Assembly: GCA_002699585.1 (NCBI GenBank)
Contig: PABP01000032.1
Location: 14,636-78,635, forward strand
Direction: 5' to 3'
Length of the DNA: 64,000 nucleotides
Origin: Anaerolineaceae bacterium
GTDB taxonomy: Bacteria; Chloroflexota; Anaerolineae; Aggregatilineales; Phototrophicaceae
This document shows, one piece after another, positions 1 through 64,000 of the stretch. The translations under genes and the position numbers were made by a program. Under the pieces are notes generated by a model that did no database searches, had not been told where the DNA came from, and saw nothing but the letters and a program-made list of their open reading frames with translations. Within the stretch, counting starts at the first letter, position 1. Every line of letters starts with the position of its first letter.

Positions 1-879
1 CGGACTGTCGAAGTACAGTTTCCTGTCGAAATCGAGCTTGCAACGGAGCGACCCGCCACGCCATACATTAGCAGGCTGTTGCAGTTCATGATTCTTCAGG
101 AATGCATTCGATAAAATTGCATTGACAGTTCGCCGTACCTTGGCGCTTTGACCGCGGTGACGGTGTTGTTTGATGCCTCGGGTGAAGTAAGTATTGGGCA
201 GTTGCCAGCGCACGCGCATCACGCGCTGCTGGCCGACCTTAGCCACATACGCATTGGCATGCTCAGGAACAGAGTAGGGGTAGTCTTTCAGATCGGCACA
301 CTGGGCATAATTGGCGCGTTTGGTGACTGTATGTGCCAGGTGCTCAGATTCCCAACGACGGATCGTCTCAGCCGTGCGTCCGAATAGGATCGACAGCTGC
401 TCACGGCTGATGGTGGGGTAGTCGCGATAGTAGAGCCAGGACCGGTAGGCATTGGCTTCAAATTGCTCAAGGGAGCCGGATACATCCAGATAGACATCGG
501 TCACGCCCGGGCGGTTGGTGGCCACCAGGCGCGGGTCGTGTTGCTCAGCCAGCAGGCTCAGGGTGGTGGCTAAGCGCCCATATCCAGCCAGATAGATATA
601 TTTGCCCGACGTCGTCCAGTAACGGCCTTCTCCGGCTTTTAGGAGGCGATATACGTGCTGTTTGCCGTAGGCAACCTGAAAGCGGCCCAAAGCGGCGCGT
701 AAAGCCGATTTAGCAATCTTGCCACTGCCATTCGATTGACGTGTGATCTCACGAGCGATGAGCCACAACCGGATCAACGGCGCCTGATTCAAGCTAATTG
801 CCAGTCGAACCAGTTCTGGATCAGCTCGTAGGGAGGATGCCTCCCGTGAGCTTCCCTGCACTGATCGCAACTTTCCCAT
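1..879 (-). CDS. HTH-containing protein, 3' end cut by window edge
   Basis: An open frame of 293 codons runs from an ATG at 879 off the left edge without a stop; I translated it codon by codon. In-frame stops lie just upstream, so the ATG is the first possible start, although no clear ribosome binding site is visible. Around residues 153-176 the sequence SREQLSILFGRTAETIRRWE reads like a helix-turn-helix (recognition helix TAETIRRWE). The C-terminal part is basic and rich in Arg/Lys (GIKQHRHRGQSAKVRRTVN). The family is not recognised. A sequence-specific DNA-binding role, for example in plasmid replication or as a regulator, is an inference from the HTH and the basic tail. No operon partner is visible: the next gene on the same strand is over 430 bases upstream. 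Confidence 0.7.
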   Translation of the reverse strand, partial: MGKLRSVQGSSREASSLRADPELVRLAISLNQAPLIRLWLIAREITRQSNGSGKIAKSALRAALGRFQVAYGKQHVYRLLKAGEGRYWTTSGKYIYLAGYGRLATTLSLLAEQHDPRLVATNRPGVTDVYLDVSGSLEQFEANAYRSWLYYRDYPTISREQLSILFGRTAETIRRWESEHLAHTVTKRANYAQCADLKDYPYSVPEHANAYVAKVGQQRVMRVRWQLPNTYFTRGIKQHRHRGQSAKVRRTVNAILSNAFLKNHELQQPANVWRGGSLRCKLDFDRKLYFDSP

Positions 880-1313
880 GCGACCAGCAAAAGAAGGGGA
901 AATTTAATTGAGCCTTTACTTGCGTAATCAAAGATTTACCGTTACACTTTGGGTGTAAAGGAAGCAAAAAGCTCGGCCCATCTGGGTCGCATATTTCAGC
1001 AAACACTCGTGAGGCGGCCAAACCATCAGCGGGTGTTTTTGCTTTTATAAACGTATCCCCAACTATATCGCAGATCAGACAATCACGCTAGAAGTTCGGC
1101 AATGAGTTTTCTAGTAGCATCCTCACTGCATAGCTTCTATCTGGAACCCTTTGCGACTTTTGCAACTCCATAACACACGCGCAAGAGCATGAAAGACTGC
1201 ATTTATTCAAATATCTCTGTTGTTTTCACGTGGTTGAGTTGGGGTGATATTGTGCTATCCTTTGTCGGGACTTTTCGAGATTGTCCGTACGTATGGACAT
1301 TTATCAACCACGC
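880..1313. other. gene-free stretch with small hairpins
   Basis: No convincing gene on either strand. Two short perfect hairpins are visible: TTACAC/GTGTAA near 943-959 and TGTCC/GGACA at 1282-1299. The second lies just downstream of the stop of the minus-strand gene at 1314 but has no T-run, so calling it a terminator would be weak. Open frames here (for example 821-1021 minus) overlap the HTH gene and have no family-like features. Confidence 0.4.
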
Positions 1314-1517
1314 TCAGTCATGATGATCGGCACTTCCAAGTTCTTCTGCACCTGGTAGGATGCCTGAAAGTTGGTCAGGTTTATGAATGAGGATCGGTAG
1401 GTGTTGCGGGCAAATCCACAGCATTTCGCCTTTGTAAGCTAATTGGATCAGTGGAACTTTTTCACTGTCTGACTGACAAACCAGGCAAACAGCATTTGGC
1501 AACGGTGTTTTTGTCAT
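1314..1517 (-). CDS. small CxxC zinc-ribbon-like protein
   Basis: A 67-residue protein with an N-terminal CLVC pair (residues 11-14) and a second potential ligand pair in ICPQH (around residues 35-39), spaced like a small treble-clef or zinc ribbon. The C-terminal half (LPILIHKPDQLSGILPGAEE) is compact and looks like real protein. It lies 15 bases downstream of the next minus-strand frame. The function is unknown; metal binding is inferred from the Cys/His spacing. Confidence 0.6.
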   Translation of the reverse strand: MTKTPLPNAVCLVCQSDSEKVPLIQLAYKGEMLWICPQHLPILIHKPDQLSGILPGAEELGSADHHD

Positions 1518-1532
1518 AATGACCTCAGGAAT

Positions 1533-1694
1533 TCATTTCCAGCCTAAAAACGATAATAGCGTGGTGGGGCAGTGAATACAAAAGCTACCAGCCAGCCATA
1601 CCCCGACAAGTGGCGCTAGAAAGGCAATCAGCATGTATGTCATTAGGACAAACAGCAACAACATGGGGAGGGTATGGTTTTTAAGACGTGTCAT
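1533..1694 (-). CDS. small membrane protein, partial duplicate of adjacent O-antigen ligase N-terminus
   Basis: A 53-codon frame starting MTRLKNHTLPMLLLFVLM closely matches the start of the next gene upstream (MTRLKSHTLPLLFLFFVM). The DNA around both starts is also alike, including a TGTGCGTGA stretch just ahead of the ATG. After about 22 residues the two diverge, and this copy ends in a short hydrophobic tail. It is either a remnant of a tandem duplication of the 5' end of the neighbouring gene or a small membrane protein born from it. An earlier start at 1727 is possible, but the homology supports 1694. Confidence 0.45.
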   Translation of the reverse strand: MTRLKNHTLPMLLLFVLMTYMLIAFLAPLVGVWLAGSFCIHCPTTLLSFLGWK

Positions 1695-1696
1695 GG

Positions 1697-3628
1697 TTAC
1701 TGTGCGTGAGATTCCATGAATAACCAAAGTCTGTTAACAAAAAAACTATGCAATAGGCCTCGCCTGATGTCGTTCGGAGAAAGGGTGATGCTATCAATCA
1801 CTTGGTCGAGTACGATTGGGTCAGCAATACCGCGCGTATAAAGAGAAACAAGGCTACCAGCAAAATAATGCTTCTCAGAACCTTGTATAAGCCAAGGTAT
1901 AGACTGAGTCTGACTGTAAGCCCAGTACTGCCAGCGGGGGAGTTGCCACGAATCGGCATAGCTTGCAGCCGTCGCGGCGGTAGCGCTGGCCGCGGCCATA
2001 TCACCCGCTTGCCAATAGAGGCTGGCCAGATTGGACCGACCGACCGCCAGATAGGGCATCAGTTCGAGGGCATCCTGATAGGCTTGAATGGCCGCATCAA
2101 TGTCGGCGGTGGTGTCGGTTTCATATGCTCTTTCGCCTAACAACGCGGCATATTGCAGGCGATAGGCCCGGTTTTCAGGGTCAAGGTCAATCAGGGTCTG
2201 GAATCGCTGCGTCAGATTGGGATAGTCGATTTCCCCGGCGGCTTGCTGCTGGCGCAGATCCTGCAGAAGGTCGCTATATTGTATCAAAATCGGTACATGC
2301 CACTGGACGCCCAGCACAAGGCCGACAAGCAACCCGGCCAGTGCAACGATCAGACCGCGCCGCGTCATGGGCTGGGTCATGAGCCGGGGCGCCACTGGGG
2401 TGATCACCAGAGTGATGAAGATGACAATCAGCCAGGCCACATAGAACTGCGCCACATCAAGTAGCTGGTGGACTGACAACCCTACCAGCACTGCTACTAG
2501 CGCATCGTAGCCTCGAAGCTCTGGCATGGTCAGTACATGTCGGTTGGCGATGATTGCCCGAATGCCGGTGATGATGCTGTATACCAGGGCGGCCAAACCC
2601 AGCAACCCCAATTCCGCCATGACATTGAATACCACCGAATGAGCCTGGATAAAAACGCCAACATGAGGCCTGGAAAGCAGGGCCATGCTGCTTTCGCCAT
2701 AACTGAACCATCCAAAACCGGTAATGGGTTTCTCCAAAAAGCGGTTTAGAGCTATGGTGTACAATTCAGCGCGTGGCCCCAGAATGCCACGCTGGATCAG
2801 GATGACGAGCAGACCCAGGACAATCACGCTGCCCAGCAGGCCGCTGATGACAACGATCCACATGAGTCGCAGCCCTGTTCGCTGACGAATGGCAGCATCC
2901 AGGCGCGCAAAAGGTGAGGAAATACCGGGTGCGGGTGCTGTGATGAACCACAGTATCGCATAGATACTTACAGCCGCTAGAAAACCCAGCATCCCCCCGC
3001 GTGAATCCGTTAGCCACAGTTGGCCGAGGGCCGCCAGCACATACAATCCCATCATCAGGCGTGCCACCAGCAATCGGCTGGCAAGTGCTCGATGCAAAGC
3101 CAACACAGCGACCATCATCAGTAGCATGGCATAGTAGTTGGGAATGATAACCAAACTACCGATCAAGGGAATATGGCGACCCTGGCTGGCAATCGCAAAA
3201 GTCTGGGCATAACCAATGGCCATCATCACCAGACCCAACAGCAAAAAGGCTTCTTCGACAGTCTGGCGGCTGAAGGCACGGTTGGTCAACGCGCCAGTGA
3301 AGAAGGCCATGACGCCGATAAACAATCCGATATACCAGATCGCTTCCAGGCTGACGCGCCATATGTGCGGATTGGCCACAAAGGAAATACCAATCGCTAG
3401 CACCCATAGGGCCACCATCGCTGTGAGTGGACTGTGATAGAAGCGCCAACGTCCACGTAAGTGCTGTACCCCGGCGAAGATCGCCCCCAGGAGAAAAACG
3501 CCAAACGTGAATGGTTCCAGGCGTGGCAAGACAATCAGGCCGTTATAGCCCAACCCGATGGACATATAGAGCATCACGAAGAATAGAAAAAGCAAAGGCA
3601 GAGTATGGCTCTTCAGGCGTGTCATCAT
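1697..3628 (-). CDS. O-antigen ligase family membrane protein with TPR-like tail
   Basis: A 643-residue protein with about 11-12 hydrophobic segments in the first ~410 residues, then a soluble C-terminal part. The segment around residues 300-350 (GFGWFSYGESS, QAHSVVFNVMAELGLLGL) matches the Wzy_C/WaaL signature of O-antigen ligases and polymerases, in which a conserved His sits in a loop before H-N-x-(x)n-E-xGxxG. The tail contains TPR-like repeats (DIDAAIQAYQDALELMPYLA, SNLASLYWQAGDM). Such proteins join or polymerise lipid-linked sugars at the outer face of the cytoplasmic membrane. The exact substrate cannot be told and no glycosyltransferases lie nearby. A fragment of its 5' end is repeated immediately downstream. 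Confidence 0.8.
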   Translation of the reverse strand: MMTRLKSHTLPLLFLFFVMLYMSIGLGYNGLIVLPRLEPFTFGVFLLGAIFAGVQHLRGRWRFYHSPLTAMVALWVLAIGISFVANPHIWRVSLEAIWYIGLFIGVMAFFTGALTNRAFSRQTVEEAFLLLGLVMMAIGYAQTFAIASQGRHIPLIGSLVIIPNYYAMLLMMVAVLALHRALASRLLVARLMMGLYVLAALGQLWLTDSRGGMLGFLAAVSIYAILWFITAPAPGISSPFARLDAAIRQRTGLRLMWIVVISGLLGSVIVLGLLVILIQRGILGPRAELYTIALNRFLEKPITGFGWFSYGESSMALLSRPHVGVFIQAHSVVFNVMAELGLLGLAALVYSIITGIRAIIANRHVLTMPELRGYDALVAVLVGLSVHQLLDVAQFYVAWLIVIFITLVITPVAPRLMTQPMTRRGLIVALAGLLVGLVLGVQWHVPILIQYSDLLQDLRQQQAAGEIDYPNLTQRFQTLIDLDPENRAYRLQYAALLGERAYETDTTADIDAAIQAYQDALELMPYLAVGRSNLASLYWQAGDMAAASATAATAASYADSWQLPRWQYWAYSQTQSIPWLIQGSEKHYFAGSLVSLYTRGIADPIVLDQVIDSITLSPNDIRRGLLHSFFVNRLWLFMESHAQ

Positions 3629-3726
3629 GTGCGTGAAATAACTTCCGTGAATGGTCAGAGCCGCTTAGGGCACTACCCCTGTATATCACGGAATCGCTCT
3701 CATAACGCATAAGGTCGACAGCCCAC

Positions 3727-5262
3727 CTAGACTAAGTGATCTGTATTCCCAAAATTGATTCTTGCGCTAAAAGGATCCAGAGCGTTGAAAAAGACATTGC
3801 GAATCATTACGAAAATTGGCTTCAATTGTGTCGATTTGTAATCGAACGCCCAAAACATCGAGATAAATGGCACAAGTCGTTGGATTAACATGCTATTTGT
3901 GGGTGGTATCGGGCTGCTTTTCCGGTTTTTAGCTTTAAGAAGTTGCTTGATGTTTTGCCCTGCTGCTTTGAGTAGAGCTTCGATGTTGACCTTTCGCAAG
4001 CCCCTCAATCGGTATTTACTTCCCAGATGCCAAACTTTGAGCTCAGCAAACTTGGGTTCGACCCAAACTTGTCGTTTTCGCATCGCTTTGTGATAGGCAA
4101 AAGTGTCCTGATAAGCTTGAACCTGATCAAGATGGTGCTTGTGCATAGAATGACTGACGCGCCGCCCCTGTTTACTGGTTGTACACTGAGACCGAACCAG
4201 ACATACTGCACACACCCGATCTTTGGCTTTATAGTTGAGACGCTGGGCTTGATAGTCGGTATTGAAATACTTAAGGAATTGTCCTTGTGGGCAAATATAG
4301 CGGTTGTGTTCAGCATCAAAGTGAAACAAATCACTGGGGAAAACATTGGGACGTTGCCGAGACCGGGCAGCTTGGGAATGGAGTGGCATACAAGCTTGGA
4401 TTCGATTGGATTCGATCCCAACGACATTCTCAATCGTCCCATAGCGTCGGTCAGCAATGACCTTCTTGAGCGGAAGCTGCCAACGAAAGCGGGTACGCCA
4501 AGCAACATCCAACATGGGTTGATTGTCTTGAATCGATGCGGGAGTAACAAGGCAATGTAAAATGATGCGAGCCTTGCCTCCATCTACTGCATAATGCAAG
4601 TGATAGCCCAGACGCTTATGACCTAAGGATGTTGCGGTCTGATCAACTGAACTGCACCAGAAATCCGCAAGCCGTTTGTAAGTTGCACGTTGTCCGGGTT
4701 GCCGTGTTCCATCATATTTTTGTACAAGTTGGGTTGTGCCCTGTTCTTCAAACAAATCTTGGAGATGCTGTTGCGCCTGATGATAAAATCGTGGCACTTG
4801 ACGATTAAAATCAGCATTGGCACGAACCATTGTGCCATCAAACAAGAGTTCTTGTCCCCAGATCAAGCCAGATTCAGCACATAGATCGACAATCTTGTCA
4901 AAGAACTTTTGGAAGACTTCGAGTCCATAACGATCCCGAATCTTACTTAACGAGGAATGATCAGGGACAGATTCCAGCAAATCATAGCCAAGATACCAAC
5001 GATGATCGAGACGCATTGCGACGCTCTTCACCAATTGACGTTCGGAGCGAATTCCCTCGAAGAACATGATGAGTTGTAGCTTGAAGAATACAACCGGATC
5101 AATGGAGGGTCTGCCAAAAGGTTTATAGTGTTGGCGCACTAAGTCTCGCACGAAGCTCAAGTCCAATTTGGCATCTAGTCGGCGATAGAAGTTGTCTTCG
5201 GGGACGAGCGTTTCTAGAGAAACAAGTTGTGGTTGAAAATCACGTTCTTTTTCGGCTAACAT
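3727..5262 (-). CDS. IS1182-family transposase
   Basis: A 511-residue DDE-type transposase. The N-terminus (LVPEDNFYRRLDAKLDLSFV, HYKPFGRPSIDPVVFFKLQL) is the typical IS1182/IS5-like DUF772 domain, and the catalytic core follows (ELLFDGTMVRANAD, later VIADRRYGT and a C-terminal E-rich helix). A CPQG...CAVC...QC cluster near residues 345-370 looks like a zinc-binding insert found in this family. The reading frame has no stop before the left inverted repeat: it passes through the repeat (NVFFNALD) and uses a stop 50 bp outside the element, so the last ~16 residues are encoded by host DNA. The frame is otherwise intact and the element may be active. Confidence 0.9.
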   Translation of the reverse strand: MLAEKERDFQPQLVSLETLVPEDNFYRRLDAKLDLSFVRDLVRQHYKPFGRPSIDPVVFFKLQLIMFFEGIRSERQLVKSVAMRLDHRWYLGYDLLESVPDHSSLSKIRDRYGLEVFQKFFDKIVDLCAESGLIWGQELLFDGTMVRANADFNRQVPRFYHQAQQHLQDLFEEQGTTQLVQKYDGTRQPGQRATYKRLADFWCSSVDQTATSLGHKRLGYHLHYAVDGGKARIILHCLVTPASIQDNQPMLDVAWRTRFRWQLPLKKVIADRRYGTIENVVGIESNRIQACMPLHSQAARSRQRPNVFPSDLFHFDAEHNRYICPQGQFLKYFNTDYQAQRLNYKAKDRVCAVCLVRSQCTTSKQGRRVSHSMHKHHLDQVQAYQDTFAYHKAMRKRQVWVEPKFAELKVWHLGSKYRLRGLRKVNIEALLKAAGQNIKQLLKAKNRKSSPIPPTNSMLIQRLVPFISMFWAFDYKSTQLKPIFVMIRNVFFNALDPFSARINFGNTDHLV

Positions 5263-5396
5263 AAGCTACAAATCCGCAATTTACGCGAATTTGATTATGT
5301 CTCAAGAAGTGCTCAATTAGCTACAAGCCAGTGATATCTGAACGCAATTCGCCCCATTTACCGTAACTTTGCGTCATGTCTTTTTCAACGCTCTGG
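3777..5396 (-). mobile_element. IS1182-family insertion sequence with 21-bp terminal inverted repeats
   Basis: Terminal inverted repeats are visible: 3777-3797 (starting CCAGAGCGTTGAAAAAGAC) and its perfect reverse complement at 5376-5396, 21 of 21 bases, with weaker matching for about 13 more bases inward. Between them lies one transposase gene on the minus strand. Element length is about 1620 bp, normal for IS1182. No obvious target duplication is seen (flanks end GGAT on the left and begin TTCG on the right). The element sits between the O-antigen ligase gene and the sigma-factor operon. Confidence 0.9.
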
Positions 5397-5626
5397 TTCG
5401 ATTTTCCGACAACTATACTTCACTGAAAGTCACTGATATGATGACATGAATTATTATATTAAATAGGGTTTTCAGTTAATTCTTATGAAACAGCCACGAA
5501 CTTATCGCCTACTAAAGAGTCTCCACTATCGACCAAGACGTCGAAAAAACAAATTCGAAATCCCCCTCCGTATCCTTTCTCACACATCAAGCGCATGGAA
5601 GCAAAATTTTCTGGTAACTACACAGC
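5397..5626. other. gene-poor spacer between IS and anti-sigma gene
   Basis: AT-rich stretch next to the right end of the IS. A short plus-strand frame begins at 5485 (MKQPRTYRLLKS..., ~50 basic residues) and runs into the end of the minus-strand gene. It has no family signature and I do not call it. No terminator hairpin with a T-run was found. Confidence 0.4.
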
Positions 5627-6307
5627 TTATTCACGATATGGGATGAGTGACTCAGCAAATTCTCGGGCTTCTTCAAGTGAAGTGCTGATCTCCAGGCGAT
5701 ATGTCACACCATTCTGCTCCCAACCCAACACGTTGCCTCTGACAAAGGATGTCCATAAGGTGCCCTCTTTGATGAATTGAACAGGATGCCGAGTGTTAAC
5801 CCAGAATGCCGGAGTTTGATTGATATCCGTTTCCACAATGGCCTCTGCCGATTTGATGATCTGCCAGTCCTCTCCGGTCACTTGATACAGAGCTGCCTCT
5901 ACCACACCGTCAGAGACCCATACGAGAATGACCATATTTCTCCCCTGTAGAAATACATAATCAGGTGGATTATCAAGCGGCAACAAAATGTCAAAGCTAA
6001 CCGCATCCTGTGCGGATGCCAGCGTCGTAGTCCCTGCGACATCGTCCAAGTTGAGAGGTGCACCTTCTGCATCCCGTCCATCGAGATAAATGGTCACCGC
6101 CCCGAATTGCAGAATCGAAATCACCGCAGCTCGAATGTCGGGTACGACAATACCGATCATGCCGAGAAGCATTACAAAGGTAGCCACATAACGTAGAATC
6201 CGCAATTTACTATCAGGGCTTTTGGTAACTCGCTGAACTTGGGGTGTTGGTGGATAGTCCATATTCCTTGCCATTTGCCGAATGTGAGTTTCAAATGCCT
6301 CATCCAT
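5627..6307 (-). CDS. membrane-anchored anti-sigma-like protein
   Basis: A 226-residue protein with a ~45-residue cytoplasmic N-terminus, one transmembrane helix at about residues 37-60 (LRYVATFVMLLGMIGIVVPD) and an extracytoplasmic domain. The outer domain ends FIKEGTLWTSFVRGNVLGWEQNGVTYRLEISTS, which resembles the DUF4367 type found in anti-sigma partners (general knowledge). Its start overlaps the end of the ECF sigma gene by 8 bp, the usual sigma/anti-sigma arrangement. No zinc-binding HxxxCxxC motif is seen, so it is not of the ZAS class. Inferred role: holding the sigma factor at the membrane until an envelope signal arrives. Confidence 0.7.
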   Translation of the reverse strand: MDEAFETHIRQMARNMDYPPTPQVQRVTKSPDSKLRILRYVATFVMLLGMIGIVVPDIRAAVISILQFGAVTIYLDGRDAEGAPLNLDDVAGTTTLASAQDAVSFDILLPLDNPPDYVFLQGRNMVILVWVSDGVVEAALYQVTGEDWQIIKSAEAIVETDINQTPAFWVNTRHPVQFIKEGTLWTSFVRGNVLGWEQNGVTYRLEISTSLEEAREFAESLIPYRE

Positions 6308-6890
6308 GATCGCCCTCCTGTTTCAAATAGGGATACCGGGCTTCGATCAGCGCTCTTAACTGTTTCAAGGCGCGATGCGAACGCGATTTGACGGTGCCTT
6401 CCGCAATGCCCAGCACTGCCGCACTTTCATCTACCGACAATTCGAGAAAATATCGGGTATAAATCACATCCTGATAATCGCCTGGTAATTGGCGTATTGC
6501 TTCATGTAAGGATCGTGCTTGCTCCTGAGCGTGCGTGATGGCTTCGACGTCAGATCTGAGCCGCTGGTGGCCTTCAAAGAGACGCTTTAACATATGTTTG
6601 TATCGTTCCCATGAACGATTTTGATTTCGTGCCAGATTTCGTGTGATTTGTAGTAACCAGGGACGCAGAGGACGTGTTGGATCGAAGTAGTGGAAGCATT
6701 TTAGCGCTCGTATAAAAGTCTCCTGAGTGATGTCTTCAGCGTCGTCGGAGTTATTTGAGATCAGGTAGGCCAGACGAAAAACGGCCTCTCGGTGTTGCTG
6801 AACAAGTAGATTGTAGGCGTACCCGTCCCCAGCCTGTACGCGAGCAACCAATTCTGCTTCAGGTATCTCAGCGGGCATAGATCCGCTCAT
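6300..6890 (-). CDS. ECF-family RNA polymerase sigma factor
   Basis: A 196-residue sigma-70 of the extracytoplasmic function type. Region 2 is clear at residues ~25-90 (YNLLVQQHREAVFRLAYLI, DDAEDITQETFIRAL, PLRPWLLQITRNLARNQNR), and region 4 at ~130-185 (LPGDYQDVIYTRYFLELSVD, VLGIAEGTVKSRSHRALKQL) with its HTH. It overlaps the upstream membrane-protein gene by 4 bp (ATGA) and the downstream anti-sigma gene by 8 bp, so the three are translationally coupled. Target promoters cannot be read from the sequence. Confidence 0.92.
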   Translation of the reverse strand: MSGSMPAEIPEAELVARVQAGDGYAYNLLVQQHREAVFRLAYLISNNSDDAEDITQETFIRALKCFHYFDPTRPLRPWLLQITRNLARNQNRSWERYKHMLKRLFEGHQRLRSDVEAITHAQEQARSLHEAIRQLPGDYQDVIYTRYFLELSVDESAAVLGIAEGTVKSRSHRALKQLRALIEARYPYLKQEGDHG

Positions 6891-7576
6891 CCATGGGACT
6901 GCATGAACGCATGTTTACTTGGTTTACGCTTACGCTTGAAAAGGCGAGCACGCACAATGGGTACGCGGATCAATAGCAATGCTATCAGGAACGCCAGATA
7001 CATGCGCAACTCTTGCGGAGCAGACGGGTCGAGGGAGACAACTTTTTTGCTGACTTGCGCCGCCAGTAAGCCGTGCAAGATCGCGAGAAGGCCCGCCGCG
7101 TACACAAGGCGGTGAAGCCGCTTCCAGATTTTTCCCAGCCAGCGCATGGCGAAGCGATTGGATGTGAGTGCTAATAAAGTGAGGATGCTCAAGGTCAATA
7201 ACCCGGTCAATAAAAATGGCTCCTTGATAAGCTGGCCTCCATACTGTAAAAAGTCCGTCTCTGTCGCATAAAGTATGAAGTGTAAGCTGCCGAATGCGAA
7301 TGCCCACAATCCCGCTGATTTGCGCAATCCCAGCGCCCAGCGCCATCTAAATAACGCATCCATAGGGGTCATGCTGAGGGAGATGAGAAGGAAACGCACG
7401 GACCATTTACCCGATTCCAACATCGCCTGTGCTTGTGCCCCGTATGGTGGGACGCTATTGCCAAACCTAAAGTGATTGGTAGGGCCACCGACAACCTGAT
7501 GAAGTAAAAGTAGCAGAATCGCTAGTCCGAATAGATTGAGCAGCACCCAGCGCCAACGAGCTTGAATCCACACCAT
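6887..7576 (-). CDS. MsrQ/YedZ-like haem-binding membrane protein (ferric reductase-like domain)
   Basis: A 229-residue protein with six predicted transmembrane segments. His residues lie in helix-end contexts typical of the ferric-reductase-like domain (SLHFILYATET, KRLHRLVYAAGLLAILHGLL), consistent with b-type haem binding as in MsrQ, which passes electrons to the periplasmic methionine sulfoxide reductase MsrP. No msrP is present in the window. It is the first gene of the operon with the ECF sigma and anti-sigma genes (4-bp overlap), which suggests the sigma factor senses envelope redox stress (inference). Confidence 0.75.
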   Translation of the reverse strand: MVWIQARWRWVLLNLFGLAILLLLLHQVVGGPTNHFRFGNSVPPYGAQAQAMLESGKWSVRFLLISLSMTPMDALFRWRWALGLRKSAGLWAFAFGSLHFILYATETDFLQYGGQLIKEPFLLTGLLTLSILTLLALTSNRFAMRWLGKIWKRLHRLVYAAGLLAILHGLLAAQVSKKVVSLDPSAPQELRMYLAFLIALLLIRVPIVRARLFKRKRKPSKHAFMQSHG

Positions 7577-7874
7577 GTTTCACCATCCTCTCGTCTTTTT
7601 TATCTTCTTTACACCGCTTGGCGTTCGTGCGTTCCGCTTCTATTGCTCAAGTTCAGCATATCGCGTTTCGCAACTTCAACTTTTTACAATACTCCTCTCA
7701 TCGTTTCCTCTTGGAATCACATGGTTCGTTGTCACACAAAACAGACTGGCCACAAGAGAGCACATGCAGCAGGAATTCAACGAACAGTGTGGAAACAGAT
7801 CGTAAGACTATTCTCATGAATTCCGGTGGGCTTCTAGAATCTCAATATAGAGAGATTCTTCGCCATGAAAGGGG
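7577..7874. other. spacer upstream of the MsrQ-sigma operon
   Basis: Holds the 5' region of the minus-strand MsrQ-like/sigma operon and runs up to the IS3 end at 7875. Three overlapping plus-strand frames are open here but show no family features and share the same bases. No promoter can be assigned with confidence. Confidence 0.35.
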
Positions 7875-8188
7875 TGATCGGTACCCCTTGTAGTAAGACA
7901 AGAGTCTGAGAAAAAACCAGCCAAAGGGGTCAATCAATGAGCCGACGGATCGCCAAAGAGATCAAAGAAGAAATCCTGAGCAAAGTGCAGGCAGATGAGC
8001 GTGTGGCCGATCTGGCCGAACAGTATGGTGTAAGTGCCAAGTCGATCTATGGCTGGTTGCGTCTAGTCAGTGGCGAAGCGGTCATTTCGGTCCTGGAATA
8101 CAACAAACTCAAGCGCGAGAACGAAGAACTGAAGCGGCTTATTGGCGAATTGACGCTGAACATGCATCAGCAAAAAAAGTCGAGATAG
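7875..8188 (+). repeat. long inverted repeat, left copy (IS3 end plus orfA)
   Basis: About 314 bp matching 9302-9616 in inverted orientation, from the IS terminus through the whole orfA reading frame. I compared the first ~90 bases and the orfA translations by eye; identity appears to be roughly 85%. The match ends at the end of orfA in both copies. Confidence 0.85.
7937..8188 (+). CDS. IS3-family transposase OrfA
   Basis: An 83-residue HTH protein: SRRIAKEIKEEILSKVQ, then a helix-turn-helix (VADLAEQYGVSAKSIYGWLR) and a C-terminal leucine-zipper-like coiled coil (YNKLKRENEELKRLIGELTL). This is the standard layout of IS3 OrfA, which is normally fused to OrfB by a -1 frameshift. The frame is intact, but the OrfB that follows is broken, so it is probably non-functional on its own. 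Confidence 0.85.
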   Translation: MSRRIAKEIKEEILSKVQADERVADLAEQYGVSAKSIYGWLRLVSGEAVISVLEYNKLKRENEELKRLIGELTLNMHQQKKSR

Positions 8189-8716
8189 TCGGCCGAAGCA
8201 AGCTGAAGTCGGTCTGTGCCGACGCACTGGGCATCAGTCGCAAGAACGTCTATCGACAACTCAAACAGCCCACAAAAGACCTGACTCTCAAAGAGCAGAT
8301 CGAAGCGGTTCATCGTTAGCATCCAGCCTATGGTCATCGCCGAGTTGCCATCCACCTGGCGATTAATCATAAACGTGCTCAGCGGGTCATGGCCAAATTC
8401 AAACTGCGACCTCCGTCCTAGACGCCGTGTCAAACGCTTCAGCACTGTCTCAACATCTCTTCACACCTACAAAAACCTGCTGAAAAACCTCACAATTACC
8501 GATCCACATCAAGTATGGTGCAGCGATCTGACTCACTTTGAGTATCGTGGCACCCGTTGGTATATCGCGAGCATCGAAGATCTCATGACCCGCCAGATCA
8601 TTGCACAGCGCATTGGCAAACGGCACAACAGTCACCTCGTTTTGGCCACTCTGCGCCAGGCATTCACTACCGGATTCCAACCTCAGATTTCCCATAACTT
8701 CAGACTAGTTGTTTAA
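8189..8716 (+). pseudogene. IS3-family transposase OrfB, broken
   Basis: The first part reads VGRSKLKSVCADALGISRK..., a normal OrfB start. It has an in-frame stop at HR*HPAYGHRRVAIHL, a second stop after KLRPPS, and a frame change. It then continues in another frame as the integrase core (HQVWCSDLTHFEYRGTRWYI, the first D of the DDE triad in CSDLTH). The frame stops at 8716 before the last catalytic Glu. It is decayed by at least two nonsense changes, one frameshift and a 3' truncation. Confidence 0.85.
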
Positions 8717-8728
8717 TCCCGAAGTATA

Positions 8729-9048
8729 TTGGAACTGTTTCCCATGAGCAAAAGGTTTAGCTATGGGACACTTCACAGCAGCGCCACCATGACAGATGCA
8801 GTACATCGAGCAATCCAAATTAGCCAAGTGAGCATAAGGTCGCTGGCAGAGCAGTATGGTATCAATTCCAAGTCAGTGGCGAAGTGGAGAAGCGTTCTCA
8901 TACGCAAGATGCTCCAATGCATCCTAAACAAAAGCGGTTTACGGTGTTGAGTGTCGAATAAGAGGCACTCATTGTGGCGTTCCGCAAACGCACCTTGCCG
9001 CGGCTGGATGAGCACCTGTATGCCTTAAATATAGAAGGCGAGACTTAA
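8729..9048 (+). pseudogene. IS481-like transposase N-terminal fragment, frameshifted
   Basis: Reads HSSATMTDAVHRAIQISQ...SIRSLAEQYGINSKSVAKWR, the characteristic N-terminal HTH of IS481-type transposases. After a frameshift near 8915 it continues MHPKQKRFTVLSVE*EALIVAFRKRTLPRLDEHLYALN, again matching the family but with an in-frame stop. The catalytic domain is missing. A dead remnant. Confidence 0.75.
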
Positions 9049-9111
9049 TCTGACCCCCGAGTGACCTTTCGAGGATTCAGGAGAGTGTCAAGATGACGAG
9101 CGAGGTTTGGG

Positions 9112-9309
9112 ATGCTGAAGCTGGCAAAATAGTTGGGGAATGTGAGCCAAACCTGCAAAGTGATGGGCTATTCAAGAGACGGCTTCTATCGATTCAAGGA
9201 GCTATATGAGCAGCATTGCGAGGCGGGGCTACAGGAGACCAGCAAGAAGCCGAACCCCAAGAATCGATTGGCACAGACTGACTTCAGCTTGGTTCGGCGG
9301 GTCATCTAG
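9112..9309 (+). pseudogene. HTH-type transposase fragment with nonsense codon
   Basis: Reads [39 protein letters not shown]..., with the typical start of another IS481-related transposase (HTH around [20 protein letters not shown]). A TAG stop replaces codon 7, and the frame is cut by the inverted IS3 copy that begins at 9302. Confidence 0.75.
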
Positions 9310-9553
9310 ACTTTTTTTGCTGGTGCATGTCCAGCGTCAACTCGCCAATGAGCCGCTTCAGTTCTTCGTTCTCACGTTTGAGTTTGTTGTATTCGAGGAC
9401 CAAATGGATAGTTTCGCCACTGGCTTGACGCAGCCAGTCGTAGATCGACTCAGCACTCACCCCGTGCTGCTCAGCCGGATCAGCCACACGCTCGCCTGCC
9501 TGCATCTTGCTCAGTATTTCCTCTTTGATCTCTTAGGCAATCCCTCGGCTCAT
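9302..9553 (-). pseudogene. IS3-family OrfA, second copy, with early stop
   Basis: Homologue of the 83-residue OrfA at 7937 in inverted orientation. Starting from the equivalent ATG at 9553, the seventh codon is TAA where the other copy has AAA, so the protein is cut after MSRGIA. The rest (VADPAEQHGVSAESIYDWLR, YNKLKRENEELKRLIGELTL) stays in frame. An internal start at 9505 could still give a 67-residue product. Confidence 0.8.
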
Positions 9554-9616
9554 TAATTGACCCCTCTAGCTGGCTTTTTTCTCAGACGCTTGACTTACTA
9601 TAAGGGGTACCGATCA
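9302..9616 (-). repeat. long inverted repeat, right copy (IS3 end plus orfA)
   Basis: Inverted counterpart of 7875-8188. It interrupts the HTH transposase fragment that starts at 9112, so it inserted, or was joined by deletion, after that fragment was in place. Confidence 0.85.
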
Positions 9617-9655
9617 TAAAACACTATGTGATATTTGCACTCGTATTCTTACCTT

Positions 9656-9683
9656 TTAACTACCACCGATTAACTACCACCGA
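9656..9683. repeat. tandem 14-bp direct repeat, two copies
   Basis: TTAACTACCACCGA occurs twice with no spacer (9656-9669 and 9670-9683), 130 bp upstream of the surface-protein gene at 9814. It could be an operator for that gene or a slippage duplication. With only two copies, no strong claim is possible. Confidence 0.6.
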
Positions 9684-9813
9684 ATCATGAGTTCCTTTGT
9701 ATTTTCTATCTCATCAAACTTCTGAGAATATTTACATGTTTTCGACAGAAGTTTTTCAGAGATCTTTGCCCTGCTTCCGCTAAGCTGATGTTATATCAGG
9801 CAGCGGAGGGTCT

Positions 9814-11043
9814 ATGCGACGTATTCAGCTATTCATCATTCTGTCCCTTGCAGTAAGCAGTTTAGCGGTGTGGGCTGTGGCTTATCACCTGTCTCATGCA
9901 CCGCTGTCGAAGGTTGCCCCTCTGCCGACGCTCGCTGTGCTGGCTTCAGTTACGGCCTCAGATACGCCGACATTGATAGCCATTCCCAGTGAGACACCGA
10001 CCGCAACCGTCACATTGCTACCAAGCCCCACTTCAACTGCTACATCAACTGCCACTTTTACCGCCACACCCACGTTATCCACACGGGTGCTGGAGATCAG
10101 CGCCGTGATGCCGGGTATCTATATCCCGCCGACGGCGACGGATTTCCCGTTTGGCACCATATTGCTGCCTGCGCCACCGGAGCCGATTGAGCCGCTGCCA
10201 GATGCCACACAGGAACCGCCTCCCTATTCTGGCTGGTACAGCTTTGAGTCGGATCATCCGCTTGTTCAGTACAGCACGCCCTGGCAGGCACGGCAGATCG
10301 CACAAGCCAGTTGCGGGCAGTATCACCGCAGCGAGAACGTTACCAGTTACCTGACATTTCCCTTTGAAGGCGAAGGGCTACGGATTCGCTATGTTGCTGC
10401 TCGAAACATGGGCATTTTCGATGTGGTGGTGGATGGCGAAGTCATCGATACCGTCGATGGCTATGCTCCAGACCTAAGCTTTCCTGGTACACAGGTGTAT
10501 TTTGTCGGTTCTGGAACCCATACACTGACAATCCGCAGCGCTCAAAAGAAGCATAGCCAGAGTGACGGCTATGTGGTTGGACTGGATGCGATTCAGGTGT
10601 TCAGGGGATCGGAAAATATGCTGATTATGCCGCCTTCGGAAAGCCTAACGCCCTCCCAGGTACCTCAGCCTGCTGTGGATGTGGAGCTAGTCGCTGCTCC
10701 GTCACGCCAACAGCCAACGGCGACACCTGTTGCAGCGGGGCAGCTCACGGCATCTGTCGTGGTTGCTTATGACGAGAATGGCAACCGAGCTGTAGATCCT
10801 GCTGAAGGGGTAGCGGGTATTTCGGTGCGTGTGGTGGAAGTGGGTACGAATCGCGTGATGGCCCAAGCTGTCACGGATGCCCAGGGTTTTGCTCAGCTAC
10901 AGGTCATAACTTCTGCCGATGTGCAGCTAGTTGTGCCCTATTTTGGCAAGGTATGGAGCGTCACACAGGGTCGGGGTGGAAACCGTGTGACATCTTTTAC
11001 TCTGCTGCTCGAACCAGGTAATCAGCCGGGCTTGATTCCTTAG
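9814..11043 (+). CDS. secreted/membrane-anchored surface protein with carbohydrate-binding-like and Cna-B-like domains
   Basis: A 409-residue protein with an N-terminal signal or anchor helix (residues ~4-25), a Ser/Thr/Pro-rich stalk (about residues 35-100), and a beta-rich domain at ~130-275 (GWYSFESDHPLVQYSTPWQ, YHRSENVTSYLTFPFEGEGL, IDTVDGYAPDLSF, GTHTLTIRS, VVGLDAIQVF) resembling galactose-binding jelly rolls. The C-terminal domain (VVVAYDENGNRAVDPAEGV, VTDAQGFAQLQV) matches SdrD-B/Cna-B repeats. A GGAGGG ribosome binding site sits 4 bases before the ATG. Its position next to the channel genes suggests a cell-surface contact role during mating (inference). Confidence 0.7.
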   Translation: MRRIQLFIILSLAVSSLAVWAVAYHLSHAPLSKVAPLPTLAVLASVTASDTPTLIAIPSETPTATVTLLPSPTSTATSTATFTATPTLSTRVLEISAVMPGIYIPPTATDFPFGTILLPAPPEPIEPLPDATQEPPPYSGWYSFESDHPLVQYSTPWQARQIAQASCGQYHRSENVTSYLTFPFEGEGLRIRYVAARNMGIFDVVVDGEVIDTVDGYAPDLSFPGTQVYFVGSGTHTLTIRSAQKKHSQSDGYVVGLDAIQVFRGSENMLIMPPSESLTPSQVPQPAVDVELVAAPSRQQPTATPVAAGQLTASVVVAYDENGNRAVDPAEGVAGISVRVVEVGTNRVMAQAVTDAQGFAQLQVITSADVQLVVPYFGKVWSVTQGRGGNRVTSFTLLLEPGNQPGLIP

Positions 11044-11058
11044 GACAAGGCCCATCTA

Positions 11059-12234
11059 TCAGTTCTCACGCCAGCCTATCACCATGTCCCAAAAAGATGT
11101 CTGCACGATATGGCGACCCACTGCTCGGTATGACCATGAAGATAGATCAAATATATACACATTTTGTGTGCCATTACCGGGTTCAAGAAATGTGATTTGT
11201 GTGCCATTCGGTGACCACACAAAACTGTCGGCAGGGATTAAGCAAGTATCAATTACAGTGCCTGATTCCATATCGACTATGTGTAGCGTTTGCCGTTCCC
11301 ATTGGTAATCAGGTTTAAACGCTAAATATCGACTATCAGGTGACAAGCTCATATTTTGTGGATGGCGGATGCGGAATAAGCCCAAGTCAAAGAGGGTAGT
11401 CATGAAATTACCATCTCTATCATACAAGGCTAGTCGGGTGTCGTCATTGCTAACTGATGATTCAGCAACAAAAGTCGAGGAGTCAGGAAACCATACCACC
11501 ACTGCGTCATTCGATAATTGTAGTTCAGTCAAAAGTTCGCCACTAGATACGTCGTACAAAGCATGATAATGGCGACTTTCATCGGTGTCGTAATGATAGT
11601 AAACCGTCCTTGTGAAATCTGGCGAAGGGAACTGGATGTACTCACGCTGAAATCCTGAGCCTCCATCCAATATGTCGATGGCTGAGTTCCACTGGGACGT
11701 TGTGTTATCGAATGGATTGAGCATGACCAATTCGTCTAAATCATGCACATAGTCTTCGGAATATTCATAAAGAATGTGTTCATTGTTAAGCCAGTACATT
11801 GCTCGATAGCCCCACATTTGAAGCCAGGAGTTCTCCCAGGGGACGGAATAAACAATGGTGTTGTCAAGTGTACTGTAGACATGGATGGCTTCAATAACAT
11901 GCAAATGGTTAAAGGATTCAGCATAGATAACTTGTCTTTCTAACCCAGCATACCAGCGATTATCGGGAGATAGTCGTCCATCAGGATAGCGTCCAATCCG
12001 TGCGACAACGCGGGGTGTTTCCCACGCTGCATTGATACCATGTAGTCCGCCGTAGCCTGTTGCAAGAATTGTTCCGTTATATGACCAATTATCAGCAGAA
12101 GCACGAGAAGCACATTGTTCATCGACAGACCATCCATCTTCCTGAGCGATTGCTGGAAGTAAGAAGCAAGTGACAACCATCAGGATAAGAACATATCGGA
12201 TCACGGTAAAAACTCTCAAACGAGCGATTAGCAT
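11059..12234 (-). CDS. secreted PD40/WD40-like beta-propeller protein
   Basis: A 391-residue protein with an N-terminal signal peptide (hydrophobic residues ~10-30, ending near AIAQ). Propeller blades carry the PD40 type motif (GRLSPDNRWYAGL, MSLSPDSRYLAFKPD, FVWSPNGTQITFL). It is clearly paralogous to the protein at 31433-32530: both share the order W-S-V/I-x-E-Q-C, LSPD-WYA, VYST-D, YVVPWEN/YSVPWEN, YWLNN/YWLDN. The function is unknown. It lies on the minus strand among plus-strand conjugation genes, convergent with 9814 and divergent from 12264. Confidence 0.65.
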   Translation of the reverse strand: MLIARLRVFTVIRYVLILMVVTCFLLPAIAQEDGWSVDEQCASRASADNWSYNGTILATGYGGLHGINAAWETPRVVARIGRYPDGRLSPDNRWYAGLERQVIYAESFNHLHVIEAIHVYSTLDNTIVYSVPWENSWLQMWGYRAMYWLNNEHILYEYSEDYVHDLDELVMLNPFDNTTSQWNSAIDILDGGSGFQREYIQFPSPDFTRTVYYHYDTDESRHYHALYDVSSGELLTELQLSNDAVVVWFPDSSTFVAESSVSNDDTRLALYDRDGNFMTTLFDLGLFRIRHPQNMSLSPDSRYLAFKPDYQWERQTLHIVDMESGTVIDTCLIPADSFVWSPNGTQITFLEPGNGTQNVYIFDLSSWSYRAVGRHIVQTSFWDMVIGWREN

Positions 12235-12263
12235 TATCGAAAGTGTAGCATGAAAGGCCTGAT

Positions 12264-12887
12264 GTGAGACTCAAGCAATCCTTCTATCTACTCGCTTCGC
12301 CCATATTCATGATCTTTGCAACGCTGGCCTGTGGCACCGTCGTCAGTGAGTTGCCTTACTACACCTGCCCGACGATCATGCCACAGCCAAAGGCAACCGT
12401 GCTTCCGGGCACGTTGTTACCGCCGCCTTTGCCTTCTCCCACGCCCTATACCATCGCGCCGCCGCAGGACTTTTACATCGGGGATGCGGTGCTAGTGGGC
12501 CAGGAGGGGGCAGATTTTCACCTGAGCTTTCGCTTACAGAATGTCGAAGTTCAGGCGGCAGGCGAAAATACTCTGGTGACCTGGCAGCTAGAAGTTAGTA
12601 ATCTGGGAACCGGGTCCTACGAAACGATTCCGCCTGCTTTGATGTTCATCACGCGGATCAACACGGCCTATGGCGAACAGAGCGGAACATGGCATACATC
12701 CGAAGCGGCGATGGAAGCCGCAGATTTGACGCAGGAGAATTACGATCCGCTTCCGCCGGGTGCGACACGTAGCTATCGACTGGCGGCCTACATCCCTGCT
12801 GGCAGCGTGAGCCAGTTCGCCTATTTGCTGGATGGTGAAGGTGAAAACCGTATCACCTGGGCCAATACCCCCAATCCTTATTGCTAA
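12264..12887 (+). CDS. lipoprotein
   Basis: A 207-residue protein starting at GTG 12264. The signal peptide ends in a lipobox (FATLAC; the Cys is near residue 23), a short Pro-rich linker follows, and then a beta-sandwich-like domain (DFHLSFRLQNVEVQAAGENT, WQLEVSNLGTGSYETIPPA) resembling DUF4352-type extracellular domains. It lies 9 bp upstream of the VirB6-like gene, so it is probably the first gene of the transfer operon and could serve the role that small lipoproteins play in type IV secretion (inference). Confidence 0.65.
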   Translation: MRLKQSFYLLASPIFMIFATLACGTVVSELPYYTCPTIMPQPKATVLPGTLLPPPLPSPTPYTIAPPQDFYIGDAVLVGQEGADFHLSFRLQNVEVQAAGENTLVTWQLEVSNLGTGSYETIPPALMFITRINTAYGEQSGTWHTSEAAMEAADLTQENYDPLPPGATRSYRLAAYIPAGSVSQFAYLLDGEGENRITWANTPNPYC

Positions 12888-12896
12888 GGAGGTAAC

Positions 12897-15410
12897 ATGC
12901 CAGATTTCGCCAGGATGATGGATGAGCTTCAGTACAACCTGATCGTACTGGTCGCCGGAATTCACTGGAGCCTGCAAAAAGCCGTGCTGATGGCGGGCTA
13001 TACGGTGAAGCTGATCAACGATTGGTTAATTGAGCACGCCTTTGTACCCATTATCGCCCAGACCAACGACAGCTTACACGTGGCTGTGGGCTATGTGTTT
13101 ATCATTGCGCTGCTGGTGTTGGGTCTGACGTATATGCTGGCGGCGATTATTCGGCTGGATGTGGTAAGTCCGCGCAATGCGATCATCTGGTATGTGGCAG
13201 GCGCATTATTCTTCACTGTCGGACCGAGCCTCTACCAGGGCATGAACGATTTCCGACTGAGCCTCAGTCAGGTGATGTACGTCAGCGTGCTGGATGGTCT
13301 TAACAGCAACGCCGGGGATTTCTCGTCACTGGCACAGGTCAATTCCAATGATCTTGAATTAGGGACGCTGTGTGATCAGTTCGATGTGTATTTGCCAGGT
13401 GCTACCGGGCCAGGTCCGATTGATGGGCTGGATATTGCGATGGCTTATTTGCGCGGGCACGCTGAGGATGTGATGGGCTATCCACAGCCAGTGAATTCAC
13501 CGGGTTGTGAGCTTTACATGCAAAATCCCAATCCGTCGACCTGGGCTGGAACGGGTGGCAGTTCGGTGGTGCCGATGGATTGGAACCTGACTGGCAGCTA
13601 CTTCGATCACGATGCATCACCAATCACCTGGGATGAGGCTGAAGCACAGACGCGCACCCGAGCGGTATCGCGCGCAGGCGCGTCTCAACAGCGGGCGCTA
13701 ACAGCCTGGCCGCTGCTGCTGTTCGGGTTGGTGGAACAGATCGTGCATCTGCTGATCACGATTGCAATGGGCATTACGTTTGTTTCGTTCGGTATCGCCA
13801 TCCTGTTCGCGTTCTTCAAGCGCACTGAGAGCATCGCCCACAGCATCATCAATCAGTGGATTGAACTGATTGTGCAGACGGTCATCATTGCGCTCATTCA
13901 AGGGCTGGTGATTGGCTTCTTTCTGGCAGGTGCGGCGACGGGCAGTGCTGCGGCTATCGTTGGTATCGGCGTGATCTGTCTGGTGTTCATGCTGATTACG
14001 ATGTGGTCCGGCATCAAAGCGGTATGGAACAGCTTTAATCGGCTTTTCAATGCGATGAGTCAGGTAACGGGCGGCGTGATGCTGTCTCCTGGTTCGGCAG
14101 CGCTGGCGACAGCAGGCGCAGGTGCCTTGGCGACGGGCGCAGCCGTTGCTGTGGGGTCCAATGCGCTGGCAGGTATATCGGCACTGAACCAGGGTGCAAC
14201 TACAGCTCAGGCGGCAGGTATCACCTTTGGCGGATCGCATACGCTGAGTGGGGCTGCTCGCACACTGGCTTATCTACCTGGTGCACGCAATACGTCATTG
14301 GGTGAAGCAGCAGAGCAATTCACCGAAGGCAGCGTGACGCGGCAGGTCGCACGCAATGTACCGATGATTGGACGCGTAGCCGGTCCAGTTGTCGGAGCCA
14401 AACTGCTGAGCAATCGTGACCCCGACAGTGCAGACTACAACGAACAGGGACAGGTGATCAATCGTCCCATGCTGGTTCCAGCAGTGGGTGAAGGGCTGGA
14501 TACCTGGACGCTGCCACGCTCAGCACGCGACAGCCAGAATGCCAGAACGCGAGCGGAATTCTTTGAGGATGCCGAAGGTGAGATGCTGCCTGGCAACCTG
14601 CCTGATCGGGTTCGTTCAGGTCGTATGGGAACGTTTACGCCAGAGTCACCAGTATCAACAACGACCAGCAATGACCTGAATGAGCAGCGTCGCCAGGATC
14701 GCAGCGATTACGCTTCTGAGATGCAGAGTGAAGAGATGGAACAGCACCTATCGGATGCGCTTCGTGCCCACACCGGCACACACTCCACGCTAAGTGCGAT
14801 GCTTGGCCAACTTCGAATAGAAGGTGTATCGAATGTGGCGAGTGTCCTGGGCGATGTCATAGGTCAGGTGCAAGCAGATCGTCAGCAGTCCGGGCAACCC
14901 GCAAACACAGGCATGGATCACCTCCAGGTCGCTGAACACATGGCGCAGGTGATGGGTGTTACGCCTCAGGAAAACGGCGGATCATCCATTCAGCAGGATT
15001 TGGCCCGCTTTGGCTTGTTTGTGAATCAGGCGCTGCGGTTGGGATTATCCCCACAGCAAACGGATCAGGTCGTGCGCGAGGTGCAATCATCACCAGATGG
15101 CAAGCTGCCGATGCAGACACGCGAGCTGCTCGACAAGCAGGTACAGACGACACAGGGTGTCTCATGGGTCAAGGCGCGTAATGAAGTCGATAGACTGGAA
15201 CACAGCGCCCGGATGCTGCCGACAGAAATTTCGGCTTATGGTGCGGTGCCCGTGCCGATAGAAACAGCTCAAGCACAGGTCAGTGTAAAGGTGGAACCCA
15301 GGGTGCAGGTCAATGTGCAACCCGCTGCCGATACGACTTACGATACAGCCGTGAAGAAAGAATCCCAACTGGGTGGCAGCGGTAACGTCATTGGAGGCCG
15401 GGAAGCATGA
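12897..15410 (+). CDS. VirB6/TrbL-like conjugation channel protein
   Basis: An 837-residue polytopic protein. Hydrophobic segments lie near residues 10-45, 60-85, 95-115, 275-305, 325-360 and 360-385 (LVVIGFFLAGAATGSAAAIV-like, FMLITMWSGIKAVWNSFNRL). A long hydrophilic C-terminal tail (~residues 500-837) is rich in Gln, Ser and Asp. This two-part layout is that of TrbL/VirB6 channel proteins of type IV secretion systems. An excellent Shine-Dalgarno (AAGGAGGT) precedes the ATG. The stop overlaps the start of the next gene (ATGA). Confidence 0.75.
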   Translation: MPDFARMMDELQYNLIVLVAGIHWSLQKAVLMAGYTVKLINDWLIEHAFVPIIAQTNDSLHVAVGYVFIIALLVLGLTYMLAAIIRLDVVSPRNAIIWYVAGALFFTVGPSLYQGMNDFRLSLSQVMYVSVLDGLNSNAGDFSSLAQVNSNDLELGTLCDQFDVYLPGATGPGPIDGLDIAMAYLRGHAEDVMGYPQPVNSPGCELYMQNPNPSTWAGTGGSSVVPMDWNLTGSYFDHDASPITWDEAEAQTRTRAVSRAGASQQRALTAWPLLLFGLVEQIVHLLITIAMGITFVSFGIAILFAFFKRTESIAHSIINQWIELIVQTVIIALIQGLVIGFFLAGAATGSAAAIVGIGVICLVFMLITMWSGIKAVWNSFNRLFNAMSQVTGGVMLSPGSAALATAGAGALATGAAVAVGSNALAGISALNQGATTAQAAGITFGGSHTLSGAARTLAYLPGARNTSLGEAAEQFTEGSVTRQVARNVPMIGRVAGPVVGAKLLSNRDPDSADYNEQGQVINRPMLVPAVGEGLDTWTLPRSARDSQNARTRAEFFEDAEGEMLPGNLPDRVRSGRMGTFTPESPVSTTTSNDLNEQRRQDRSDYASEMQSEEMEQHLSDALRAHTGTHSTLSAMLGQLRIEGVSNVASVLGDVIGQVQADRQQSGQPANTGMDHLQVAEHMAQVMGVTPQENGGSSIQQDLARFGLFVNQALRLGLSPQQTDQVVREVQSSPDGKLPMQTRELLDKQVQTTQGVSWVKARNEVDRLEHSARMLPTEISAYGAVPVPIETAQAQVSVKVEPRVQVNVQPAADTTYDTAVKKESQLGGSGNVIGGREA

Positions 15411-16759
15411 TTGAAAAACTGCGCTACCATCCTTTGGATGAGTTGAATGCACTCTCGCTTGAGGAACTGCAGGCCTTGTGGGAACTGGTGCCAACCGATC
15501 GCCAGAAAAGCTATCGTACAGCTTATGATCGGGAAGTACGTAATGCAGGTGCGATTGGTTCGGATGATTTAGAAGGGCGAGTCGCTGCCGAGTTGCTGAA
15601 TCGCTATCAGGAAACGGCGCTGGTGCCAGTGGGGACGCGCTGGGCACGGACGCCGCAGCGGGTGCAGACGGCTGCCAGAGAAAACGATCTGCCGCAGATC
15701 GGCGAAGCAGGGGCTGATGTTGCAGCAGGTAAGCCGTCTCCGAAGCTGCTGATGGCAATGGCGGCCATCTTGCTGATTTTCGTGGGCGTGATGGCATTTC
15801 GGCTGCTGAGTGGCGGCGCTGATGAAGTGGCACTGCATGTGACGCCACAGGCCTCACCATCACCCACGCTTGAAATCAGCCCCACACCGACACCCCTGGC
15901 GCTCGAAGCGCAGGACGATGTGATTGCTGGCGGCGACTCTGAGCGAGCGGCAACTTACCCGGTGAATTTGCAGGTTGTGACATCCAGTAGCGAGACGCCG
16001 CGTGTGTGGGTTGTGCAGCGTCGCAATATCGATGCCGCTGAGTGGAACTACGATCCCAATCCTGATATTGCCTCGTTTGTGAACGGCATGGTCGTGCGGC
16101 TTTTGATTGGCATTCCCTGGTCGGAGGATAACGCCGCCTTGTTCGATGCTATAAAGGAGGATGCTGTCTTCAATCTGACGCTGAACACGGGTGCAGTACT
16201 GCGCTATGAATTCGCGGATAAGTCCGAGGTGCTGCGAAGTGATACTGGGATTTTTCGGCAGGTGGGGCCGGGGCTGGTACTGCTTCTAATTGGTGAGCTG
16301 GATGAGAACGGCCTGCCGACGGCGACGCGCACCCTGGTGACAGCCAGCTATCCGCCGGAGCAGGAACTGAGCCGTCTGGATGAACTGGTTTCGCTGGTGA
16401 CACTGCCAACTGTAACCGCACCGATGATTACTCCAACACCCATTGCCACTGTAGAAACTGCCGCTGACCTGGATGTGCAGATCATCAGTGTGACGACTGT
16501 TGAAGGGCAACTAACGGTTCAGATGCGAATTTACAACCAGGGCTATGAAGCCGTAACCTTCACACCGGATGACATCTGGCTGGCTCTGGGCTACGCTGAA
16601 AATCCAGCCGGACCGCGCAACCCGGCAGAGGGATTGCAAGCGTTCGATCTGCTACCGGAGCAGGCGGTTGACCTGACGCTGGTCTGGTATTGGGCGGGCG
16701 AATCGTACGCGAGTATAGGTATCGGAGAGTACCGCTTCGCTATTCAGCTAAGGCGTTAA
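15407..16759 (+). CDS. single-pass membrane protein of the transfer operon
   Basis: A 450-residue protein with a ~115-residue cytoplasmic N-terminus, one transmembrane helix (about 121-140, LLMAMAAILLIFVGVMAFRL), a Pro/Thr-rich stretch and an extracytoplasmic domain of ~290 residues ending in a beta-rich module (LDVQIISVTTVEGQLTVQMR, DDIWLALGYAENPAGP). It overlaps the VirB6-like gene by 4 bp. The family is not recognised. The topology resembles VirB8/VirB10-like assembly factors, but no sequence signature supports that. A second copy of its last ~30 codons lies at 17608-17708. Confidence 0.6.
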   Translation: MIEKLRYHPLDELNALSLEELQALWELVPTDRQKSYRTAYDREVRNAGAIGSDDLEGRVAAELLNRYQETALVPVGTRWARTPQRVQTAARENDLPQIGEAGADVAAGKPSPKLLMAMAAILLIFVGVMAFRLLSGGADEVALHVTPQASPSPTLEISPTPTPLALEAQDDVIAGGDSERAATYPVNLQVVTSSSETPRVWVVQRRNIDAAEWNYDPNPDIASFVNGMVVRLLIGIPWSEDNAALFDAIKEDAVFNLTLNTGAVLRYEFADKSEVLRSDTGIFRQVGPGLVLLLIGELDENGLPTATRTLVTASYPPEQELSRLDELVSLVTLPTVTAPMITPTPIATVETAADLDVQIISVTTVEGQLTVQMRIYNQGYEAVTFTPDDIWLALGYAENPAGPRNPAEGLQAFDLLPEQAVDLTLVWYWAGESYASIGIGEYRFAIQLRR

Positions 16760-16837
16760 AGTTGATTGCCCGAGAAAACGGCGGAGAGGGATTGCACCCC
16801 AACTTTGTAAAAGTTTCGGTTGTAGTGTCACCCTGAG

Positions 16838-17539
16838 TCACGGGCTTGGAATGATCTTGGTACGTCCTTCCCACTCCCCGTACTCTGCGATTGGTCTGAA
16901 GCGAAGCGTCGTGAACTCGAAGTGAAAATCCTTGCGCTGGCGCTCGACCATTGCAACCGCATGGCGCTCTGCTCGAGGCACGGAGCTATGTCCACGGACC
17001 ATTTCGACCATCTCTCGTTGGGAGGTCCAGACTGAAAAGGTAGAAACTGTGCGAGGCAGCCTCATTGCTGCTGCCGCAAAGGTCGTGCCTGGATGGTCTC
17101 GCACAAGTTCTTCGACTGGCTTGCCCCAACGAATGAAGCGCGGGACCTGTGGCAACTTCATCCGTGCGAGCGTCACCGCGACCACAGGGGCTTCGGGATC
17201 TTGTTCGCCAACGCTTTCTGGAAGGCCATCGAATTCGGTAACGTGACCCCAGCGCCGCAGGAACGCCAACCGCACATGCCAGCCGGTAGCAACCGCACGG
17301 CCAAGTTGTGTGCCATCAAGAAAATCGTCTATTGCAGCATGGCTCTCCCACTCTGCAAACATCGTCAGATGGCGGAGTTGCATCCGTGCTGGCGATAGGA
17401 TAGGGGCACCAAGCGTCATCTTCGACATACATTCTGCGTGGATGAGGCCAGGGACTTTTTTCTCGGTCGGTGGGCGCAAGAGCGCGTTGACCGCTGTAGC
17501 TATCTTTACTTTTGCAAAATGGAAGGTAAAAAGTTCCAT
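16838..17539 (-). CDS. CrtA/spheroidene-monooxygenase-like protein
   Basis: A 233-residue protein. Repeated motifs such as HLTMFAEWESHAAIDDFLDG, GWHVRLAFLRRWGHVTEFDG and TFSVWTSQREMVEMVRGHSS...ERHAVAMVERQRKDFHFEFTTLRF resemble the spheroidene monooxygenase-like dimeric barrel family, in which FSxW...M..Y/F....H is conserved. True carotenoid activity is unproven and no other carotenoid gene is present. It lies against the strand of the transfer genes, between the 3' end of the 450-residue gene and a duplicate of that 3' end, so it looks like inserted cargo. Confidence 0.5.
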   Translation of the reverse strand: MELFTFHFAKVKIATAVNALLRPPTEKKVPGLIHAECMSKMTLGAPILSPARMQLRHLTMFAEWESHAAIDDFLDGTQLGRAVATGWHVRLAFLRRWGHVTEFDGLPESVGEQDPEAPVVAVTLARMKLPQVPRFIRWGKPVEELVRDHPGTTFAAAAMRLPRTVSTFSVWTSQREMVEMVRGHSSVPRAERHAVAMVERQRKDFHFEFTTLRFRPIAEYGEWEGRTKIIPSP

Positions 17540-17607
17540 ATATCTTGCCGCCTAGCTCACATTAACCGGCATATCATCTTTATAAAGTCCATCGTAGGTA
17601 TTGTTGG

Positions 17608-17708
17608 AATAGGCAGTGAACCTAACGCTGGTCTGGTATCGGGCGGACGAACCCTATGCTGTGCTACAGATAGGCTGTTATCGATTTACTATTTCAGTCA
17701 TTCGCTAG
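17608..17708 (+). pseudogene. duplicated 3' end of the 450-residue transfer-operon gene
   Basis: One frame reads LTLVWYRADEPYAVLQIGCYRFTI and ends SVIR*, against LTLVWYWAGESYASIGIGEYRFAI ending QLRR* at the C-terminus of the gene ending at 16759. DNA similarity starts around 17608. No start or upstream part remains. It marks the other side of the CrtA-like insertion, or the relic of a second paralogue. Confidence 0.75.
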
Positions 17709-17880
17709 ATTAGATAAACTGAAGCAATCTAATTCAACTATATATTTCACATGTTACATATAATACTGTATTATGCATTATGATGTGAGCGTTACTCTTA
17801 TACTGTCGACGAGAGGTCGAAGTGATGGTGAGCGAGATGCCACTATCAGAAAAATGAGAGTGTCGACACTGGTTTTGTGG

Positions 17881-17911
17881 GGTGGCTTTACTCCGCGGGA
17901 GTAGAGTCACC
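17881..17911 (+). terminator. 14-bp hairpin, probable end of plus-strand transcription
   Basis: Stem 17881-17894 pairs with 17898-17911 around a GCG loop. All 14 pairs form on the plus strand, two of them G.U; on the minus strand those two become A-C mismatches. There is no long T-run, so it may be a processing or stabilising hairpin rather than a classic terminator. It lies between the transfer genes and the converging TIR gene. Confidence 0.5.
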
Positions 17912-17917
17912 TCATAA

Positions 17918-19543
17918 TTACACATACTTAACTAATCTAAACCCCCAGAGATTAAAGCTCAAATGAGGTTTTCTTGTAGTGCGTTTTTGAATAGCTAGTT
18001 CAGTGCTCCTCCAGCTTCCGCCTCTTAGTGGTTTCTTTTCTTTATCTAGTTCTAGACACCATTCCCATACGTTGCCTAGCATGTCTACAACTCCGAAAGG
18101 GCTGTCACCTACATTCTCGTAGTGATTTACAACTGTTGTTTGGCCCCAACTCATGCTGGTTGCAGAACTATTGCATCTATCAGATGACCATATAGTTCCC
18201 CAAGGGTATGGACGGCTGTCACTACCTTGAGCTGCATACTGCCATTGTTCCTCTGTTGGTAGCTCAATTCTCTCGCCCATTTTTCTGCTAAGCCAGCGAG
18301 AAAAAGCAAATGCTTCGTGCCAAGATACACCTATTACTGGAAGTGTGATTCTATTCCATTTGGGATCGTGCCAATATCGTGGGGACTTCCAATTGTTTGT
18401 TACTTTCTCTTGCCATCCTGATTGAAGCCACCATTCGCTATTATGATAACCACCGTCACCTTTGAAAACAGCGAACTGTGTGTTCGTCACGGGGTATTTG
18501 GCGATGCTGTAGCCCTTGTCGGGAATTTCGATCCAATCGAATGGCGCAGGCATCAGACTTTTGTTGGTGTGTTTTGCTGGTGACTTAATTGGTTGTGGTG
18601 GTGCAGAGCTTGGTTGTTGGGCAATGGTCGGTGATGGTGTGGTGTGAGCCGGTTTTTGGTTTGTACTGATGCTACCTTGCCCTAATCCACATGGATCAAA
18701 AACTCCTTCCAGGAAATCCTTGGGGAACAAGGCTTGATAGGCTTCCCATTTGGATTTGAAAATGAAGCGTGCACTTCTCCGTTCGTCAATTTCGATCAAT
18801 TCGGCATATAGTGCCAACAGTTCCAACCATTCCGCTGCTATATCGGCATAGTCACTGTCGTTCCGTCGAACTAACGCACTGAAGTGCTTTTCTGCATCCG
18901 CAAATGCTAGCCTTTCCGCATAGTCACACGCTGCGTCGTAGAGCGCATGGTTGCTAGCATGTACGCTTTTGCTATCCGGGTTAATCGGTGTCGGAACGTT
19001 GATGACACGTGGCCAGTTATTTTCAAACAATTCAATCGCTGTCTGGAAACGACCGTAGAATTCTGAGCCAACATAAAAGAGGAACTGTACATCCCGCAAC
19101 CACTCTGGAACCAGTTCCCAGTAGGTGATGTTGTATTTCCAGGATTTCGGATCAAGAAAAAACTCGCCTTCTAAGACGATTGGCACCACCGGGAGATTTC
19201 GTCGATGAGCATAATCCAGTTCTGCCTGACAGACCTCACTTTGCAAGCTGGCTTTCGACATGTTGAACACAAACACATCGCAATCGATGATCGCGTCCAC
19301 GATAGCGTCCCACCAATTGGGGCTGGCAGGCGGCAGGTTGTACTTATCCTGCCAGGTCGTGTAACGTGGCGTGGCATCATCATATCTCAACAAACCCAGG
19401 TCACGGGCAATTTTGTCAACCTTTGCCGCGTCACTGCTGCGGTAGCTGATGAAAAGCTTCTTCGTTTTGGGAATCATCACCATACTTCGTAGGTTAGCGT
19501 GTTTATAGTTGTCCATTATGCTCCGTATGGGGATTAAGGACAA
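17918..19543 (-). CDS. TIR domain - SUMF1/formylglycine-generating-enzyme-like fusion protein
   Basis: A 541-residue protein. The N-terminal TIR domain (~residues 26-130: KKLFISYRSSD, WWDAIVDAIIDCDVFVFNMS, SEVCQAELDYAHRRNLPVVP) includes the S-x-x-C-x-x-E segment that holds the catalytic Glu of NAD-consuming TIRs. A helical linker and Pro-rich stretch follow, then a SUMF1 domain (~residues 335-541: YPVTNTQFAVF, GVSWHEAFAFSRWLS, LPTEEQWQYAAQG, GVVDMLGNVWEWCLE, RGGSW, GFRLV). TIR-SUMF1 fusions are known in filamentous bacteria and Chloroflexota. In such proteins the SUMF1 part usually lacks oxidase function and may act as a ligand-binding module (established in general terms). A role in immunity or regulated death is an inference. 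Confidence 0.85.
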   Translation of the reverse strand: MSLIPIRSIMDNYKHANLRSMVMIPKTKKLFISYRSSDAAKVDKIARDLGLLRYDDATPRYTTWQDKYNLPPASPNWWDAIVDAIIDCDVFVFNMSKASLQSEVCQAELDYAHRRNLPVVPIVLEGEFFLDPKSWKYNITYWELVPEWLRDVQFLFYVGSEFYGRFQTAIELFENNWPRVINVPTPINPDSKSVHASNHALYDAACDYAERLAFADAEKHFSALVRRNDSDYADIAAEWLELLALYAELIEIDERRSARFIFKSKWEAYQALFPKDFLEGVFDPCGLGQGSISTNQKPAHTTPSPTIAQQPSSAPPQPIKSPAKHTNKSLMPAPFDWIEIPDKGYSIAKYPVTNTQFAVFKGDGGYHNSEWWLQSGWQEKVTNNWKSPRYWHDPKWNRITLPVIGVSWHEAFAFSRWLSRKMGERIELPTEEQWQYAAQGSDSRPYPWGTIWSSDRCNSSATSMSWGQTTVVNHYENVGDSPFGVVDMLGNVWEWCLELDKEKKPLRGGSWRSTELAIQKRTTRKPHLSFNLWGFRLVKYV

Positions 19544-19778
19544 TCAACTTCCGCCGAATTTTCCTTTCCGATCCCGAAAAACTCCTAAGCTCACTCTGAA
19601 ATATTCAGACAGTCGTACCACCTCAATCTGCTAGGCTGAATGTGTCAGGAGATGAGGTGGCAGCGCTTCCAACCCGTGCCAGATGACCCCACGCACACAT
19701 ATCTACAGCGTCATGGCGCACAGGACGGATGCTCTTCTGCCACCTTTTCATTCATATTCGATTCAGGAGGACCCACAA

Positions 19779-20018
19779 GTGGATCTGGCTACCGCAATTG
19801 AGCAGCTTTTCGGGGATGTGCAGGCTGCTGCACAGACCATCGCACCTCTTGTTGCCGTCATCGGCTTCATCGGGCTCGGGGTGATGTACATGGGTTCCAG
19901 TTGGCCCCTGATCGGGGACTGGAAAAAGGACAACCCCAAAGCCGCCAATCAGGTGGTGATGGGCCTGCTCTTCGTGATTTTCGCCTCCAGCGTGACGACG
20001 CTGATCAGCTTCTCTTAA
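19779..20018 (+). CDS. VirB2/TrbC-like pilin-type small membrane protein
   Basis: I prefer the GTG start at 19779, because AGGAGG at 19765-19770 sits 8 bases upstream; an ATG at 19683 would add 32 residues. The 79-residue product has two hydrophobic helices (TIAPLVAVIGFIGLGVMYMG and QVVMGLLFVIFASSVTTLI) split by a short polar loop (DWKKDNPKAAN), the layout of VirB2/TrbC-type conjugative pilins. It is followed by VirB3- and VirB4-like genes in the order usual for type IV secretion systems. Confidence 0.75.
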   Translation: MDLATAIEQLFGDVQAAAQTIAPLVAVIGFIGLGVMYMGSSWPLIGDWKKDNPKAANQVVMGLLFVIFASSVTTLISFS

Positions 20019-20084
20019 ACCATCTCCTCTCCTGGGATGCGTCGCCTGATGTGTCCCATTCATTTCATTATATAGGAGGCGTTA

Positions 20085-20552
20085 TTGGCTGCGGATTTTA
20101 AATCGCATGTGCTGCTGCGAGATGAGAAGGGGCTGTTTGGCATTCCGTTCAAGCGGTTGCTGCTGGCAGGTGTCGGCGCTGGCCTGACCTACACGATTAT
20201 CAATCTGGCATTGCCCGGTTGGTCGATTGCGGTGGCTGTCGTGACGGGGATTGCCATCATCGTCCTGACATCGCCGCGTGGCGGCATTCCGCTCTGGAAC
20301 CGAATCATCTATCGGCTGCGCGGATCGCTGCTGCTACATACAGTGCGACATCCCAAGAGTGGCATGGGGCAGTTGGTCAACATACTGGATTTGCCACTCG
20401 AACTGGTGCGGCTGGATGGCGCACAGGTGTTTTCTCCACCTGGCGGCGACTTCGAGATTGACCTGCGCGAGTGGATCACATTCGCCTATGCCAACGAGTC
20501 AGATGGTCTGGTATTCGTGGATGGGCCACTGAAAGAGGTGTTGTATGAGTAA
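20085..20552 (+). CDS. VirB3/PrgI-like membrane protein
   Basis: 155 residues from a TTG start at 20085, fixed by AGGAGG at 20074-20079. Two adjacent hydrophobic segments lie near residues 20-60 (LLLAGVGAGLTYTIINLALP, SIAVAVVTGIAIIVLTS), followed by an amphipathic domain (LWNRIIYRLRGSLLLHTVRH). Small proteins of this form directly precede VirB4 in Gram-positive-type systems (PrgI/TcpE/VirB3 role: anchoring the ATPase at the membrane). The end overlaps the VirB4 start by 8 bp. Confidence 0.7.
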   Translation: MAADFKSHVLLRDEKGLFGIPFKRLLLAGVGAGLTYTIINLALPGWSIAVAVVTGIAIIVLTSPRGGIPLWNRIIYRLRGSLLLHTVRHPKSGMGQLVNILDLPLELVRLDGAQVFSPPGGDFEIDLREWITFAYANESDGLVFVDGPLKEVLYE

Positions 20553-22659
20553 GGCTAGCACCTTCCTGATTGAACCTTTCGATATCATGCTCCATGCGAC
20601 GGAAGAAGGCGTGCAATCATTGCAGGCGCGCTTTTCGACGTGGCTGCGGACGCTCAATAGCCCGGCGCGCTTCATCTGCTGGCAGATGCCCGCCACGCTG
20701 GATGAGAAGATCAATGATTTGAGCCGTCAGGCGAAGGAAACTGATGATCCTCAGCGGGCACAGCTCCTGATGGAATACCGTCGCTACTACGAGCAGCTCG
20801 ACGACAACGCCGAGTACCAGCGGGCACTGTGCGGCATGGCAGTCTGGTCGGATCAGAACCCACGTGCGCTGGCGGGTGGTATGGCTTCCTCCTTTGACAC
20901 GTCGGTGGTCGAAGGGGCGTGGCCTGCGCTGTTTGAGGGTAAGTACGAAATCCGAGATGCCCCGTTCTGGCATCTGGCTCCGGTGGGCCGCCCGGGTGGA
21001 CGTCCATTGTGGGCCATCCTTAACAGCTACGAATTTGCGCCATCGACCTGGAATTTCTTTCGTCCACTGCCGCCGCTGCTGCGGCTCAACTTCCCGCTGG
21101 CACTGTCGATCGACATTCCGAAGACCTATGAGCGCAACAGCGCCATCGATGCGCTGGAGGGCATCATTCAGGCCTACGAAGTCCATCTCTCCGGCGCAAG
21201 CGGTGAAGACAGCCGCTCAGTCCAACGTATCAGCGACTGTCGCAAAGCTTTGCAGGAGATTAACGCCGGGGACGCGCTGCATCTGGTGCAGGTTAGCATT
21301 GCCATCGCTGCCGATGATCTGGACACGCTGCGCGAACGGATCGCGACCGTCATCAACGAGACGCGGGCATGGTTCAGCCTGCGCCATGAAGTGGGCGAGT
21401 TGCTGGCTCGCAGTCTGGGATTCTTCGCCGCCAAAAGCACCAGGCAGATCGGGTTGCCCGATACCACCTGGCCCGTCGTGTCACGTGAACTGGCCTTGAT
21501 GCTCTCGCCGCTGGGCTACCGCAAACTGTCGGGCACCGATGGTGTATTGCGTGGGGAAGCGGTCGGCGCGGCCTATCCGGTCTTCCATGACTCCTGGCGC
21601 GACAAACGCGCCACCCACGAGATCTGGGTGGGCACGTCTGGTTTTGGGAAAACGTTCGCCAACAACTGCTACCTGACCCGCGAATACGCCGAGAACGGCA
21701 TCCCCTTCGATCTACTGGAACCGATGGGGCATGGCAAGCATATCGCCAAGGCGTTCGGCTTGCCCTGGTACGTGATGAGCGCGAAAGCGACCAAACTCAA
21801 CCCGCAGGACGTGATGTTCCCGACGCTCATCGAGCAGGTGTCACACACCACACGCATCTACGAGACAGTGCTGGGACGTCCGCTCTCCGGCGGGCAGCGG
21901 CAGAACCTGGAGCGTGGTTTGTTAGGTGAGGCGCTGGAAATCCTCTACAAGGGTTTTTCGCAGCTGGAACAGGTCACGCCAGAGGTCACGCCGACCTGTG
22001 ATGTGGTTTGCGACGTGCTGGCGGGGTTGGGCGAGAAGGACGCCACACGCCACATCGCTCGCGACCTAGCTGACGAGATTGCCGGGCTGTGTACCGGATC
22101 AGGCCCATGGTCTAGCTTCCTCAACGGCATAACTAATGTGGATTTGACACGCGGTGGCCGAGATTGGATTCGTCCGCGTGTATTCAGCTTCCACGAGCTG
22201 GAGAGCGACCCCATTCTACAGGCCCTAGCCTACACGCAGGTGCTCTCTGCTATCCGCCGCGACGCCCTGGTAGACGAGCAGCCACGCATCATCGCGGTGG
22301 ACGAGGTCTATCGCCTGATGCGGCATCCGAGCCTGCTGGACTTCCTGATTGAAGCGGCAAAGACCTTCCGAACGAGACGCAAAAAGCTGATCTGTATCGA
22401 TCAGCAGATGTCGATTTTCCTTGACGGAAAGGCGCGGCTGGTGTTCGAGAACAGTCCCATCCGGGTGATTTTCAGCCAGCGGCAGGGCATGAATGTCTTC
22501 CACGAGGATGCCGCCTTTCAGCACCTGAACCAACAGCACCGTGACATCATCGCCGCGCTGCCGCGCTTCCACTTTGTGCTGGATATTCAGGACGAGGGGC
22601 TGTGGTACGCGAGAAGCGTCGCGACCCCCGGCGAACTGGCACGCTTCTCGACGACGTGA
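20545..22659 (+). CDS. virB4: VirB4/TraE-family conjugation ATPase
   Basis: A 704-residue protein of the FtsK/HerA-like class. Walker A GTSGFGKT is at residues 363-370 and Walker B is in RIIAVDEVYRLM (~residue 580). The C-terminal motif region IRVIFSQRQGMN...ALPRFHFVLDIQDEGL is typical of VirB4. The N-terminal half is the membrane-docking domain. It powers pilus assembly and substrate transfer at the inner face of the membrane. It overlaps the preceding gene by 8 bp and is followed closely by a small ORF and topoisomerase. Confidence 0.9.
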   Translation: MSKASTFLIEPFDIMLHATEEGVQSLQARFSTWLRTLNSPARFICWQMPATLDEKINDLSRQAKETDDPQRAQLLMEYRRYYEQLDDNAEYQRALCGMAVWSDQNPRALAGGMASSFDTSVVEGAWPALFEGKYEIRDAPFWHLAPVGRPGGRPLWAILNSYEFAPSTWNFFRPLPPLLRLNFPLALSIDIPKTYERNSAIDALEGIIQAYEVHLSGASGEDSRSVQRISDCRKALQEINAGDALHLVQVSIAIAADDLDTLRERIATVINETRAWFSLRHEVGELLARSLGFFAAKSTRQIGLPDTTWPVVSRELALMLSPLGYRKLSGTDGVLRGEAVGAAYPVFHDSWRDKRATHEIWVGTSGFGKTFANNCYLTREYAENGIPFDLLEPMGHGKHIAKAFGLPWYVMSAKATKLNPQDVMFPTLIEQVSHTTRIYETVLGRPLSGGQRQNLERGLLGEALEILYKGFSQLEQVTPEVTPTCDVVCDVLAGLGEKDATRHIARDLADEIAGLCTGSGPWSSFLNGITNVDLTRGGRDWIRPRVFSFHELESDPILQALAYTQVLSAIRRDALVDEQPRIIAVDEVYRLMRHPSLLDFLIEAAKTFRTRRKKLICIDQQMSIFLDGKARLVFENSPIRVIFSQRQGMNVFHEDAAFQHLNQQHRDIIAALPRFHFVLDIQDEGLWYARSVATPGELARFSTT

Positions 22660-22676
22660 AACGAGAGTGAGATGAG

Positions 22677-22871
22677 ATGGCGAAGAAAGAGATCGTACAC
22701 CCCTGGCAGCAGATCGAGGAACAGGCTTTCCATGCCTTCCGGGAATGGCCCTTGTGGTTGGTGCTGCGTAAGCGCGAGCTGGCGGCCCAACAATCCGACA
22801 GTCGAGCGACAGCACGTCCGGGTACTGCTGCGGGTGCTGGTCAACCAACTGAGCGACCGGAGGGCAATTAG
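22677..22871 (+). CDS. small basic protein of the transfer operon
   Basis: A 64-residue frame (start MAKKEIVHPWQQIEEQAFHA) placed exactly in the gap between virB4 and the topoisomerase gene. It has a mixed charged N-terminus with a helix (WPLWLVLRKRELAAQQ) and a low-complexity Gly/Ala/Pro tail. No family is recognised. The operon position and fit of the gap support it as real. Confidence 0.5.
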   Translation: MAKKEIVHPWQQIEEQAFHAFREWPLWLVLRKRELAAQQSDSRATARPGTAAGAGQPTERPEGN

Positions 22872-22895
22872 TCGATGGATCGAGGAGCAAAACAC

Positions 22896-24764
22896 ATGAA
22901 ACTGGTCATCGTGGAATCACCAGCTAAGGCGAAAAAGATTGCGGGTTATCTGGGTGACGGTTGGAAGGTCGAAGCCTCACGCGGTCATGTCCGCGACCTG
23001 CCGGAGACTGAACTGGGCATCGATGTGGATGGCGGCTTCTGTCCGCAGTACACCGTGCTGCCGGGCAAGGGCAACCTGGTCAAGAAGCTGGTGAAGGCGA
23101 TTCGTGAGGCGAACGAGGTCTATCTCGCTACCGACCCGGATCGAGAAGGGGAAGCCATCGCCTGGCATCTGTTGCAACTGGCGGGCAAGCTCAAAAGTAA
23201 AGCCGTTTTTCGTGCGGCTTTTAATGCCATCACGGAGGACGCCGTTAAGGCAGCTCTGGCTGATCCACGCCAAATGGACACGGCGCTGGTGGAGGCACAG
23301 AGCGCACGGCGTATCGTGGATCGACTGGTGGGTTATCTGGTGTCGCCGCTGGCGTGCAAGGCCCTGGACGGACGCCTCTCTGCGGGTCGTGTGCAGAGCG
23401 TGGCGCTGCGGCTGGTGGTCGAGCGTGAACGCAAGATTGAAGGCTTTGTGACCGAAGCCTACTGGACGCTCCGCGCTCTGCTGGATGCCGATGGTACCCG
23501 GTTCGAGGCGACACTGCACAAGCTCAAAGACGCCGATGTGAAATTCTCATCCTCCGAGAAGGCGAAGAAGCTGGTCGGGCTGCTTCAGGGTGCGAGCTTC
23601 TGGACGGGCAAGATCGGACAAACGCTCAAACTGCTCAAGCCGCTGCCACCCTTTACCACCTCGTCTTTGCAGCAGGCTGCATCGAAAGGGCTGGGGTTGT
23701 CACCGGACAAAACAATGCAGCTGGCGCAGACGCTGTACGAGCAGGGTCTCATCACCTATCACCGTACGGATGGGGTGACGGTGGCACCTGAGGCACAGGC
23801 AGCCGCACGGGAAGTCATTCTGCGCGACTACGGACAAGTCTATCTGCAGCCCACATCCCCGACTTATAAGGTGAAATCCGCCAATGCTCAGGAAGCACAC
23901 GAGGCGATCCGTCCAACAGATGTGTCGAAGCTGCCCGACGAGAACGCCGAGAGCGACGGGGCGAAGCTCTACGCCCTGATCTGGCGGCGCTTCATCGCCT
24001 CGCAGATGACCTCGGCTCGCTACACCGTGACCGGGGCGCTGATCTATGCGGGGCAGACACGGGAGAAGCCATTTCCACTGGTGTTCAAGGCGAGTGGGCG
24101 CGAGCTGGTCTTCGACGGTTTCCTGCGCGTCTACGAGGAGCCGGATGATGTGGACGATGAAGCGGAAAAGAGTGGCACAGTGCCAGCACTCAAGGAAGGG
24201 CAGCCGCTGACGTTGGTCGATCTGCCAATTGATGAGTCGCAGACCCGTCCGCCGTCGCGCTACAGCGAAGCGGCGCTGGTGCAGGCCCTGGAGAAACACG
24301 GCATTGGCAGGCCCTCAACTTACGCCAGCATGGTGAAGGTCATCAAGGATAAACAATACGTGGCGGTCAAGCAGAAATGGCTGGTGCCAACCGAGACAGG
24401 CACGACGCTGTGTGATTTTGTGGTAGAGCGCTTTCCAGGCGTGTTCGAGGTGGGCTACACCGCTCGTCTGGAAGCGGCACTCGATCGTGTGGCCTCGGGA
24501 GAGATGCAGCAGGTTGAGGTCTTGGACACTTTCTGGCGGGGCTTCCAGCCACAGTTGAAGACCGCGACTGAGTACGCGCTGGCGCAGGTCAAGGCGAGGC
24601 CGAAGGCGCAGCCGATTGGTGAGACCTGTCCCGAATGCGGTGGTGAGCTGGTCGAGCGGCAGGGATCGAACGGACCGTTCGTGGGCTGTGCGAATTATCC
24701 CACATGCACCTACACCCGCAACGTCGAACATAAGCCTCTCGTGCTGCATCCGGTGGAGGAGTAG
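22896..24764 (+). CDS. topA: type IA DNA topoisomerase
   Basis: A 622-residue enzyme. I choose the ATG at 22896 (preceded by GAGGAG) because MKLVIVESPAKAKKI is the standard start of the Toprim domain. Toprim acidic residues appear in LATDPDREGEAIAWHL. The catalytic Tyr is about residue 288 in ITYHRTDG. Domain motifs AQEAHEAIRPT and LEKHGIGRPSTYA follow. The protein ends with one C4 zinc ribbon (CPECGGELV...FVGCANYPTC). It is shorter than chromosomal TopA (usually three or more zinc modules) and fits plasmid/ICE-borne topoisomerases that act during conjugative DNA transfer. Confidence 0.93.
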   Translation: MKLVIVESPAKAKKIAGYLGDGWKVEASRGHVRDLPETELGIDVDGGFCPQYTVLPGKGNLVKKLVKAIREANEVYLATDPDREGEAIAWHLLQLAGKLKSKAVFRAAFNAITEDAVKAALADPRQMDTALVEAQSARRIVDRLVGYLVSPLACKALDGRLSAGRVQSVALRLVVERERKIEGFVTEAYWTLRALLDADGTRFEATLHKLKDADVKFSSSEKAKKLVGLLQGASFWTGKIGQTLKLLKPLPPFTTSSLQQAASKGLGLSPDKTMQLAQTLYEQGLITYHRTDGVTVAPEAQAAAREVILRDYGQVYLQPTSPTYKVKSANAQEAHEAIRPTDVSKLPDENAESDGAKLYALIWRRFIASQMTSARYTVTGALIYAGQTREKPFPLVFKASGRELVFDGFLRVYEEPDDVDDEAEKSGTVPALKEGQPLTLVDLPIDESQTRPPSRYSEAALVQALEKHGIGRPSTYASMVKVIKDKQYVAVKQKWLVPTETGTTLCDFVVERFPGVFEVGYTARLEAALDRVASGEMQQVEVLDTFWRGFQPQLKTATEYALAQVKARPKAQPIGETCPECGGELVERQGSNGPFVGCANYPTCTYTRNVEHKPLVLHPVEE

Positions 24765-24770
24765 TCGGTC

Positions 24771-25925
24771 ATGAGCCAATACGAGCCACCACCCATCGAT
24801 TACAGCACGCTGGAACCGCCGCCGCATGATTATGGCTACGATGACAGCCTGGACTATGACCCGTATCCACTGCCACTGGCGGAGGATATGCCACCGCCAT
24901 CTATTCTGGACGGCGTGATTCCGGACGACTACACGCCGGATGACCTCGAGATTCTACCGGACCTACCGCCCCACAGTCAGGATGGTTTGCAGGGCTTTGA
25001 GGAACCAGAACCAGCGGATGAAAGCTGGTCATGGCATGATGCCCGACTGATGGGTGTTGATCGTGGTGAAACTGCTGGTGAGAACCGCTACGAAATCGGC
25101 GCGGTTGACCTCTACGCCAACGCTGATACCGGCGATCTGGGTGGCAGTTATCTGGCTATCGCTGCATCGGGCGATGTGGACGAGTCGACCCGTATCTACC
25201 ACGATTTGCAGGCGCAGATGCATGAACAAGGCTTATCGCCCTACCAGGTGCCGGATTTCGCGGAAGGCAAAGCCTTCGAGATGCATCCTGAGCCACAGAA
25301 CTGGCGTGGTGCGGAACCAGCAGAATATGAAGCCTATGAATACCTGCGCGACCTGGAAGCGTTCGACCGGGCGCTGGCGGACGACCCGCCCGAAGAATCC
25401 ATCGACCCGCTCTTGCAGACCGCCATCGAACTGGGCGGGGTCGTCGTTGAGCAGGAGATCGAACCGGAACCGGAACCGGAAGTAGACGAGGCGGCGTTTC
25501 AGGCGTTGAACGCCATCGGGGTACAGGCAGATAACTTCGACCCCCATGCTGACCCGCCGCCATTCTACGATGCCGCAACCGGTACTGCCTACTGGATCGG
25601 AGTTTTCCAGGCTGACAGGGACGACACCAGCAACTGCGTGACCAGTATCCTGTCGCTGGGGCGCAATCCGGAGACGGGCCAGATGGAAGCGCAGCTCGCG
25701 CCCTGCGTACCCGGCGACTGGGATAAAGCCTATGCTTCCGCCGAATATCTGATTGAGGTGGCACAGAAAGGTGGCATTGAGCAGGTCTTTGATACGGCAG
25801 AAGGGATGGCGCTGGCGACCGATCAGCGCGACTTCTGGGAGAGCGACCGCGGTGTGGCGCTTGAACCGGATACCACCCAAGAAATTGCCGACTTTACCCG
25901 TGAGTCGTGGGAGGTGGGATTGTGA
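24771..25925 (+). CDS. acidic hypothetical protein of the transfer operon
   Basis: A 384-residue, very acidic and proline-rich protein. The first ~85 residues are low complexity (EPPPIDYSTLEPPPHDYGYD). Two alpha/beta segments then follow (SWHDARLMGVDRGETAGENRYEIGAV; TGTAYWIGVFQADRDDTSNC). It starts 6 bp after topA, and its stop overlaps the RHH gene start. No signal peptide or membrane segment. No family recognised. It shares its acidic composition and DLYA/ALDD-type helices with the 593-residue protein two genes on, suggesting a common role. Confidence 0.55.
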   Translation: MSQYEPPPIDYSTLEPPPHDYGYDDSLDYDPYPLPLAEDMPPPSILDGVIPDDYTPDDLEILPDLPPHSQDGLQGFEEPEPADESWSWHDARLMGVDRGETAGENRYEIGAVDLYANADTGDLGGSYLAIAASGDVDESTRIYHDLQAQMHEQGLSPYQVPDFAEGKAFEMHPEPQNWRGAEPAEYEAYEYLRDLEAFDRALADDPPEESIDPLLQTAIELGGVVVEQEIEPEPEPEVDEAAFQALNAIGVQADNFDPHADPPPFYDAATGTAYWIGVFQADRDDTSNCVTSILSLGRNPETGQMEAQLAPCVPGDWDKAYASAEYLIEVAQKGGIEQVFDTAEGMALATDQRDFWESDRGVALEPDTTQEIADFTRESWEVGL

Positions 25926-26161
25926 GCGATGGCATAACCCGCGATTATAGCTTTACCGTGCGCTTCTCGGCTGACGAACGGACGGCACTCGAGGCGCTGG
26001 CAGCGCAGTGGCAGTTGGATAAATCCGCAACCGTTCGCCGGGCTTTGCAGATGGCATTAAAACGTCAGCGACTGCCGGAAAGGGGTCACTTTGTGGCACT
26101 CCAACCGGAAGTGGTCAGCTTCCCCGTGCGCTTGAGTGGAAAGGGGTCGCATGACGGATAA
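25922..26161 (+). CDS. ribbon-helix-helix DNA-binding protein
   Basis: 79 residues from a GTG at 25922 that overlaps the preceding stop (GTGA). The segment DYSFTVRFSADERTALEALAAQWQLDKSATVRRALQMALKRQ is a typical CopG/Arc-type ribbon-helix-helix: a beta strand, then two helices. Such proteins regulate plasmid genes or act as relaxosome accessory proteins. The end overlaps the next gene by 11 bp. Confidence 0.75.
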   Translation: MSDGITRDYSFTVRFSADERTALEALAAQWQLDKSATVRRALQMALKRQRLPERGHFVALQPEVVSFPVRLSGKGSHDG

Positions 26162-27932
26162 GCCAGTACGCCACATTGACGAAGATGGGGCAATTTACGC
26201 CGCCGAGATCCTGCCGCCGGAACACGATGGTACGAAATATCACGTCGACCTGGTACGAACTTCGGTTGATGACACTGGGCTGGGACGCGAGCAGCGTCTC
26301 ACTGTTGGTCAGCACAACTCCTGGATGGAGGCTGAGGAACAGCTCTACGAAGTCGAGGATGCACTCGAAAAAGACGGGATCGCCGGTTGGGGCGAGGATG
26401 CCGGGCGCCTGCGACAGCAGCCGTTTGCGGATGATGTGTTCTACATGACCGCCGTCTATCCGCCGGATACACCTGAAGGCCACGATACCGCCGCGCAATT
26501 GCTGGCAGTGGGGGAAAGCGGGATCGCCAGTTCGACCCTGGCTGTTGGCGAGCGCGAGTTGGTTGAGGCAGTGGTCAATCGACTGGATGCCATGTTTGCC
26601 GAAGAAGGTACAGATCGGTTGCTGGAAGCGGCTCGGATTGAAGCCGAGCTTAATGGGGACCAGTTATCCACCATACCCCTCTTCGACCGCGACGATGGTG
26701 CGGTGCGCCATATCGATGGTGGCGGTACGGCGCATTGGTTTGCCATCACCGAGCGCGAAGATGCAGAGACAGAGCCATATGAGTTGCGCTATTTCCGGGC
26801 GCTGGAGATGGAAGATGGCATGGGGCGGGGTGACTCGTATGCCGTGATGCCGCTGCCGGATGATGACCCTGGTTCTGCTTGGGCGCTGCCCGGCCTGGAG
26901 ATGTATCTGGAGAAAGGCGATGTCTACATGACACAGCAGTTCGCTCACGATGTGGCCGACGCTTATGGGCAGGAATTCCCTGAACCGTTGGACCTGCCCG
27001 CGCTCGACTCGCGTCCCGAGTACTACTTCGGCTATGGAGTCGGGCAGTCCAATTCGCCAAGTCTGGAAGCGGTCAAGACATGGATGGATGGCGCCGAACG
27101 GCGTTTCGACACGCTGACAGTGGGTGAATACGGTAGCTTCGATGAGGCCGCCGTTGTTGAGCGTGAGTTGGAGACGCTGCTGGATGAAAAGGGGGTGCAA
27201 GCGGCGATGAATCTCGCCGAGACAATGGCCGAGATAGACGGCTACCTCGACCCGAACCGTGACGACCCGCGTTTATTCACCCAAGGCCCGCCTGATCCAT
27301 TTGTTACGAAGCGGGAAGAAGAAATTGACAACAATTTGGCGCGATATGGTGTGACCTGGCGCGAGACGCAGGAGTGGGCATCTGACTGGCAACCTGATGA
27401 ATTAGGGCCTGATATAGAGCTGTCTACTGAGCCGCAGCCTTACTGGCGGCTGGATACACTTCCGGTCAAAGATCCCGATGGTGAGCCATTAGGACACGCC
27501 CTACACATGGTTGTCTACGACGGCGTCGAGCATGACCCGGAGATAGTCGGCACTCCGGCAATCCCCGAAGATGAACCCTTCCGCATGTTGGAGTTCGCGC
27601 ACTTCGAGACGACCGAAGCAGCGGAGAAATTCGGCGAGGAGTTCAACGGCTATCTGATGCCGGGGCTGCTGGAAGGCCCCGAACTGGCGGAGGAAGTCGC
27701 CCGGTTGGAGGGACATTCGGTGGAATGGAAGACGCCGGACGGACAGGAGCTAGCGGACTACCGCGATCTCAAGCTGACGCTGACCCGCAATCCGTCTCGC
27801 TGGCAGCCTTATAACCCGAACGCTGAGCGCGATGCACGCATCGAGGCCGAGGGGCTGTACACCGATCCCATCCATCAATTCACAATGTCTGAAGATGACA
27901 ATGATGGCAAACCATATGAAATAGAAATGTAG
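26151..27932 (+). CDS. large acidic hypothetical protein
   Basis: 593 residues from the ATG at 26151; AAGGGG lies 5 bases upstream, and the alternative GTG at 26136 is less well placed. It contains at least three loosely similar alpha/beta repeats: VRHIDEDGAIYAAEILPPEH...YHVDLVRTS, VRHIDGGGTAHWFAITERED...PYELRYFRAL and YWRLDTLPVKDPDGEPLGHAL. It is strongly acidic, with no membrane segment and no recognised family. It is the last gene of the plus-strand transfer operon. A cytosolic role such as a DNA mimic or scaffold is only a guess from charge. Confidence 0.55.
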   Translation: MTDKPVRHIDEDGAIYAAEILPPEHDGTKYHVDLVRTSVDDTGLGREQRLTVGQHNSWMEAEEQLYEVEDALEKDGIAGWGEDAGRLRQQPFADDVFYMTAVYPPDTPEGHDTAAQLLAVGESGIASSTLAVGERELVEAVVNRLDAMFAEEGTDRLLEAARIEAELNGDQLSTIPLFDRDDGAVRHIDGGGTAHWFAITEREDAETEPYELRYFRALEMEDGMGRGDSYAVMPLPDDDPGSAWALPGLEMYLEKGDVYMTQQFAHDVADAYGQEFPEPLDLPALDSRPEYYFGYGVGQSNSPSLEAVKTWMDGAERRFDTLTVGEYGSFDEAAVVERELETLLDEKGVQAAMNLAETMAEIDGYLDPNRDDPRLFTQGPPDPFVTKREEEIDNNLARYGVTWRETQEWASDWQPDELGPDIELSTEPQPYWRLDTLPVKDPDGEPLGHALHMVVYDGVEHDPEIVGTPAIPEDEPFRMLEFAHFETTEAAEKFGEEFNGYLMPGLLEGPELAEEVARLEGHSVEWKTPDGQELADYRDLKLTLTRNPSRWQPYNPNAERDARIEAEGLYTDPIHQFTMSEDDNDGKPYEIEM

Positions 27933-27935
27933 GAA

Positions 27936-27959
27936 AACCAGCCCAAAAGTGGGCTGGTT
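27936..27959. terminator. bidirectional hairpin terminator between convergent genes
   Basis: ACCAGCCC (27937-27944) pairs with GGGCTGGT (27951-27958), extended by A-T pairs, around a loop of six. On the minus strand it is followed by TTTTCC. It separates the end of the plus-strand transfer operon from the end of the minus-strand protease-like gene. Confidence 0.8.
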
Positions 27960-27963
27960 AAGG

Positions 27964-29112
27964 TCATCTAAGGTGTTGTTCTAAGAAATGAAGAATATCT
28001 TTAGCTGGTAATAGTCCAATTCCATCAGCATCTTTTTTGTTGTAATTGTATTTCAGTGCGATGATTCCAACAACTTGTCCATATTTATCAACAACAGGTG
28101 AACCACCAGCACCGGTATTTGCAGCAAGGTCAGTTACGATATAATTCTGTCCACTGAGTTCTTTAGAAAGCTCGATGATTTTACCCGATGTTGCCCTCCA
28201 TCCCATTCCACCATGAGGGTTTGGCACAAGTGCGAATACATCCATAAAGAACTCTGCCTCAATAGACGTTGGAATGTTTAGGGCAGGTAAGTCTAAGCTA
28301 TCTGCTTGAACCAAAGCTAACTCTTTTGGGGACGAATAATGTTTTACCACAAATGGCTGACTAGAGTTGTCTAAGGTTACAATATAACCCTCTTGGTCAC
28401 GCGCCTCTCCCAAAATTGTGTCTACAACAAAACCCAAAGTAATGATCTGTCCTCTTGTACCCACAACAAATCCTACGCCACGATAGTTTTCTGAGGTCGT
28501 ATCTTTACTAAGTAGAACCACGGATCTATTCAATCTTTCAAATATGGACTTGAGGGCTATATTTGCCTGTGTAGCTCGCTCTCCCTTCTCGCCTGATGCT
28601 AAGTCAATTAACGCAGCAACCCCCCCATCAAAATCAAAAATCTTTGCAAGTTCGATTGCTATGTCAGCATCTAGTGCAGAAATTGCTTTGATAGAGGCTG
28701 CAACCGTTCGTTTATCCTTGCTCTGGAGATAATCCATAAATCCACTTACAGTTTCAATGCGTGATATCTTTAATTGTTGCTCATCATGTCGATTTTGAGC
28801 TACAGCCTGTCGATTCTGATAAAATTGTGTTGCGAGGAAAAGTGCCACTGCTACTACACCACCAGTGACCAATCCCGAAATTGACTCAATAATATCCCAG
28901 ATGTCTTTTCTCGGAGCTTCAATAGCTTCTGCTAACTCAGATACTTGGGTTTCCATCGCGTTTAAGCGTTCGAGGTTAGTAGGAGTGGGTGTAACCGATA
29001 CAGTTGCAGTTGCAGGAATCGTGGGTGCTGGTGTAGAACTCTGTGCCCACACTTCGGACACAGATGTTATGGACAAAAATAAAAAAAGAGTGATTGCAAA
29101 TATAAATTTCAA
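27964..29112 (-). CDS. trypsin-fold membrane protein, probably without protease activity
   Basis: A 382-residue protein with a signal peptide (ending near VWAQ), a Thr/Pro stretch, a transmembrane helix at ~residues 65-95 (SISGLVTGGVVAVALFLATQ) and a trypsin-like domain at ~195-382. The serine motif GAGGSPVVD (~residues 338-346) is perfect, but the strand that should carry the catalytic His (usually TxxHVV) reads IITLGFVVD, and the usual acidic DLALL site reads KELALV. I read this as loss of two of the three triad residues, so the domain may be a binding module. It is separated from the transfer genes by its own strand and sits downstream of the HU gene. Confidence 0.7.
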   Translation of the reverse strand: MKFIFAITLFLFLSITSVSEVWAQSSTPAPTIPATATVSVTPTPTNLERLNAMETQVSELAEAIEAPRKDIWDIIESISGLVTGGVVAVALFLATQFYQNRQAVAQNRHDEQQLKISRIETVSGFMDYLQSKDKRTVAASIKAISALDADIAIELAKIFDFDGGVAALIDLASGEKGERATQANIALKSIFERLNRSVVLLSKDTTSENYRGVGFVVGTRGQIITLGFVVDTILGEARDQEGYIVTLDNSSQPFVVKHYSSPKELALVQADSLDLPALNIPTSIEAEFFMDVFALVPNPHGGMGWRATSGKIIELSKELSGQNYIVTDLAANTGAGGSPVVDKYGQVVGIIALKYNYNKKDADGIGLLPAKDILHFLEQHLR

Positions 29113-29150
29113 GGAAGACTCTGTTAGATTGATTAACCATAGTTTTGTAA

Positions 29151-29435
29151 TTATAGTAGACTTCTGAGTTTTTTACTCGTGCGAAGCAATACTTTTCTTA
29201 TAGTTGTTGGTGCCGAATATTCATCATTGCCGTTTTTGAGGGTTCCGGTATTTTTGCCACGTTTAATCTCCTTCACTTCTAGAACAACAAAGTTCTCTAG
29301 TTCAATACGCCCACCTGCTATTAGCTCTTCTGTCCATACGTCGATGAGTGTTTCTAGCACCAACTGCACATCACGGTTCCTCAACCGAGTGCGCCGCCCG
29401 ATCTCGCGTACCATCTTGTTCTTGTTCAAGGTCAT
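29151..29435 (-). CDS. HU/IHF-family DNA-bending protein
   Basis: A 94-residue protein with the HU layout: two N-terminal helices (NKMVREIGRRTRLRNRDVQLVLETLIDVWTEEL), then the beta-saddle (GGRIELENFVVLEVKEIKRGKN) and the arm region ending in a basic helix. The canonical RNPRTG arm motif is degenerate. It overlaps the coupling-protein gene by 4 bp and is likely cotranscribed with it. HU-type proteins often help build the relaxosome (inference for this copy). Confidence 0.85.
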   Translation of the reverse strand: MTLNKNKMVREIGRRTRLRNRDVQLVLETLIDVWTEELIAGGRIELENFVVLEVKEIKRGKNTGTLKNGNDEYSAPTTIRKVLLRTSKKLRSLL

Positions 29436-31429
29436 ACCACTGCCTCTGCTTTCTGCTTACGCTCTTGATGTTTGCGGCGCATCTCGTCCATACGGGTAAA
29501 GCGCGTGTTGTCGGCTTTCTCTCCGGCTTTGTCCATCGCCATCTGATACGCCTCTCTCAGTTTATCGCGTTTGACTTGTTCTGCCGGGGCAGACGGCAGG
29601 GCGGGTAAATCAAGCGAGATACCACGTTCCAGCAGCAGCGGCTCGACCGTTTCACCCGTTTTCAAACGACGCTTCCAGTCCTCGCGCTCGTAGAAGCGCG
29701 TCAGACGGGCGTTCAGCACGACCTGCGTGGCGAACCCGGCTTCGACGTAACGGGCGAAGATGGTGCAGTTGCCGACCTGCGGTGTGATGACCTCATCGAC
29801 GGTCAGCAGTGGTCGCGATCGGCTGTACTTATCGTCAGCAGACCCTTCCTGTGTCGCTGTGCCGCTGGCTTTGCTGTAGAACTCCGCTGTGTCCGCGTCA
29901 CAGCCGCCGTAAATGACCTGCGTCGCCAGACCCGTGAATAGCGCCTGCGTGCCTTCGTTGCCGTAAATCAGGTGGAACTGCCCCTTGGTCTGAGCACCGA
30001 TCAAGATGGAAATGCGGCGCTTACGCACCAGGTTCACATCGGCGACCAGCGAATCTAGCTTGCCGAGCGTGGGGAATTCGTCCAGGATCACACCGACTGG
30101 CATGGGCAGCGGCCCACGATTCCGTTCACCGATGGTGTCCAGGTCGAGCATGACCTTACGAAGTGTTGCGCCGAGATATGAGGCGTAAACGGCACGCATC
30201 CTGCCGGGACAGGTCAGAACGACGACGGTGGGCTGTTCGACGATCAATTCGGCATCAAAGTCGGAGGTCGCCGTGTTGTCGCGCACGTCGGTAGATGCCC
30301 AACCGGTCAATGCCGTCGCCAGGGTTGCCACCACGTTGGATGCCACCTTGCCGTCCGATCCGACCGATGCAATGAAACTGTTGGCAAGCAGGGAAGCGTC
30401 ATCTTTTTTTTCTGCCAATTTTGTCGCCAGTGCTTTGAGGTCGTTCATGGCGTTGTATATGTCACCCAGATTCGGGAAGCGGATCAGGCAGGCGGCCAGC
30501 AGTGCCGCCGCGCTGTCTGTCCAGAACTTATTATCCCCCTGCGCCGAGGGTACAAGTACATCGGCGATGGCTCGGGCGTCTGACACATTGTCAATACCTT
30601 GCGCCAGGTTATAGCGGGGTCCAATGGTCGAAGTCGGGTCATGGACGACGACCAGATGGCGGGTGATGGCAGCATATTTAAGGATGTGTCCGGTGATTTC
30701 ACCCTGCGGGTCGGCCACGACCAGCGAGTGTCCGGCCAGCATCCGGTCGGCGATGGCGGGCAGAATGATGCCCTGCGTCTTACCTGAACCCGGCCCACCA
30801 AGTGTGAGAATACCGCGTGCGATGTCCTCACCGCCCAGACAGAAACGCCCGGTGCCCAGATCGAGCCGTCGCTTGTTCTCGCCCCAGAACGCACCGAGCA
30901 GCGTCAGCCCCTCCGGGTCTTCGCGTCGAAAGCGTTTGTACTCACGTTGCGAGCAGAAGTGCGATGACCCTAGCGCACCACGCCGAACCTGTGGCGTTCG
31001 TAGCCGATCCACGCGCTCGCGTAGCCAGCCGCCGTTTTTGAGTCCGCTGTGCAAGCCGAATGAGACCACAACCCAGATAAATAGCAGCATGACCCCGAAG
31101 CCGAACAAGCGCACATGGTCGATGTTGTCCGGGCCACCGGCGATTGTGCGAATGAAAGTATTGGTCGTCTGTCTGCCGCGTACCGTCTCAATAGCAAAGT
31201 TGCTTGCCAGTGAGAAGTAAATCGTGGTGATGCCCAGCAGCACGATGCCATGTGTGAACAGCTTCAGTCCGCGTTTCCAACCGGACATGCTCTGCAGATC
31301 GCTACTGCGCTGGATGCCTGCACCAAACACGGCACTGACAATCAGAGGCATGAGCAGTGTCAGACACGACAATGGGGTGAGCAGGCTGCTCAGCAGCTCG
31401 CGCCCATCCGTGAATAGCCAGTAAATCAA
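29432..31429 (-). CDS. virD4: VirD4/TraG-family type IV coupling protein
   Basis: A 665-residue protein with N-terminal membrane helices (about residues 15-35, 60-85, 108-128). Then comes the RecA-like T4CP domain: Walker A GGPGSGKTQ (~residues 211-219), VVADPQGEITGHILKYAA, and Walker B VGVILDEFPTLGKLD (~residue 455). The SILIGAQTKGQFHLIYG motif and the TATQEGS segment are typical of TraG/TraD. It links the relaxosome to the secretion channel. Its position next to HU and, after a cargo gene, the relaxase fits this. Confidence 0.92.
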   Translation of the reverse strand: MIYWLFTDGRELLSSLLTPLSCLTLLMPLIVSAVFGAGIQRSSDLQSMSGWKRGLKLFTHGIVLLGITTIYFSLASNFAIETVRGRQTTNTFIRTIAGGPDNIDHVRLFGFGVMLLFIWVVVSFGLHSGLKNGGWLRERVDRLRTPQVRRGALGSSHFCSQREYKRFRREDPEGLTLLGAFWGENKRRLDLGTGRFCLGGEDIARGILTLGGPGSGKTQGIILPAIADRMLAGHSLVVADPQGEITGHILKYAAITRHLVVVHDPTSTIGPRYNLAQGIDNVSDARAIADVLVPSAQGDNKFWTDSAAALLAACLIRFPNLGDIYNAMNDLKALATKLAEKKDDASLLANSFIASVGSDGKVASNVVATLATALTGWASTDVRDNTATSDFDAELIVEQPTVVVLTCPGRMRAVYASYLGATLRKVMLDLDTIGERNRGPLPMPVGVILDEFPTLGKLDSLVADVNLVRKRRISILIGAQTKGQFHLIYGNEGTQALFTGLATQVIYGGCDADTAEFYSKASGTATQEGSADDKYSRSRPLLTVDEVITPQVGNCTIFARYVEAGFATQVVLNARLTRFYEREDWKRRLKTGETVEPLLLERGISLDLPALPSAPAEQVKRDKLREAYQMAMDKAGEKADNTRFTRMDEMRRKHQERKQKAEAVV

Positions 31430-31432
31430 TCG

Positions 31433-32530
31433 CTATTCCTCGTCATCTGCACGCCAGCCGATCAAGAACATAGTCCGTTGATCAACAATATATGAGACTG
31501 CTCTGTCCAGGTCGATGACTTGAAGTGAATGCGTATTATCACCTCCTTCAAACAGAGCAAGTTGATGCGTACGAGGTGCCCATGCTAGATTAATCACAGG
31601 GGAGAAACAGGTATCATAGACTTGTTGTGTGAGGGTGTCTGCGATGTAGAGATGATCATCTGCGAACGCAAGGTAACGTCCATCAGGAGACCATAACATT
31701 CCCCGAGCATCAAAATACCCAGGTGGTATCTTACTTGCTCTATAGAGAGAGTGGATGATCTCTCCGTTCAGGTCAACCAGGATAAGTTTTTCTGGCTCCT
31801 CAGAAACTTTAGGCCATGTTGTTGTTGCAAAATGCTCAGAGCTTGGGTGCCATAGGGCTTGGAAATGGGTTCGGGTTTGTGTTTCGATTGGTTCTTCTGT
31901 TGAGAGTATGTTCCAGTAAGGTTCAGACCACGCGGAGGCAATTCCTTTTTGAGCATCAGGCGTTAGCTCAAATGCAAAATGTGTCGGTGTAAAAGGTTGA
32001 TCCCAGGTTGTTATCTCTGCACTGAACGGATCAATGATAAACCAGTGTTCACCACCGTTCATATCTTTGGAATACAGTAAGTGTGAGTTATCTAGCCAGT
32101 AAAGTTGATGCCCAAAATTACGCCGCATGATGTGATAGGTATTTTCCCATGGAACGACATAGTGTCTATCCTCTATAGTGCTATAAACTTGGATTTCAAA
32201 AGTTGTGACTACCGTAACTAATCCATCAGCTTCACTTGATCCTTTGACAATTGCATACCATAGTCCGTCTGGTGATAAGTGTCCATAAGCTGGAATGCCG
32301 GTCTCCTGAATGACTGAAGATTGAATACCATTATTATTTTGACTGTACCCAATGAGCTGTCCATTATTCACAGTAAGAATCATGCCATCGAATGACCAAT
32401 CTGCAGGAGGGGTGCCTTCCTGCAAGATACATTGTTCAACAATAGACCATGGCTCATCGAGATCGCCCGATTGTCCTCGCACAACCGTGACTGCGAACAG
32501 CAGCATCAAAACGACAACGACTTGTTTCAT
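31433..32530 (-). CDS. secreted PD40-like beta-propeller protein, paralogue of 11059-12234
   Basis: A 365-residue protein with a signal peptide (VVVVLMLLFAVTVVRGQ) and PD40-like blades (GHLSPDGLWYAIV, GMLWSPDGRYLAFADD, NLAWAPRTHQLALF). It aligns along its whole length with the protein at 11059-12234. It lies 3 bp upstream of the coupling-protein gene and 33 bp downstream of the relaxase gene, inside what would otherwise be a relaxase-coupling-protein operon. Function unknown; an exported surface role is likely. Confidence 0.65.
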   Translation of the reverse strand: MKQVVVVLMLLFAVTVVRGQSGDLDEPWSIVEQCILQEGTPPADWSFDGMILTVNNGQLIGYSQNNNGIQSSVIQETGIPAYGHLSPDGLWYAIVKGSSEADGLVTVVTTFEIQVYSTIEDRHYVVPWENTYHIMRRNFGHQLYWLDNSHLLYSKDMNGGEHWFIIDPFSAEITTWDQPFTPTHFAFELTPDAQKGIASAWSEPYWNILSTEEPIETQTRTHFQALWHPSSEHFATTTWPKVSEEPEKLILVDLNGEIIHSLYRASKIPPGYFDARGMLWSPDGRYLAFADDHLYIADTLTQQVYDTCFSPVINLAWAPRTHQLALFEGGDNTHSLQVIDLDRAVSYIVDQRTMFLIGWRADDEE

Positions 32531-32563
32531 GAGACTCTCTTCCTCAATATAGGTATGCTCCCA

Positions 32564-33235
32564 TTATCGCGGAAACCAAGCCTCGAGATCGTTAGTATTC
32601 GGCGCGATTTCCGATTCTTCCTCACGCTTGCGCCGCCACTCCGGTCCAATGTTATCATCCAGCATTTCAGCGAAATGGCGCGATGCGACCTGACGGAACA
32701 GGGCATCGTGTCCGCGTTCCTTGTTGTTGTAAACAGGTAGTCGCTCAGCGACAGATGGCACAGTTCCTGATAGGACGACGTGCGTGTGTAAATGTTGTAT
32801 CGGCTCTTCACCATCCTCTTTGGGTGTGGTGAGACGGTCGTGCAAGACGTAGCTGTACTCAGGTAAATCAAAGCCGCGTTCTGTGTAATAGTCCTCGACG
32901 ACTCGCTCGGTTAGATCACAGACCAACTGCGACCGCTTCTTTTCCGGCACCAGTGCGATCAGGTCGGGCGCGGGCGAAACGACCCATGTCCAGGCCAGCA
33001 CATGCTTGCTCTGCAGGTGATTGCAATTCTCAAAGATCTCCCGATAATGTGTCCCCAGGCCAAGGTCACGCCATCGCTCATTGTTCTGCATCTGTGCGAG
33101 ATGTTCGGTTCTGTTGTCGCGATACTGAAGATACTTGAGTGTGCTGCGCAGTCCCTTGTGCCCAGTTCCGCGCCCTTTACGCTTGGGGCTTTTGTACGCG
33201 AAGTCGACGACGATGATCGCTTTGCTCAATCGCAT
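32564..33235 (-). CDS. conjugative relaxase (HUH-type)
   Basis: A 223-residue protein. The key motif is HLHTHVVLSG at residues 148-157, a histidine triad (H148, H150, H152) like motif III of HUH relaxases. N-terminal tyrosines in LKYLQYRD (Y35, Y38) are candidates for the nicking residue. The segment HVLAWTWVVSPAPDLIALV is the strand before the active site. It is short for a relaxase and has no helicase domain, as in mobilisation-type enzymes. The upstream RHH gene overlaps it by 10 bp. Its target nick site is expected nearby, probably in 33619-33898. Confidence 0.75.
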   Translation of the reverse strand: MRLSKAIIVVDFAYKSPKRKGRGTGHKGLRSTLKYLQYRDNRTEHLAQMQNNERWRDLGLGTHYREIFENCNHLQSKHVLAWTWVVSPAPDLIALVPEKKRSQLVCDLTERVVEDYYTERGFDLPEYSYVLHDRLTTPKEDGEEPIQHLHTHVVLSGTVPSVAERLPVYNNKERGHDALFRQVASRHFAEMLDDNIGPEWRRKREEESEIAPNTNDLEAWFPR

Positions 33236-33618
33236 GTTTCCTTTAGCTCACGCACGGCTTTCATTTGCGCAAGTAAGGTTTCGCTATCCTGCCTGGCAGT
33301 AATGATCGCTTCTCGAAGCGCGTTTTCGTCCTGAGCCACCAAATAGACAAGGACATTGAGATGAAAGGTCAATGCGGCTTCGAGGGAATCGACGCGCTCG
33401 CGGAGTGACTTCTGGAAATGACGACGGCTTCCGATGAGGTCTTCCTGCTCGTCCAGATACCGACGGATCGCCTCACGAATCAGGTCAGCTTCTGTCATAT
33501 CACGCGGATATTTGCTAACCAACAGAGTGAGACGATCGCGCATTTCCTGCGTCATGCTGATACTTCGTCGGACGGTTTTCTTCACTGTAGCTGTTTCCAA
33601 ACTGCACGGACACCTCAA
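33226..33618 (-). CDS. relaxosome accessory ribbon-helix-helix protein (MobC-like)
   Basis: 130 residues, or fewer if translation starts at the GTG near 33585 (VKKTVRRSISMTQEM). The region KKTVRRSISMTQEMRDRLTLLVSKYPRDMTEADLIREAIRRYLDEQ is a ribbon-helix-helix, followed by a helical C-terminus. It directly precedes and overlaps the relaxase gene, the usual place for the oriT-binding accessory protein. Confidence 0.7.
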   Translation of the reverse strand: MRCPCSLETATVKKTVRRSISMTQEMRDRLTLLVSKYPRDMTEADLIREAIRRYLDEQEDLIGSRRHFQKSLRERVDSLEAALTFHLNVLVYLVAQDENALREAIITARQDSETLLAQMKAVRELKETCD

Positions 33619-33898
33619 CTTTATTATCGTAAATCAAGGGGCATCACGGGCTGTAGGATTACAGTTTTAGTCTGTCAAAAATACGGTTTCTCCAGATTGG
33701 CGCTAACTAGCAGGTTTTGTGAGAAATATAGTCCTTTGCACCAAAATAACCTGTGCAAAACATCAGATTTATCCCCGTGTGATCACAAAAAATAGGTTAG
33801 AGTATAATTCTAGTGAAGTTAATACTTGTAAATTCAAGCTAAACCCGATGTCTATCTGAGACAATATTGGGTATTCTGAGAGTGAGTAAAATATACTT
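33619..33898. promoter_or_regulatory. intergenic control region with inverted repeat and -10 element; candidate oriT
   Basis: This divergent region separates the relaxase operon (minus) from the helicase operon (plus). An inverted repeat TTTGCAC (33735-33741) / GTGCAAA (33753-33759) with an 11-base spacer could be an operator or part of oriT. TATAAT at 33803-33808 is a perfect -10 box, about 95 bases before the helicase ATG; a good -35 is not seen. The nick site cannot be identified from sequence alone. Confidence 0.45.
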
Positions 33899-36800
33899 AT
33901 GACCAATAATTATGAATGGCTTGTCGATCAAATTTTGGATCACCCGACATGGAATGAACCTGTGCGTGTTGAGCGGGTTAAGCAGATGGGTATTCATCTC
34001 TCCCTTCGTGTTGTCGGGATAGAGACGAATCAGTATCGAACTGCTGTGCTGACCGTTGCTGAGGTTGATCAGATCGCGGGCAAAGGGATTGTGAATAACG
34101 AATTACTCTCCGGTGACCCAACCCAATTTCGACTGGCTTCAGAGGCAAAACGCATCCATCTTGCTTATTTGTATGATCCACTTTTCGCAGTCAGCATGTC
34201 GCAAATTGATCCATTACCACATCAGCTTGAGGCTGTTTATAAATATATGCTTCCTCAACCGAATCTGCGCTTCATGCTCGCAGATGATCCTGGTGCGGGA
34301 AAGACAATTATGGCAGGGTTACTACTCAAAGAACTCAAGCTACGTGGGGTGTTGAAACGGACGCTAATCGTGACACCTGGTGGATTATGGGTTCAATGGA
34401 GACGAGAATTACAAGAGAAGTTCAGTGAACACTTTGATCGTATGGATCGTGGCTTTCACTCCTCGTTGGGGTCTGGACGTGCATGGAATGTGTATTCACA
34501 GGTGATTACGTCTATCGACTTTGCCAAACAACCCGATATTCTGGAAAGTCTGTCGATAGCAGATCGTTGGGATTTAGTCATTGTCGATGAGTGTCATAAA
34601 ATGAGCGCCTACCGACGTGGACCAACTAAGGTGGAACGTAGTCAACGATACCGACTAGGGGAATTATTAGCAGACAAAGCAGACCGCCTGTTATTGTTGA
34701 CGGCAACACCTCATAAAGGCGATGCAGAAAATTTCCGCTTTTTGCTCTCATTGCTTGACCCCGATTTGTTTGCTGATCGGGATGTGCTTCAACGAGCAGT
34801 CCAACGGCAGGAAAACCCTATCTTCTTGCGGCGATTGAAAGAACACATGCGCGGATTTGATGGTAAACCATTGTTTCCTCCACGCAAAGCAGTTACACCG
34901 AAATTTCGCTTAAGTCAGGCAGAAAGCCAGCTCTATGATGCTGTGACTCATTATGTTCAGCATAATTTCAATCTGGCGATGGAGTCAGAAAACAGGAATG
35001 TGACGTTTGCGCTCATTATTTTGCAACGTCGCCTGGCATCGAGTTTGAATGCTATCCTGAAATCGCTTCAGAAACGTCATGCGCGTTTGGCTGAGCTATA
35101 TCGGATTGTCACCGCTGACCCAGAGATATTGGAAAAACAGGCGCAAGATCGGGTAGATGATCCTGAGAATGCTGAGAGCGATACAGAACGTGAAGCCAGC
35201 GAAGAGCAGGTGTTGCGTTATACCGTTGCTCGAAATCTGGAAGAACTTGAAGCTGAGATTATTGAATTAGAAAAGCTCATCAAACTGGCTGAGCAGGTGA
35301 AAGCCAGTGGCGAGGAAACCAAACTCACAGAACTCCAGAAGGTGATGGCAAACGAACATATACGTGATACTGGCGAGAAATTGCTCGTTTTCACCGAGGC
35401 AAAAGACACACTGGATTATCTCGTGGATAACTTCCGGCAGTGGGGCTATCGGACTACATTCATTGATGGTTCAATACCAACCGATGAGCGAGTTATACGA
35501 GAAAAAGAATTTAAGAATACCGCACAGATTATGGTAGCTACTGATGCTGCCAGTGAAGGCATTAACCTGCAATTCTGCCACCTTATGGTGAATTATGATG
35601 TGCCCTGGAATCCGACGCGCCTAGAACAGCGACTGGGGCGCATCCACCGCTATGGACAGGAGACTGAAGTCTTCATGTACAATCTGGTCGCAGAAGGCAC
35701 ACGCGAAGGCGATGTTCTGCGGGCTGTTCTGGATAAACTGAAGAAAATGTCAGAAGGCATGGGTGGTGATCGTGTCTTTGATGTCATCGACCTCATGCTA
35801 GAAGACGTAAACCTCGAAGACCTTATTGTTGAAGCGGTGACACAACGACAACAATTCAGCGATATTCTGGCTCGATTGGACAGAAAACTAGACGAAGAAC
35901 AACAACAAGCTCGCCTACAGGAATTGACGTTAGAAGCGCTATCGACGGAATATGTCGATGTACAGGGCATGGCGCTTCAGAAACGGGTGGCAAGCGAGAA
36001 TCGACTCGCACCAGCCTTTATTCGGTCGTTTTTCCTAAAGGCAATGGAGGCAATCTGGCCCGGACGACTTGACCAGCGAGCAGATGGCTTTTATCGTATT
36101 CGCGCTGTACCTCGTGACCTACAAACTGTGCCTGATGAGCTAACCACACGCTACGGAACAGTTCGTGAAACCTATAACATCATCATCTTTAACAAAGAAG
36201 AGGTAAAACAACACGATACCGGAGAGTTTGTCGGGCCAGGACATCCGCTGTTTGAGGCAGTCAGTTATCATGTCATGCAACGATTTGGCGCAATGTTGAA
36301 AAACGGTGCTGTCTTTACTGATCCCGATGGCTCATATCATGGATTGATCTGGTTAGTGGAAGGTACAATTCAAGATGGCATGAGTAACATCGCTGGACGC
36401 AAATTATCGGCGGTGTATCAACCATTGGATGGCGGACTACGCCAGCAGATTCATCCGGGACAGTTGCTGGACTTTGCGCCTATTGAGGGAACTGTGCAAT
36501 TGCCACATGGCACAGAGGCGCTGGTTGAAAGCGAAGATGATCTTCTGGGATGGTATGTTGGTGATGTGCTGACCGACTACTTCGCAGAATTGCAGGAAAA
36601 CCGTGATCGTGAAGGTGAGATTGTTGAGCGGTATCTCAAACAGTCTTTTCGGTCATTGATGGCGCGTAGCCAGGGAATGCTCACCGAATACTATGAAAAA
36701 TCCGCAACGGGCAAAGACATGCGCCTCAAGATTCATGAAGAAGAAACGCGCTTCAAAGACCTGCAACGCCGCGAAAAAGAACGCATGATACAGGTTGAAC

Positions 36801-37291
36801 GGGAAAGATCGTTGACGATTGCCGAACCTGAGATTGTCGGATTTGCGCTGATACTCACCGAAGCACCTGATGTCGACACGACCACCACAGCCACCGGTGA
36901 GATGATGCGACGTGATGACGAAGTAGAGCACGGGGCGATTGAGGCAGTGCTGGCGTATGAGGCACAACGTGGCTGGATAGCGGAAGACATCAGCCATGAA
37001 AAACGACCATGGGATGTAACCAGCATTAGTCCCGATGGTGACCAGATCCGATATATTGAGGTAAAAGGACGGGCAGGGGAGGGTGTAGCAGAAATGGGCG
37101 AACGCGAATGGTTGTTTGCCGAGAACCACCCTGAAGAATCATGGCTGTACGTGGTGAGCTATGCCAAAACGAATCCGCAGATTTACACCGTTCCTAACCC
37201 TGCAAATCGTTTGAACCGCGAAGAGGTGCTGATTCGTAACCGTTATCAGGTCTCTGTGGACGGTTGGAAGCGTGCCGCAGTGAAGGAATAA
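33899..37291 (+). CDS. SNF2-type helicase with DUF3883-like C-terminus (defence operon)
   Basis: A 1130-residue superfamily 2 ATPase of the SNF2 group: Walker A DDPGAGKTIMAG (~residues 128-139), DEAH-type box VDECHK (~residue 229), motif III LTATPHKGD, motifs V/VI ATDAASEGINLQFCH and RLEQRLGRIHRYGQ. A coiled-coil insert is present around residues 395-475. The end (~residues 1030-1115: WDVTSISPDGDQIRYIEVKG, EWLFAENHPEESWLYVV) matches DUF3883, often found on defence helicases. First gene of a three-gene operon with a DUF1156 methylase and a DUF499 ATPase. In BREX type 3 a comparable helicase is called BrxHII (from memory). Confidence 0.85.
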   Translation: MTNNYEWLVDQILDHPTWNEPVRVERVKQMGIHLSLRVVGIETNQYRTAVLTVAEVDQIAGKGIVNNELLSGDPTQFRLASEAKRIHLAYLYDPLFAVSMSQIDPLPHQLEAVYKYMLPQPNLRFMLADDPGAGKTIMAGLLLKELKLRGVLKRTLIVTPGGLWVQWRRELQEKFSEHFDRMDRGFHSSLGSGRAWNVYSQVITSIDFAKQPDILESLSIADRWDLVIVDECHKMSAYRRGPTKVERSQRYRLGELLADKADRLLLLTATPHKGDAENFRFLLSLLDPDLFADRDVLQRAVQRQENPIFLRRLKEHMRGFDGKPLFPPRKAVTPKFRLSQAESQLYDAVTHYVQHNFNLAMESENRNVTFALIILQRRLASSLNAILKSLQKRHARLAELYRIVTADPEILEKQAQDRVDDPENAESDTEREASEEQVLRYTVARNLEELEAEIIELEKLIKLAEQVKASGEETKLTELQKVMANEHIRDTGEKLLVFTEAKDTLDYLVDNFRQWGYRTTFIDGSIPTDERVIREKEFKNTAQIMVATDAASEGINLQFCHLMVNYDVPWNPTRLEQRLGRIHRYGQETEVFMYNLVAEGTREGDVLRAVLDKLKKMSEGMGGDRVFDVIDLMLEDVNLEDLIVEAVTQRQQFSDILARLDRKLDEEQQQARLQELTLEALSTEYVDVQGMALQKRVASENRLAPAFIRSFFLKAMEAIWPGRLDQRADGFYRIRAVPRDLQTVPDELTTRYGTVRETYNIIIFNKEEVKQHDTGEFVGPGHPLFEAVSYHVMQRFGAMLKNGAVFTDPDGSYHGLIWLVEGTIQDGMSNIAGRKLSAVYQPLDGGLRQQIHPGQLLDFAPIEGTVQLPHGTEALVESEDDLLGWYVGDVLTDYFAELQENRDREGEIVERYLKQSFRSLMARSQGMLTEYYEKSATGKDMRLKIHEEETRFKDLQRREKERMIQVERERSLTIAEPEIVGFALILTEAPDVDTTTTATGEMMRRDDEVEHGAIEAVLAYEAQRGWIAEDISHEKRPWDVTSISPDGDQIRYIEVKGRAGEGVAEMGEREWLFAENHPEESWLYVVSYAKTNPQIYTVPNPANRLNREEVLIRNRYQVSVDGWKRAAVKE

Positions 37292-37405
37292 GTCGCACAA
37301 ACCTGTTAAGATACAGTGCGCCAGAAGAACGACTTAACGTTAAATACAACCAGCTCACCACGCTTAATACTGCGGGGGCTGATGCGACTGAGAAAGCAGA
37401 TTTTT

Positions 37406-40258
37406 ATGACAGAACAACACGACCGCCGTTTAATTGAAGATTCGCTGCCGCTGGAAGCGATTAGCTTCCAGAGTGCGCGAGAAAAAAGCATCCGGCATGG
37501 GCACATTAGCACACTGCACATCTGGTGGGCGAGGCGACCACTGGCGGCGATGCGAGCGGCGATTTTTGCGGCATTGATGCCAGCCCCAGAGAATGAGGAA
37601 GAGCGTGAGCAGATGCACCGCCTGATTGGTGGGACTTATAACGCTAAAACAGAAAAGTGGGAGGGCGGTATCTGTGATTGGGATAGCGTGAAGGATGGCA
37701 ACAGTGAGGTCATTCAACAAGCACAGGCGCTAATCCGTAAGCACTACCCGGATGCGCCACCCAAGGTGCTTGATCCCTTCATGGGTGGGGGCAGTACGGG
37801 CTTAGAGGCGCTACGGCTGGGTGCGGAGGCGCACGGTGTGGAACTGAACCCGGTGGCGCACATCATTGAGCTGTGTACGCTGGTTTACCCACAGAAATAT
37901 GGGCAGAAGATCACCCGTGTGGAGTACGAGGCACGCCCCGGAACCCTGCCGCCAGTGGAACACATGGCGGCTTATGTGGATGACGAGTATGATGCGAACG
38001 ACGACAGTGACCCCGAACAGCAGTCCTTCGATTTCGACATTGACGAGATGGTGAATCCGCTGGCTGAGGATGTTAAACGGTGGGGGCATTGGGTACGCCA
38101 GAGAGCATATGAAGAAATCGGGACTCTGTATAAGACGACGGAAAACCGTCATGTTGCGGCATATCTTTGGGCACGGACGATTACCTGTCATAACCCGCAA
38201 TGCAAAGCAAAAATGCCATTATTGCGTCAATATTGGCTGGCACGTACAAAATCGAAAAGACTGTCTCTCAAACCGATTGTAGACACGCAAAATAAAACTA
38301 TAGAGTTTACTGTCGTTGAAAATAATGAAATAGATTTTGATCCAACAAATGGAACGATGAAGTCTGGTTCGGTTACCTGCCTCGTTTGTAACACTTCCGC
38401 AGATGGTTCGTATATCCGTGAGGAAGCTGTCGCAGAAAGAATGGGACAGATGCTTATTGGAGTTGTAGAAGTATCAGAAGATGAAACAGGTAAATTTTAT
38501 CGTTCCCCTACCGAGCAAGATTTAGATAATTATCATACGGCAACACAACAGCTTGAGGCTTTTATAGACCAGAATCCTGACTCCGTTATGGTGGGACAGA
38601 TCAGTGATATACGTCCATCATCCAACGCACGTGGCATATCTGGTTTAACAAGGTATGGGATTCTTAACTTTAATGAGCTTTACAATAACAGGCAAATGCT
38701 TGTTTTGCAGAAATTTGGAGAAATCATCAGTGAGGCAGCGCAAAAGATAGAGGAAATTTATGCCGATCAGGAATATGCTAAGGCTGTAGCTACGTATCTG
38801 TCACTAGCACTTGATAAAGTTGCTGATTACAACAGTCGAGTGTCAACATGGGATAGTACACGTGAATCTATGCGTAACACTTTTCCCCGGCAAGCTATTC
38901 AAATGGTTTGGGATTATGCGGAGTCAAATCCTTTTAGTGGTTCATCGGGAGACTGGAGTAACGCCTTCAATTGGATTGAACGAACCATTATTCATACGTC
39001 TCTTGCATCTGATAATCCTGCAAAGCTAATAAACGGAGACGCCACTCGATTACCCTATAACGATGAATACAGATTGAATGCAGTCATTACAGATCCCCCA
39101 TACTACGATTCAGTGCCATACGCAGACTTAGCTGACTTCTTTTACACCGTGCTGCGTAGTAGTTTAACGGAGTTGTATCCTGATCAATTTGTTACACCAC
39201 TAACCCCAAAATCGTCAGAAATCATTGAACATGCACGTCGGGGTGATGAAGCCCAAAACTTTTACGAAAAGCAGATGACAAAGGCTTTTAGTGAAGCTAA
39301 TCGCGTGTTAGATACACATGGGGTGATGGCAGTTGTGTTTGCCCACACTTCTACCACTGCTTGGGAAACTTTACTAAACAGTCTTCTATCTGCAGGACTC
39401 GTCGTGACTGCATCGTGGCCATTACATACTGAAATGTCAACAAGACTGCGTGCAAGAGGCAACGCTTCCCTTGCATCCTCCATTTTTATTGTATGTCGTA
39501 AGCGCGTTGCAGAAACCGACGGCATTTACGACGATGTGCGCCCACTCATGAAAGCACGCATCAAAGAACGTCTGGACTATTTTTGGAAGCAAGGCATTCG
39601 CGGTGCAGATTTCTTCATTAGTGCCATTGGTCCCGCCGTCGAGGTATTCGGGCAGTACAAAACAGTTCGTAAACTCAGCGGTGATGTAGTCACGGTGGCA
39701 GAACTGCTCGACATCGTACAGCAAGAAGTCGCGGACTATGCGCTGTCTCAGGTAATGAATGGAGGAGCCGCCTTCGGTCCCTTCGATGCACCCACGCGCT
39801 TCTATATCATGTATCGCTGGTCATATGGCAAGAACAAGATTGAATTCGATGACGGGATGCGTCTGGCGATGGCTCTAGGTGCAGAAGTGGATTTACTCAT
39901 GCATGTCAGTAGTGTGCTTAAAAAGAGCGGTAGCAGTGTCAACTTGTTGAGTCCTTATGAGCGTGAAGATAATGAAAAACTGGGCGAACCGGCACGAGAT
40001 CGCATGTCAGCACCGCTGATTGATATGGTGCATCGGGCGGCATTGCTCTGGCGTGCAGGGAAGCGCGATGAACTGACACGCTTTGTCAGTATCAATGTTG
40101 GAACGCGGGTAGAGGCTCTGCGGGCAGTAGCACAGGCGCTGATTAACGTCTTGCCGGATGGCGACAAAGAAAAACAGCTCTATGAGGGCTTCTTGCAGGG
40201 TGAACTACCCACCGCGCCCACCAGCAACAAAATGTTTAGCGATGAAGACTTTAGTTAG
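37406..40258 (+). CDS. DUF1156-type adenine-specific DNA methyltransferase (PglX-like)
   Basis: 950 residues from the ATG at 37406, chosen because RRLIEDSLPLEAISFQSARE is the normal DUF1156 start; a longer frame from 37316 adds 30 residues of no homology. DUF1156 occupies ~1-70 (EKSIRHGHISTLHIWWARRP). SAM motif I is DPFMGGGSTGLEAL (~residue 123) and catalytic motif IV DPPYYDSVPY is at ~563. A CHNPQCKAKM...CLVCNTS zinc-ribbon-like insert is present. DPPY implies N6-adenine methylation. It resembles the PglXI methylase of BREX type 3, and would mark self DNA. Confidence 0.88.
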   Translation: MTEQHDRRLIEDSLPLEAISFQSAREKSIRHGHISTLHIWWARRPLAAMRAAIFAALMPAPENEEEREQMHRLIGGTYNAKTEKWEGGICDWDSVKDGNSEVIQQAQALIRKHYPDAPPKVLDPFMGGGSTGLEALRLGAEAHGVELNPVAHIIELCTLVYPQKYGQKITRVEYEARPGTLPPVEHMAAYVDDEYDANDDSDPEQQSFDFDIDEMVNPLAEDVKRWGHWVRQRAYEEIGTLYKTTENRHVAAYLWARTITCHNPQCKAKMPLLRQYWLARTKSKRLSLKPIVDTQNKTIEFTVVENNEIDFDPTNGTMKSGSVTCLVCNTSADGSYIREEAVAERMGQMLIGVVEVSEDETGKFYRSPTEQDLDNYHTATQQLEAFIDQNPDSVMVGQISDIRPSSNARGISGLTRYGILNFNELYNNRQMLVLQKFGEIISEAAQKIEEIYADQEYAKAVATYLSLALDKVADYNSRVSTWDSTRESMRNTFPRQAIQMVWDYAESNPFSGSSGDWSNAFNWIERTIIHTSLASDNPAKLINGDATRLPYNDEYRLNAVITDPPYYDSVPYADLADFFYTVLRSSLTELYPDQFVTPLTPKSSEIIEHARRGDEAQNFYEKQMTKAFSEANRVLDTHGVMAVVFAHTSTTAWETLLNSLLSAGLVVTASWPLHTEMSTRLRARGNASLASSIFIVCRKRVAETDGIYDDVRPLMKARIKERLDYFWKQGIRGADFFISAIGPAVEVFGQYKTVRKLSGDVVTVAELLDIVQQEVADYALSQVMNGGAAFGPFDAPTRFYIMYRWSYGKNKIEFDDGMRLAMALGAEVDLLMHVSSVLKKSGSSVNLLSPYEREDNEKLGEPARDRMSAPLIDMVHRAALLWRAGKRDELTRFVSINVGTRVEALRAVAQALINVLPDGDKEKQLYEGFLQGELPTAPTSNKMFSDEDFS

Positions 40259-40269
40259 GAATTAGTCCG

Positions 40270-43200
40270 ATGACAGTAGACTATCAACGTGAACTCCGCG
40301 ATGCGAAAAAGCTGCTCGAAGGCGAGATGTATAAGCAGGCACTCAAGACTGTAGGCGATGCTCAGGAGCATGTTCTGCGTGATTTGCTATTTGAGCTATA
40401 CAACAATGGCAACAAGGGCGACAAAACGTATCTGGAGCAGGTCATCGGGCGAGTAGCAAGCAACAAAACAGCTGAACAGCTCACTACTTATGAGATGGTG
40501 AATGTCTTTCAAGAGCGCGGCGTGATGGAGCTGGTCGAGAAATTGCCGAATGTCAGCACGCGCTTTTTCTCGGTGGATGCGCTGGATCAACTACGCCGTA
40601 TTCGCAATGACAGCACCCATAAAGATTATCAACCGTCCCAGCAGGAGGCGGCTTATGTGATTTCACAGTTTGAGTTGTTCCTGATAGAAACCGGACGTAT
40701 CCCACGTCCGAAAGTTTCACCGACAGCATCGGGTCCGCTCAAGCCCTGGATTGAAGTTGCAACGCCACATCGTGACATCCGTGAAGGCAATTTTGATTTG
40801 AACGTCTTCGCGGCTGATCTGGGCATGGTTCAACAGAACAAAGCCAAAGATGAATATCAAGATCCCGAAATATTTTTCTCACGGACATATCTCACACGCG
40901 GTCTGCGCCTTCAACTTCAGAACATGATGCGCCGTTTGTCAGGTGAGTCAGGTACAAACGCGGTTATCAATCTATTCACAACATTTGGTGGCGGTAAGAC
41001 GCATACCATGCTGGCGATGTTGCATCTGGCCAAGCACCATGTACAGCTTGCGCGCAAGTTCCCGGAGGTAGCAAGTCTGGTACAGAAAGCTGAGATCAAG
41101 AACGCACCAGAAAGTGTGAGTGTCGCCATTATTGATGGCACAGCATTGACCCCTGCAAAACCACGTCGTCCAGAACGGGGTGTTACCCTGCACACGCTGT
41201 GGGGAGAGATTGCTTATCAGCTCGGCGGTACAGAACTGTATGACGTGATCCGCGAATTGGATGAGAGTAAGGGGGCGCCCGGTGCATCCGAACTCACCGA
41301 TTTACTGGCATTGGCTGGACCTTCGCTAATTCTCATTGATGAAACACTGGAATACTCTACAAAAGCCTCTGCTGTAAAGGTCGGTAAAGGCTATCTGGTA
41401 GATCAGATGCATGCCTTTTTCAAGGCACTCAGTCAGGCTGTGGGCAATCGTCCTGATTGTCTACTGGTGATGACTCTCACAAGTAGTCGTCAAGAACAAT
41501 TTGGCGATCAAGCTGCTGAACTGTATGAAACTCTAGAACGTATTCTGGAACGTGTTGAAAGCACAGAAGTTGTCGCAGAGAATATTGAAATCTACGAGAT
41601 TTTGCGTCGGCGGTTGTTCGAGACTGTTGGCGATGAGACCTATCACGAACAATTGGCGCAGATTTTCTCTGACGAGTTGTACCGTAAGAACCCTGATCTG
41701 TTCCCGGAAAAAGCTGTACATCCAGAATATCGACAGGCGATGATTCGCTCATATCCGTTCCATCCCGAATTAGTAGACATCATGCGTGATCGGTGGGGCA
41801 CCATTGCTGGCTTCCAAAAAACCCGCGGTGTCTTACGCTTCATGGCGCTTGTCGTCAGTAGCCTGTATATGAACCGACATCATGAAATTGTCATCAAACC
41901 GAGCGATGTACCATTAGGTGACTCCCGTGTCCGACAGGAGTTGCTGGGCCATGTGGACAGTCCCGGCGGTTATGAAGCCGCGATTATCTCTGACATCGCT
42001 GGCAAGAATGATTCAAAAGCATTAGCTGTCGATTCAATGAGTGGTGGTGATTATCAACGATATGGTGTGGCAGAAGGCTTGGCAACATCTGTCTTTCTAT
42101 ATTCACACTCCGGTGGTGAGAACCGCCCAACAGCATCACAACCGCAAATGTGGCTATCATCTCTGGAACCAACGATTGTTCCAGCGCTGGCATCCGATGC
42201 TCTGGATAAATTAGAACGTCGCTTGTTCTACCTGGTGCGTGAAGGTACTCAATATTATCTGTCAGTTACGCCAAACCTGAATAAAATGCTGGTTGAACGC
42301 ATTGATGCTGTTAAGCGTGACACGGCTAGTGTGCAGAAAGTCATCCTTGATGAAATTCAGTTTATGGTAGGACGGGGACGTTTTGTACGGGTTTTCGTCT
42401 GGCCAGACGGACCGCGTGATGTAGACGATAATCGTGGTTTAAAACTAGTCATCGCCCCACTTGAGCAACACTGGCATCCCAATGATGACAATGAAACCCG
42501 TCTTGAGACAGAGGGCTACATTGACAATATTCGCACTAATGCGACGGGTACATATCGCCAGTTCAGCAATACCGTGGTATTTCTGCTACCCACGCACATC
42601 GGTGTACAAAATATCCGGGCGGCAGCTGTAAAGCGCTTGGCACTAGAAGAAATCAGTAAGACAGCACGCCACAAACTCAACGATTCTCAGCGTGAAGAAT
42701 TTGAGGACCAATACGCCAAGTCACAGCAAGACTTGCCTGCCGCCATCTGGGGAGCTTACACAGTTATAGTCGCCCCTGACGCTAATCGTACTCTCTGGAT
42801 AAGAGAAGAATTTGCAAAGGGTGGCTATCAGAAAGGGCAGAACACTCTGAGTGGGCGGGTCTGGAATAAACTTAACAGTGAAGAACGATTGCTGGAAAGA
42901 CTCGATCCAATGTTCCTTCAACTACGTTCTAATGATCGATGGGCGAATATCTGGCCTGAAGGCGAGCCTATTCTAAAAGTGGATCGGTTGCGTGACTACT
43001 TTGCAAGATATGATTATCTACCTATTCTGGCTGGTGATGATGTACTCAGTCAAACCATTGCATTCGGTGTACAGCGTGGTTTGTTTGCTTACGGACTTGG
43101 AGATGGGGAAAATCTGGATTTCGACACCCTGTACTTCAATGAACAACGTTCATCCAATGATTTCCTGATTACCGAGAGCGCGTGGTTAGTAAGTAGTTCG

Positions 43201-43596
43201 TTGGCAACTGAGTTGATGACACCTGATGAGACTCAATATCCTGATATAGCGCAACCAACAGCTACAATAAATGGGGATGGGGAAAATCTATCACTGCATA
43301 CACCCCCTATCACATCACCATCGTCAGCACCTACTTTTCAGCCATCGTCTACTCCTGAGCCACCGACTCATACTTATAGAAACCTGCAAATTGAGACAGG
43401 TCTGGATGATATGCAATGGTTGGCATTTTACCGTAGTGTGATTCAACCACTTGTTGAAGCAGGAGCTGATGTCGATATTCAACTGACTATTCGTGCGTCA
43501 AAACGCGACGGGATAGATGCAAATTTCATTGATTTACGTATCAAAGAGAGTGCACTACAAATCGGACGTAATGCAAGAGTTGATACTGAGGAGTAG
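40270..43596 (+). CDS. DUF499 P-loop ATPase (BrxC/PglY-like)
   Basis: An 1108-residue protein. The N-terminal ~140 residues form an extra helical domain (LLEGEMYKQALKTVGDAQEH, QLRRIRNDSTHKDYQPSQQE) that looks like a HEPN/DUF4145-type module (the RNDxTH segment is suggestive). The DUF499 ATPase follows: Walker A TFGGGKTHTM (~residues 238-247), Walker B LILIDETLEY (~353). A Pro/Ser linker near 1020-1045 leads to a C-terminal domain. It starts 11 bp after the methylase stop. Large ATPases of this type are core partners of DUF1156 methylases in BREX-like systems. A structured RNA region begins 35 bp after its stop on the same strand. Confidence 0.85.
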   Translation: MTVDYQRELRDAKKLLEGEMYKQALKTVGDAQEHVLRDLLFELYNNGNKGDKTYLEQVIGRVASNKTAEQLTTYEMVNVFQERGVMELVEKLPNVSTRFFSVDALDQLRRIRNDSTHKDYQPSQQEAAYVISQFELFLIETGRIPRPKVSPTASGPLKPWIEVATPHRDIREGNFDLNVFAADLGMVQQNKAKDEYQDPEIFFSRTYLTRGLRLQLQNMMRRLSGESGTNAVINLFTTFGGGKTHTMLAMLHLAKHHVQLARKFPEVASLVQKAEIKNAPESVSVAIIDGTALTPAKPRRPERGVTLHTLWGEIAYQLGGTELYDVIRELDESKGAPGASELTDLLALAGPSLILIDETLEYSTKASAVKVGKGYLVDQMHAFFKALSQAVGNRPDCLLVMTLTSSRQEQFGDQAAELYETLERILERVESTEVVAENIEIYEILRRRLFETVGDETYHEQLAQIFSDELYRKNPDLFPEKAVHPEYRQAMIRSYPFHPELVDIMRDRWGTIAGFQKTRGVLRFMALVVSSLYMNRHHEIVIKPSDVPLGDSRVRQELLGHVDSPGGYEAAIISDIAGKNDSKALAVDSMSGGDYQRYGVAEGLATSVFLYSHSGGENRPTASQPQMWLSSLEPTIVPALASDALDKLERRLFYLVREGTQYYLSVTPNLNKMLVERIDAVKRDTASVQKVILDEIQFMVGRGRFVRVFVWPDGPRDVDDNRGLKLVIAPLEQHWHPNDDNETRLETEGYIDNIRTNATGTYRQFSNTVVFLLPTHIGVQNIRAAAVKRLALEEISKTARHKLNDSQREEFEDQYAKSQQDLPAAIWGAYTVIVAPDANRTLWIREEFAKGGYQKGQNTLSGRVWNKLNSEERLLERLDPMFLQLRSNDRWANIWPEGEPILKVDRLRDYFARYDYLPILAGDDVLSQTIAFGVQRGLFAYGLGDGENLDFDTLYFNEQRSSNDFLITESAWLVSSSLATELMTPDETQYPDIAQPTATINGDGENLSLHTPPITSPSSAPTFQPSSTPEPPTHTYRNLQIETGLDDMQWLAFYRSVIQPLVEAGADVDIQLTIRASKRDGIDANFIDLRIKESALQIGRNARVDTEE

Positions 43597-43630
43597 GGCA
43601 ATCACAAGTAGTGTTACACCCACAGGGTGA

Positions 43631-44110
43631 TGCTTTTGCTTTTGAGTTTATGTTTGCTAATGGCAAACATGAACGGCGTTGAAGCATGACAAATGCTATC
43701 AACGCATCGAACACACAGTAGGTGTGTTCGGTGGGCGTGGTTTACCACGTCCACAGGCTGACCAGCACGCAGTAGCATGGTCAGCGGTGCGTCACGTGAG
43801 CGTGGCGCACCAGCCCCTCCGGCACATGAGGAGCCAGCGTTTTAGCTGGCGACGCATCTCAGCCCGTCATACACGCTCACACGAGGTATGACCTGAGACA
43901 GCCATAAACGTGTCCGACGGACAATCGTTTAAGCTGAGATGCGTTCGGCGTCCGTAGGACGCGGCACTGCTGCCATGCAGTGCCAACGGCGATACCACAT
44001 CCACGATGTACGTATCGCCGCAAAAGCGCAAGGACTTTCCGACAAGATATATTGTTGGGAAATGAAGAGAGTCGGGGAGTTGCCAACCAAAAAAAGAGGC
44101 GGCACTCTCA
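43631..44110 (+). ncRNA. candidate large ornate structured RNA (region 1)
   Basis: Nearly every base can be placed in a helix. In order: 43650-43657/43663-43670; 43676-43682/43699-43705; 43708-43716/43722-43730; 43731-43740/43745-43754; 43757-43764/43778-43785; 43786-43796/43801-43811; 43833-43838/43845-43850; long-range 43851-43862/43934-43945 enclosing 43866-43872/43886-43892 and 43906-43915/43919-43930; 43948-43953/43957-43962; 43963-43970/43977-43984; 43987-43995/44012-44020 with inner 43997-44001/44005-44009; 44067-44072/44104-44109. Three helices contain G.U pairs that form only on the plus strand (43735.43750, 43792.43805, 43851.43945). No protein frame is convincing. It may be cotranscribed with the DUF499 gene. 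The family is not recognised. Confidence 0.75.
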
Positions 44111-44149
44111 TGAATACCACCTCAAAAGGGATGTTATGCGGAGTCAAAC

Positions 44150-44527
44150 TTAGAAGGGAATTTGTTCTTCGGGGTTAGCTTCGGTTTCGCCATTTTCGAC
44201 ACGTTCCAAGAGGATCAAACGATCAACATCCATATCGAGACTGGCTTGAGGATTGCCGTTTTGGTCGACCCATGCACTCGGACGCAACCAACTTCCTGTA
44301 ACCTGGACAATGCCTCCGCGTTTCACGTAGCTGTTAGCCACCGATGAGAGCTTATCCCAGCAATTCACACGCACCCAGAGGGTTTGTTGCTGTCCACCAC
44401 CATTGGTGCGATTGACTGCGATAGAGAAGGATGCGACTTGTTTTTCACCAGTGCTGGTTTGTACGGTGCGGATTTGAGCGTCATTCCCAACGTGTCCGGT
44501 CAGTGTGATACCAATATGAGTTCCCAT
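44150..44527 (-). CDS. ssb: single-stranded DNA-binding protein
   Basis: A 125-residue OB-fold SSB: GIIQVTGSWLRPSAW-like and ITLTGHVGNDAQIRTVQTST segments, SFSIAVNRTNGG and LWVRVNCWDKLSSV are typical of strands 1-4. The C-terminus ends NPEEQIPF, an acidic tip with the terminal Pro-Phe that recruits partner proteins. AGGAGG lies 6 bases before the ATG. The protein is shorter than chromosomal SSB (about 150-180) but complete, and probably serves element replication and transfer. Confidence 0.92.
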   Translation of the reverse strand: MGTHIGITLTGHVGNDAQIRTVQTSTGEKQVASFSIAVNRTNGGGQQQTLWVRVNCWDKLSSVANSYVKRGGIVQVTGSWLRPSAWVDQNGNPQASLDMDVDRLILLERVENGETEANPEEQIPF

Positions 44528-44561
44528 TTGAACCTCCTGCGCGTTTTGCGCTTATCTGTTT

Positions 44562-45150
44562 AATCAGCCCGATGCTGATTTCTTGACCTGCCAGAAGCGG
44601 GCGAATCAGTCAGATTTCATCCGTAGGACGCTACCCGTTTTTGTTGAGAGAAACGGCACAAGCCAGACAAAAACGGGTAAAGCGAAATTCTCTCAGAATT
44701 TTGAAAGATGACGCGCCTGCTAGCATGGGCAAATGTAAATCAGCTCTTCATGGCGCTGAATAACACAGGAGATGAGCGCCACGCCAGAGAGGGAAAGGTG
44801 AGGATTGTTATCTACCATAAACCGGATCGGGAAGCATGTTGCATAGTTACCGTCAGACAGACGAAAAACAGGGTGATATCAATCCCCAGAGGCTCTGCCA
44901 GATGAGAGGCACAACTAACAACTCAGGATATGAATAGATGCTGGCAAGACACATCGGGGATTAGCAGAAATGCGAATAGGGCAGTCAGGAATACGAAGGT
45001 TGCCTGTGCATCAGGTTGAACATACCCTCAAACAGATTGGCATTGGTGTATCGTCATACTGAAGACGAGGATGAAACGATCTGACCCGAAAGTCATTCTA
45101 TGACTTCCAATAACAGCCTATGGTGGTGATGAGTGTTCTTGGCAATAGGC
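44562..45150 (+). ncRNA. candidate structured RNA region 3 with pseudoknotted hairpin domain
   Basis: A gene-free stretch upstream of ssb. The core domain is 44620-44695: mini-hairpin TCC-GTA-GGA (44620-44628); stem CGCT+ACCCGTTTTTGT (44629-44644) pairing with ACAAAAACGGGT+AGCG (44667-44684); apical GGC-ACAA-GCC (44655-44664); and loop TGAGAGAA (44645-44652) pairing with TTCTCTCA (44688-44695), which makes an H-type pseudoknot. Other hairpins: 44562-44568/44574-44580, TGGCGCT/AGCGCCA near 44750-44780, GTAT-CGTC-ATAC near 45047-45058, and AAGTCAT/ATGACTT near 45089-45106. The core domain recurs at 59087-59156. Outer limits are uncertain. Confidence 0.6.
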
Positions 45151-45154
45151 AATC

Positions 45155-45790
45155 TCACACACGATCTTGCTCAGAAGGGAAGTGCGTATCGCTAAAGTTA
45201 AACATATTCGGGCGCTTGCTGTGACGCAAGCCTTCATGTAAAGCACCGGTGATCCGCCGTATACCGTGCTGTAGTTTCTCACGGATATAAGACTGGTTGC
45301 CATCACTGAGTAGTTGAACTGCTGTCTGTGTCAGATAATCAGCCGCCGACAATAAATCATACGCCATCCGTCCACGCCAGCCATGTACAGCATTCGCACA
45401 AGAAACAGCGGCGCGTAACGTATCAGCAGATTCATATGCTTTCAACAGACATTTGGCAGTCATCTGAAAATCGTCAGCCCGTGTGTCGGCTGATTGTTGA
45501 TAAATCAGCAAGTAATTGTAGATCATGTCGATAGCAACAATGCTGACAGCGTTTTGTCCACAAATCGTCGCCAATTTGATCCAGGCATCCGCATAATGGC
45601 TATGTTGGCAGAGAGATAAAGCCGTGTCCGTGATCATGTTGCATATGTCTGACACCCGCATCGAATCACGTTCCGTGCGTAAACCAATCGCCAATTGAGC
45701 CGCGATTGCCTGATAGTGCTGATTGTTGAAAAGGCTGTTGTAACGGGCGAGAGCCTGTGTGTTGTCGTGAAGCATAAGATTTCTCCTCAA
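45155..45790 (-). CDS. helical hypothetical protein
   Basis: A 211-residue, mostly alpha-helical protein with repeated helix pairs (HYADAWIKLATICGQNAVSI, LLKAYESADTLRAAVSCANA, DLLSAADYLTQTAVQLLSDG) that look like a degenerate solenoid. No signal or membrane segment. Family not recognised. A Rho-independent terminator-like hairpin lies just upstream of its start (45806-45837), so it may be expressed from its own promoter or by readthrough. Last protein of the PRTRC-region cluster before ssb. Confidence 0.55.
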   Translation of the reverse strand: MRRNLMLHDNTQALARYNSLFNNQHYQAIAAQLAIGLRTERDSMRVSDICNMITDTALSLCQHSHYADAWIKLATICGQNAVSIVAIDMIYNYLLIYQQSADTRADDFQMTAKCLLKAYESADTLRAAVSCANAVHGWRGRMAYDLLSAADYLTQTAVQLLSDGNQSYIREKLQHGIRRITGALHEGLRHSKRPNMFNFSDTHFPSEQDRV

Positions 45791-45805
45791 TGGCTTATAT
45801 GAATC

Positions 45806-45837
45806 AAAAACGGCGCATTCACGCTGAAATACGCCGT
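45806..45837 (-). terminator. hairpin plus T-run between two minus-strand genes
   Basis: On the minus strand, ACGGCG (45837-45832) pairs with CGCCGT (45815-45810) and is followed by TTTTT (45810-45806). It lies between the 147-residue gene (ends 45870) and the 211-residue gene (starts 45790). The same TTTTTGATTC run follows the hairpin at 55798-55829. Confidence 0.65.
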
Positions 45838-45869
45838 CGGGTAAACTGTGGGAAACATTGCATTTAGGG

Positions 45870-46313
45870 CTACTTCTTATAAATCGGGGTTGTTATCCAG
45901 TGCAGAAGTCGCCAGTCTAGTTGTGGATCATCAGGATTTGTATCCAGCGTTTCCAACAACTGTTGCTGTGCCATCTGAACTTGCTGAAAGGTCATGAAAC
46001 GATTGTGATTATAAGGAAGCACCCATGTACCATTAGGGATGATGGCAGAGACTCGCGGATCACCCTGACGGTGAAAACGAACAGGTAACTTAAACGGCAC
46101 ATCACGCATCGGTTTCCACCCGACAAGTCGAATACGTGGATAAATGCGCTCGACTAAGGGAAGCTCCCATGCAGAAAAGACCACACCATCCGGGTGCAGT
46201 GCCAGATGAGCGCGACTGACATGCAAACTACAATGTGTGCCTGTAAAGGGTTCACGGGTGACTTTGACCAGCAGGGCAGGCTGCCAGTCCAAATTCGTGG
46301 ATTGATTTGGCAT
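45870..46313 (-). CDS. hypothetical protein
   Basis: A 147-residue protein with an alpha/beta, partly beta-rich pattern (WQPALLVKVTREPFTGTHCS, LVERIYPRIRLVGWKP, AIIPNGTWVLPYNHNRFMTF). No signal peptide, membrane segment or known motif. It lies 78 bp downstream of the PP-loop gene and on the same strand, so it probably belongs to the same operon. Function unknown. Confidence 0.5.
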   Translation of the reverse strand: MPNQSTNLDWQPALLVKVTREPFTGTHCSLHVSRAHLALHPDGVVFSAWELPLVERIYPRIRLVGWKPMRDVPFKLPVRFHRQGDPRVSAIIPNGTWVLPYNHNRFMTFQQVQMAQQQLLETLDTNPDDPQLDWRLLHWITTPIYKK

Positions 46314-46391
46314 AAGATATGGCTTTCAGTTGTGTCGGACAGAGAAAGTGGTTTTACAGGTAAAACATAGGGGTTTAACGCAGTTTTACGG

Positions 46392-47402
46392 CTACCAGGG
46401 TAAGGTGAGTTGTACGGGTGATATAGGCTTTGTCGCTATTTTGACCGAAGCTTGTGGGGCTGTCTGACGCAGTTGTGTCCATCGCTGGCGTTGTTCGTCT
46501 GACAACAAATCGGGTTGCATCTCAGCCAACCAGCGTCCCTGCTGGAAGCTGAAGCCACTGGTCAATTCCAGCTCAACCAGATCACGATAGTGGTCGGGAT
46601 TCCAGAGAATGCCATTACGTAAATCGTTCTGATTGGCAAGGACACACAGCCGACACGAACAGCGATCATTTCCGAGTGCATAAACTGGATTGGCATGGTA
46701 GTTCCAAGTTTTGAGAAGTGCATATAAGCCTTCACGATCACCGGGTTGAATGTTCGCTTTAACCTCAGATCGTAGGGCTTCTAATCGCTCCAACGTCCAT
46801 CCTAGCGTAGACCACACATCGGATAAACTGAATTCATGAATGGGCAACCAGCGATTAACATGCCGATTCTTCGTCGGTGCAGTAGGAGATTGGGTGTAGG
46901 CTTGCACGACCTGCTTATGCTTTCTGGCAGGTGATTCATCCGCTCGAATCCCGATGCAGGACAGGATTAGAGCATCTTGCGGGTAGTGTTTGACGATGAA
47001 TTTATTGACCTGTGCTTCCTTCTGCGCCTTTGTACAAAATCGTGCTGATGCCGATGACCAGGGCGGTACACGATCTGCACGACCTTCCTGTTGTAAGGTG
47101 CGATAGCGTGTCCACCATTGATCGACTAAATCACCTTGTTCACGCCGGATGACTTCGACCTGTTTGCCAGTGGTTTCAGACACAAATTTCTGAATATGTG
47201 GCAAAGAGAAATCCCATTCATTACGCTGTAGATCACAGGTCACTACTCGAAAATCGCCACGCCAGCCATGCAGGGTATAGGCATCCCAGAGCAATTTCAG
47301 CATAGCATCAGAATCTTTGCCGCCACTGACATTGACCAGCACATGAGCACCCTGTTCCAATAACTCACGGATTGTCTGTGGGATCTGCAAATGACGTGCC
47401 AT
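46392..47402 (-). CDS. PP-loop ATP pyrophosphatase, PAPS-reductase/DndC-like
   Basis: A 336-residue protein. The PP-loop SGGKDSDAML (~residues 25-34) binds ATP and is typical of the adenine-nucleotide alpha-hydrolase fold. Cysteines RFCTKAQK (~residue 122) and CSCRLC (~residues 244-249) could hold an iron-sulfur cluster, as in DndC and CysH relatives. Its start overlaps the stop of the ThiF-like gene by one base. Members of this group reduce PAPS or insert sulfur into nucleic acids. Given an E1-like enzyme and a small Gly-ending partner in the same operon, a sulfur-transfer or adenylylation role is more attractive than sulfate reduction (inference). Confidence 0.8.
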   Translation of the reverse strand: MARHLQIPQTIRELLEQGAHVLVNVSGGKDSDAMLKLLWDAYTLHGWRGDFRVVTCDLQRNEWDFSLPHIQKFVSETTGKQVEVIRREQGDLVDQWWTRYRTLQQEGRADRVPPWSSASARFCTKAQKEAQVNKFIVKHYPQDALILSCIGIRADESPARKHKQVVQAYTQSPTAPTKNRHVNRWLPIHEFSLSDVWSTLGWTLERLEALRSEVKANIQPGDREGLYALLKTWNYHANPVYALGNDRCSCRLCVLANQNDLRNGILWNPDHYRDLVELELTSGFSFQQGRWLAEMQPDLLSDEQRQRWTQLRQTAPQASVKIATKPISPVQLTLPW

Positions 47403-48187
47403 CAGCTTGCTCCCAGATAGACTTCCAATTCCTGACGATTAATGATTTTGCTTTGCAACACAAAATCATCGGCGTTAAGAAAAGACAAAAAGCTTGTAAT
47501 GGGTTGCCTGTGCAAAAACTTGTAGATATAGCTACCCATAACGCTTGCCATCCAATCATTGATGAGCAAGTGCTGACTGCCTTCCATGACCAATTCAGCA
47601 CATGAAGCATTTGTCATCACTGTCGGACGTTCAGCTACAGGTTCGGGTTCGAGCAGTTCAGGGAAGAGCAAGCCTTCTTTCGGCAGATAGGCATACTTAC
47701 CATCACGTCCATCCAGATTGCGGCGCATCTGCTCAGGGTCGTCACAGTTACCAATACAAATTTGACCGGAATTTTCATGGTTACCGCCCCCCAAAATGAC
47801 ACCATTGATCTGGTGGATTGCCTGTCGTGCTTCGTGGTTATCGACACAGCTAATCACCAGATTGGAACCGTAACGTTCAAAGTGGCGGACAGGATCAACG
47901 TAATCCGGAATCCAGCGTACATCCAAACCCAATGCCAGATTAAGCATTTTGCCCGCAGTTTCTGCCTTGTTTTTGCCGAGCATCGACGGTGAGAAAAGTT
48001 GCCGTCCGACATTTTGCTCTTCAACCGTATCGGGATCAATCAGGACAATTTGTGGGGTGTGTTTGCGCGAACGCTGCATGTCATACACAATCCGCCCTAC
48101 GATACGAGCGACCTGTGCGCCAGTACCACCAATCCCGACAATCGTGATCGTCTTGATGTATAAATTGGGATCAAATACACCACTCAT
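47402..48187 (-). CDS. PRTRC system ThiF-family (E1-like) protein
   Basis: A 261-residue E1-like adenylating enzyme. The nucleotide-binding glycine motif TIVGIGGTGAQVARIVGRIV is at ~residues 14-33. DPDTVEEQNVGRQLFSP (~52-68) is the Asp/Asn/Arg/Gln motif that binds ATP and matches PRTRC ThiF proteins. SCVDN follows, and TNASCAEL offers a candidate catalytic Cys. E1-like enzymes adenylate the C-terminal Gly of a small partner. The gene overlaps both neighbours (protein B start and the PP-loop gene), implying tight coupling. Confidence 0.85.
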   Translation of the reverse strand: MSGVFDPNLYIKTITIVGIGGTGAQVARIVGRIVYDMQRSRKHTPQIVLIDPDTVEEQNVGRQLFSPSMLGKNKAETAGKMLNLALGLDVRWIPDYVDPVRHFERYGSNLVISCVDNHEARQAIHQINGVILGGGNHENSGQICIGNCDDPEQMRRNLDGRDGKYAYLPKEGLLFPELLEPEPVAERPTVMTNASCAELVMEGSQHLLINDWMASVMGSYIYKFLHRQPITSFLSFLNADDFVLQSKIINRQELEVYLGAS

Positions 48188-48888
48188 GATTTGTCCCCCA
48201 ATACTTGTGCCAATGTTTTGTTAGCTGGAATCAAATCAGAGGTCGGATAGCGACGAGAATCCTTTTGTTCCAATTCAATCAACTTTTTGCGAATATCCTG
48301 CGGAAAACTGGCAGATTTTCCTGAAACTGCGTGGTCGCCAAAGGGAGACCCTAAGAGCATTGCCCAATCTTCAGCCAGCGATGCACCAGATAGGGCAGTG
48401 CCCGACACACGTTGCACTGTTCCCCAGCAAATTGAGCCAGAGTTAAAAACATTCGGTAAGGGTGCTTGAAAGAGCGTGACATCCAGTGATTTGGGTTTGC
48501 GCTTCACAGCATAGACAGCGTAATTCGGGTTGCGATCTTCACTCGTCGTGCGAATCATCAAAAGTGGTGGTAGGGGAATTCGTAGTGCGGTTTCCGAACC
48601 TTCCAGATAGATTCCCGTTTTCTGCCCTTTACGGTATTCGACGACAGTTTTCTTAACACCTTCGGTGCGAATCAACAGGGTATCACCAGATAGCAGACCT
48701 GTATCGAATGTCACTTTGGCTGCCAAAGCAACTGCCACCTGCGCCGGTTCCACAGCATATTCCGTGAGCATGTCGCCTTCACGCTTGCGGAGCATCACGC
48801 CATAACTGTAGAAATCAAGCGATAAGCTCGGCTCTTCGTTCAATGCTGTCTGTAAGACACGGCCATGCCAGTCGTATGCGGGGTTCAT
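48184..48888 (-). CDS. PRTRC system protein B
   Basis: A 234-residue protein. The central part LRIPLPPLLMIRTTSEDRNP, NYAVYAVKRKPKSLDVTLFQAPLPNVF and SGSICWGTVQ matches the PRTRC-B pattern (PLPPL, YVFA, RP, APLPNV, G-x-I/V-CWG). I recall PRTRC-B being considered a divergent E2-like protein; I cannot verify this here. It overlaps the upstream 286-residue gene by 74 bp and the ThiF gene by 4 bp. Confidence 0.75.
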   Translation of the reverse strand: MNPAYDWHGRVLQTALNEEPSLSLDFYSYGVMLRKREGDMLTEYAVEPAQVAVALAAKVTFDTGLLSGDTLLIRTEGVKKTVVEYRKGQKTGIYLEGSETALRIPLPPLLMIRTTSEDRNPNYAVYAVKRKPKSLDVTLFQAPLPNVFNSGSICWGTVQRVSGTALSGASLAEDWAMLLGSPFGDHAVSGKSASFPQDIRKKLIELEQKDSRRYPTSDLIPANKTLAQVLGDKS

Positions 48889-49675
48889 CTTTTTTGCCTT
48901 TCAATTTATCAAGTGCTTTGTAGATACGTTGGATGTTGCGTTCTAATGCTGTGAGCAGGTTGGGCTGGCTACTCAGAAATTCAAGTCCCGCTAGCACGTC
49001 GGACATGATGCCCTCAGCTTCTTCAATAATGTCCATTGCGAATGCTAGTTCATCTTTTTCCCACGATAGGGGTTGAAATTCACAAAGTTCCTCGTAGGAG
49101 AGGTCTATGCTGGAATTTCCAGAAGCTGACCAGAGCCATTGCATCAGCCATGAGATTTGCCGATAGCGTTCATCGGGATGTTTTTCCAGATCAGCAGCGA
49201 TATAACGTCCTGCGGTGTAAACGCAGTCGGGGATCGTCATGTGATAGGGATTTGGTTCGGGAGAAATACCAAAACATGCCAGAATGGGAATGAGTTCGGG
49301 ATGGCTTGTATAGAAGTCAGCGTCATTTAGTTCGACACCGTAGGCAGGCATCGGCACACCAAATCCAATCCATTCCAGATTGTCCAGTGGAATGCCTCGT
49401 TCCGTGATGCCATCACAAATCAAACGATCAATATCGGTATAGGACGCACCTTGCCGGATTGCCTCAACTGCCTGCCTGTAGATATCGGGAAATGCTTTGC
49501 GTGTGACTGTCAGCGCGATACCGATTGTGCCATCTTCGTCGTGAGGCACATCCCAATCTTCATCGGCATCCTGCCACATGGGATCCAACCAGACGACAGC
49601 ACTTGCCAGACAGAATTGAGGGTCTGCCCGCAGTCCTGCTGCGAGCAAGGTATAGCTTTGTAATAAATCGTTCAT
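48815..49675 (-). CDS. PRTRC-cluster protein, F-like by position
   Basis: A 286-residue acidic protein (start MNDLLQSYTLLAAGLRADPQ). Trp/Asp-rich segments (VVWLDPMWQDADEDWDVPHD, WLMQWLWSASGNSSIDLSYE) show no catalytic motif known to me. Its place between protein C and protein B is where PRTRC protein F occurs in other clusters; identity by sequence is not secure. It overlaps the next gene by 74 bp. Confidence 0.5.
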   Translation of the reverse strand: MNDLLQSYTLLAAGLRADPQFCLASAVVWLDPMWQDADEDWDVPHDEDGTIGIALTVTRKAFPDIYRQAVEAIRQGASYTDIDRLICDGITERGIPLDNLEWIGFGVPMPAYGVELNDADFYTSHPELIPILACFGISPEPNPYHMTIPDCVYTAGRYIAADLEKHPDERYRQISWLMQWLWSASGNSSIDLSYEELCEFQPLSWEKDELAFAMDIIEEAEGIMSDVLAGLEFLSSQPNLLTALERNIQRIYKALDKLKGKKDEPRIRLAWPCLTDSIERRAELIA

Positions 49676-49932
49676 AGTCCGAATTCCAGAATTTCTGTAG
49701 TGGTCAGAGGGATGGGTGCGAGGTGGCTCAATCGCCGGGCAACTGCTGTACAGCGTCCGGTGTAATCCACGATTTCAGAAACCGCTTCTTTCAGCGTTTC
49801 ACGGGGTAAATCTGTGGGATACAAACCGGGTTGGGGACAGGTCTGTAAGAGACGCATCCCCAATAAATCCAGTGGTGCAGCAGCGACCAGGCAATCGCGC
49901 AAAATATCAACGCTCATGCCTGTGTTGAACAT
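49672..49932 (-). CDS. small PRTRC-cluster protein
   Basis: 86 residues from the ATG at 49932 (MFNTGMSVDILRDCLVAAAP), starting 5 bases after the stop of protein C; a longer frame from 50016 would overlap protein C entirely. Helical with Cys residues (DCL, TCPQPG, GRCTAV). The stop overlaps the next gene start by 4 bp. Function not recognised. Confidence 0.6.
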   Translation of the reverse strand: MFNTGMSVDILRDCLVAAAPLDLLGMRLLQTCPQPGLYPTDLPRETLKEAVSEIVDYTGRCTAVARRLSHLAPIPLTTTEILEFGL

Positions 49933-49936
49933 GCGC

Positions 49937-50155
49937 TTAGCCTTTTTTGCCAGCAACCGGGATGAAGTGGTAGCAGGTGCTACCGTCTTCAAGTGTGACC
50001 TCACGGACAGTAGCATGAGCGACTTCGGGATAAGTCCGTTGCAAAATTTGTTTCACAGCATCAAGATCAAGTCCTGACATACTTTCGTCTTCCACAATGG
50101 TGCTTGTACCGATTTTGAAGACGCGGGCTTGGGAGTTATTGGTTTGGTCAGTCAT
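49937..50155 (-). CDS. PRTRC system protein C
   Basis: A 72-residue protein whose second half (DLDAVKQILQRTYPEVAHAT, YHFIPVAGKKG) fits PRTRC protein C: helix ending in YPE-x-x-x-A, a beta hairpin, and a C-terminal ...G-K-K-G. The compact size, the beta-grasp-like strand-helix-strand order and the terminal Gly make it a candidate ubiquitin-like or sulfur-carrier partner for the ThiF protein (inference). Confidence 0.75.
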   Translation of the reverse strand: MTDQTNNSQARVFKIGTSTIVEDESMSGLDLDAVKQILQRTYPEVAHATVREVTLEDGSTCYHFIPVAGKKG

Positions 50156-50206
50156 GATGTTTGAGTTTCCTCTCTTTGAAATGAATTGAATAGGTGAATG
50201 GATTAG

Positions 50207-50848
50207 TTAGATCAGCGTTGCTTGAGCTTCGTCTTGATTCTCTTCTGCCGAAGCTGGCTCATCATCGCTTGTATCCGTGCCGGATTGCACAAAATCTTCC
50301 AGTGTGAAAAGGGAAAGGTCTTTCTCGGTCAGGTGTTTCATCTTCTTCGCAACGGCATACACATCATCGAAGCGAATTGGGGTTTCACCATCCCAGAGCT
50401 TGCCGTCAATCAGCCGTCCTGCCAGCATGGTTGCCTGACGATAGGCAGCCGCATCGCTTTCACCACCGACAATCTTAAGATGGCTGATTTTGACCGCTTT
50501 TGTGCCTTTCTTGAGAGGAATCTCGATGGTGGGTTCTTCGTCAGCTACAGCCTCTTCTTTCTTAGCCGTTTTCGTCTTGCGTTTCGCTGGCGATTTTGGT
50601 TTTTCTTCGGGCAAGTCGGGAATGACAGGCGGGTTGTCTTCCAGCAATCCGAGTGATGCGCTTGCTTCACGGATCGCATTGAACAGATCGTCCAGCATCC
50701 CAGCATAATGAAACTGCCGGACATGCGCCAGATCACCACGCTGAATGAGCAGAGTTGCAGTTGCCCGTTCCGGTGCGATGCCACCGCCTTCGGGTGTTGG
50801 CAGTGTCAGGGTAATGATGGTTGGAGGTGTTTCTTTTGGTGTTGCCAT
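50207..50848 (-). CDS. PRTRC-cluster protein, E-like by position
   Basis: A 213-residue protein with an N-terminal beta-rich part (TIITLTLPTPEGGGIAPERA, ATLLIQRGDLAHVRQFHYAG), a Lys/Ala/Pro-rich charged linker (~residues 80-115, KSPAKRKTKTAKKEEAVADE) and an alpha/beta C-terminus. The resemblance to PRTRC protein E is loose and rests partly on its place before protein C. It is 18 bp downstream of the primase gene. Confidence 0.5.
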   Translation of the reverse strand: MATPKETPPTIITLTLPTPEGGGIAPERATATLLIQRGDLAHVRQFHYAGMLDDLFNAIREASASLGLLEDNPPVIPDLPEEKPKSPAKRKTKTAKKEEAVADEEPTIEIPLKKGTKAVKISHLKIVGGESDAAAYRQATMLAGRLIDGKLWDGETPIRFDDVYAVAKKMKHLTEKDLSLFTLEDFVQSGTDTSDDEPASAEENQDEAQATLI

Positions 50849-50866
50849 CGTGCTTAATCCTTTCGA

Positions 50867-51622
50867 TTAAATGTAAAGCCCACCATAATCGGCAGGCTGA
50901 ATTCCTAAAGTGAGACAGATGTCTTTCAGCAAGATCGAACCGCAACGAAAACAATTTCCATAACCTGTTCTGGTGTTGAATCCAAAACTGGGATGACGAT
51001 CATCGTGCTGATGCTGGTGTGGATAGAGGCAATGACCACTCAACCAATCGCCGCGTCCGACATAACCCATGTGAAGCAGATGACCGGAAACGGCTTGTAG
51101 TAATGCTGGATTGAGCGTATTTCCTGCTCGATGCTGGCGTATTGGCTGTCGTGTTCGTTGAGGAGCTAACTTTTTCGTCGGACGTGGCAGAAGATGTTCA
51201 AATGCTGTTGCGGGATAGTAGCTGTTCTGCTGTTCAACGATATGACAAAGCGCATTGTGTCGCTGTGGCTTGCTATTTCGACTGCCGGGTAAGCGCAGCG
51301 AATTAACCACACTCAAAGCATCTCCGCCAGCCTTTCGTTGTAATCCGCGCAGGATCTTGCGTGCCAGCTTCATGTCGGACAGGGGGTCATCTAACCACCA
51401 ATAAGCGTGATACCCACCACCTGTAAACGTGATGCAAGATGGATGAGGTTGTATGGCTTGCAAGCGATGTAGCGTTGCCACATCTAAATCATCCACATCA
51501 ACAAAGACAGCAGGCAGAGCCAGAATATCTGACTCTCTGCCACGTTGATAACGGCTCAAGCCTTGTTTGCGTAAACCTATCGCCACAAATGCACCCCAGC
51601 CCAGTTGATTGGTTTCCATCAA
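50867..51622 (-). CDS. primase: AEP-type domain plus CHC2 zinc finger; true start probably upstream
   Basis: A 251-residue frame from an ATG. ALPAVFVDVDDLD (~residue 35) is the metal-binding motif of archaeo-eukaryotic primases, followed by SCITFTGGGYHAYWWLDDP. The C-terminus is a CHC2-type zinc finger (HCLYPHQHQHDDRHPSFGF, NCFRCGS). Coding similarity continues upstream in frame to about 51,800 (LTAIHPDGKHRTPSRHIPLD), typical of the N-terminus of plasmid primases, but no ATG, GTG or TTG exists in that stretch. A rare start (ATT/CTG) or a frameshift from the preceding gene is possible. Likely primes plasmid replication. Confidence 0.8.
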   Translation of the reverse strand: MMETNQLGWGAFVAIGLRKQGLSRYQRGRESDILALPAVFVDVDDLDVATLHRLQAIQPHPSCITFTGGGYHAYWWLDDPLSDMKLARKILRGLQRKAGGDALSVVNSLRLPGSRNSKPQRHNALCHIVEQQNSYYPATAFEHLLPRPTKKLAPQRTRQPIRQHRAGNTLNPALLQAVSGHLLHMGYVGRGDWLSGHCLYPHQHQHDDRHPSFGFNTRTGYGNCFRCGSILLKDICLTLGIQPADYGGLYI

Positions 51623-51792
51623 GCTCGTCAGTGCATTTTCGAGCAGGGCAGGTTGATCCAGTGGAATATGGCGTGAAGGCGTTCGATGTTTGCCATCCGG
51701 GTGAATGGCAGTGAGTGTCAGACAGCTATTGTGGAGATAGGCATCGCTCCGTGCCAGTAGTGCTTCGAGGAACTGACAGGTTTCGTCGGGGA

Positions 51793-54700
51793 TTAGAACA
51801 TTGCTAGCTGGGTGGGCAATTCTTCCTCTGTGCTTTGTTTCCGCACTAAAGGGCGCTTTGGGACAGATACCTCAGTTGGCTCATCTCCCGGAATTGCCAT
51901 CAGGTCGATTTTTCCACGCTTCCGCTTCTTGTCTGACTGCCGTGATGTGTGCTTTGCGGATGCCTGTAGTTCTTCATCTTGCATATCCTGTAACTTCTCG
52001 AAGATGCCGAGCTTGATGGGGGTGAGTCCCAACGCCTGTTTCGCCAGATCAACAATGGTCGCGGCGCTTTCGTCCTCACAACCCATGAAAACAAAGCGAT
52101 GTTGTTTCAGCCAGCCACGAACATGGCGTACCATACTCTCTTCGTGAACCGGATACTGACTAAAGTCCGGGTCGCGCATCCCAATGACTTTGTAAGTTTC
52201 ATCATCATTTTGCACACCATCGGTCAGGATCGTTAGCAGTTTTGCCTGTAACTTCGCCCGTTTCTTGTCGTCATGAATCAGGTGTACGGTATCCAGATAA
52301 CGTGTGACATATCGATGCAATTTGCCTGTCCCATCTGAGGACTTAGCGACAATTTCTCGAATTGGAGACGTATCTTCTTCAACCAGAACACCACCGAGTT
52401 CAATCGCAACCTGCACCAGTGGATCATCCTGGGTTACGGTGATTTCAGGCTCATCGTCTGCGACTTCGACATTCCAGTACGCCATATCTTCGGCATCAAT
52501 TTCACTCTGTCCCGCACTGACCTTGAACATCTCACTGGGATCGAGCAAGGCTTCTTCTTTGGCAATGGCATTCAACAAGGCTTCCTCAAACCCAGATTCC
52601 TGTTCCGTCAGGGCATCCAGACCTGTTAAACCCACATCACCGGTGAGCAATTTCGCGGCACGTTGTTTACGACTCATGAGCTGGACAGCTGTATGCTCCA
52701 TCGTCCCTTCCGCAAAAATGTAGTAGGTCTTACATTGCTCATGGGTCTGATTCAAGCGATAGGCGCGGGCGGCAGCTTGCATCATTGTCCCCAAGTTGAA
52801 CGTGATCTCGTGAAAGATCAGTGTCGGACTGAACAGCAGGTCGAGGCCAGTTTTGACTAACTCAGGGTTGGTGATGAGCACATTCATGCCTTTGGCACGT
52901 TCCGCTTCTATCACTTTTTCACGGCGCTCGGCACTGATGGTGTTCTTCAGGATGTAAGGCACCGCACCTGGCACATATTGGCGAATCAGCGACTCAATGC
53001 GTGGTTGGATGTCTTTGGTTGCCGTCTGACGCAGATAAACGACACAAGGACGATTGTTCGCCAGTTCTTGCTTGAGCAGGTCAATCAATGCCTGTTCTTT
53101 GGCGTAGACACGATCCTCGCCGTAAGACGGAATTTGTGTGACCATGTGCGGACGCTTTTCACCGGTGATGGGATGTTTGATGTTGTGGATGACCTCTGTA
53201 GGACGAAACGCCGCATTGATCCAGCCCATGCTCCATTGCAGATATGCGCCTCTAAAGGTCGTGTCTCCCTCCCAGCGCCGCTGAATTAAATAATCTTTGA
53301 GCAAGGAACGGGTACGATCATACTGGTCATAGGTGTCGGTATCCATCTCTACCGGAAGTGCAACTTCTTCATAGTCCGGCAAATTTTTACCTAAATCCGC
53401 CAAACTGAAGAAAATCGCATGATCCAGCACCTCAGCCACCAGCAAGGGGGAAATTCCGGGAGCCTCCTGATACGGGCGTTCATAGGTCGATGTACCCGTG
53501 AAAGCACCCGTATTGCTGTCGTAGGTTGGACGTTCTTCGACGACCTGCTCGCGCACGCCCATATCTGAAACCCAGCTTGATTCAGCCCGTCCACGCTGTT
53601 TGCCTGCACCCTCCAGCACACTCTGGAAACGACTTGACCCGCGTTCTTTACGACTCAAACGTTCGGCACCGCCCCAATTGTAACGTTGTCTGACACGCGG
53701 ATTGAGGTGATATTCTATATTGAAAAGCGACGAGGATTTACCGTTGAAGGGTGTACCCGTCATCGCCAGCACCTTCTGCGCCATGCCTGCCAATCTGCCG
53801 AATGACTCACCGTTGCCCGTATCGCCATTCGCCGCCTCGTGGATTTCATCCCAGACCAGCAGATAAACCCGATCTGGATAGACTTTTTTGAGGTATTCAT
53901 CGAGACGATAACGCGGATTCTTGGGGGCATATTTATGTCCGGGTTTCGGACGTGAACCGCGATCCCGTGCGTCTTGCCATAAGGGTGTCTGACAGACGAC
54001 ACAGGCACGTTTGCCCGATTTGAGCCAGCTTTCTGAAGCAGGCACACTGGTTCCCTTACGTTCCTGCATGACGGTACAACCACAATGCGGACATTTTGGC
54101 ACGCGCTGTTTGACGATGCGCTGGTTCGGTTCATAGCCTTCCGGTGTGGGTTGATTGTGTCGCCATAGGGCAACCGGTTCATTGTGCCAGACCACTGCGA
54201 CTTCACGACTGCATCCCAGCTTGGTCAGATCGCGCTTGATGAGACCGATTTTGGGAACACCTGCACCGATCTTTTCAGCGCGGGACATGAAACGCTTGAT
54301 ATCTTCGTGCCTATCCAATCTTTCAACTATGCTGTTTGGATGAATACTGAGCAACTCCCGTTTCCACTTATCAATCAGGTGAGGTGGTGCAACCACAAGA
54401 ACCACTTGATCTGCCCGCATATCATCGGCGATTTTCTGGACTGCACCCGATGCAATAGTGATTGCCACAGTGCCTCCCATCGCCGTTTTGCCCACACCCA
54501 TTTGGCCCACCAGCAGGATGCTATCGCGTTTTTCAAAGCCCTTCGTAATCGCGGCGATGACATGTTTTTGGGCAGCGTAGAGCGGATATTTGCCCTTTAA
54601 CTTGACTCTATCCAGAAAACGGCGGAGACCATTCATGTCGAACTGATAGGCTGGCGAGAACTTGTTGTTCAGGTAATTCGCCAGTACCTTCTTGTTGCTG

Positions 54701-55776
54701 GTGATGAACTCCAGTAACGCCTCATCGCCATCCATCTCGACCAGCGTACCATCTTCGGCAAGCAAAGTGAGTGTGGTAGAGGGTTTCAGACGGATGGTGG
54801 TTTTCTTGACCTGTCGCTCAGGATCATTGGGGTCAGATTCAACATCCACACGGGCAATCTGTTCGACATGCTGTGTCTTGCCACGAATGGCGACTGTGCC
54901 GTAGTTTTCGGTATCAATCACGGCACCATCTGCAACGCCAGCCGCCAACACCAAAGCCATGTGACCGGGGCGCGGTGCAACCACCGGTTCAATTTGTTCG
55001 GGTGCAGGTGGAATTTCCAGCAGTGCCTGAAAGCCATGCGATTTCCACGCACCCTGTTCTTCAATCAAGCGTAAGCCCTGCTGTTCATCGATCACATCGG
55101 GGGCAAAAACAAAGCGCGATAAAGGCTTGGGTGCAGGCAGTTTGTAAACAGGTTCAGTCTGAACCGTGAGCAGTTGTGGATCAGCTTTCTGTGCCATGAT
55201 CTTGTCATACAAAGCTTCTGGATTCGGATTCAAGCCTTTGACTGCGGCAACCACAATCTGATTGTATTCGTTCAAATGTTTGCCCGGTAGCGCCCAGACA
55301 TCTACCCGCTGACTGTTTTTGGACAAAAATGCGGCGGCATCCTCGGTCAGATGCTGGATATAGACTGCCCACAATATCAGACCACCATCCTGAATCCATT
55401 TCCAGGCATGACGCAGATAACGAAACTCCACACGCTTGTTACCAGAGCTAAGTGAATCATGGTCATACGGGGGATTGTACCAGCCGATGCTAAAGGCATT
55501 GTTGCTGGCAATCAGACGTTCCACATCACAGCGTACTGCCTGCTTGGGACCAAAACGCTCAATACATTTTGCTGCACGCTCTCCATCGAGTTCGTTGGCG
55601 TAGGGTGTGACATTCCATTGTTTGGCGGCAACTTCGAGAAATTCACCTTCACCCGCGAACGGATCGAGCAGACGATGAGCGGCGCTTGCTGGAGCGATAA
55701 GGGAGACAATTGCCTCGTGATGATGCGGTTCTATCGGCAGGAAGCCAAGTTTTTCTTTTGAGGTTAATCGAGCCAC
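51793..55776 (-). CDS. DNA methyltransferase-helicase fusion (DUF6094-like)
   Basis: 1327 residues from the GTG at 55776. GGAAAGGA lies ahead of it and MARLTSKEK is a normal DUF6094 start; the ATG at 55815 falls inside a terminator hairpin. The N-terminal methylase has LLDPFAGEGEFLEVA (SAM motif) and GWYNPPYDHD (catalytic NPPY, ~residue 100), so adenine N6 is the likely target. The SF2 helicase has Walker A GQMGVGKTAM (~residue 423), DEIHEA, a CPHCG...CVVC zinc-binding insert, TGTPFNG, and motif VI MMQAAARAYRLNQ. Such large fusions are typical of plasmid/ICE replication regions next to PRTRC genes. Confidence 0.8.
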   Translation of the reverse strand: MARLTSKEKLGFLPIEPHHHEAIVSLIAPASAAHRLLDPFAGEGEFLEVAAKQWNVTPYANELDGERAAKCIERFGPKQAVRCDVERLIASNNAFSIGWYNPPYDHDSLSSGNKRVEFRYLRHAWKWIQDGGLILWAVYIQHLTEDAAAFLSKNSQRVDVWALPGKHLNEYNQIVVAAVKGLNPNPEALYDKIMAQKADPQLLTVQTEPVYKLPAPKPLSRFVFAPDVIDEQQGLRLIEEQGAWKSHGFQALLEIPPAPEQIEPVVAPRPGHMALVLAAGVADGAVIDTENYGTVAIRGKTQHVEQIARVDVESDPNDPERQVKKTTIRLKPSTTLTLLAEDGTLVEMDGDEALLEFITSNKKVLANYLNNKFSPAYQFDMNGLRRFLDRVKLKGKYPLYAAQKHVIAAITKGFEKRDSILLVGQMGVGKTAMGGTVAITIASGAVQKIADDMRADQVVLVVAPPHLIDKWKRELLSIHPNSIVERLDRHEDIKRFMSRAEKIGAGVPKIGLIKRDLTKLGCSREVAVVWHNEPVALWRHNQPTPEGYEPNQRIVKQRVPKCPHCGCTVMQERKGTSVPASESWLKSGKRACVVCQTPLWQDARDRGSRPKPGHKYAPKNPRYRLDEYLKKVYPDRVYLLVWDEIHEAANGDTGNGESFGRLAGMAQKVLAMTGTPFNGKSSSLFNIEYHLNPRVRQRYNWGGAERLSRKERGSSRFQSVLEGAGKQRGRAESSWVSDMGVREQVVEERPTYDSNTGAFTGTSTYERPYQEAPGISPLLVAEVLDHAIFFSLADLGKNLPDYEEVALPVEMDTDTYDQYDRTRSLLKDYLIQRRWEGDTTFRGAYLQWSMGWINAAFRPTEVIHNIKHPITGEKRPHMVTQIPSYGEDRVYAKEQALIDLLKQELANNRPCVVYLRQTATKDIQPRIESLIRQYVPGAVPYILKNTISAERREKVIEAERAKGMNVLITNPELVKTGLDLLFSPTLIFHEITFNLGTMMQAAARAYRLNQTHEQCKTYYIFAEGTMEHTAVQLMSRKQRAAKLLTGDVGLTGLDALTEQESGFEEALLNAIAKEEALLDPSEMFKVSAGQSEIDAEDMAYWNVEVADDEPEITVTQDDPLVQVAIELGGVLVEEDTSPIREIVAKSSDGTGKLHRYVTRYLDTVHLIHDDKKRAKLQAKLLTILTDGVQNDDETYKVIGMRDPDFSQYPVHEESMVRHVRGWLKQHRFVFMGCEDESAATIVDLAKQALGLTPIKLGIFEKLQDMQDEELQASAKHTSRQSDKKRKRGKIDLMAIPGDEPTEVSVPKRPLVRKQSTEEELPTQLAMF

Positions 55777-55797
55777 GTTACAGTCCTTTCCAGAATC

Positions 55798-55829
55798 AAA
55801 AACAGCCACCTGCATTGAACACGTGGCTG
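55798..55829 (-). terminator. hairpin plus T-run ahead of the methylase-helicase gene
   Basis: On the minus strand CAGCCAC (55829-55823) pairs with GTGGCTG (55809-55803), followed by TTTTT (55802-55798). It sits between the end of the 617-residue gene and the real start of the methylase-helicase gene. It is a good intrinsic terminator or attenuator and argues against the ATG at 55815 as start. Confidence 0.75.
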
Positions 55830-55854
55830 TGAGTTATCTTATATACAGAAGGGC

Positions 55855-57708
55855 TTAGAGGTTTTGCGGTAGCCTGATGATGTTTTGAGCCAATCCGCCC
55901 GTGATGAGCCGTGTCCATCCGCTATCATCCAGTGAGATCGTCCAGAGCTTGAGATCACCTCCAGTGCGTGTCGGACGAAGCAATATCGCCCGTTGTCCAG
56001 CATCCCACAGATAGGCTGTCCATTCCGGGAACACAGGCACTTTGACGAGTTTTGTGATGTGCTGACGCAGTTGCGCCATTGCCTGCTCATCGGATACATG
56101 AATCATGAAGGTTGTGCTGGCTCCACCATAGTTCGGCTGGGTGAGCAGTTCATGACAGAGAATCAGTGATGTGAATTTGGCTTCAGGAATATTCTGCATG
56201 AATGCCGAATACATGCCTGTATTGCCTTCACCCGCGGTGAGTTCGACGCTTGGAGCATCCCACGGAACACAAGACACAATGTCGCCTTTACTAAGTTTGG
56301 CTCGAATGGCTTCTACTGCCATGCGCGGGCCACCCATATTGAGGTAGACGCAGATGCCATCATGGATACCGTATCCGTAGCACCAAACACTTCCCGTGAT
56401 ACTTCCGGTCAATTCGCCACAAGCGGATTGCGGAATACTATGCAACTGACGTTTATTAGCTGAAGAGCCATTGGATGACTGTAAGACAGGTAGTGCTTCA
56501 ATCTTTGTCTGACGCACTGCTGTGATAACCGCATCCTCTTCTTTACCCTCAGATACATCCAGATTAGGCTTGATAATGCGGATTTTGGGTTGATCTTCTT
56601 CGGTATCGTCCGCTTTGTCCGACAGCAATTCGATATCTTCAATGGCTTCCGGCTGACGCCCACTTTCGAGCAAATTTCGCTTGATTTCTATGTCAGACAG
56701 TGGCGATACAGCACCCGGTGGAACCACGCTACCGTGAGTGATACGAATACCCGCTATCGGTTCCAGACTGCTCAGTTCGCGCTCGAAAAACCAGCCTGTG
56801 CCAATGCCCGTGAAGTCCACGTCGTAGCTCCAGCCATGTTTACTGTTTCGATTGTACAGACGGGTGATAACACCACTCGTTCCAGTTGGAACAACTTTGC
56901 CATCCGGCGTTTCCAGATCGTGACGTGCATAGACAGTTTCGTTCAAATCGAACAAACGCGGTGGATGCTCCGGTTGTGGTGTCGATTGTTGCTCATTGAC
57001 CCGCAATCCAAGAACCTCAGCAGCTTCTTCAATCGAGCAAGGATCGTGGTTATCCTCATTTGCAGTTATGGTTGCTTCTAGCTGGTCGATGAGTTGCTGA
57101 ATCGCATCCGGTAAAGTCACACCGATGAAGTACCAACTTTTTCGCTTCTTTGACCAGCGACAACCCCAGCGTTTCAACAGCTCACGATGCGGGTAGGTAT
57201 CGCCGCGAATCCAGTGCCATGGCGTGTCCGACGGGCTACGCTGGCTTTTTTCAACCGTGATACCAGCAATCGCTGATTCAGCTTCACCTGTACTTGCTGA
57301 CACAATCAGCATACCGATTGGATTGAAATCAGGACCGGAACGCCCAATTATTGGGGTGTACTCAGCATGATTGAAATTTGGAAATTCCTGCCAGGCATTC
57401 TCTTGCCAGCGATACACGGCTGGACGATGCGTTTTGCGGGTAATCACTTCGGCTTTTGCCAGTTCTTCATCCGTGATTTTGAGCAGGATGTATCCGTGAC
57501 GAACGGTGACTTCCGTATCAATCTGGATGTAATGATAGGAAGCGTGTTTAGAAGAAACATCGCGTGCCTGATCGCCATATAATGCCAGCAGTACCGCACT
57601 GGCGGCTGACGAATAACCCATTTTGTAGGCACTAATGGTTTGCCCGGTGTGCGGATGTTTGACGCGCTGACTACCATAAGTCGATAACGCAATAATGATC
57701 GAAGCCAT
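55855..57708 (-). CDS. hypothetical protein of the replication region
   Basis: A 617-residue soluble protein. Possible domains: an N-terminal alpha/beta region, a segment resembling small DNA/RNA-binding inserts (HRELLKRWGCRWSKKRKSWY, FIGVTLPDAIQQLIDQLEAT), a beta-rich region with KOW/SH3-like features (TVYARHDLETPDGKVVPTGT, GVITRLYNRNSKHGWSYDVD), and a C-terminal alpha/beta part. No catalytic motif recognised. It lies 2 bp downstream of the RNase H gene, so they form one transcript ended by the terminator at 55798-55829. Confidence 0.55.
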   Translation of the reverse strand: MASIIIALSTYGSQRVKHPHTGQTISAYKMGYSSAASAVLLALYGDQARDVSSKHASYHYIQIDTEVTVRHGYILLKITDEELAKAEVITRKTHRPAVYRWQENAWQEFPNFNHAEYTPIIGRSGPDFNPIGMLIVSASTGEAESAIAGITVEKSQRSPSDTPWHWIRGDTYPHRELLKRWGCRWSKKRKSWYFIGVTLPDAIQQLIDQLEATITANEDNHDPCSIEEAAEVLGLRVNEQQSTPQPEHPPRLFDLNETVYARHDLETPDGKVVPTGTSGVITRLYNRNSKHGWSYDVDFTGIGTGWFFERELSSLEPIAGIRITHGSVVPPGAVSPLSDIEIKRNLLESGRQPEAIEDIELLSDKADDTEEDQPKIRIIKPNLDVSEGKEEDAVITAVRQTKIEALPVLQSSNGSSANKRQLHSIPQSACGELTGSITGSVWCYGYGIHDGICVYLNMGGPRMAVEAIRAKLSKGDIVSCVPWDAPSVELTAGEGNTGMYSAFMQNIPEAKFTSLILCHELLTQPNYGGASTTFMIHVSDEQAMAQLRQHITKLVKVPVFPEWTAYLWDAGQRAILLRPTRTGGDLKLWTISLDDSGWTRLITGGLAQNIIRLPQNL

Positions 57709-57710
57709 GA

Positions 57711-58598
57711 TTAGACCTCCATACCAAAATTGATGAGATGAGCATCCTTACCGCGTTGGGTCGCGTAGTCATAGCCTGCTTTTGTACCGGGACTGTCGCC
57801 ATCCCATACGAAGAGACCAATTTGAGCCTGATCGACCAGCCAGCGATCCCGTACCGTGTAACGATTGAGCAAATGCCCGCCCGATGCGCGATAGGTATCC
57901 CGATGCACTTTGACATAGCTACCATGTTTGCATCCACCATTGCGCGGAAAATTACCTGCACCTGCGACGATCACCGGTATCTGCAAGCGACGGCATTCAC
58001 GAACAACCACCATATCCACACCCTTCGGATTGTCTCCAACCAGAATAGTGAAGCCTTTATCGTGAGCACGACGTACTGCTCGCCTGGCATAATCCAGCAT
58101 TTGTGGGGTGGCATCCCGACTGCCTGCAATCATCAAATGTGTGGTTTGTTGAGTCGATTTCGTCGTCGATGTCATACCATGATTGAGACGTGCTTCCTGT
58201 GCCAGTCCATCTGCTTCCACATTCTGCTCACGTGGAATCCACTTCACCGTGACTGTATGAGTTTGAAGCAAAGTCTGAACTGCTTCCCATAGCTCACGAT
58301 TGGCGACGGGCTGTTTGGCAGCCGTCTGCCAGCCCCGTGCAATCCAATCTGGCAACCATTCATTGATACCACGTGAGACATATTTCGAGTCTGTGTAGAG
58401 AGTGACAGTCTGGTTCGCTTCTTTGAGCGCGTTCAGTCCGTTCACCACTGCCGTTAATTCCATTGCATTGACCGTTGTATCCGCGACACTGCCACTCAGC
58501 ACTTTGCGATGCTCACCGCAACGTAGGACAACAGCCCAACCACCGATCCGTGTCTGTGTCTGACAAGAACCATCTGTGTAGATCGTGATTTCATTCAT
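57711..58598 (-). CDS. rnhA: RNase HI fused to a SLOG/DUF2493-like domain
   Basis: 295 residues from the ATG at 58598, chosen because AGGAG precedes it and MNEITIYTDGSC is the standard RNase HI start; the longer open frame from 58787 runs through a terminator. The catalytic acidic residues are present: YTDGSC (D), NAMELTAV (E), YTDSKYV (D), VEADGLAQ (D). From ~residue 160 a SLOG/YspA-like Rossmann domain follows (LMIAGSRDATPQM, ILVGDNPKGVDMVVVREC, VAGAGNFP). RNase HI removes RNA from RNA-DNA hybrids, for example replication primers. SLOG domains bind nucleotides, so the fusion may couple nucleotide sensing to primer or R-loop removal (inference). Confidence 0.85.
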   Translation of the reverse strand: MNEITIYTDGSCQTQTRIGGWAVVLRCGEHRKVLSGSVADTTVNAMELTAVVNGLNALKEANQTVTLYTDSKYVSRGINEWLPDWIARGWQTAAKQPVANRELWEAVQTLLQTHTVTVKWIPREQNVEADGLAQEARLNHGMTSTTKSTQQTTHLMIAGSRDATPQMLDYARRAVRRAHDKGFTILVGDNPKGVDMVVVRECRRLQIPVIVAGAGNFPRNGGCKHGSYVKVHRDTYRASGGHLLNRYTVRDRWLVDQAQIGLFVWDGDSPGTKAGYDYATQRGKDAHLINFGMEV

Positions 58599-58637
58599 AT
58601 CACAGCTCCTGAAATGCAAAATGTAATGTTTAAGCGT

Positions 58638-58677
58638 AAAAAAAACGCGACTCACAATCCGTAGATCATGAGCCGCG
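58638..58677 (-). terminator. intrinsic terminator upstream of rnhA
   Basis: On the minus strand CGCGGCTCA (58677-58669) pairs with TGAGTCGCG (58654-58646). All nine pairs form only on this strand (one G.U). It is followed by eight T (58645-58638). It ends transcription coming from higher coordinates, 40 bases before the rnhA start, so rnhA needs its own promoter inside a short gap or regulated readthrough. Confidence 0.8.
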
Positions 58678-58726
58678 AGAAATGTCAGAAATTTGTGTTT
58701 CATACCGCCCGATGTGTGCTGAACCC

Positions 58727-59345
58727 GTATATCTGTGACATATACCGATTCGTGTTTCACGCGCCTGAATGCGCCCCGGCTTCGCACGAACGAAGACCTC
58801 GAGACGTTGGCTTTTCCAGTCTGATGGAGTCACATTCCACCAACATCCACGACGGCTAGCACCACCCAATCGGATTATTGGGGGCGGGAATGGCAGTGCG
58901 GATCAGAGCGATCATCTCTAGGAGACCGTCGGGGCACAATGGCTCCGGGAAAACTTACAGTGCGCCCTTTCGAGCTAACACGGCCTGGCTAACGGTTCAT
59001 CCGTCTGATCGGATATATCCAGCTCTGCATTTGTTAAGTGCCGACTTACACATCAGGTAAACCACGTCTGGGCGCACGTCCTGTCACCCGTAGGGCGAGG
59101 GGGTTTTCTGGTGAGCGTAAGCGGCACAAGCCAGGAAGAAAATCCCCTCGAAGCTCTGCTTTGACAGGAGGGGCTGGCGTGGTCTGATGTGTTGGAAGTC
59201 GGCACAAAATGCTAGAGATGAGATCGAGCAGAGGATGTGAAGCCAGAAGAAGTAAAGCGAAAGGGGGAAAAAATGGATGAGCCAGGGTTAACCGTTCGGG
59301 AATTGAATGGCGACCCGCTGACCAGCACGCGCACAAAACAGAAGG
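58727..59345 (+). ncRNA. candidate large structured RNA region 2 (long-range helix and pseudoknotted domain)
   Basis: A gene-free stretch with many helices: 58727-58732/58740-58745; 58749-58754/58785-58790; 58865-58870/58877-58882; 58930-58935/58942-58947 (G.U pair favours plus strand); 58972-58976/59021-59025 enclosing ACGG/CCGT at 58992-59004. A 25-bp long-range helix is formed by 59038-59056 plus 59061-59066 pairing with 59178-59192 plus 59196-59205. Inside it are 59080-59086/59162-59168, mini-hairpin CCC-GTA-GGG (59087-59095), stem 59096-59109/59137-59150 (14 bp, one plus-strand G.U) with apical GGC-ACAA-GCC (59123-59132), and loop GAGC (59113-59116) pairing with GCTC (59153-59156). GGCACAA occurs three times. 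It shares GCTGACCAGCACGC (59317-59330) with region 1. Confidence 0.7.
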
Positions 59346-59409
59346 CTATCAATTTCTACTCTTCAAAAATAACGCTCTTGTTGTATAGGAGATGGCAATA
59401 GAGGATTTT

Positions 59410-59440
59410 GGGGTGCATTAGACACTTTGGTAGGCACCCC
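59410..59440. terminator. GC-rich hairpin after the thioredoxin gene
   Basis: GGGGTGC (59410-59416) pairs with GCACCCC (59434-59440) with a 17-base loop. It lies between RNA region 2 (plus) and the stop of the thioredoxin gene (minus), so it may end either transcript, but it lacks a T-run on both sides. Confidence 0.45.
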
Positions 59441-59460
59441 GAATGTTATGACAGAAGTTG

Positions 59461-59802
59461 TCAAATGTGTGGAGCAAATTTACTGAGGATCTGCGCTTTG
59501 GGTTTATAGCCTGTGACTCGATCAATCACTGCGCCATCTTTGAAGAGTAAAAGCGATGGGATTCCCATCACATTATACGTGGTCACAAGCTCAGGATTGG
59601 CATCCGCATCGACTTTCACAACGCGCAGTTTGCCATCGTATTCGTCAGCAATTTCATTGACAATCGGTGCTACCATCTTACAAGGACCACACCACTCTGC
59701 CCAGAAGTCTACGAGTACCGGAGTAGGGCTATCCAGTACCACATCCTCCCAAGTTGCTTCGTTTACATCCTGTGCTTTACTGCCCATCTCCATTATCTCC
59801 AT
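59461..59802 (-). CDS. trxA: thioredoxin
   Basis: A 113-residue thioredoxin with the redox centre WCGPCK (W37, C38, C41) and the conserved VDFWAEWCGPCK...APIVNEIADEYDGK...KVDADANPEL, the cis-Pro in GIPSLLLFKDG and Gly in VTGYKPK. It overlaps the end of the upstream CCPF-protein gene by 26 bp and belongs to the MerR-controlled operon that starts at 60722. It probably supplies reducing power for thiol or metal stress. Confidence 0.92.
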   Translation of the reverse strand: MEIMEMGSKAQDVNEATWEDVVLDSPTPVLVDFWAEWCGPCKMVAPIVNEIADEYDGKLRVVKVDADANPELVTTYNVMGIPSLLLFKDGAVIDRVTGYKPKAQILSKFAPHI

Positions 59803-60256
59803 TGCTAGAGGTTAGCATGTTAACTGTATTCGCTACTTCAATCGCAGCATTCACCGAATCAATATCTTTGGCATTGGAAACGTTAAATCCAGCAGCCGTA
59901 GCCACCTCGACATCAAGCATGTTGAATTCCTCAATAGAAGCCCGCAGGAACTCTTTTGCGCCTTCACCACCAGTGAAACTAAGCCAGAAGGGTTCGCCAG
60001 TTCGCTCAACATCAAGGGTGAAATGCAGGAATGGACAGCATAGTCTTTCCATCGTGAGGTCTTCAGCGATAATCATCAGCATTTCTGCTGTACCGGGCAG
60101 ACGGAAAGCATAACCCCCTGGTAGTTCGCGGATTTCCTCAATCGCTGAGTACATTTGTTTTCCCACAATCATCCAGCGTTCTTGTTGTTGAGCACTCAAA
60201 GCATGGGGATCACAGGCAATCGGAATAGCTTCAATGGGTGTTGTATGTAGTTGCAT
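59777..60256 (-). CDS. small CCPF-motif protein (paralogue of 60327-60722)
   Basis: A 159-residue protein. The shared core is ALSAQQQERWMIVGKQM, IRELPGGYAFRLPG, MERLCCPFLHFTLDVE and FWLSFTGGEGAKEFLRASI. The vicinal Cys pair in ERLCCPF is conserved in the upstream paralogue and suggests binding of soft metals or redox chemistry. Similar small proteins are commonly seen beside MerR regulators (from memory), but their function is not established. No membrane segment. Second gene in the operon after 60722. Confidence 0.65.
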   Translation of the reverse strand: MQLHTTPIEAIPIACDPHALSAQQQERWMIVGKQMYSAIEEIRELPGGYAFRLPGTAEMLMIIAEDLTMERLCCPFLHFTLDVERTGEPFWLSFTGGEGAKEFLRASIEEFNMLDVEVATAAGFNVSNAKDIDSVNAAIEVANTVNMLTSSNGDNGDGQ

Positions 60257-60326
60257 GATCTTGCCTTTCTTATTTTGTTATTTGACTGACTTGATATTTG
60301 ATAAAACTAGATAAACCCTGTTGACA

Positions 60327-60722
60327 CTAGCTGTTTGAATTAGCGCTTGCTTCGTCGTAAATCGTTTGTAACGCATCCATTGTGGGAAAATCGCCCGACT
60401 CAAGCATCGGGAGTAGTTCCAGCTTAATTAATTCCTTGACTCCCTCCGTACCACTCACTTCGATCCAGAATTGTTCTCCAACAATCAATGTGAAAGTGAA
60501 GAATGGACAACAGAGACGTTCGTTGGCGATCCATTTCGTGGCTTTGTGAAGCATGATTGTGTCCAGTGGCAAGCGGAATCCGTATCCATCTGCCAATTCT
60601 CTGGTTTCCAGTATGGTTGACGACGAGAAAAGTTCCTTTGCAAGCAATCCGTGTGCCTCGCGTTCATCTGGATGAATGGCAGCAGGATTGCAAGCGATAA
60701 TTTGGTCGTTCTGTTCTGACAT
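60327..60722 (-). CDS. small CCPF-motif protein
   Basis: A 131-residue paralogue of the next gene: HPDEREAHGLLAKELFSSST, RELADGYGFRLPLDT, NERLCCPFFTFTL, FWIEVSGTEGVKELIKLEL. The Cys-Cys pair is conserved. First gene of the operon driven by the MerR-type promoter at 60781-60811, about 60 bases upstream. Confidence 0.65.
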   Translation of the reverse strand: MSEQNDQIIACNPAAIHPDEREAHGLLAKELFSSSTILETRELADGYGFRLPLDTIMLHKATKWIANERLCCPFFTFTLIVGEQFWIEVSGTEGVKELIKLELLPMLESGDFPTMDALQTIYDEASANSNS

Positions 60723-60780
60723 GTTTTATCTCCTCAATGTAAATAGAGTGATTCAGAAGGCTTTTACCAGCCTTAAAAAT

Positions 60781-60811
60781 ACTGTACAATTTAAAGTGCA
60801 CTTTAAGTCAA
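60781..60811 (-). promoter_or_regulatory. MerR-type promoter/operator with 19-bp spacer
   Basis: On the minus strand -35 TTGACT (60811-60806) and -10 TACAGT (60786-60781) are separated by exactly 19 bases, the over-long spacer typical of MerR-activated promoters. The spacer contains a perfect 16-bp palindrome TTAAAGTGCACTTTAA (60791-60806), overlapping the -35 by one base. It drives the CCPF-CCPF-thioredoxin operon; the divergent merR gene starts at 60824. Confidence 0.85.
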
Positions 60812-60823
60812 GAGGTTAAATTG

Positions 60824-61321
60824 ATGAAAGATTTGAGCATCGGCGAAATCGCAAGTTACGCTGGCGTAGAGGCTTCAGCAATTCGGTATTATGAAAGCGA
60901 AGGCTTGTTGCCTGCTCCAAAACGTGTCAGTGGGCATCGCCGTTACAGTCCAGATGTATTAAAGCGTTTAGGCTTAATTCAACTGCTGCGTCAGGCGAGT
61001 TTTGGCATACGGGAAATACAGGCACTGTTCAAAAATTTGAATGATGAAGAAGAAACTGCAACGCCATGGCAGACAGTCGCAACGGCTAAGATTGCCGAGT
61101 TGGACGCGATCATCGAGCAGTCTCAGGCAACGCGGGCATGGTTAGCGGAGGCACTTGCAAATGAATGTGAAAGTGCTGAAGATTGTATTGCCATTGCATA
61201 TGATGAAAGCGGAGATGGCATGGAAGTTACCCTGACCTGTATCAACCTGAGCACCAGAACGGGAAAAGACTCTGATAAGAGTTTCAAGTTACTAACGATG
61301 CCATCTACCTGCAAAAAGTGA
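60824..61321 (+). CDS. MerR-family transcriptional regulator
   Basis: 165 residues from the ATG at 60824, with AGAGG upstream. The winged HTH (SIGEIASYAGVEASAIRYYE) and the second motif (VSGHRRYSPDVLKRLGLIQLL) are those of MerR proteins, followed by the dimerising coiled coil. Cys residues in the C-terminal part (NECESAEDC, LTCINLS, STCKK) could bind a metal or thiol reagent. It is divergent from the operon whose 19-bp-spacer promoter it should remodel. Confidence 0.9.
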   Translation: MKDLSIGEIASYAGVEASAIRYYESEGLLPAPKRVSGHRRYSPDVLKRLGLIQLLRQASFGIREIQALFKNLNDEEETATPWQTVATAKIAELDAIIEQSQATRAWLAEALANECESAEDCIAIAYDESGDGMEVTLTCINLSTRTGKDSDKSFKLLTMPSTCKK

Positions 61322-61345
61322 GGTGCTGTGTTTGTGAGACGGATT

Positions 61346-61675
61346 TTATGACTTGCCAAAGATAATGATGCTCGCGCCTATCAGGATAACCAGGACACCT
61401 AGCACATCCCAGCGCGTCAGGCTTTGTCCTTCGACAAACCATAACCAGAGCAAAGCTGAGAAAACATAAATACCACCATATGCCGCATAGGTGCGTGACG
61501 CTGCACCGGGATGCAGTGTCAGTAAGCATCCAAAAAGAATGAGACTGGCAATGGATGGCAAAGCATACCAGGCAGGCTTACCCTGTCTCAACCACAGGTA
61601 CATGAGATACGATCCCAGCAACTCAGCAAATGCCGTGATGAAAAACAAGCCAAAAGTTTTTATGAATACGATCAA
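61346..61675 (-). CDS. YnfA/UPF0060 family small membrane protein
   Basis: A 109-residue protein with four transmembrane helices. The motif pattern FITAFAELLGSYLMYLWLRQ, GAASRTYAAYGGIYVFSALL and WLWFVEGQSLTRWDVLG is typical of YnfA-family SMR-like transporters. It lies 39 bp downstream of the MerT-like gene on the same strand, so it is likely part of the metal operon. Substrate not determined. Confidence 0.85.
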   Translation of the reverse strand: MIVFIKTFGLFFITAFAELLGSYLMYLWLRQGKPAWYALPSIASLILFGCLLTLHPGAASRTYAAYGGIYVFSALLWLWFVEGQSLTRWDVLGVLVILIGASIIIFGKS

Positions 61676-61714
61676 ATAGCGTCACTCCCTGAATGATGGA
61701 TGGTGTGCAAAGGC

Positions 61715-62176
61715 TCAACGTTTGGTTTTTGGTGTACTGGATACCAATGAGGATTCGGGTTGAGCAAATACCATATTCCGATTCGTTTTACGCATCCATC
61801 GAAATCCTAGCACAAAGCTAAGGATGGAAATGAGGGTCAAACCACCATAGACCAGACCCAGATTCTGGCTCATCCAGATGGCAACAGGTGAACCTGCCAA
61901 TAATGCGATCACCACAGGTACGATTAGAAGTGTGCAACAGGGACTGGCAATACAGGCAATCGTAAACATCACGAATCCACGAATTTTTCCCCAGATGGTT
62001 TTACCATCATCCAAACACGCTTGCAGATGCTTCATCCATGTGCTTTTTCGCTGTACAGGCACGTTGTCTATGGCAATTAAGGTATTAGATGCACAGCCAC
62101 AACTTGTCGCGGCAGAACCACAGCCACAGCCTGTTGTGTTCTCGATAGCTTCAATTTTGATGTCTTGAGCGTTCAT
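61715..62176 (-). CDS. MerT/MerF-like Cys-rich membrane protein
   Basis: A 153-residue protein with a Cys-rich cytosolic N-terminus (GCGCGSAATSCGCAS, ~residues 17-31) and two transmembrane segments (~68-92 and ~100-128). The first carries a vicinal Cys pair (ACIASPCCTLLIVPVVIALL), as in mercury importers MerT/MerF. A mercury or related thiophilic metal transport role is inferred; no mercuric reductase gene is in the window. Confidence 0.7.
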   Translation of the reverse strand: MNAQDIKIEAIENTTGCGCGSAATSCGCASNTLIAIDNVPVQRKSTWMKHLQACLDDGKTIWGKIRGFVMFTIACIASPCCTLLIVPVVIALLAGSPVAIWMSQNLGLVYGGLTLISILSFVLGFRWMRKTNRNMVFAQPESSLVSSTPKTKR

Positions 62177-62220
62177 TTTCTCTCTCCTTGAAATTGAATA
62201 TTTATAGGCAATTTTCTTCG

Positions 62221-62514
62221 CTAATCTCGCGGATATTTTTCAACCTGACGACCCATTGCTTTTTCAAATAGCTCCAGTACCTCGCCATCTTCTGGAAAGC
62301 GTTTCTGTTCGGCTTTTGAAAAAATGACAGTATCATCCACCGTCACATCAAATGTGCCTTTGCTCCCCATAACAAATTCAAGACGATCTATGAGATGCTG
62401 GTAGTCTCGCACCAGTGCTTCGCTGACGGCGAGAGCCTGCTGACTGTAGTCACAGGGAACACAATATTCAATTGATACAGTATGCTTTTGAGCCTGGAGC
62501 GGTATATCTGTCAT
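62221..62514 (-). CDS. SelT/SelW/SelH-like Rdx family protein
   Basis: 97 residues from the ATG at 62514; the longer open frame upstream would cross the promoter. SIEYCVPCDYSQQA has the CxxC redox motif (C18, C21) of the Rdx thioredoxin-like family, and the C-terminal pattern GTFDVTVDDTVIFSKAEQKR fits it. First gene of the operon under the second MerR-type promoter. Confidence 0.8.
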   Translation of the reverse strand: MTDIPLQAQKHTVSIEYCVPCDYSQQALAVSEALVRDYQHLIDRLEFVMGSKGTFDVTVDDTVIFSKAEQKRFPEDGEVLELFEKAMGRQVEKYPRD

Positions 62515-62605
62515 GAGTTTCTTCCTTAATTTGATCGGTATGAGATACAAAGTTGATAGTTGAATTCGCTTGCACTGAGGCTTGCTCATCAACACGTTCC
62601 CATTT

Positions 62606-62636
62606 ACCATAAAACTTAAACCTAACTTCAAGTCAA
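62606..62636 (-). promoter_or_regulatory. second MerR-type promoter/operator with 19-bp spacer
   Basis: On the minus strand -35 TTGACT (62636-62631) and -10 TATGGT (62611-62606) have exactly 19 bases between them. The spacer carries an imperfect dyad ACTTGAA-N6-TTTAAGT. It faces the Rdx/MerT-like/YnfA genes and is divergent from the merR gene at 62671. Confidence 0.85.
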
Positions 62637-62670
62637 GGTATATTTTGAGTTTTAATCGGAGCTTAATGTG

Positions 62671-63129
62671 ATGAAAATTGGGGAACTTGCTGAACGGACA
62701 AATACACCCGCCTCTACGATCCGTTATTACGAACGGGCAGGTGTTTTGCCGAAACCCGAAAGAATTAGTGGTCAACGCCAGTATGACGAGAAGGTAATTG
62801 AAGAACTTGAAGCGATTAAGATTGCACAGAATCTGGGTTTCAACCTTGATGAGATCAAGCTTTTACTGGAAACATTCCGTTCAAGTCAGGAGCCATCTGA
62901 GGAATGCAGAAATTTGACACAGCAAAAGCTGGTAGAAATCGACAAGATTATTGCGGAGGCTCAAAATATGAAACGGATACTGGAACACGGGATCACATGC
63001 AATTGTGCTTCGCTTCAAGGGTGTTACTTGCAAGAGGAAAAAGAACTGGCAACAGATCAGGAGCGTGAGTGTATTCTCGACCAACTGGTAGACGATGCAC
63101 AGGAGCAAAACATGGGATACAACGACTAA
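62671..63129 (+). CDS. MerR-family metal-responsive regulator
   Basis: 152 residues from the ATG at 62671. The start KIGELAERTNTPASTIRYYE is the canonical MerR HTH, and ISGQRQYDEKVIEELEAIKI follows. The C-terminal Cys cluster TCNCASLQGC resembles metal-binding loops of ZntR/CadR-type regulators. It controls the divergent operon through the 19-bp-spacer promoter (inference). Confidence 0.9.
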   Translation: MKIGELAERTNTPASTIRYYERAGVLPKPERISGQRQYDEKVIEELEAIKIAQNLGFNLDEIKLLLETFRSSQEPSEECRNLTQQKLVEIDKIIAEAQNMKRILEHGITCNCASLQGCYLQEEKELATDQERECILDQLVDDAQEQNMGYND

Positions 63130-63138
63130 AATCTAAAC

Positions 63139-64000
63139 TTACCATTCGCCGTGTGACTCCACAAAGTTCACTCCTTCTGAGGATAATAAAGGGATGAAAG
63201 TTTTAAGACTAAAGATTTGCTCACTGTGGTAAACACCTGTTGGTGGTCTACTCTGAATCAATTTTAGGATCGATTCAGTAGCAATAAGGGCTGTGATTTT
63301 TGCTTCACCCTTGCCTCTAAGCCATGATTGGTACACTTGACCAGGTAGGTTACCTGTAACTCGGGATGTGAGTACAAAGACATCTGAACCAAAGCGAAAT
63401 TTCTGAATAACTGATACCAGCCAATTTCTGAATGCTGGATTCCTAAACAACCAGCCGAGACGCAGAATACGAACCAGCCCAATGAAATGAGTAGATAATA
63501 CCCGGTCATAGCATCCCCAAGAAAATGCCTCGCCTATTGGTAAGGTTTTTTCTATCATATACTGGTCAGCAAACGCAAAACGATATGCGGTACGCACGCC
63601 AAATTCTTCTCCCATGTTGATTTCGATACGATTCACTGCATATCGATCACCATAGTGACTAATTGTCCAATTGGCAGACGCTGAACCGAAGACTTCTCCC
63701 AAACCAAGGAGGGCAACATTGTCCACACGCTTTGCTTCTCCAAACTTTTCAACACCGTGTTTTGCCATCAAGTTAGAAATGCCTGGCATCAGTCCTACGC
63801 TTATCAATGCTGTTGTATGATGTTCCCTGGCGAGATCGTCCAGTGCTTCGATATTTGACAAAACATCTGGCTCGGCAGAAATATCCACATAGTTGATGCT
63901 TCTTTCAAGACAAGCTCGAGGAAAACGATCATCGGGTAGGTCGAAGCAAGTGACAACTAAATCAACATCCGTAAGCACGTTATCATAATTCTCTACAGAC
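63139..64000 (-). CDS. saccharopine dehydrogenase-like protein, 5' end cut by window edge
   Basis: At least 287 codons, open to the right edge (the frame continues upstream of the GTG at 63978). Segments DLVVTCFDLPDDRFPRACLE, YVDISAEPDVLSNIEALDDL and ALISVGLMPGISNLMAKHGV fit the end of the NAD(P)-binding Rossmann domain and the start of the catalytic-like domain of the saccharopine dehydrogenase NADP-binding family. Substrate cannot be inferred. No link with the metal genes is evident. Confidence 0.75.
   Translation of the reverse strand, partial: SVENYDNVLTDVDLVVTCFDLPDDRFPRACLERSINYVDISAEPDVLSNIEALDDLAREHHTTALISVGLMPGISNLMAKHGVEKFGEAKRVDNVALLGLGEVFGSASANWTISHYGDRYAVNRIEINMGEEFGVRTAYRFAFADQYMIEKTLPIGEAFSWGCYDRVLSTHFIGLVRILRLGWLFRNPAFRNWLVSVIQKFRFGSDVFVLTSRVTGNLPGQVYQSWLRGKGEAKITALIATESILKLIQSRPPTGVYHSEQIFSLKTFIPLLSSEGVNFVESHGEW

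Follow-up and report, generated by a model that had tools for sequence, protein, structure and literature searches.

An array of about 15 helices, 330-400 bases long, folds on the plus strand of a gene-free region beside a defence operon in an Anaerolineaceae genome, and we read it as a cis-acting, strand-specific single-stranded DNA origin element, of the oriT or sso type, acting on the T-strand of an ICE-like conjugative element (probability roughly 0.55). In the 64,000-nucleotide stretch that was analysed (the window), the array occupies 43705-44032 of the plus strand, plus two 5' hairpins from 43646. It is a real, conserved structure under selection, its polarity is that of the plus strand, and it is linked with, and antisense to, a relaxase-like gene; in many copies an ssb or ParM-like module lies on its other side. 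The array is apparently undescribed: no description of it appears in the titles and abstract openings of the listed open-access papers on ICE RNAs, Anaerolineae relaxases, Chloroflexi RNAs, STAXI and oriT models.

Folded with RNA energy parameters, the plus strand of 43597-44140 reached -263 kcal/mol (z -13.55), and none of 100 dinucleotide shuffles folded as well. The initial annotation had drawn some 15 helices by eye, and the minimum-free-energy (MFE) structure bears this out, with 14 helices between 43708 and 44020, 11 of which have 6-14 pairs. The 12-bp long-range helix that it described is present with 13 pairs, one of them G-U, at coordinates right to within a base, and its observation of G-U pairs in three helices of the plus strand agrees with the MFE structure of the window copy (3/14 helices). 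The minus strand of the array region gave z -11.1. DNA parameters gave z -12.8 for the plus strand, with helices nearly the same as in the RNA fold up to 44032; from 44033 on the two folds part. A helix pairing 43633-43644 with 44021-44032 closes the domain in the window copy, the part conserved among homologues begins near 43705, and unrelated hairpins take the place of the two 5' hairpins in L006 and L007 (Table 1). Among the window's open reading frames, none of at least 100 aa overlaps the array. A plus-strand open frame of 70 codons (~43679-43891) runs across it, with related short frames in 9 of 63 contexts (cluster K16); it is probably a by-product of the conserved sequence, any coding being only putative.

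Table 1. Positions in the window of the array, its parts and the neighbouring genes.
Feature	Position	Strand	Basis or remark
VirD4-type coupling protein	29432-31429	-	Pfam T4SS-DNA_transf 7.2e-32
K1, compact relaxase-like protein	32564-33235	-	invariant His132, HxH 150-152, Tyr14, Tyr35
K2, ribbon-helix-helix-like	33226-33618	-	76% identical to L025 K2 over 118 aa
Short block upstream of K2, weakly conserved	33619-33700		inverted repeat CTGTA...TACAG 33651-33664
Hma defence system, cargo between K2 and array	33899-43596	+	HmaA helicase, HmaB methylase, HmaC ATPase
Two extra 5' hairpins (43646-43674, 43676-43705)	43646-43705	+	MFE; differ in L006, L007
Conserved structured array	43705-44032	+	MFE; covariation, 6 full-length homologues
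Hairpins H3, H4, H5, H6	43708-43730, 43731-43754, 43757-43785, 43786-43811	+	MFE
Core covered by covariance model R1 (H4-H8)	43722-43851	+	R1 matches, covariation
H7-H8 pair	43814-43851	+	most conserved loops (about GGCGNNTGA and NTTTA), compensating stems
Hairpins H7, H8	43816-43831, 43833-43850	+	MFE
Long-range helix with inner hairpins	43851-43863/43933-43945	+	MFE
3' part of array	43948-43962, 43963-43984, 43987-44020	+	MFE
Terminator-like hairpin and T run, 3' of ssb	44096-44123	-	
ssb, single-strand binding protein	44150-44527	-	Pfam SSB 4.8e-16; convergent with array

A DNA search of 98 genomes of the family returned strong matches, the best outside the window's own genome showing 84% identity over query bases 109-544; in the closest copies homology spans 43705-44686, comprising the array, the convergent ssb gene and the region upstream of ssb. 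The core alignment (A3; 21 copies, 33 pairs), on which covariance model R1 is based, was made by MAFFT without structure, and the structure was drawn by hand from the same sequences. It holds 21 of the 30 copies of alignment A2, the other nine (L026, L029, L033, L034, L023, L043, L030, L024 and L042) being absent also from the strand count given below. In one of these, L029, about 580 bases (9453-10037) separate the inner from the 3' part of the array, where ~80 are expected; this is likely an insertion.

Checking for homologues with significant covariation had been set down beforehand, and such homologues were found. In A3, 97.3% of cells are paired, both sides have changed in 16 of the 33 pairs (0/500 shuffles as good), and pairing falls to 24-47% when partners are slid by 1-3 columns. 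Double changes occur in 30/33 pairs (302 cells; 0/500 shuffles) across 42 further copies, 41 of them distinct (A4), counts that lean to R1, as the alignment was fitted to that model. Over the whole array, six close full-length copies show double changes in 28 of 115 pairs (0/500 shuffles), and the long-range helix (helix 7 of this alignment) covaries; conservation is lowest in helices 8-12, the hairpins inside the long-range domain, with 61-90% of cells paired. R1 matched 33 of the 98 family genomes at E 1e-3 and 43 of 154 genomes of the order at E 1e-5, the latter with at least 145 copies, and these counts are lower bounds because 35, 22 and 8 candidates per genome were scored in the genome searches, under strict filters. 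In a 400-genome sample of the phylum the window's own genome was the sole match, in a search that weak copies outside the order may escape. A DNA search of plasmid and phage records at E 0.001 gave no array match, and none was confirmed in viral contigs.

Sixty-three contexts, out of ~145 copies, were read for their neighbouring genes. Mostly on the left stand the commonest neighbours, a primase/helicase-type cluster (K0), K1, the ribbon-helix-helix (RHH)-like K2 and the coupling-protein cluster K4; those on the right are ssb (K6), which adjoins the array in several homologues, or a ParM-like/K5 pair. The window has the type 1 layout, which runs VirD4, K1, K2, array, ssb and PRTRC-like genes, while type 2 runs RepB-type primase, K1, K2, an HU-like gene, array, K5 and ParM-like. 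In G012, G015 and G026 the two types lie next to each other, each having a K1 of its own; these are composite elements with two array-relaxase modules (G012:C6, C14, C25; G015:C327; G026:C212). On the right, every gene of the clusters ssb, o45155, ParM-like, K5, K14 and K15 is on the minus strand, and clusters K7-K10 and K13 are divided 49 minus to 13 plus. G059 holds three array copies inside a single 5.6 Mb contig, pointing to integration. A mobile-element setting had been suggested from the outset, and this stands: it lies on elements with relaxase-like and coupling-protein genes beside it, whose class we infer to be that of ICE-like conjugative elements, with no ICE integrase or ends identified. 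The window also contains, by ssb, a block (46392-49675) of a PAPS-reductase-like gene, ThiF, Prok-E2_D, weakly matched by PRTRC_B, and genes linked with them that recurs in many elements, a 1340-aa DUF6094 methyltransferase-helicase fusion (51793-55815) conserved in the element backbone, and a protein with TIR and sulfatase-modifying-factor (FGE) domains (17918-19543), possibly a defence protein.

Cargo separates K1 and K2 from the array by ~10 kb in the window. The domains of this cargo operon are an SNF2 helicase, a DUF1156 methylase (HmaB) and a DUF499 ATPase (HmaC), and its best PADLOC models are HmaA (2.5e-218), HmaB (2.4e-140) and HmaC (9.3e-161), BrxHI/BrxHII and PglXI being weaker matches only. 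BREX type 3 comprises the set brxF/brxC/pglXI/brxHII/pglZ/brxA. With only three genes, best matched by Hma models, the operon is an Hma (helicase-methylase-ATPase) system and not the BREX-3-like operon it had been taken for. Its BREX-3-like look is accounted for by PMC12839542, which counts such three-part operons centred on DUF499 as relatives of BREX that contain BrxC- and BrxHII-like components. Cargo, with SNF2-type defence genes in several loci, occurs on either side of the array, and for that reason a site-specific, attC-like cargo boundary was considered; this seems less likely, since the copies of the array go with relaxase genes.

This association is close. Of the order's 43 genomes with the array, 41 have K1, as against 9 of the 111 without it (Fisher 4.6e-26, a p-value that overstates independence because the genomes are related), and array and K1 copy numbers per genome correlate with rho 0.85, both among the 41 genomes and over all 154. 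The two array-positive genomes without K1, G016 and G021, are both fragmented. All 45 K1 matches in the 63 contexts (one gene, split between two loci, counted twice) are antisense to the folded strand; K1 lies at most 2.5 kb left of the array in 29 of the 57 contexts with enough flank, and right of it in three subgroup copies (L080, L094, L114).

The compact protein itself matched no Pfam or NCBIfam family, no credible PDB sequence and, at E 0.1, nothing in plasmid records; the window copy of K2 likewise gave no significant Pfam match. Aligned by hhalign with the PF03432 relaxase of G050, K1 matched over its full length at E 0.0025 with a probability of only 12%, and the single-sequence structure model of the window protein was poor (pLDDT 53; best Foldseek E 0.1) and was not used. 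From its motifs and the weak hhalign match we infer that K1 is a compact HUH relaxase. Among 61 family genomes, the standard relaxase models PF03432 and PF03389 found one and two, respectively. The block upstream of K2 aligns weakly (A6; 46% mean column identity) and is a possible operator or oriT-proximal site.

A further 19 K1 loci have no R1 match at E 1e-5, among them L146, with a weak match at 1.9e-4. In six of these, a segment 400-1000 nt upstream of K1 folds at z -4.3 to -12.7, and in the other 13 no upstream segment reaches z -4, a threshold picked after the values had been seen, with 10 shuffles per segment. Of the six, five are array-like hairpin chains, and L148 is a single long inverted repeat; L141, L145 and L146 have an H8-like hairpin with a TTTA loop.

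The pattern of non-canonical pairs identifies the folded strand. A3 has 48 G-U and 6 A-C cells among its 693, so the plus strand is the one that folds; such a bias is not that of duplex DNA or of a minus-strand RNA, and it suits a plus-strand molecule, be it RNA or single-stranded DNA. A4 has 59 G-U and 21 A-C cells, the latter within the range of other mismatches (GG 18, CC 14). The G-U bias could owe something to C-to-T damage on an exposed strand; the compensation could not. The same bias makes it unlikely that the array consists of inverted repeats in double-stranded form to which dimeric proteins (ribbon-helix-helix, HU-like or partition proteins) bind, as the genes for RHH-like and HU-like proteins beside it might suggest: the two strands of a palindrome are equivalent, the hairpin sequences here differ from one another, and the long-range helix covaries. 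Still less credible, and indeed very improbable, is a role as leader or attenuator for the mob operon on the minus strand; the array does lie between minus-strand genes in type-2 loci, but the G-U bias is on the plus strand rather than the mRNA strand, and cargo separates array and operon in several type-1 loci.

The choice is chiefly between single-stranded DNA, which we favour, and RNA. The initial annotation had proposed a selected, ornate plus-strand RNA; its structure and its strand both stand, while RNA is the less likely chemistry, folded single-stranded DNA suiting the array no worse. Energy models do not tell the two apart: 0.70 of the consensus pairs in 63 rows are recovered by DNA parameters and 0.72 by RNA parameters. 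A structured non-coding RNA of the ornate, mobile-element type exemplified by GOLLD, ROOL and OLE, perhaps serving transfer or element control, is possible but distinctly less probable; the covarying helices, the conserved loops and the plus-strand bias would all suit it. So would the excess of GNRA among tetraloops (40/214 vs 6.7 expected), a loop that the RNA energy model may favour, while UNCG is not enriched (2/214 vs 3.3 expected). Of C-G-closed triloops, 21/82 are C[GNA]G; triloops of this type are stable in DNA, as are GNNA loops. Signals for making an RNA are scarce: terminator-like sites were found on the plus strand in 5 of 56 contexts, two of them in the array region (7 sites on the minus strand), and sigma-70-like promoter sites upstream on the plus strand in 2 of 62, against 4.2 expected from mononucleotide shuffles (4 on the minus strand). 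Both tests are weak, because the minus-strand genes must carry such signals, yet these are similarly rare there. An HU-like gene begins next to the array in 14/19 type-2 copies (judged by N-terminal likeness; the one copy tested matches Pfam Bac_DNA_binding at 3.5e-4, 21.2 bits against a cut-off of 22.4), and in 11/19 its start codon, on the opposite strand, is 47-67 nt from the model start, leaving scant room for an array promoter.

Known RNA families do not account for the array. Rfam covariance models at gathering score gave no match in the window, in keeping with the earlier remark that no RNA layout was recognised; four chance-level matches up to E 10 fell in 43400-45200 (best 0.76), and across seven homologous loci the only matches were to group II introns, in L104 and outside the array core. 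These (RF00029 and a D5 family; 10368-10445, minus strand) lie close 3' of the array, where there is also a 596-aa ORF. The suggested kinship with GOLLD or ROOL found no Rfam match to back it.

Under the single-stranded DNA origin reading, K1 would be a working relaxase and the plus strand the T-strand, which would be transferred as single-stranded DNA and fold into a hairpin chain with a long-range domain. The active form would then be this folded DNA, and the step served could be binding and processing by relaxosome proteins, complementary-strand synthesis from a single-strand origin, or both. With the plus strand as T-strand, the array would be among the first parts to reach the recipient, ahead of the genes to its right, and the right-hand minus-strand genes (ssb, o45155, ParM-like, K5, K14, K15) would use the T-strand as template. 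Such an orientation is what PMC11541004 describes for genes of leading regions, and the right-hand minus-strand clusters match that layout. The H7-H8 pair, with its conserved loops, would be the best candidate for a protein-binding or nick site. The inverted repeat at 33651-33664, however, stays with K2 despite the cargo, so nicking may take place there and the array may be a separate single-strand origin.

Covariation this deep is usually read as RNA, and the best fit here may be single-stranded DNA; if so, selection can act on an elaborate fold of transferred DNA. On slightly less than even odds, we tentatively propose a new class, a large ornate single-stranded DNA element that would be the DNA counterpart of ornate RNAs, closely accompanied by an undescribed family of minimal HUH relaxases and occurring across one order of Anaerolineae. 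The array marks an unrecognised relaxase-like family and offers a way into the conjugative elements of this order, few of which standard relaxase models detect; if it were RNA instead, it would be a new ornate RNA class tied to conjugation.

Several known systems resemble the array in part. GOLLD, ROOL and OLE RNAs are like it in size class and helix density, and phages and prophages carry the genes of the first two (PMC12286853); the context of the array is instead a relaxase, not tRNA, and the window contains no tRNA. STAXI (RF01728) is a structured motif near ssb and topoisomerase genes (PMC2864571), for which single-stranded DNA was likewise weighed against RNA, and the window has both ssb and a topoisomerase IA gene (22875-24764). 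STAXI, however, consists of two or three copies of a pseudoknot, in which UUCG loops are frequent (PMC2864571), unlike the array with its lack of UNCG enrichment, and RF01728 exceeded its cut-off in 0/5 genomes. The Frpo/ssi single-stranded DNA promoters share a folded single strand near ssb, but the cited Frpo is upstream of leading-region genes such as ssb (PMC11541004), whereas the array lies on the 3' side of ssb. ICEBs1 sso1, a single-strand origin, is also a strand-specific structure on an ICE; ssos act in one orientation, structure probably mattering for their function no less than sequence, and sso1 has three predicted stem-loops (PMC4595007), against ~15 helices and a long-range domain in the array. 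Like an sso, the array keeps a structure on one strand over its sequence, as its covariation and G-U bias indicate. The oriTs of MOB-type relaxases also have hairpins and lie near relaxase and RHH-like accessory genes, and across contexts the array adjoins a relaxase-like gene and an accessory DNA-binding gene, with cargo intervening in the window; it is much larger than these oriTs, no nic site was found, and K1 falls in no Pfam or NCBIfam family. We know of no sso or oriT as large as the array. The function proposed for it here is one that oriT hairpins and ssos carry out on a smaller scale.
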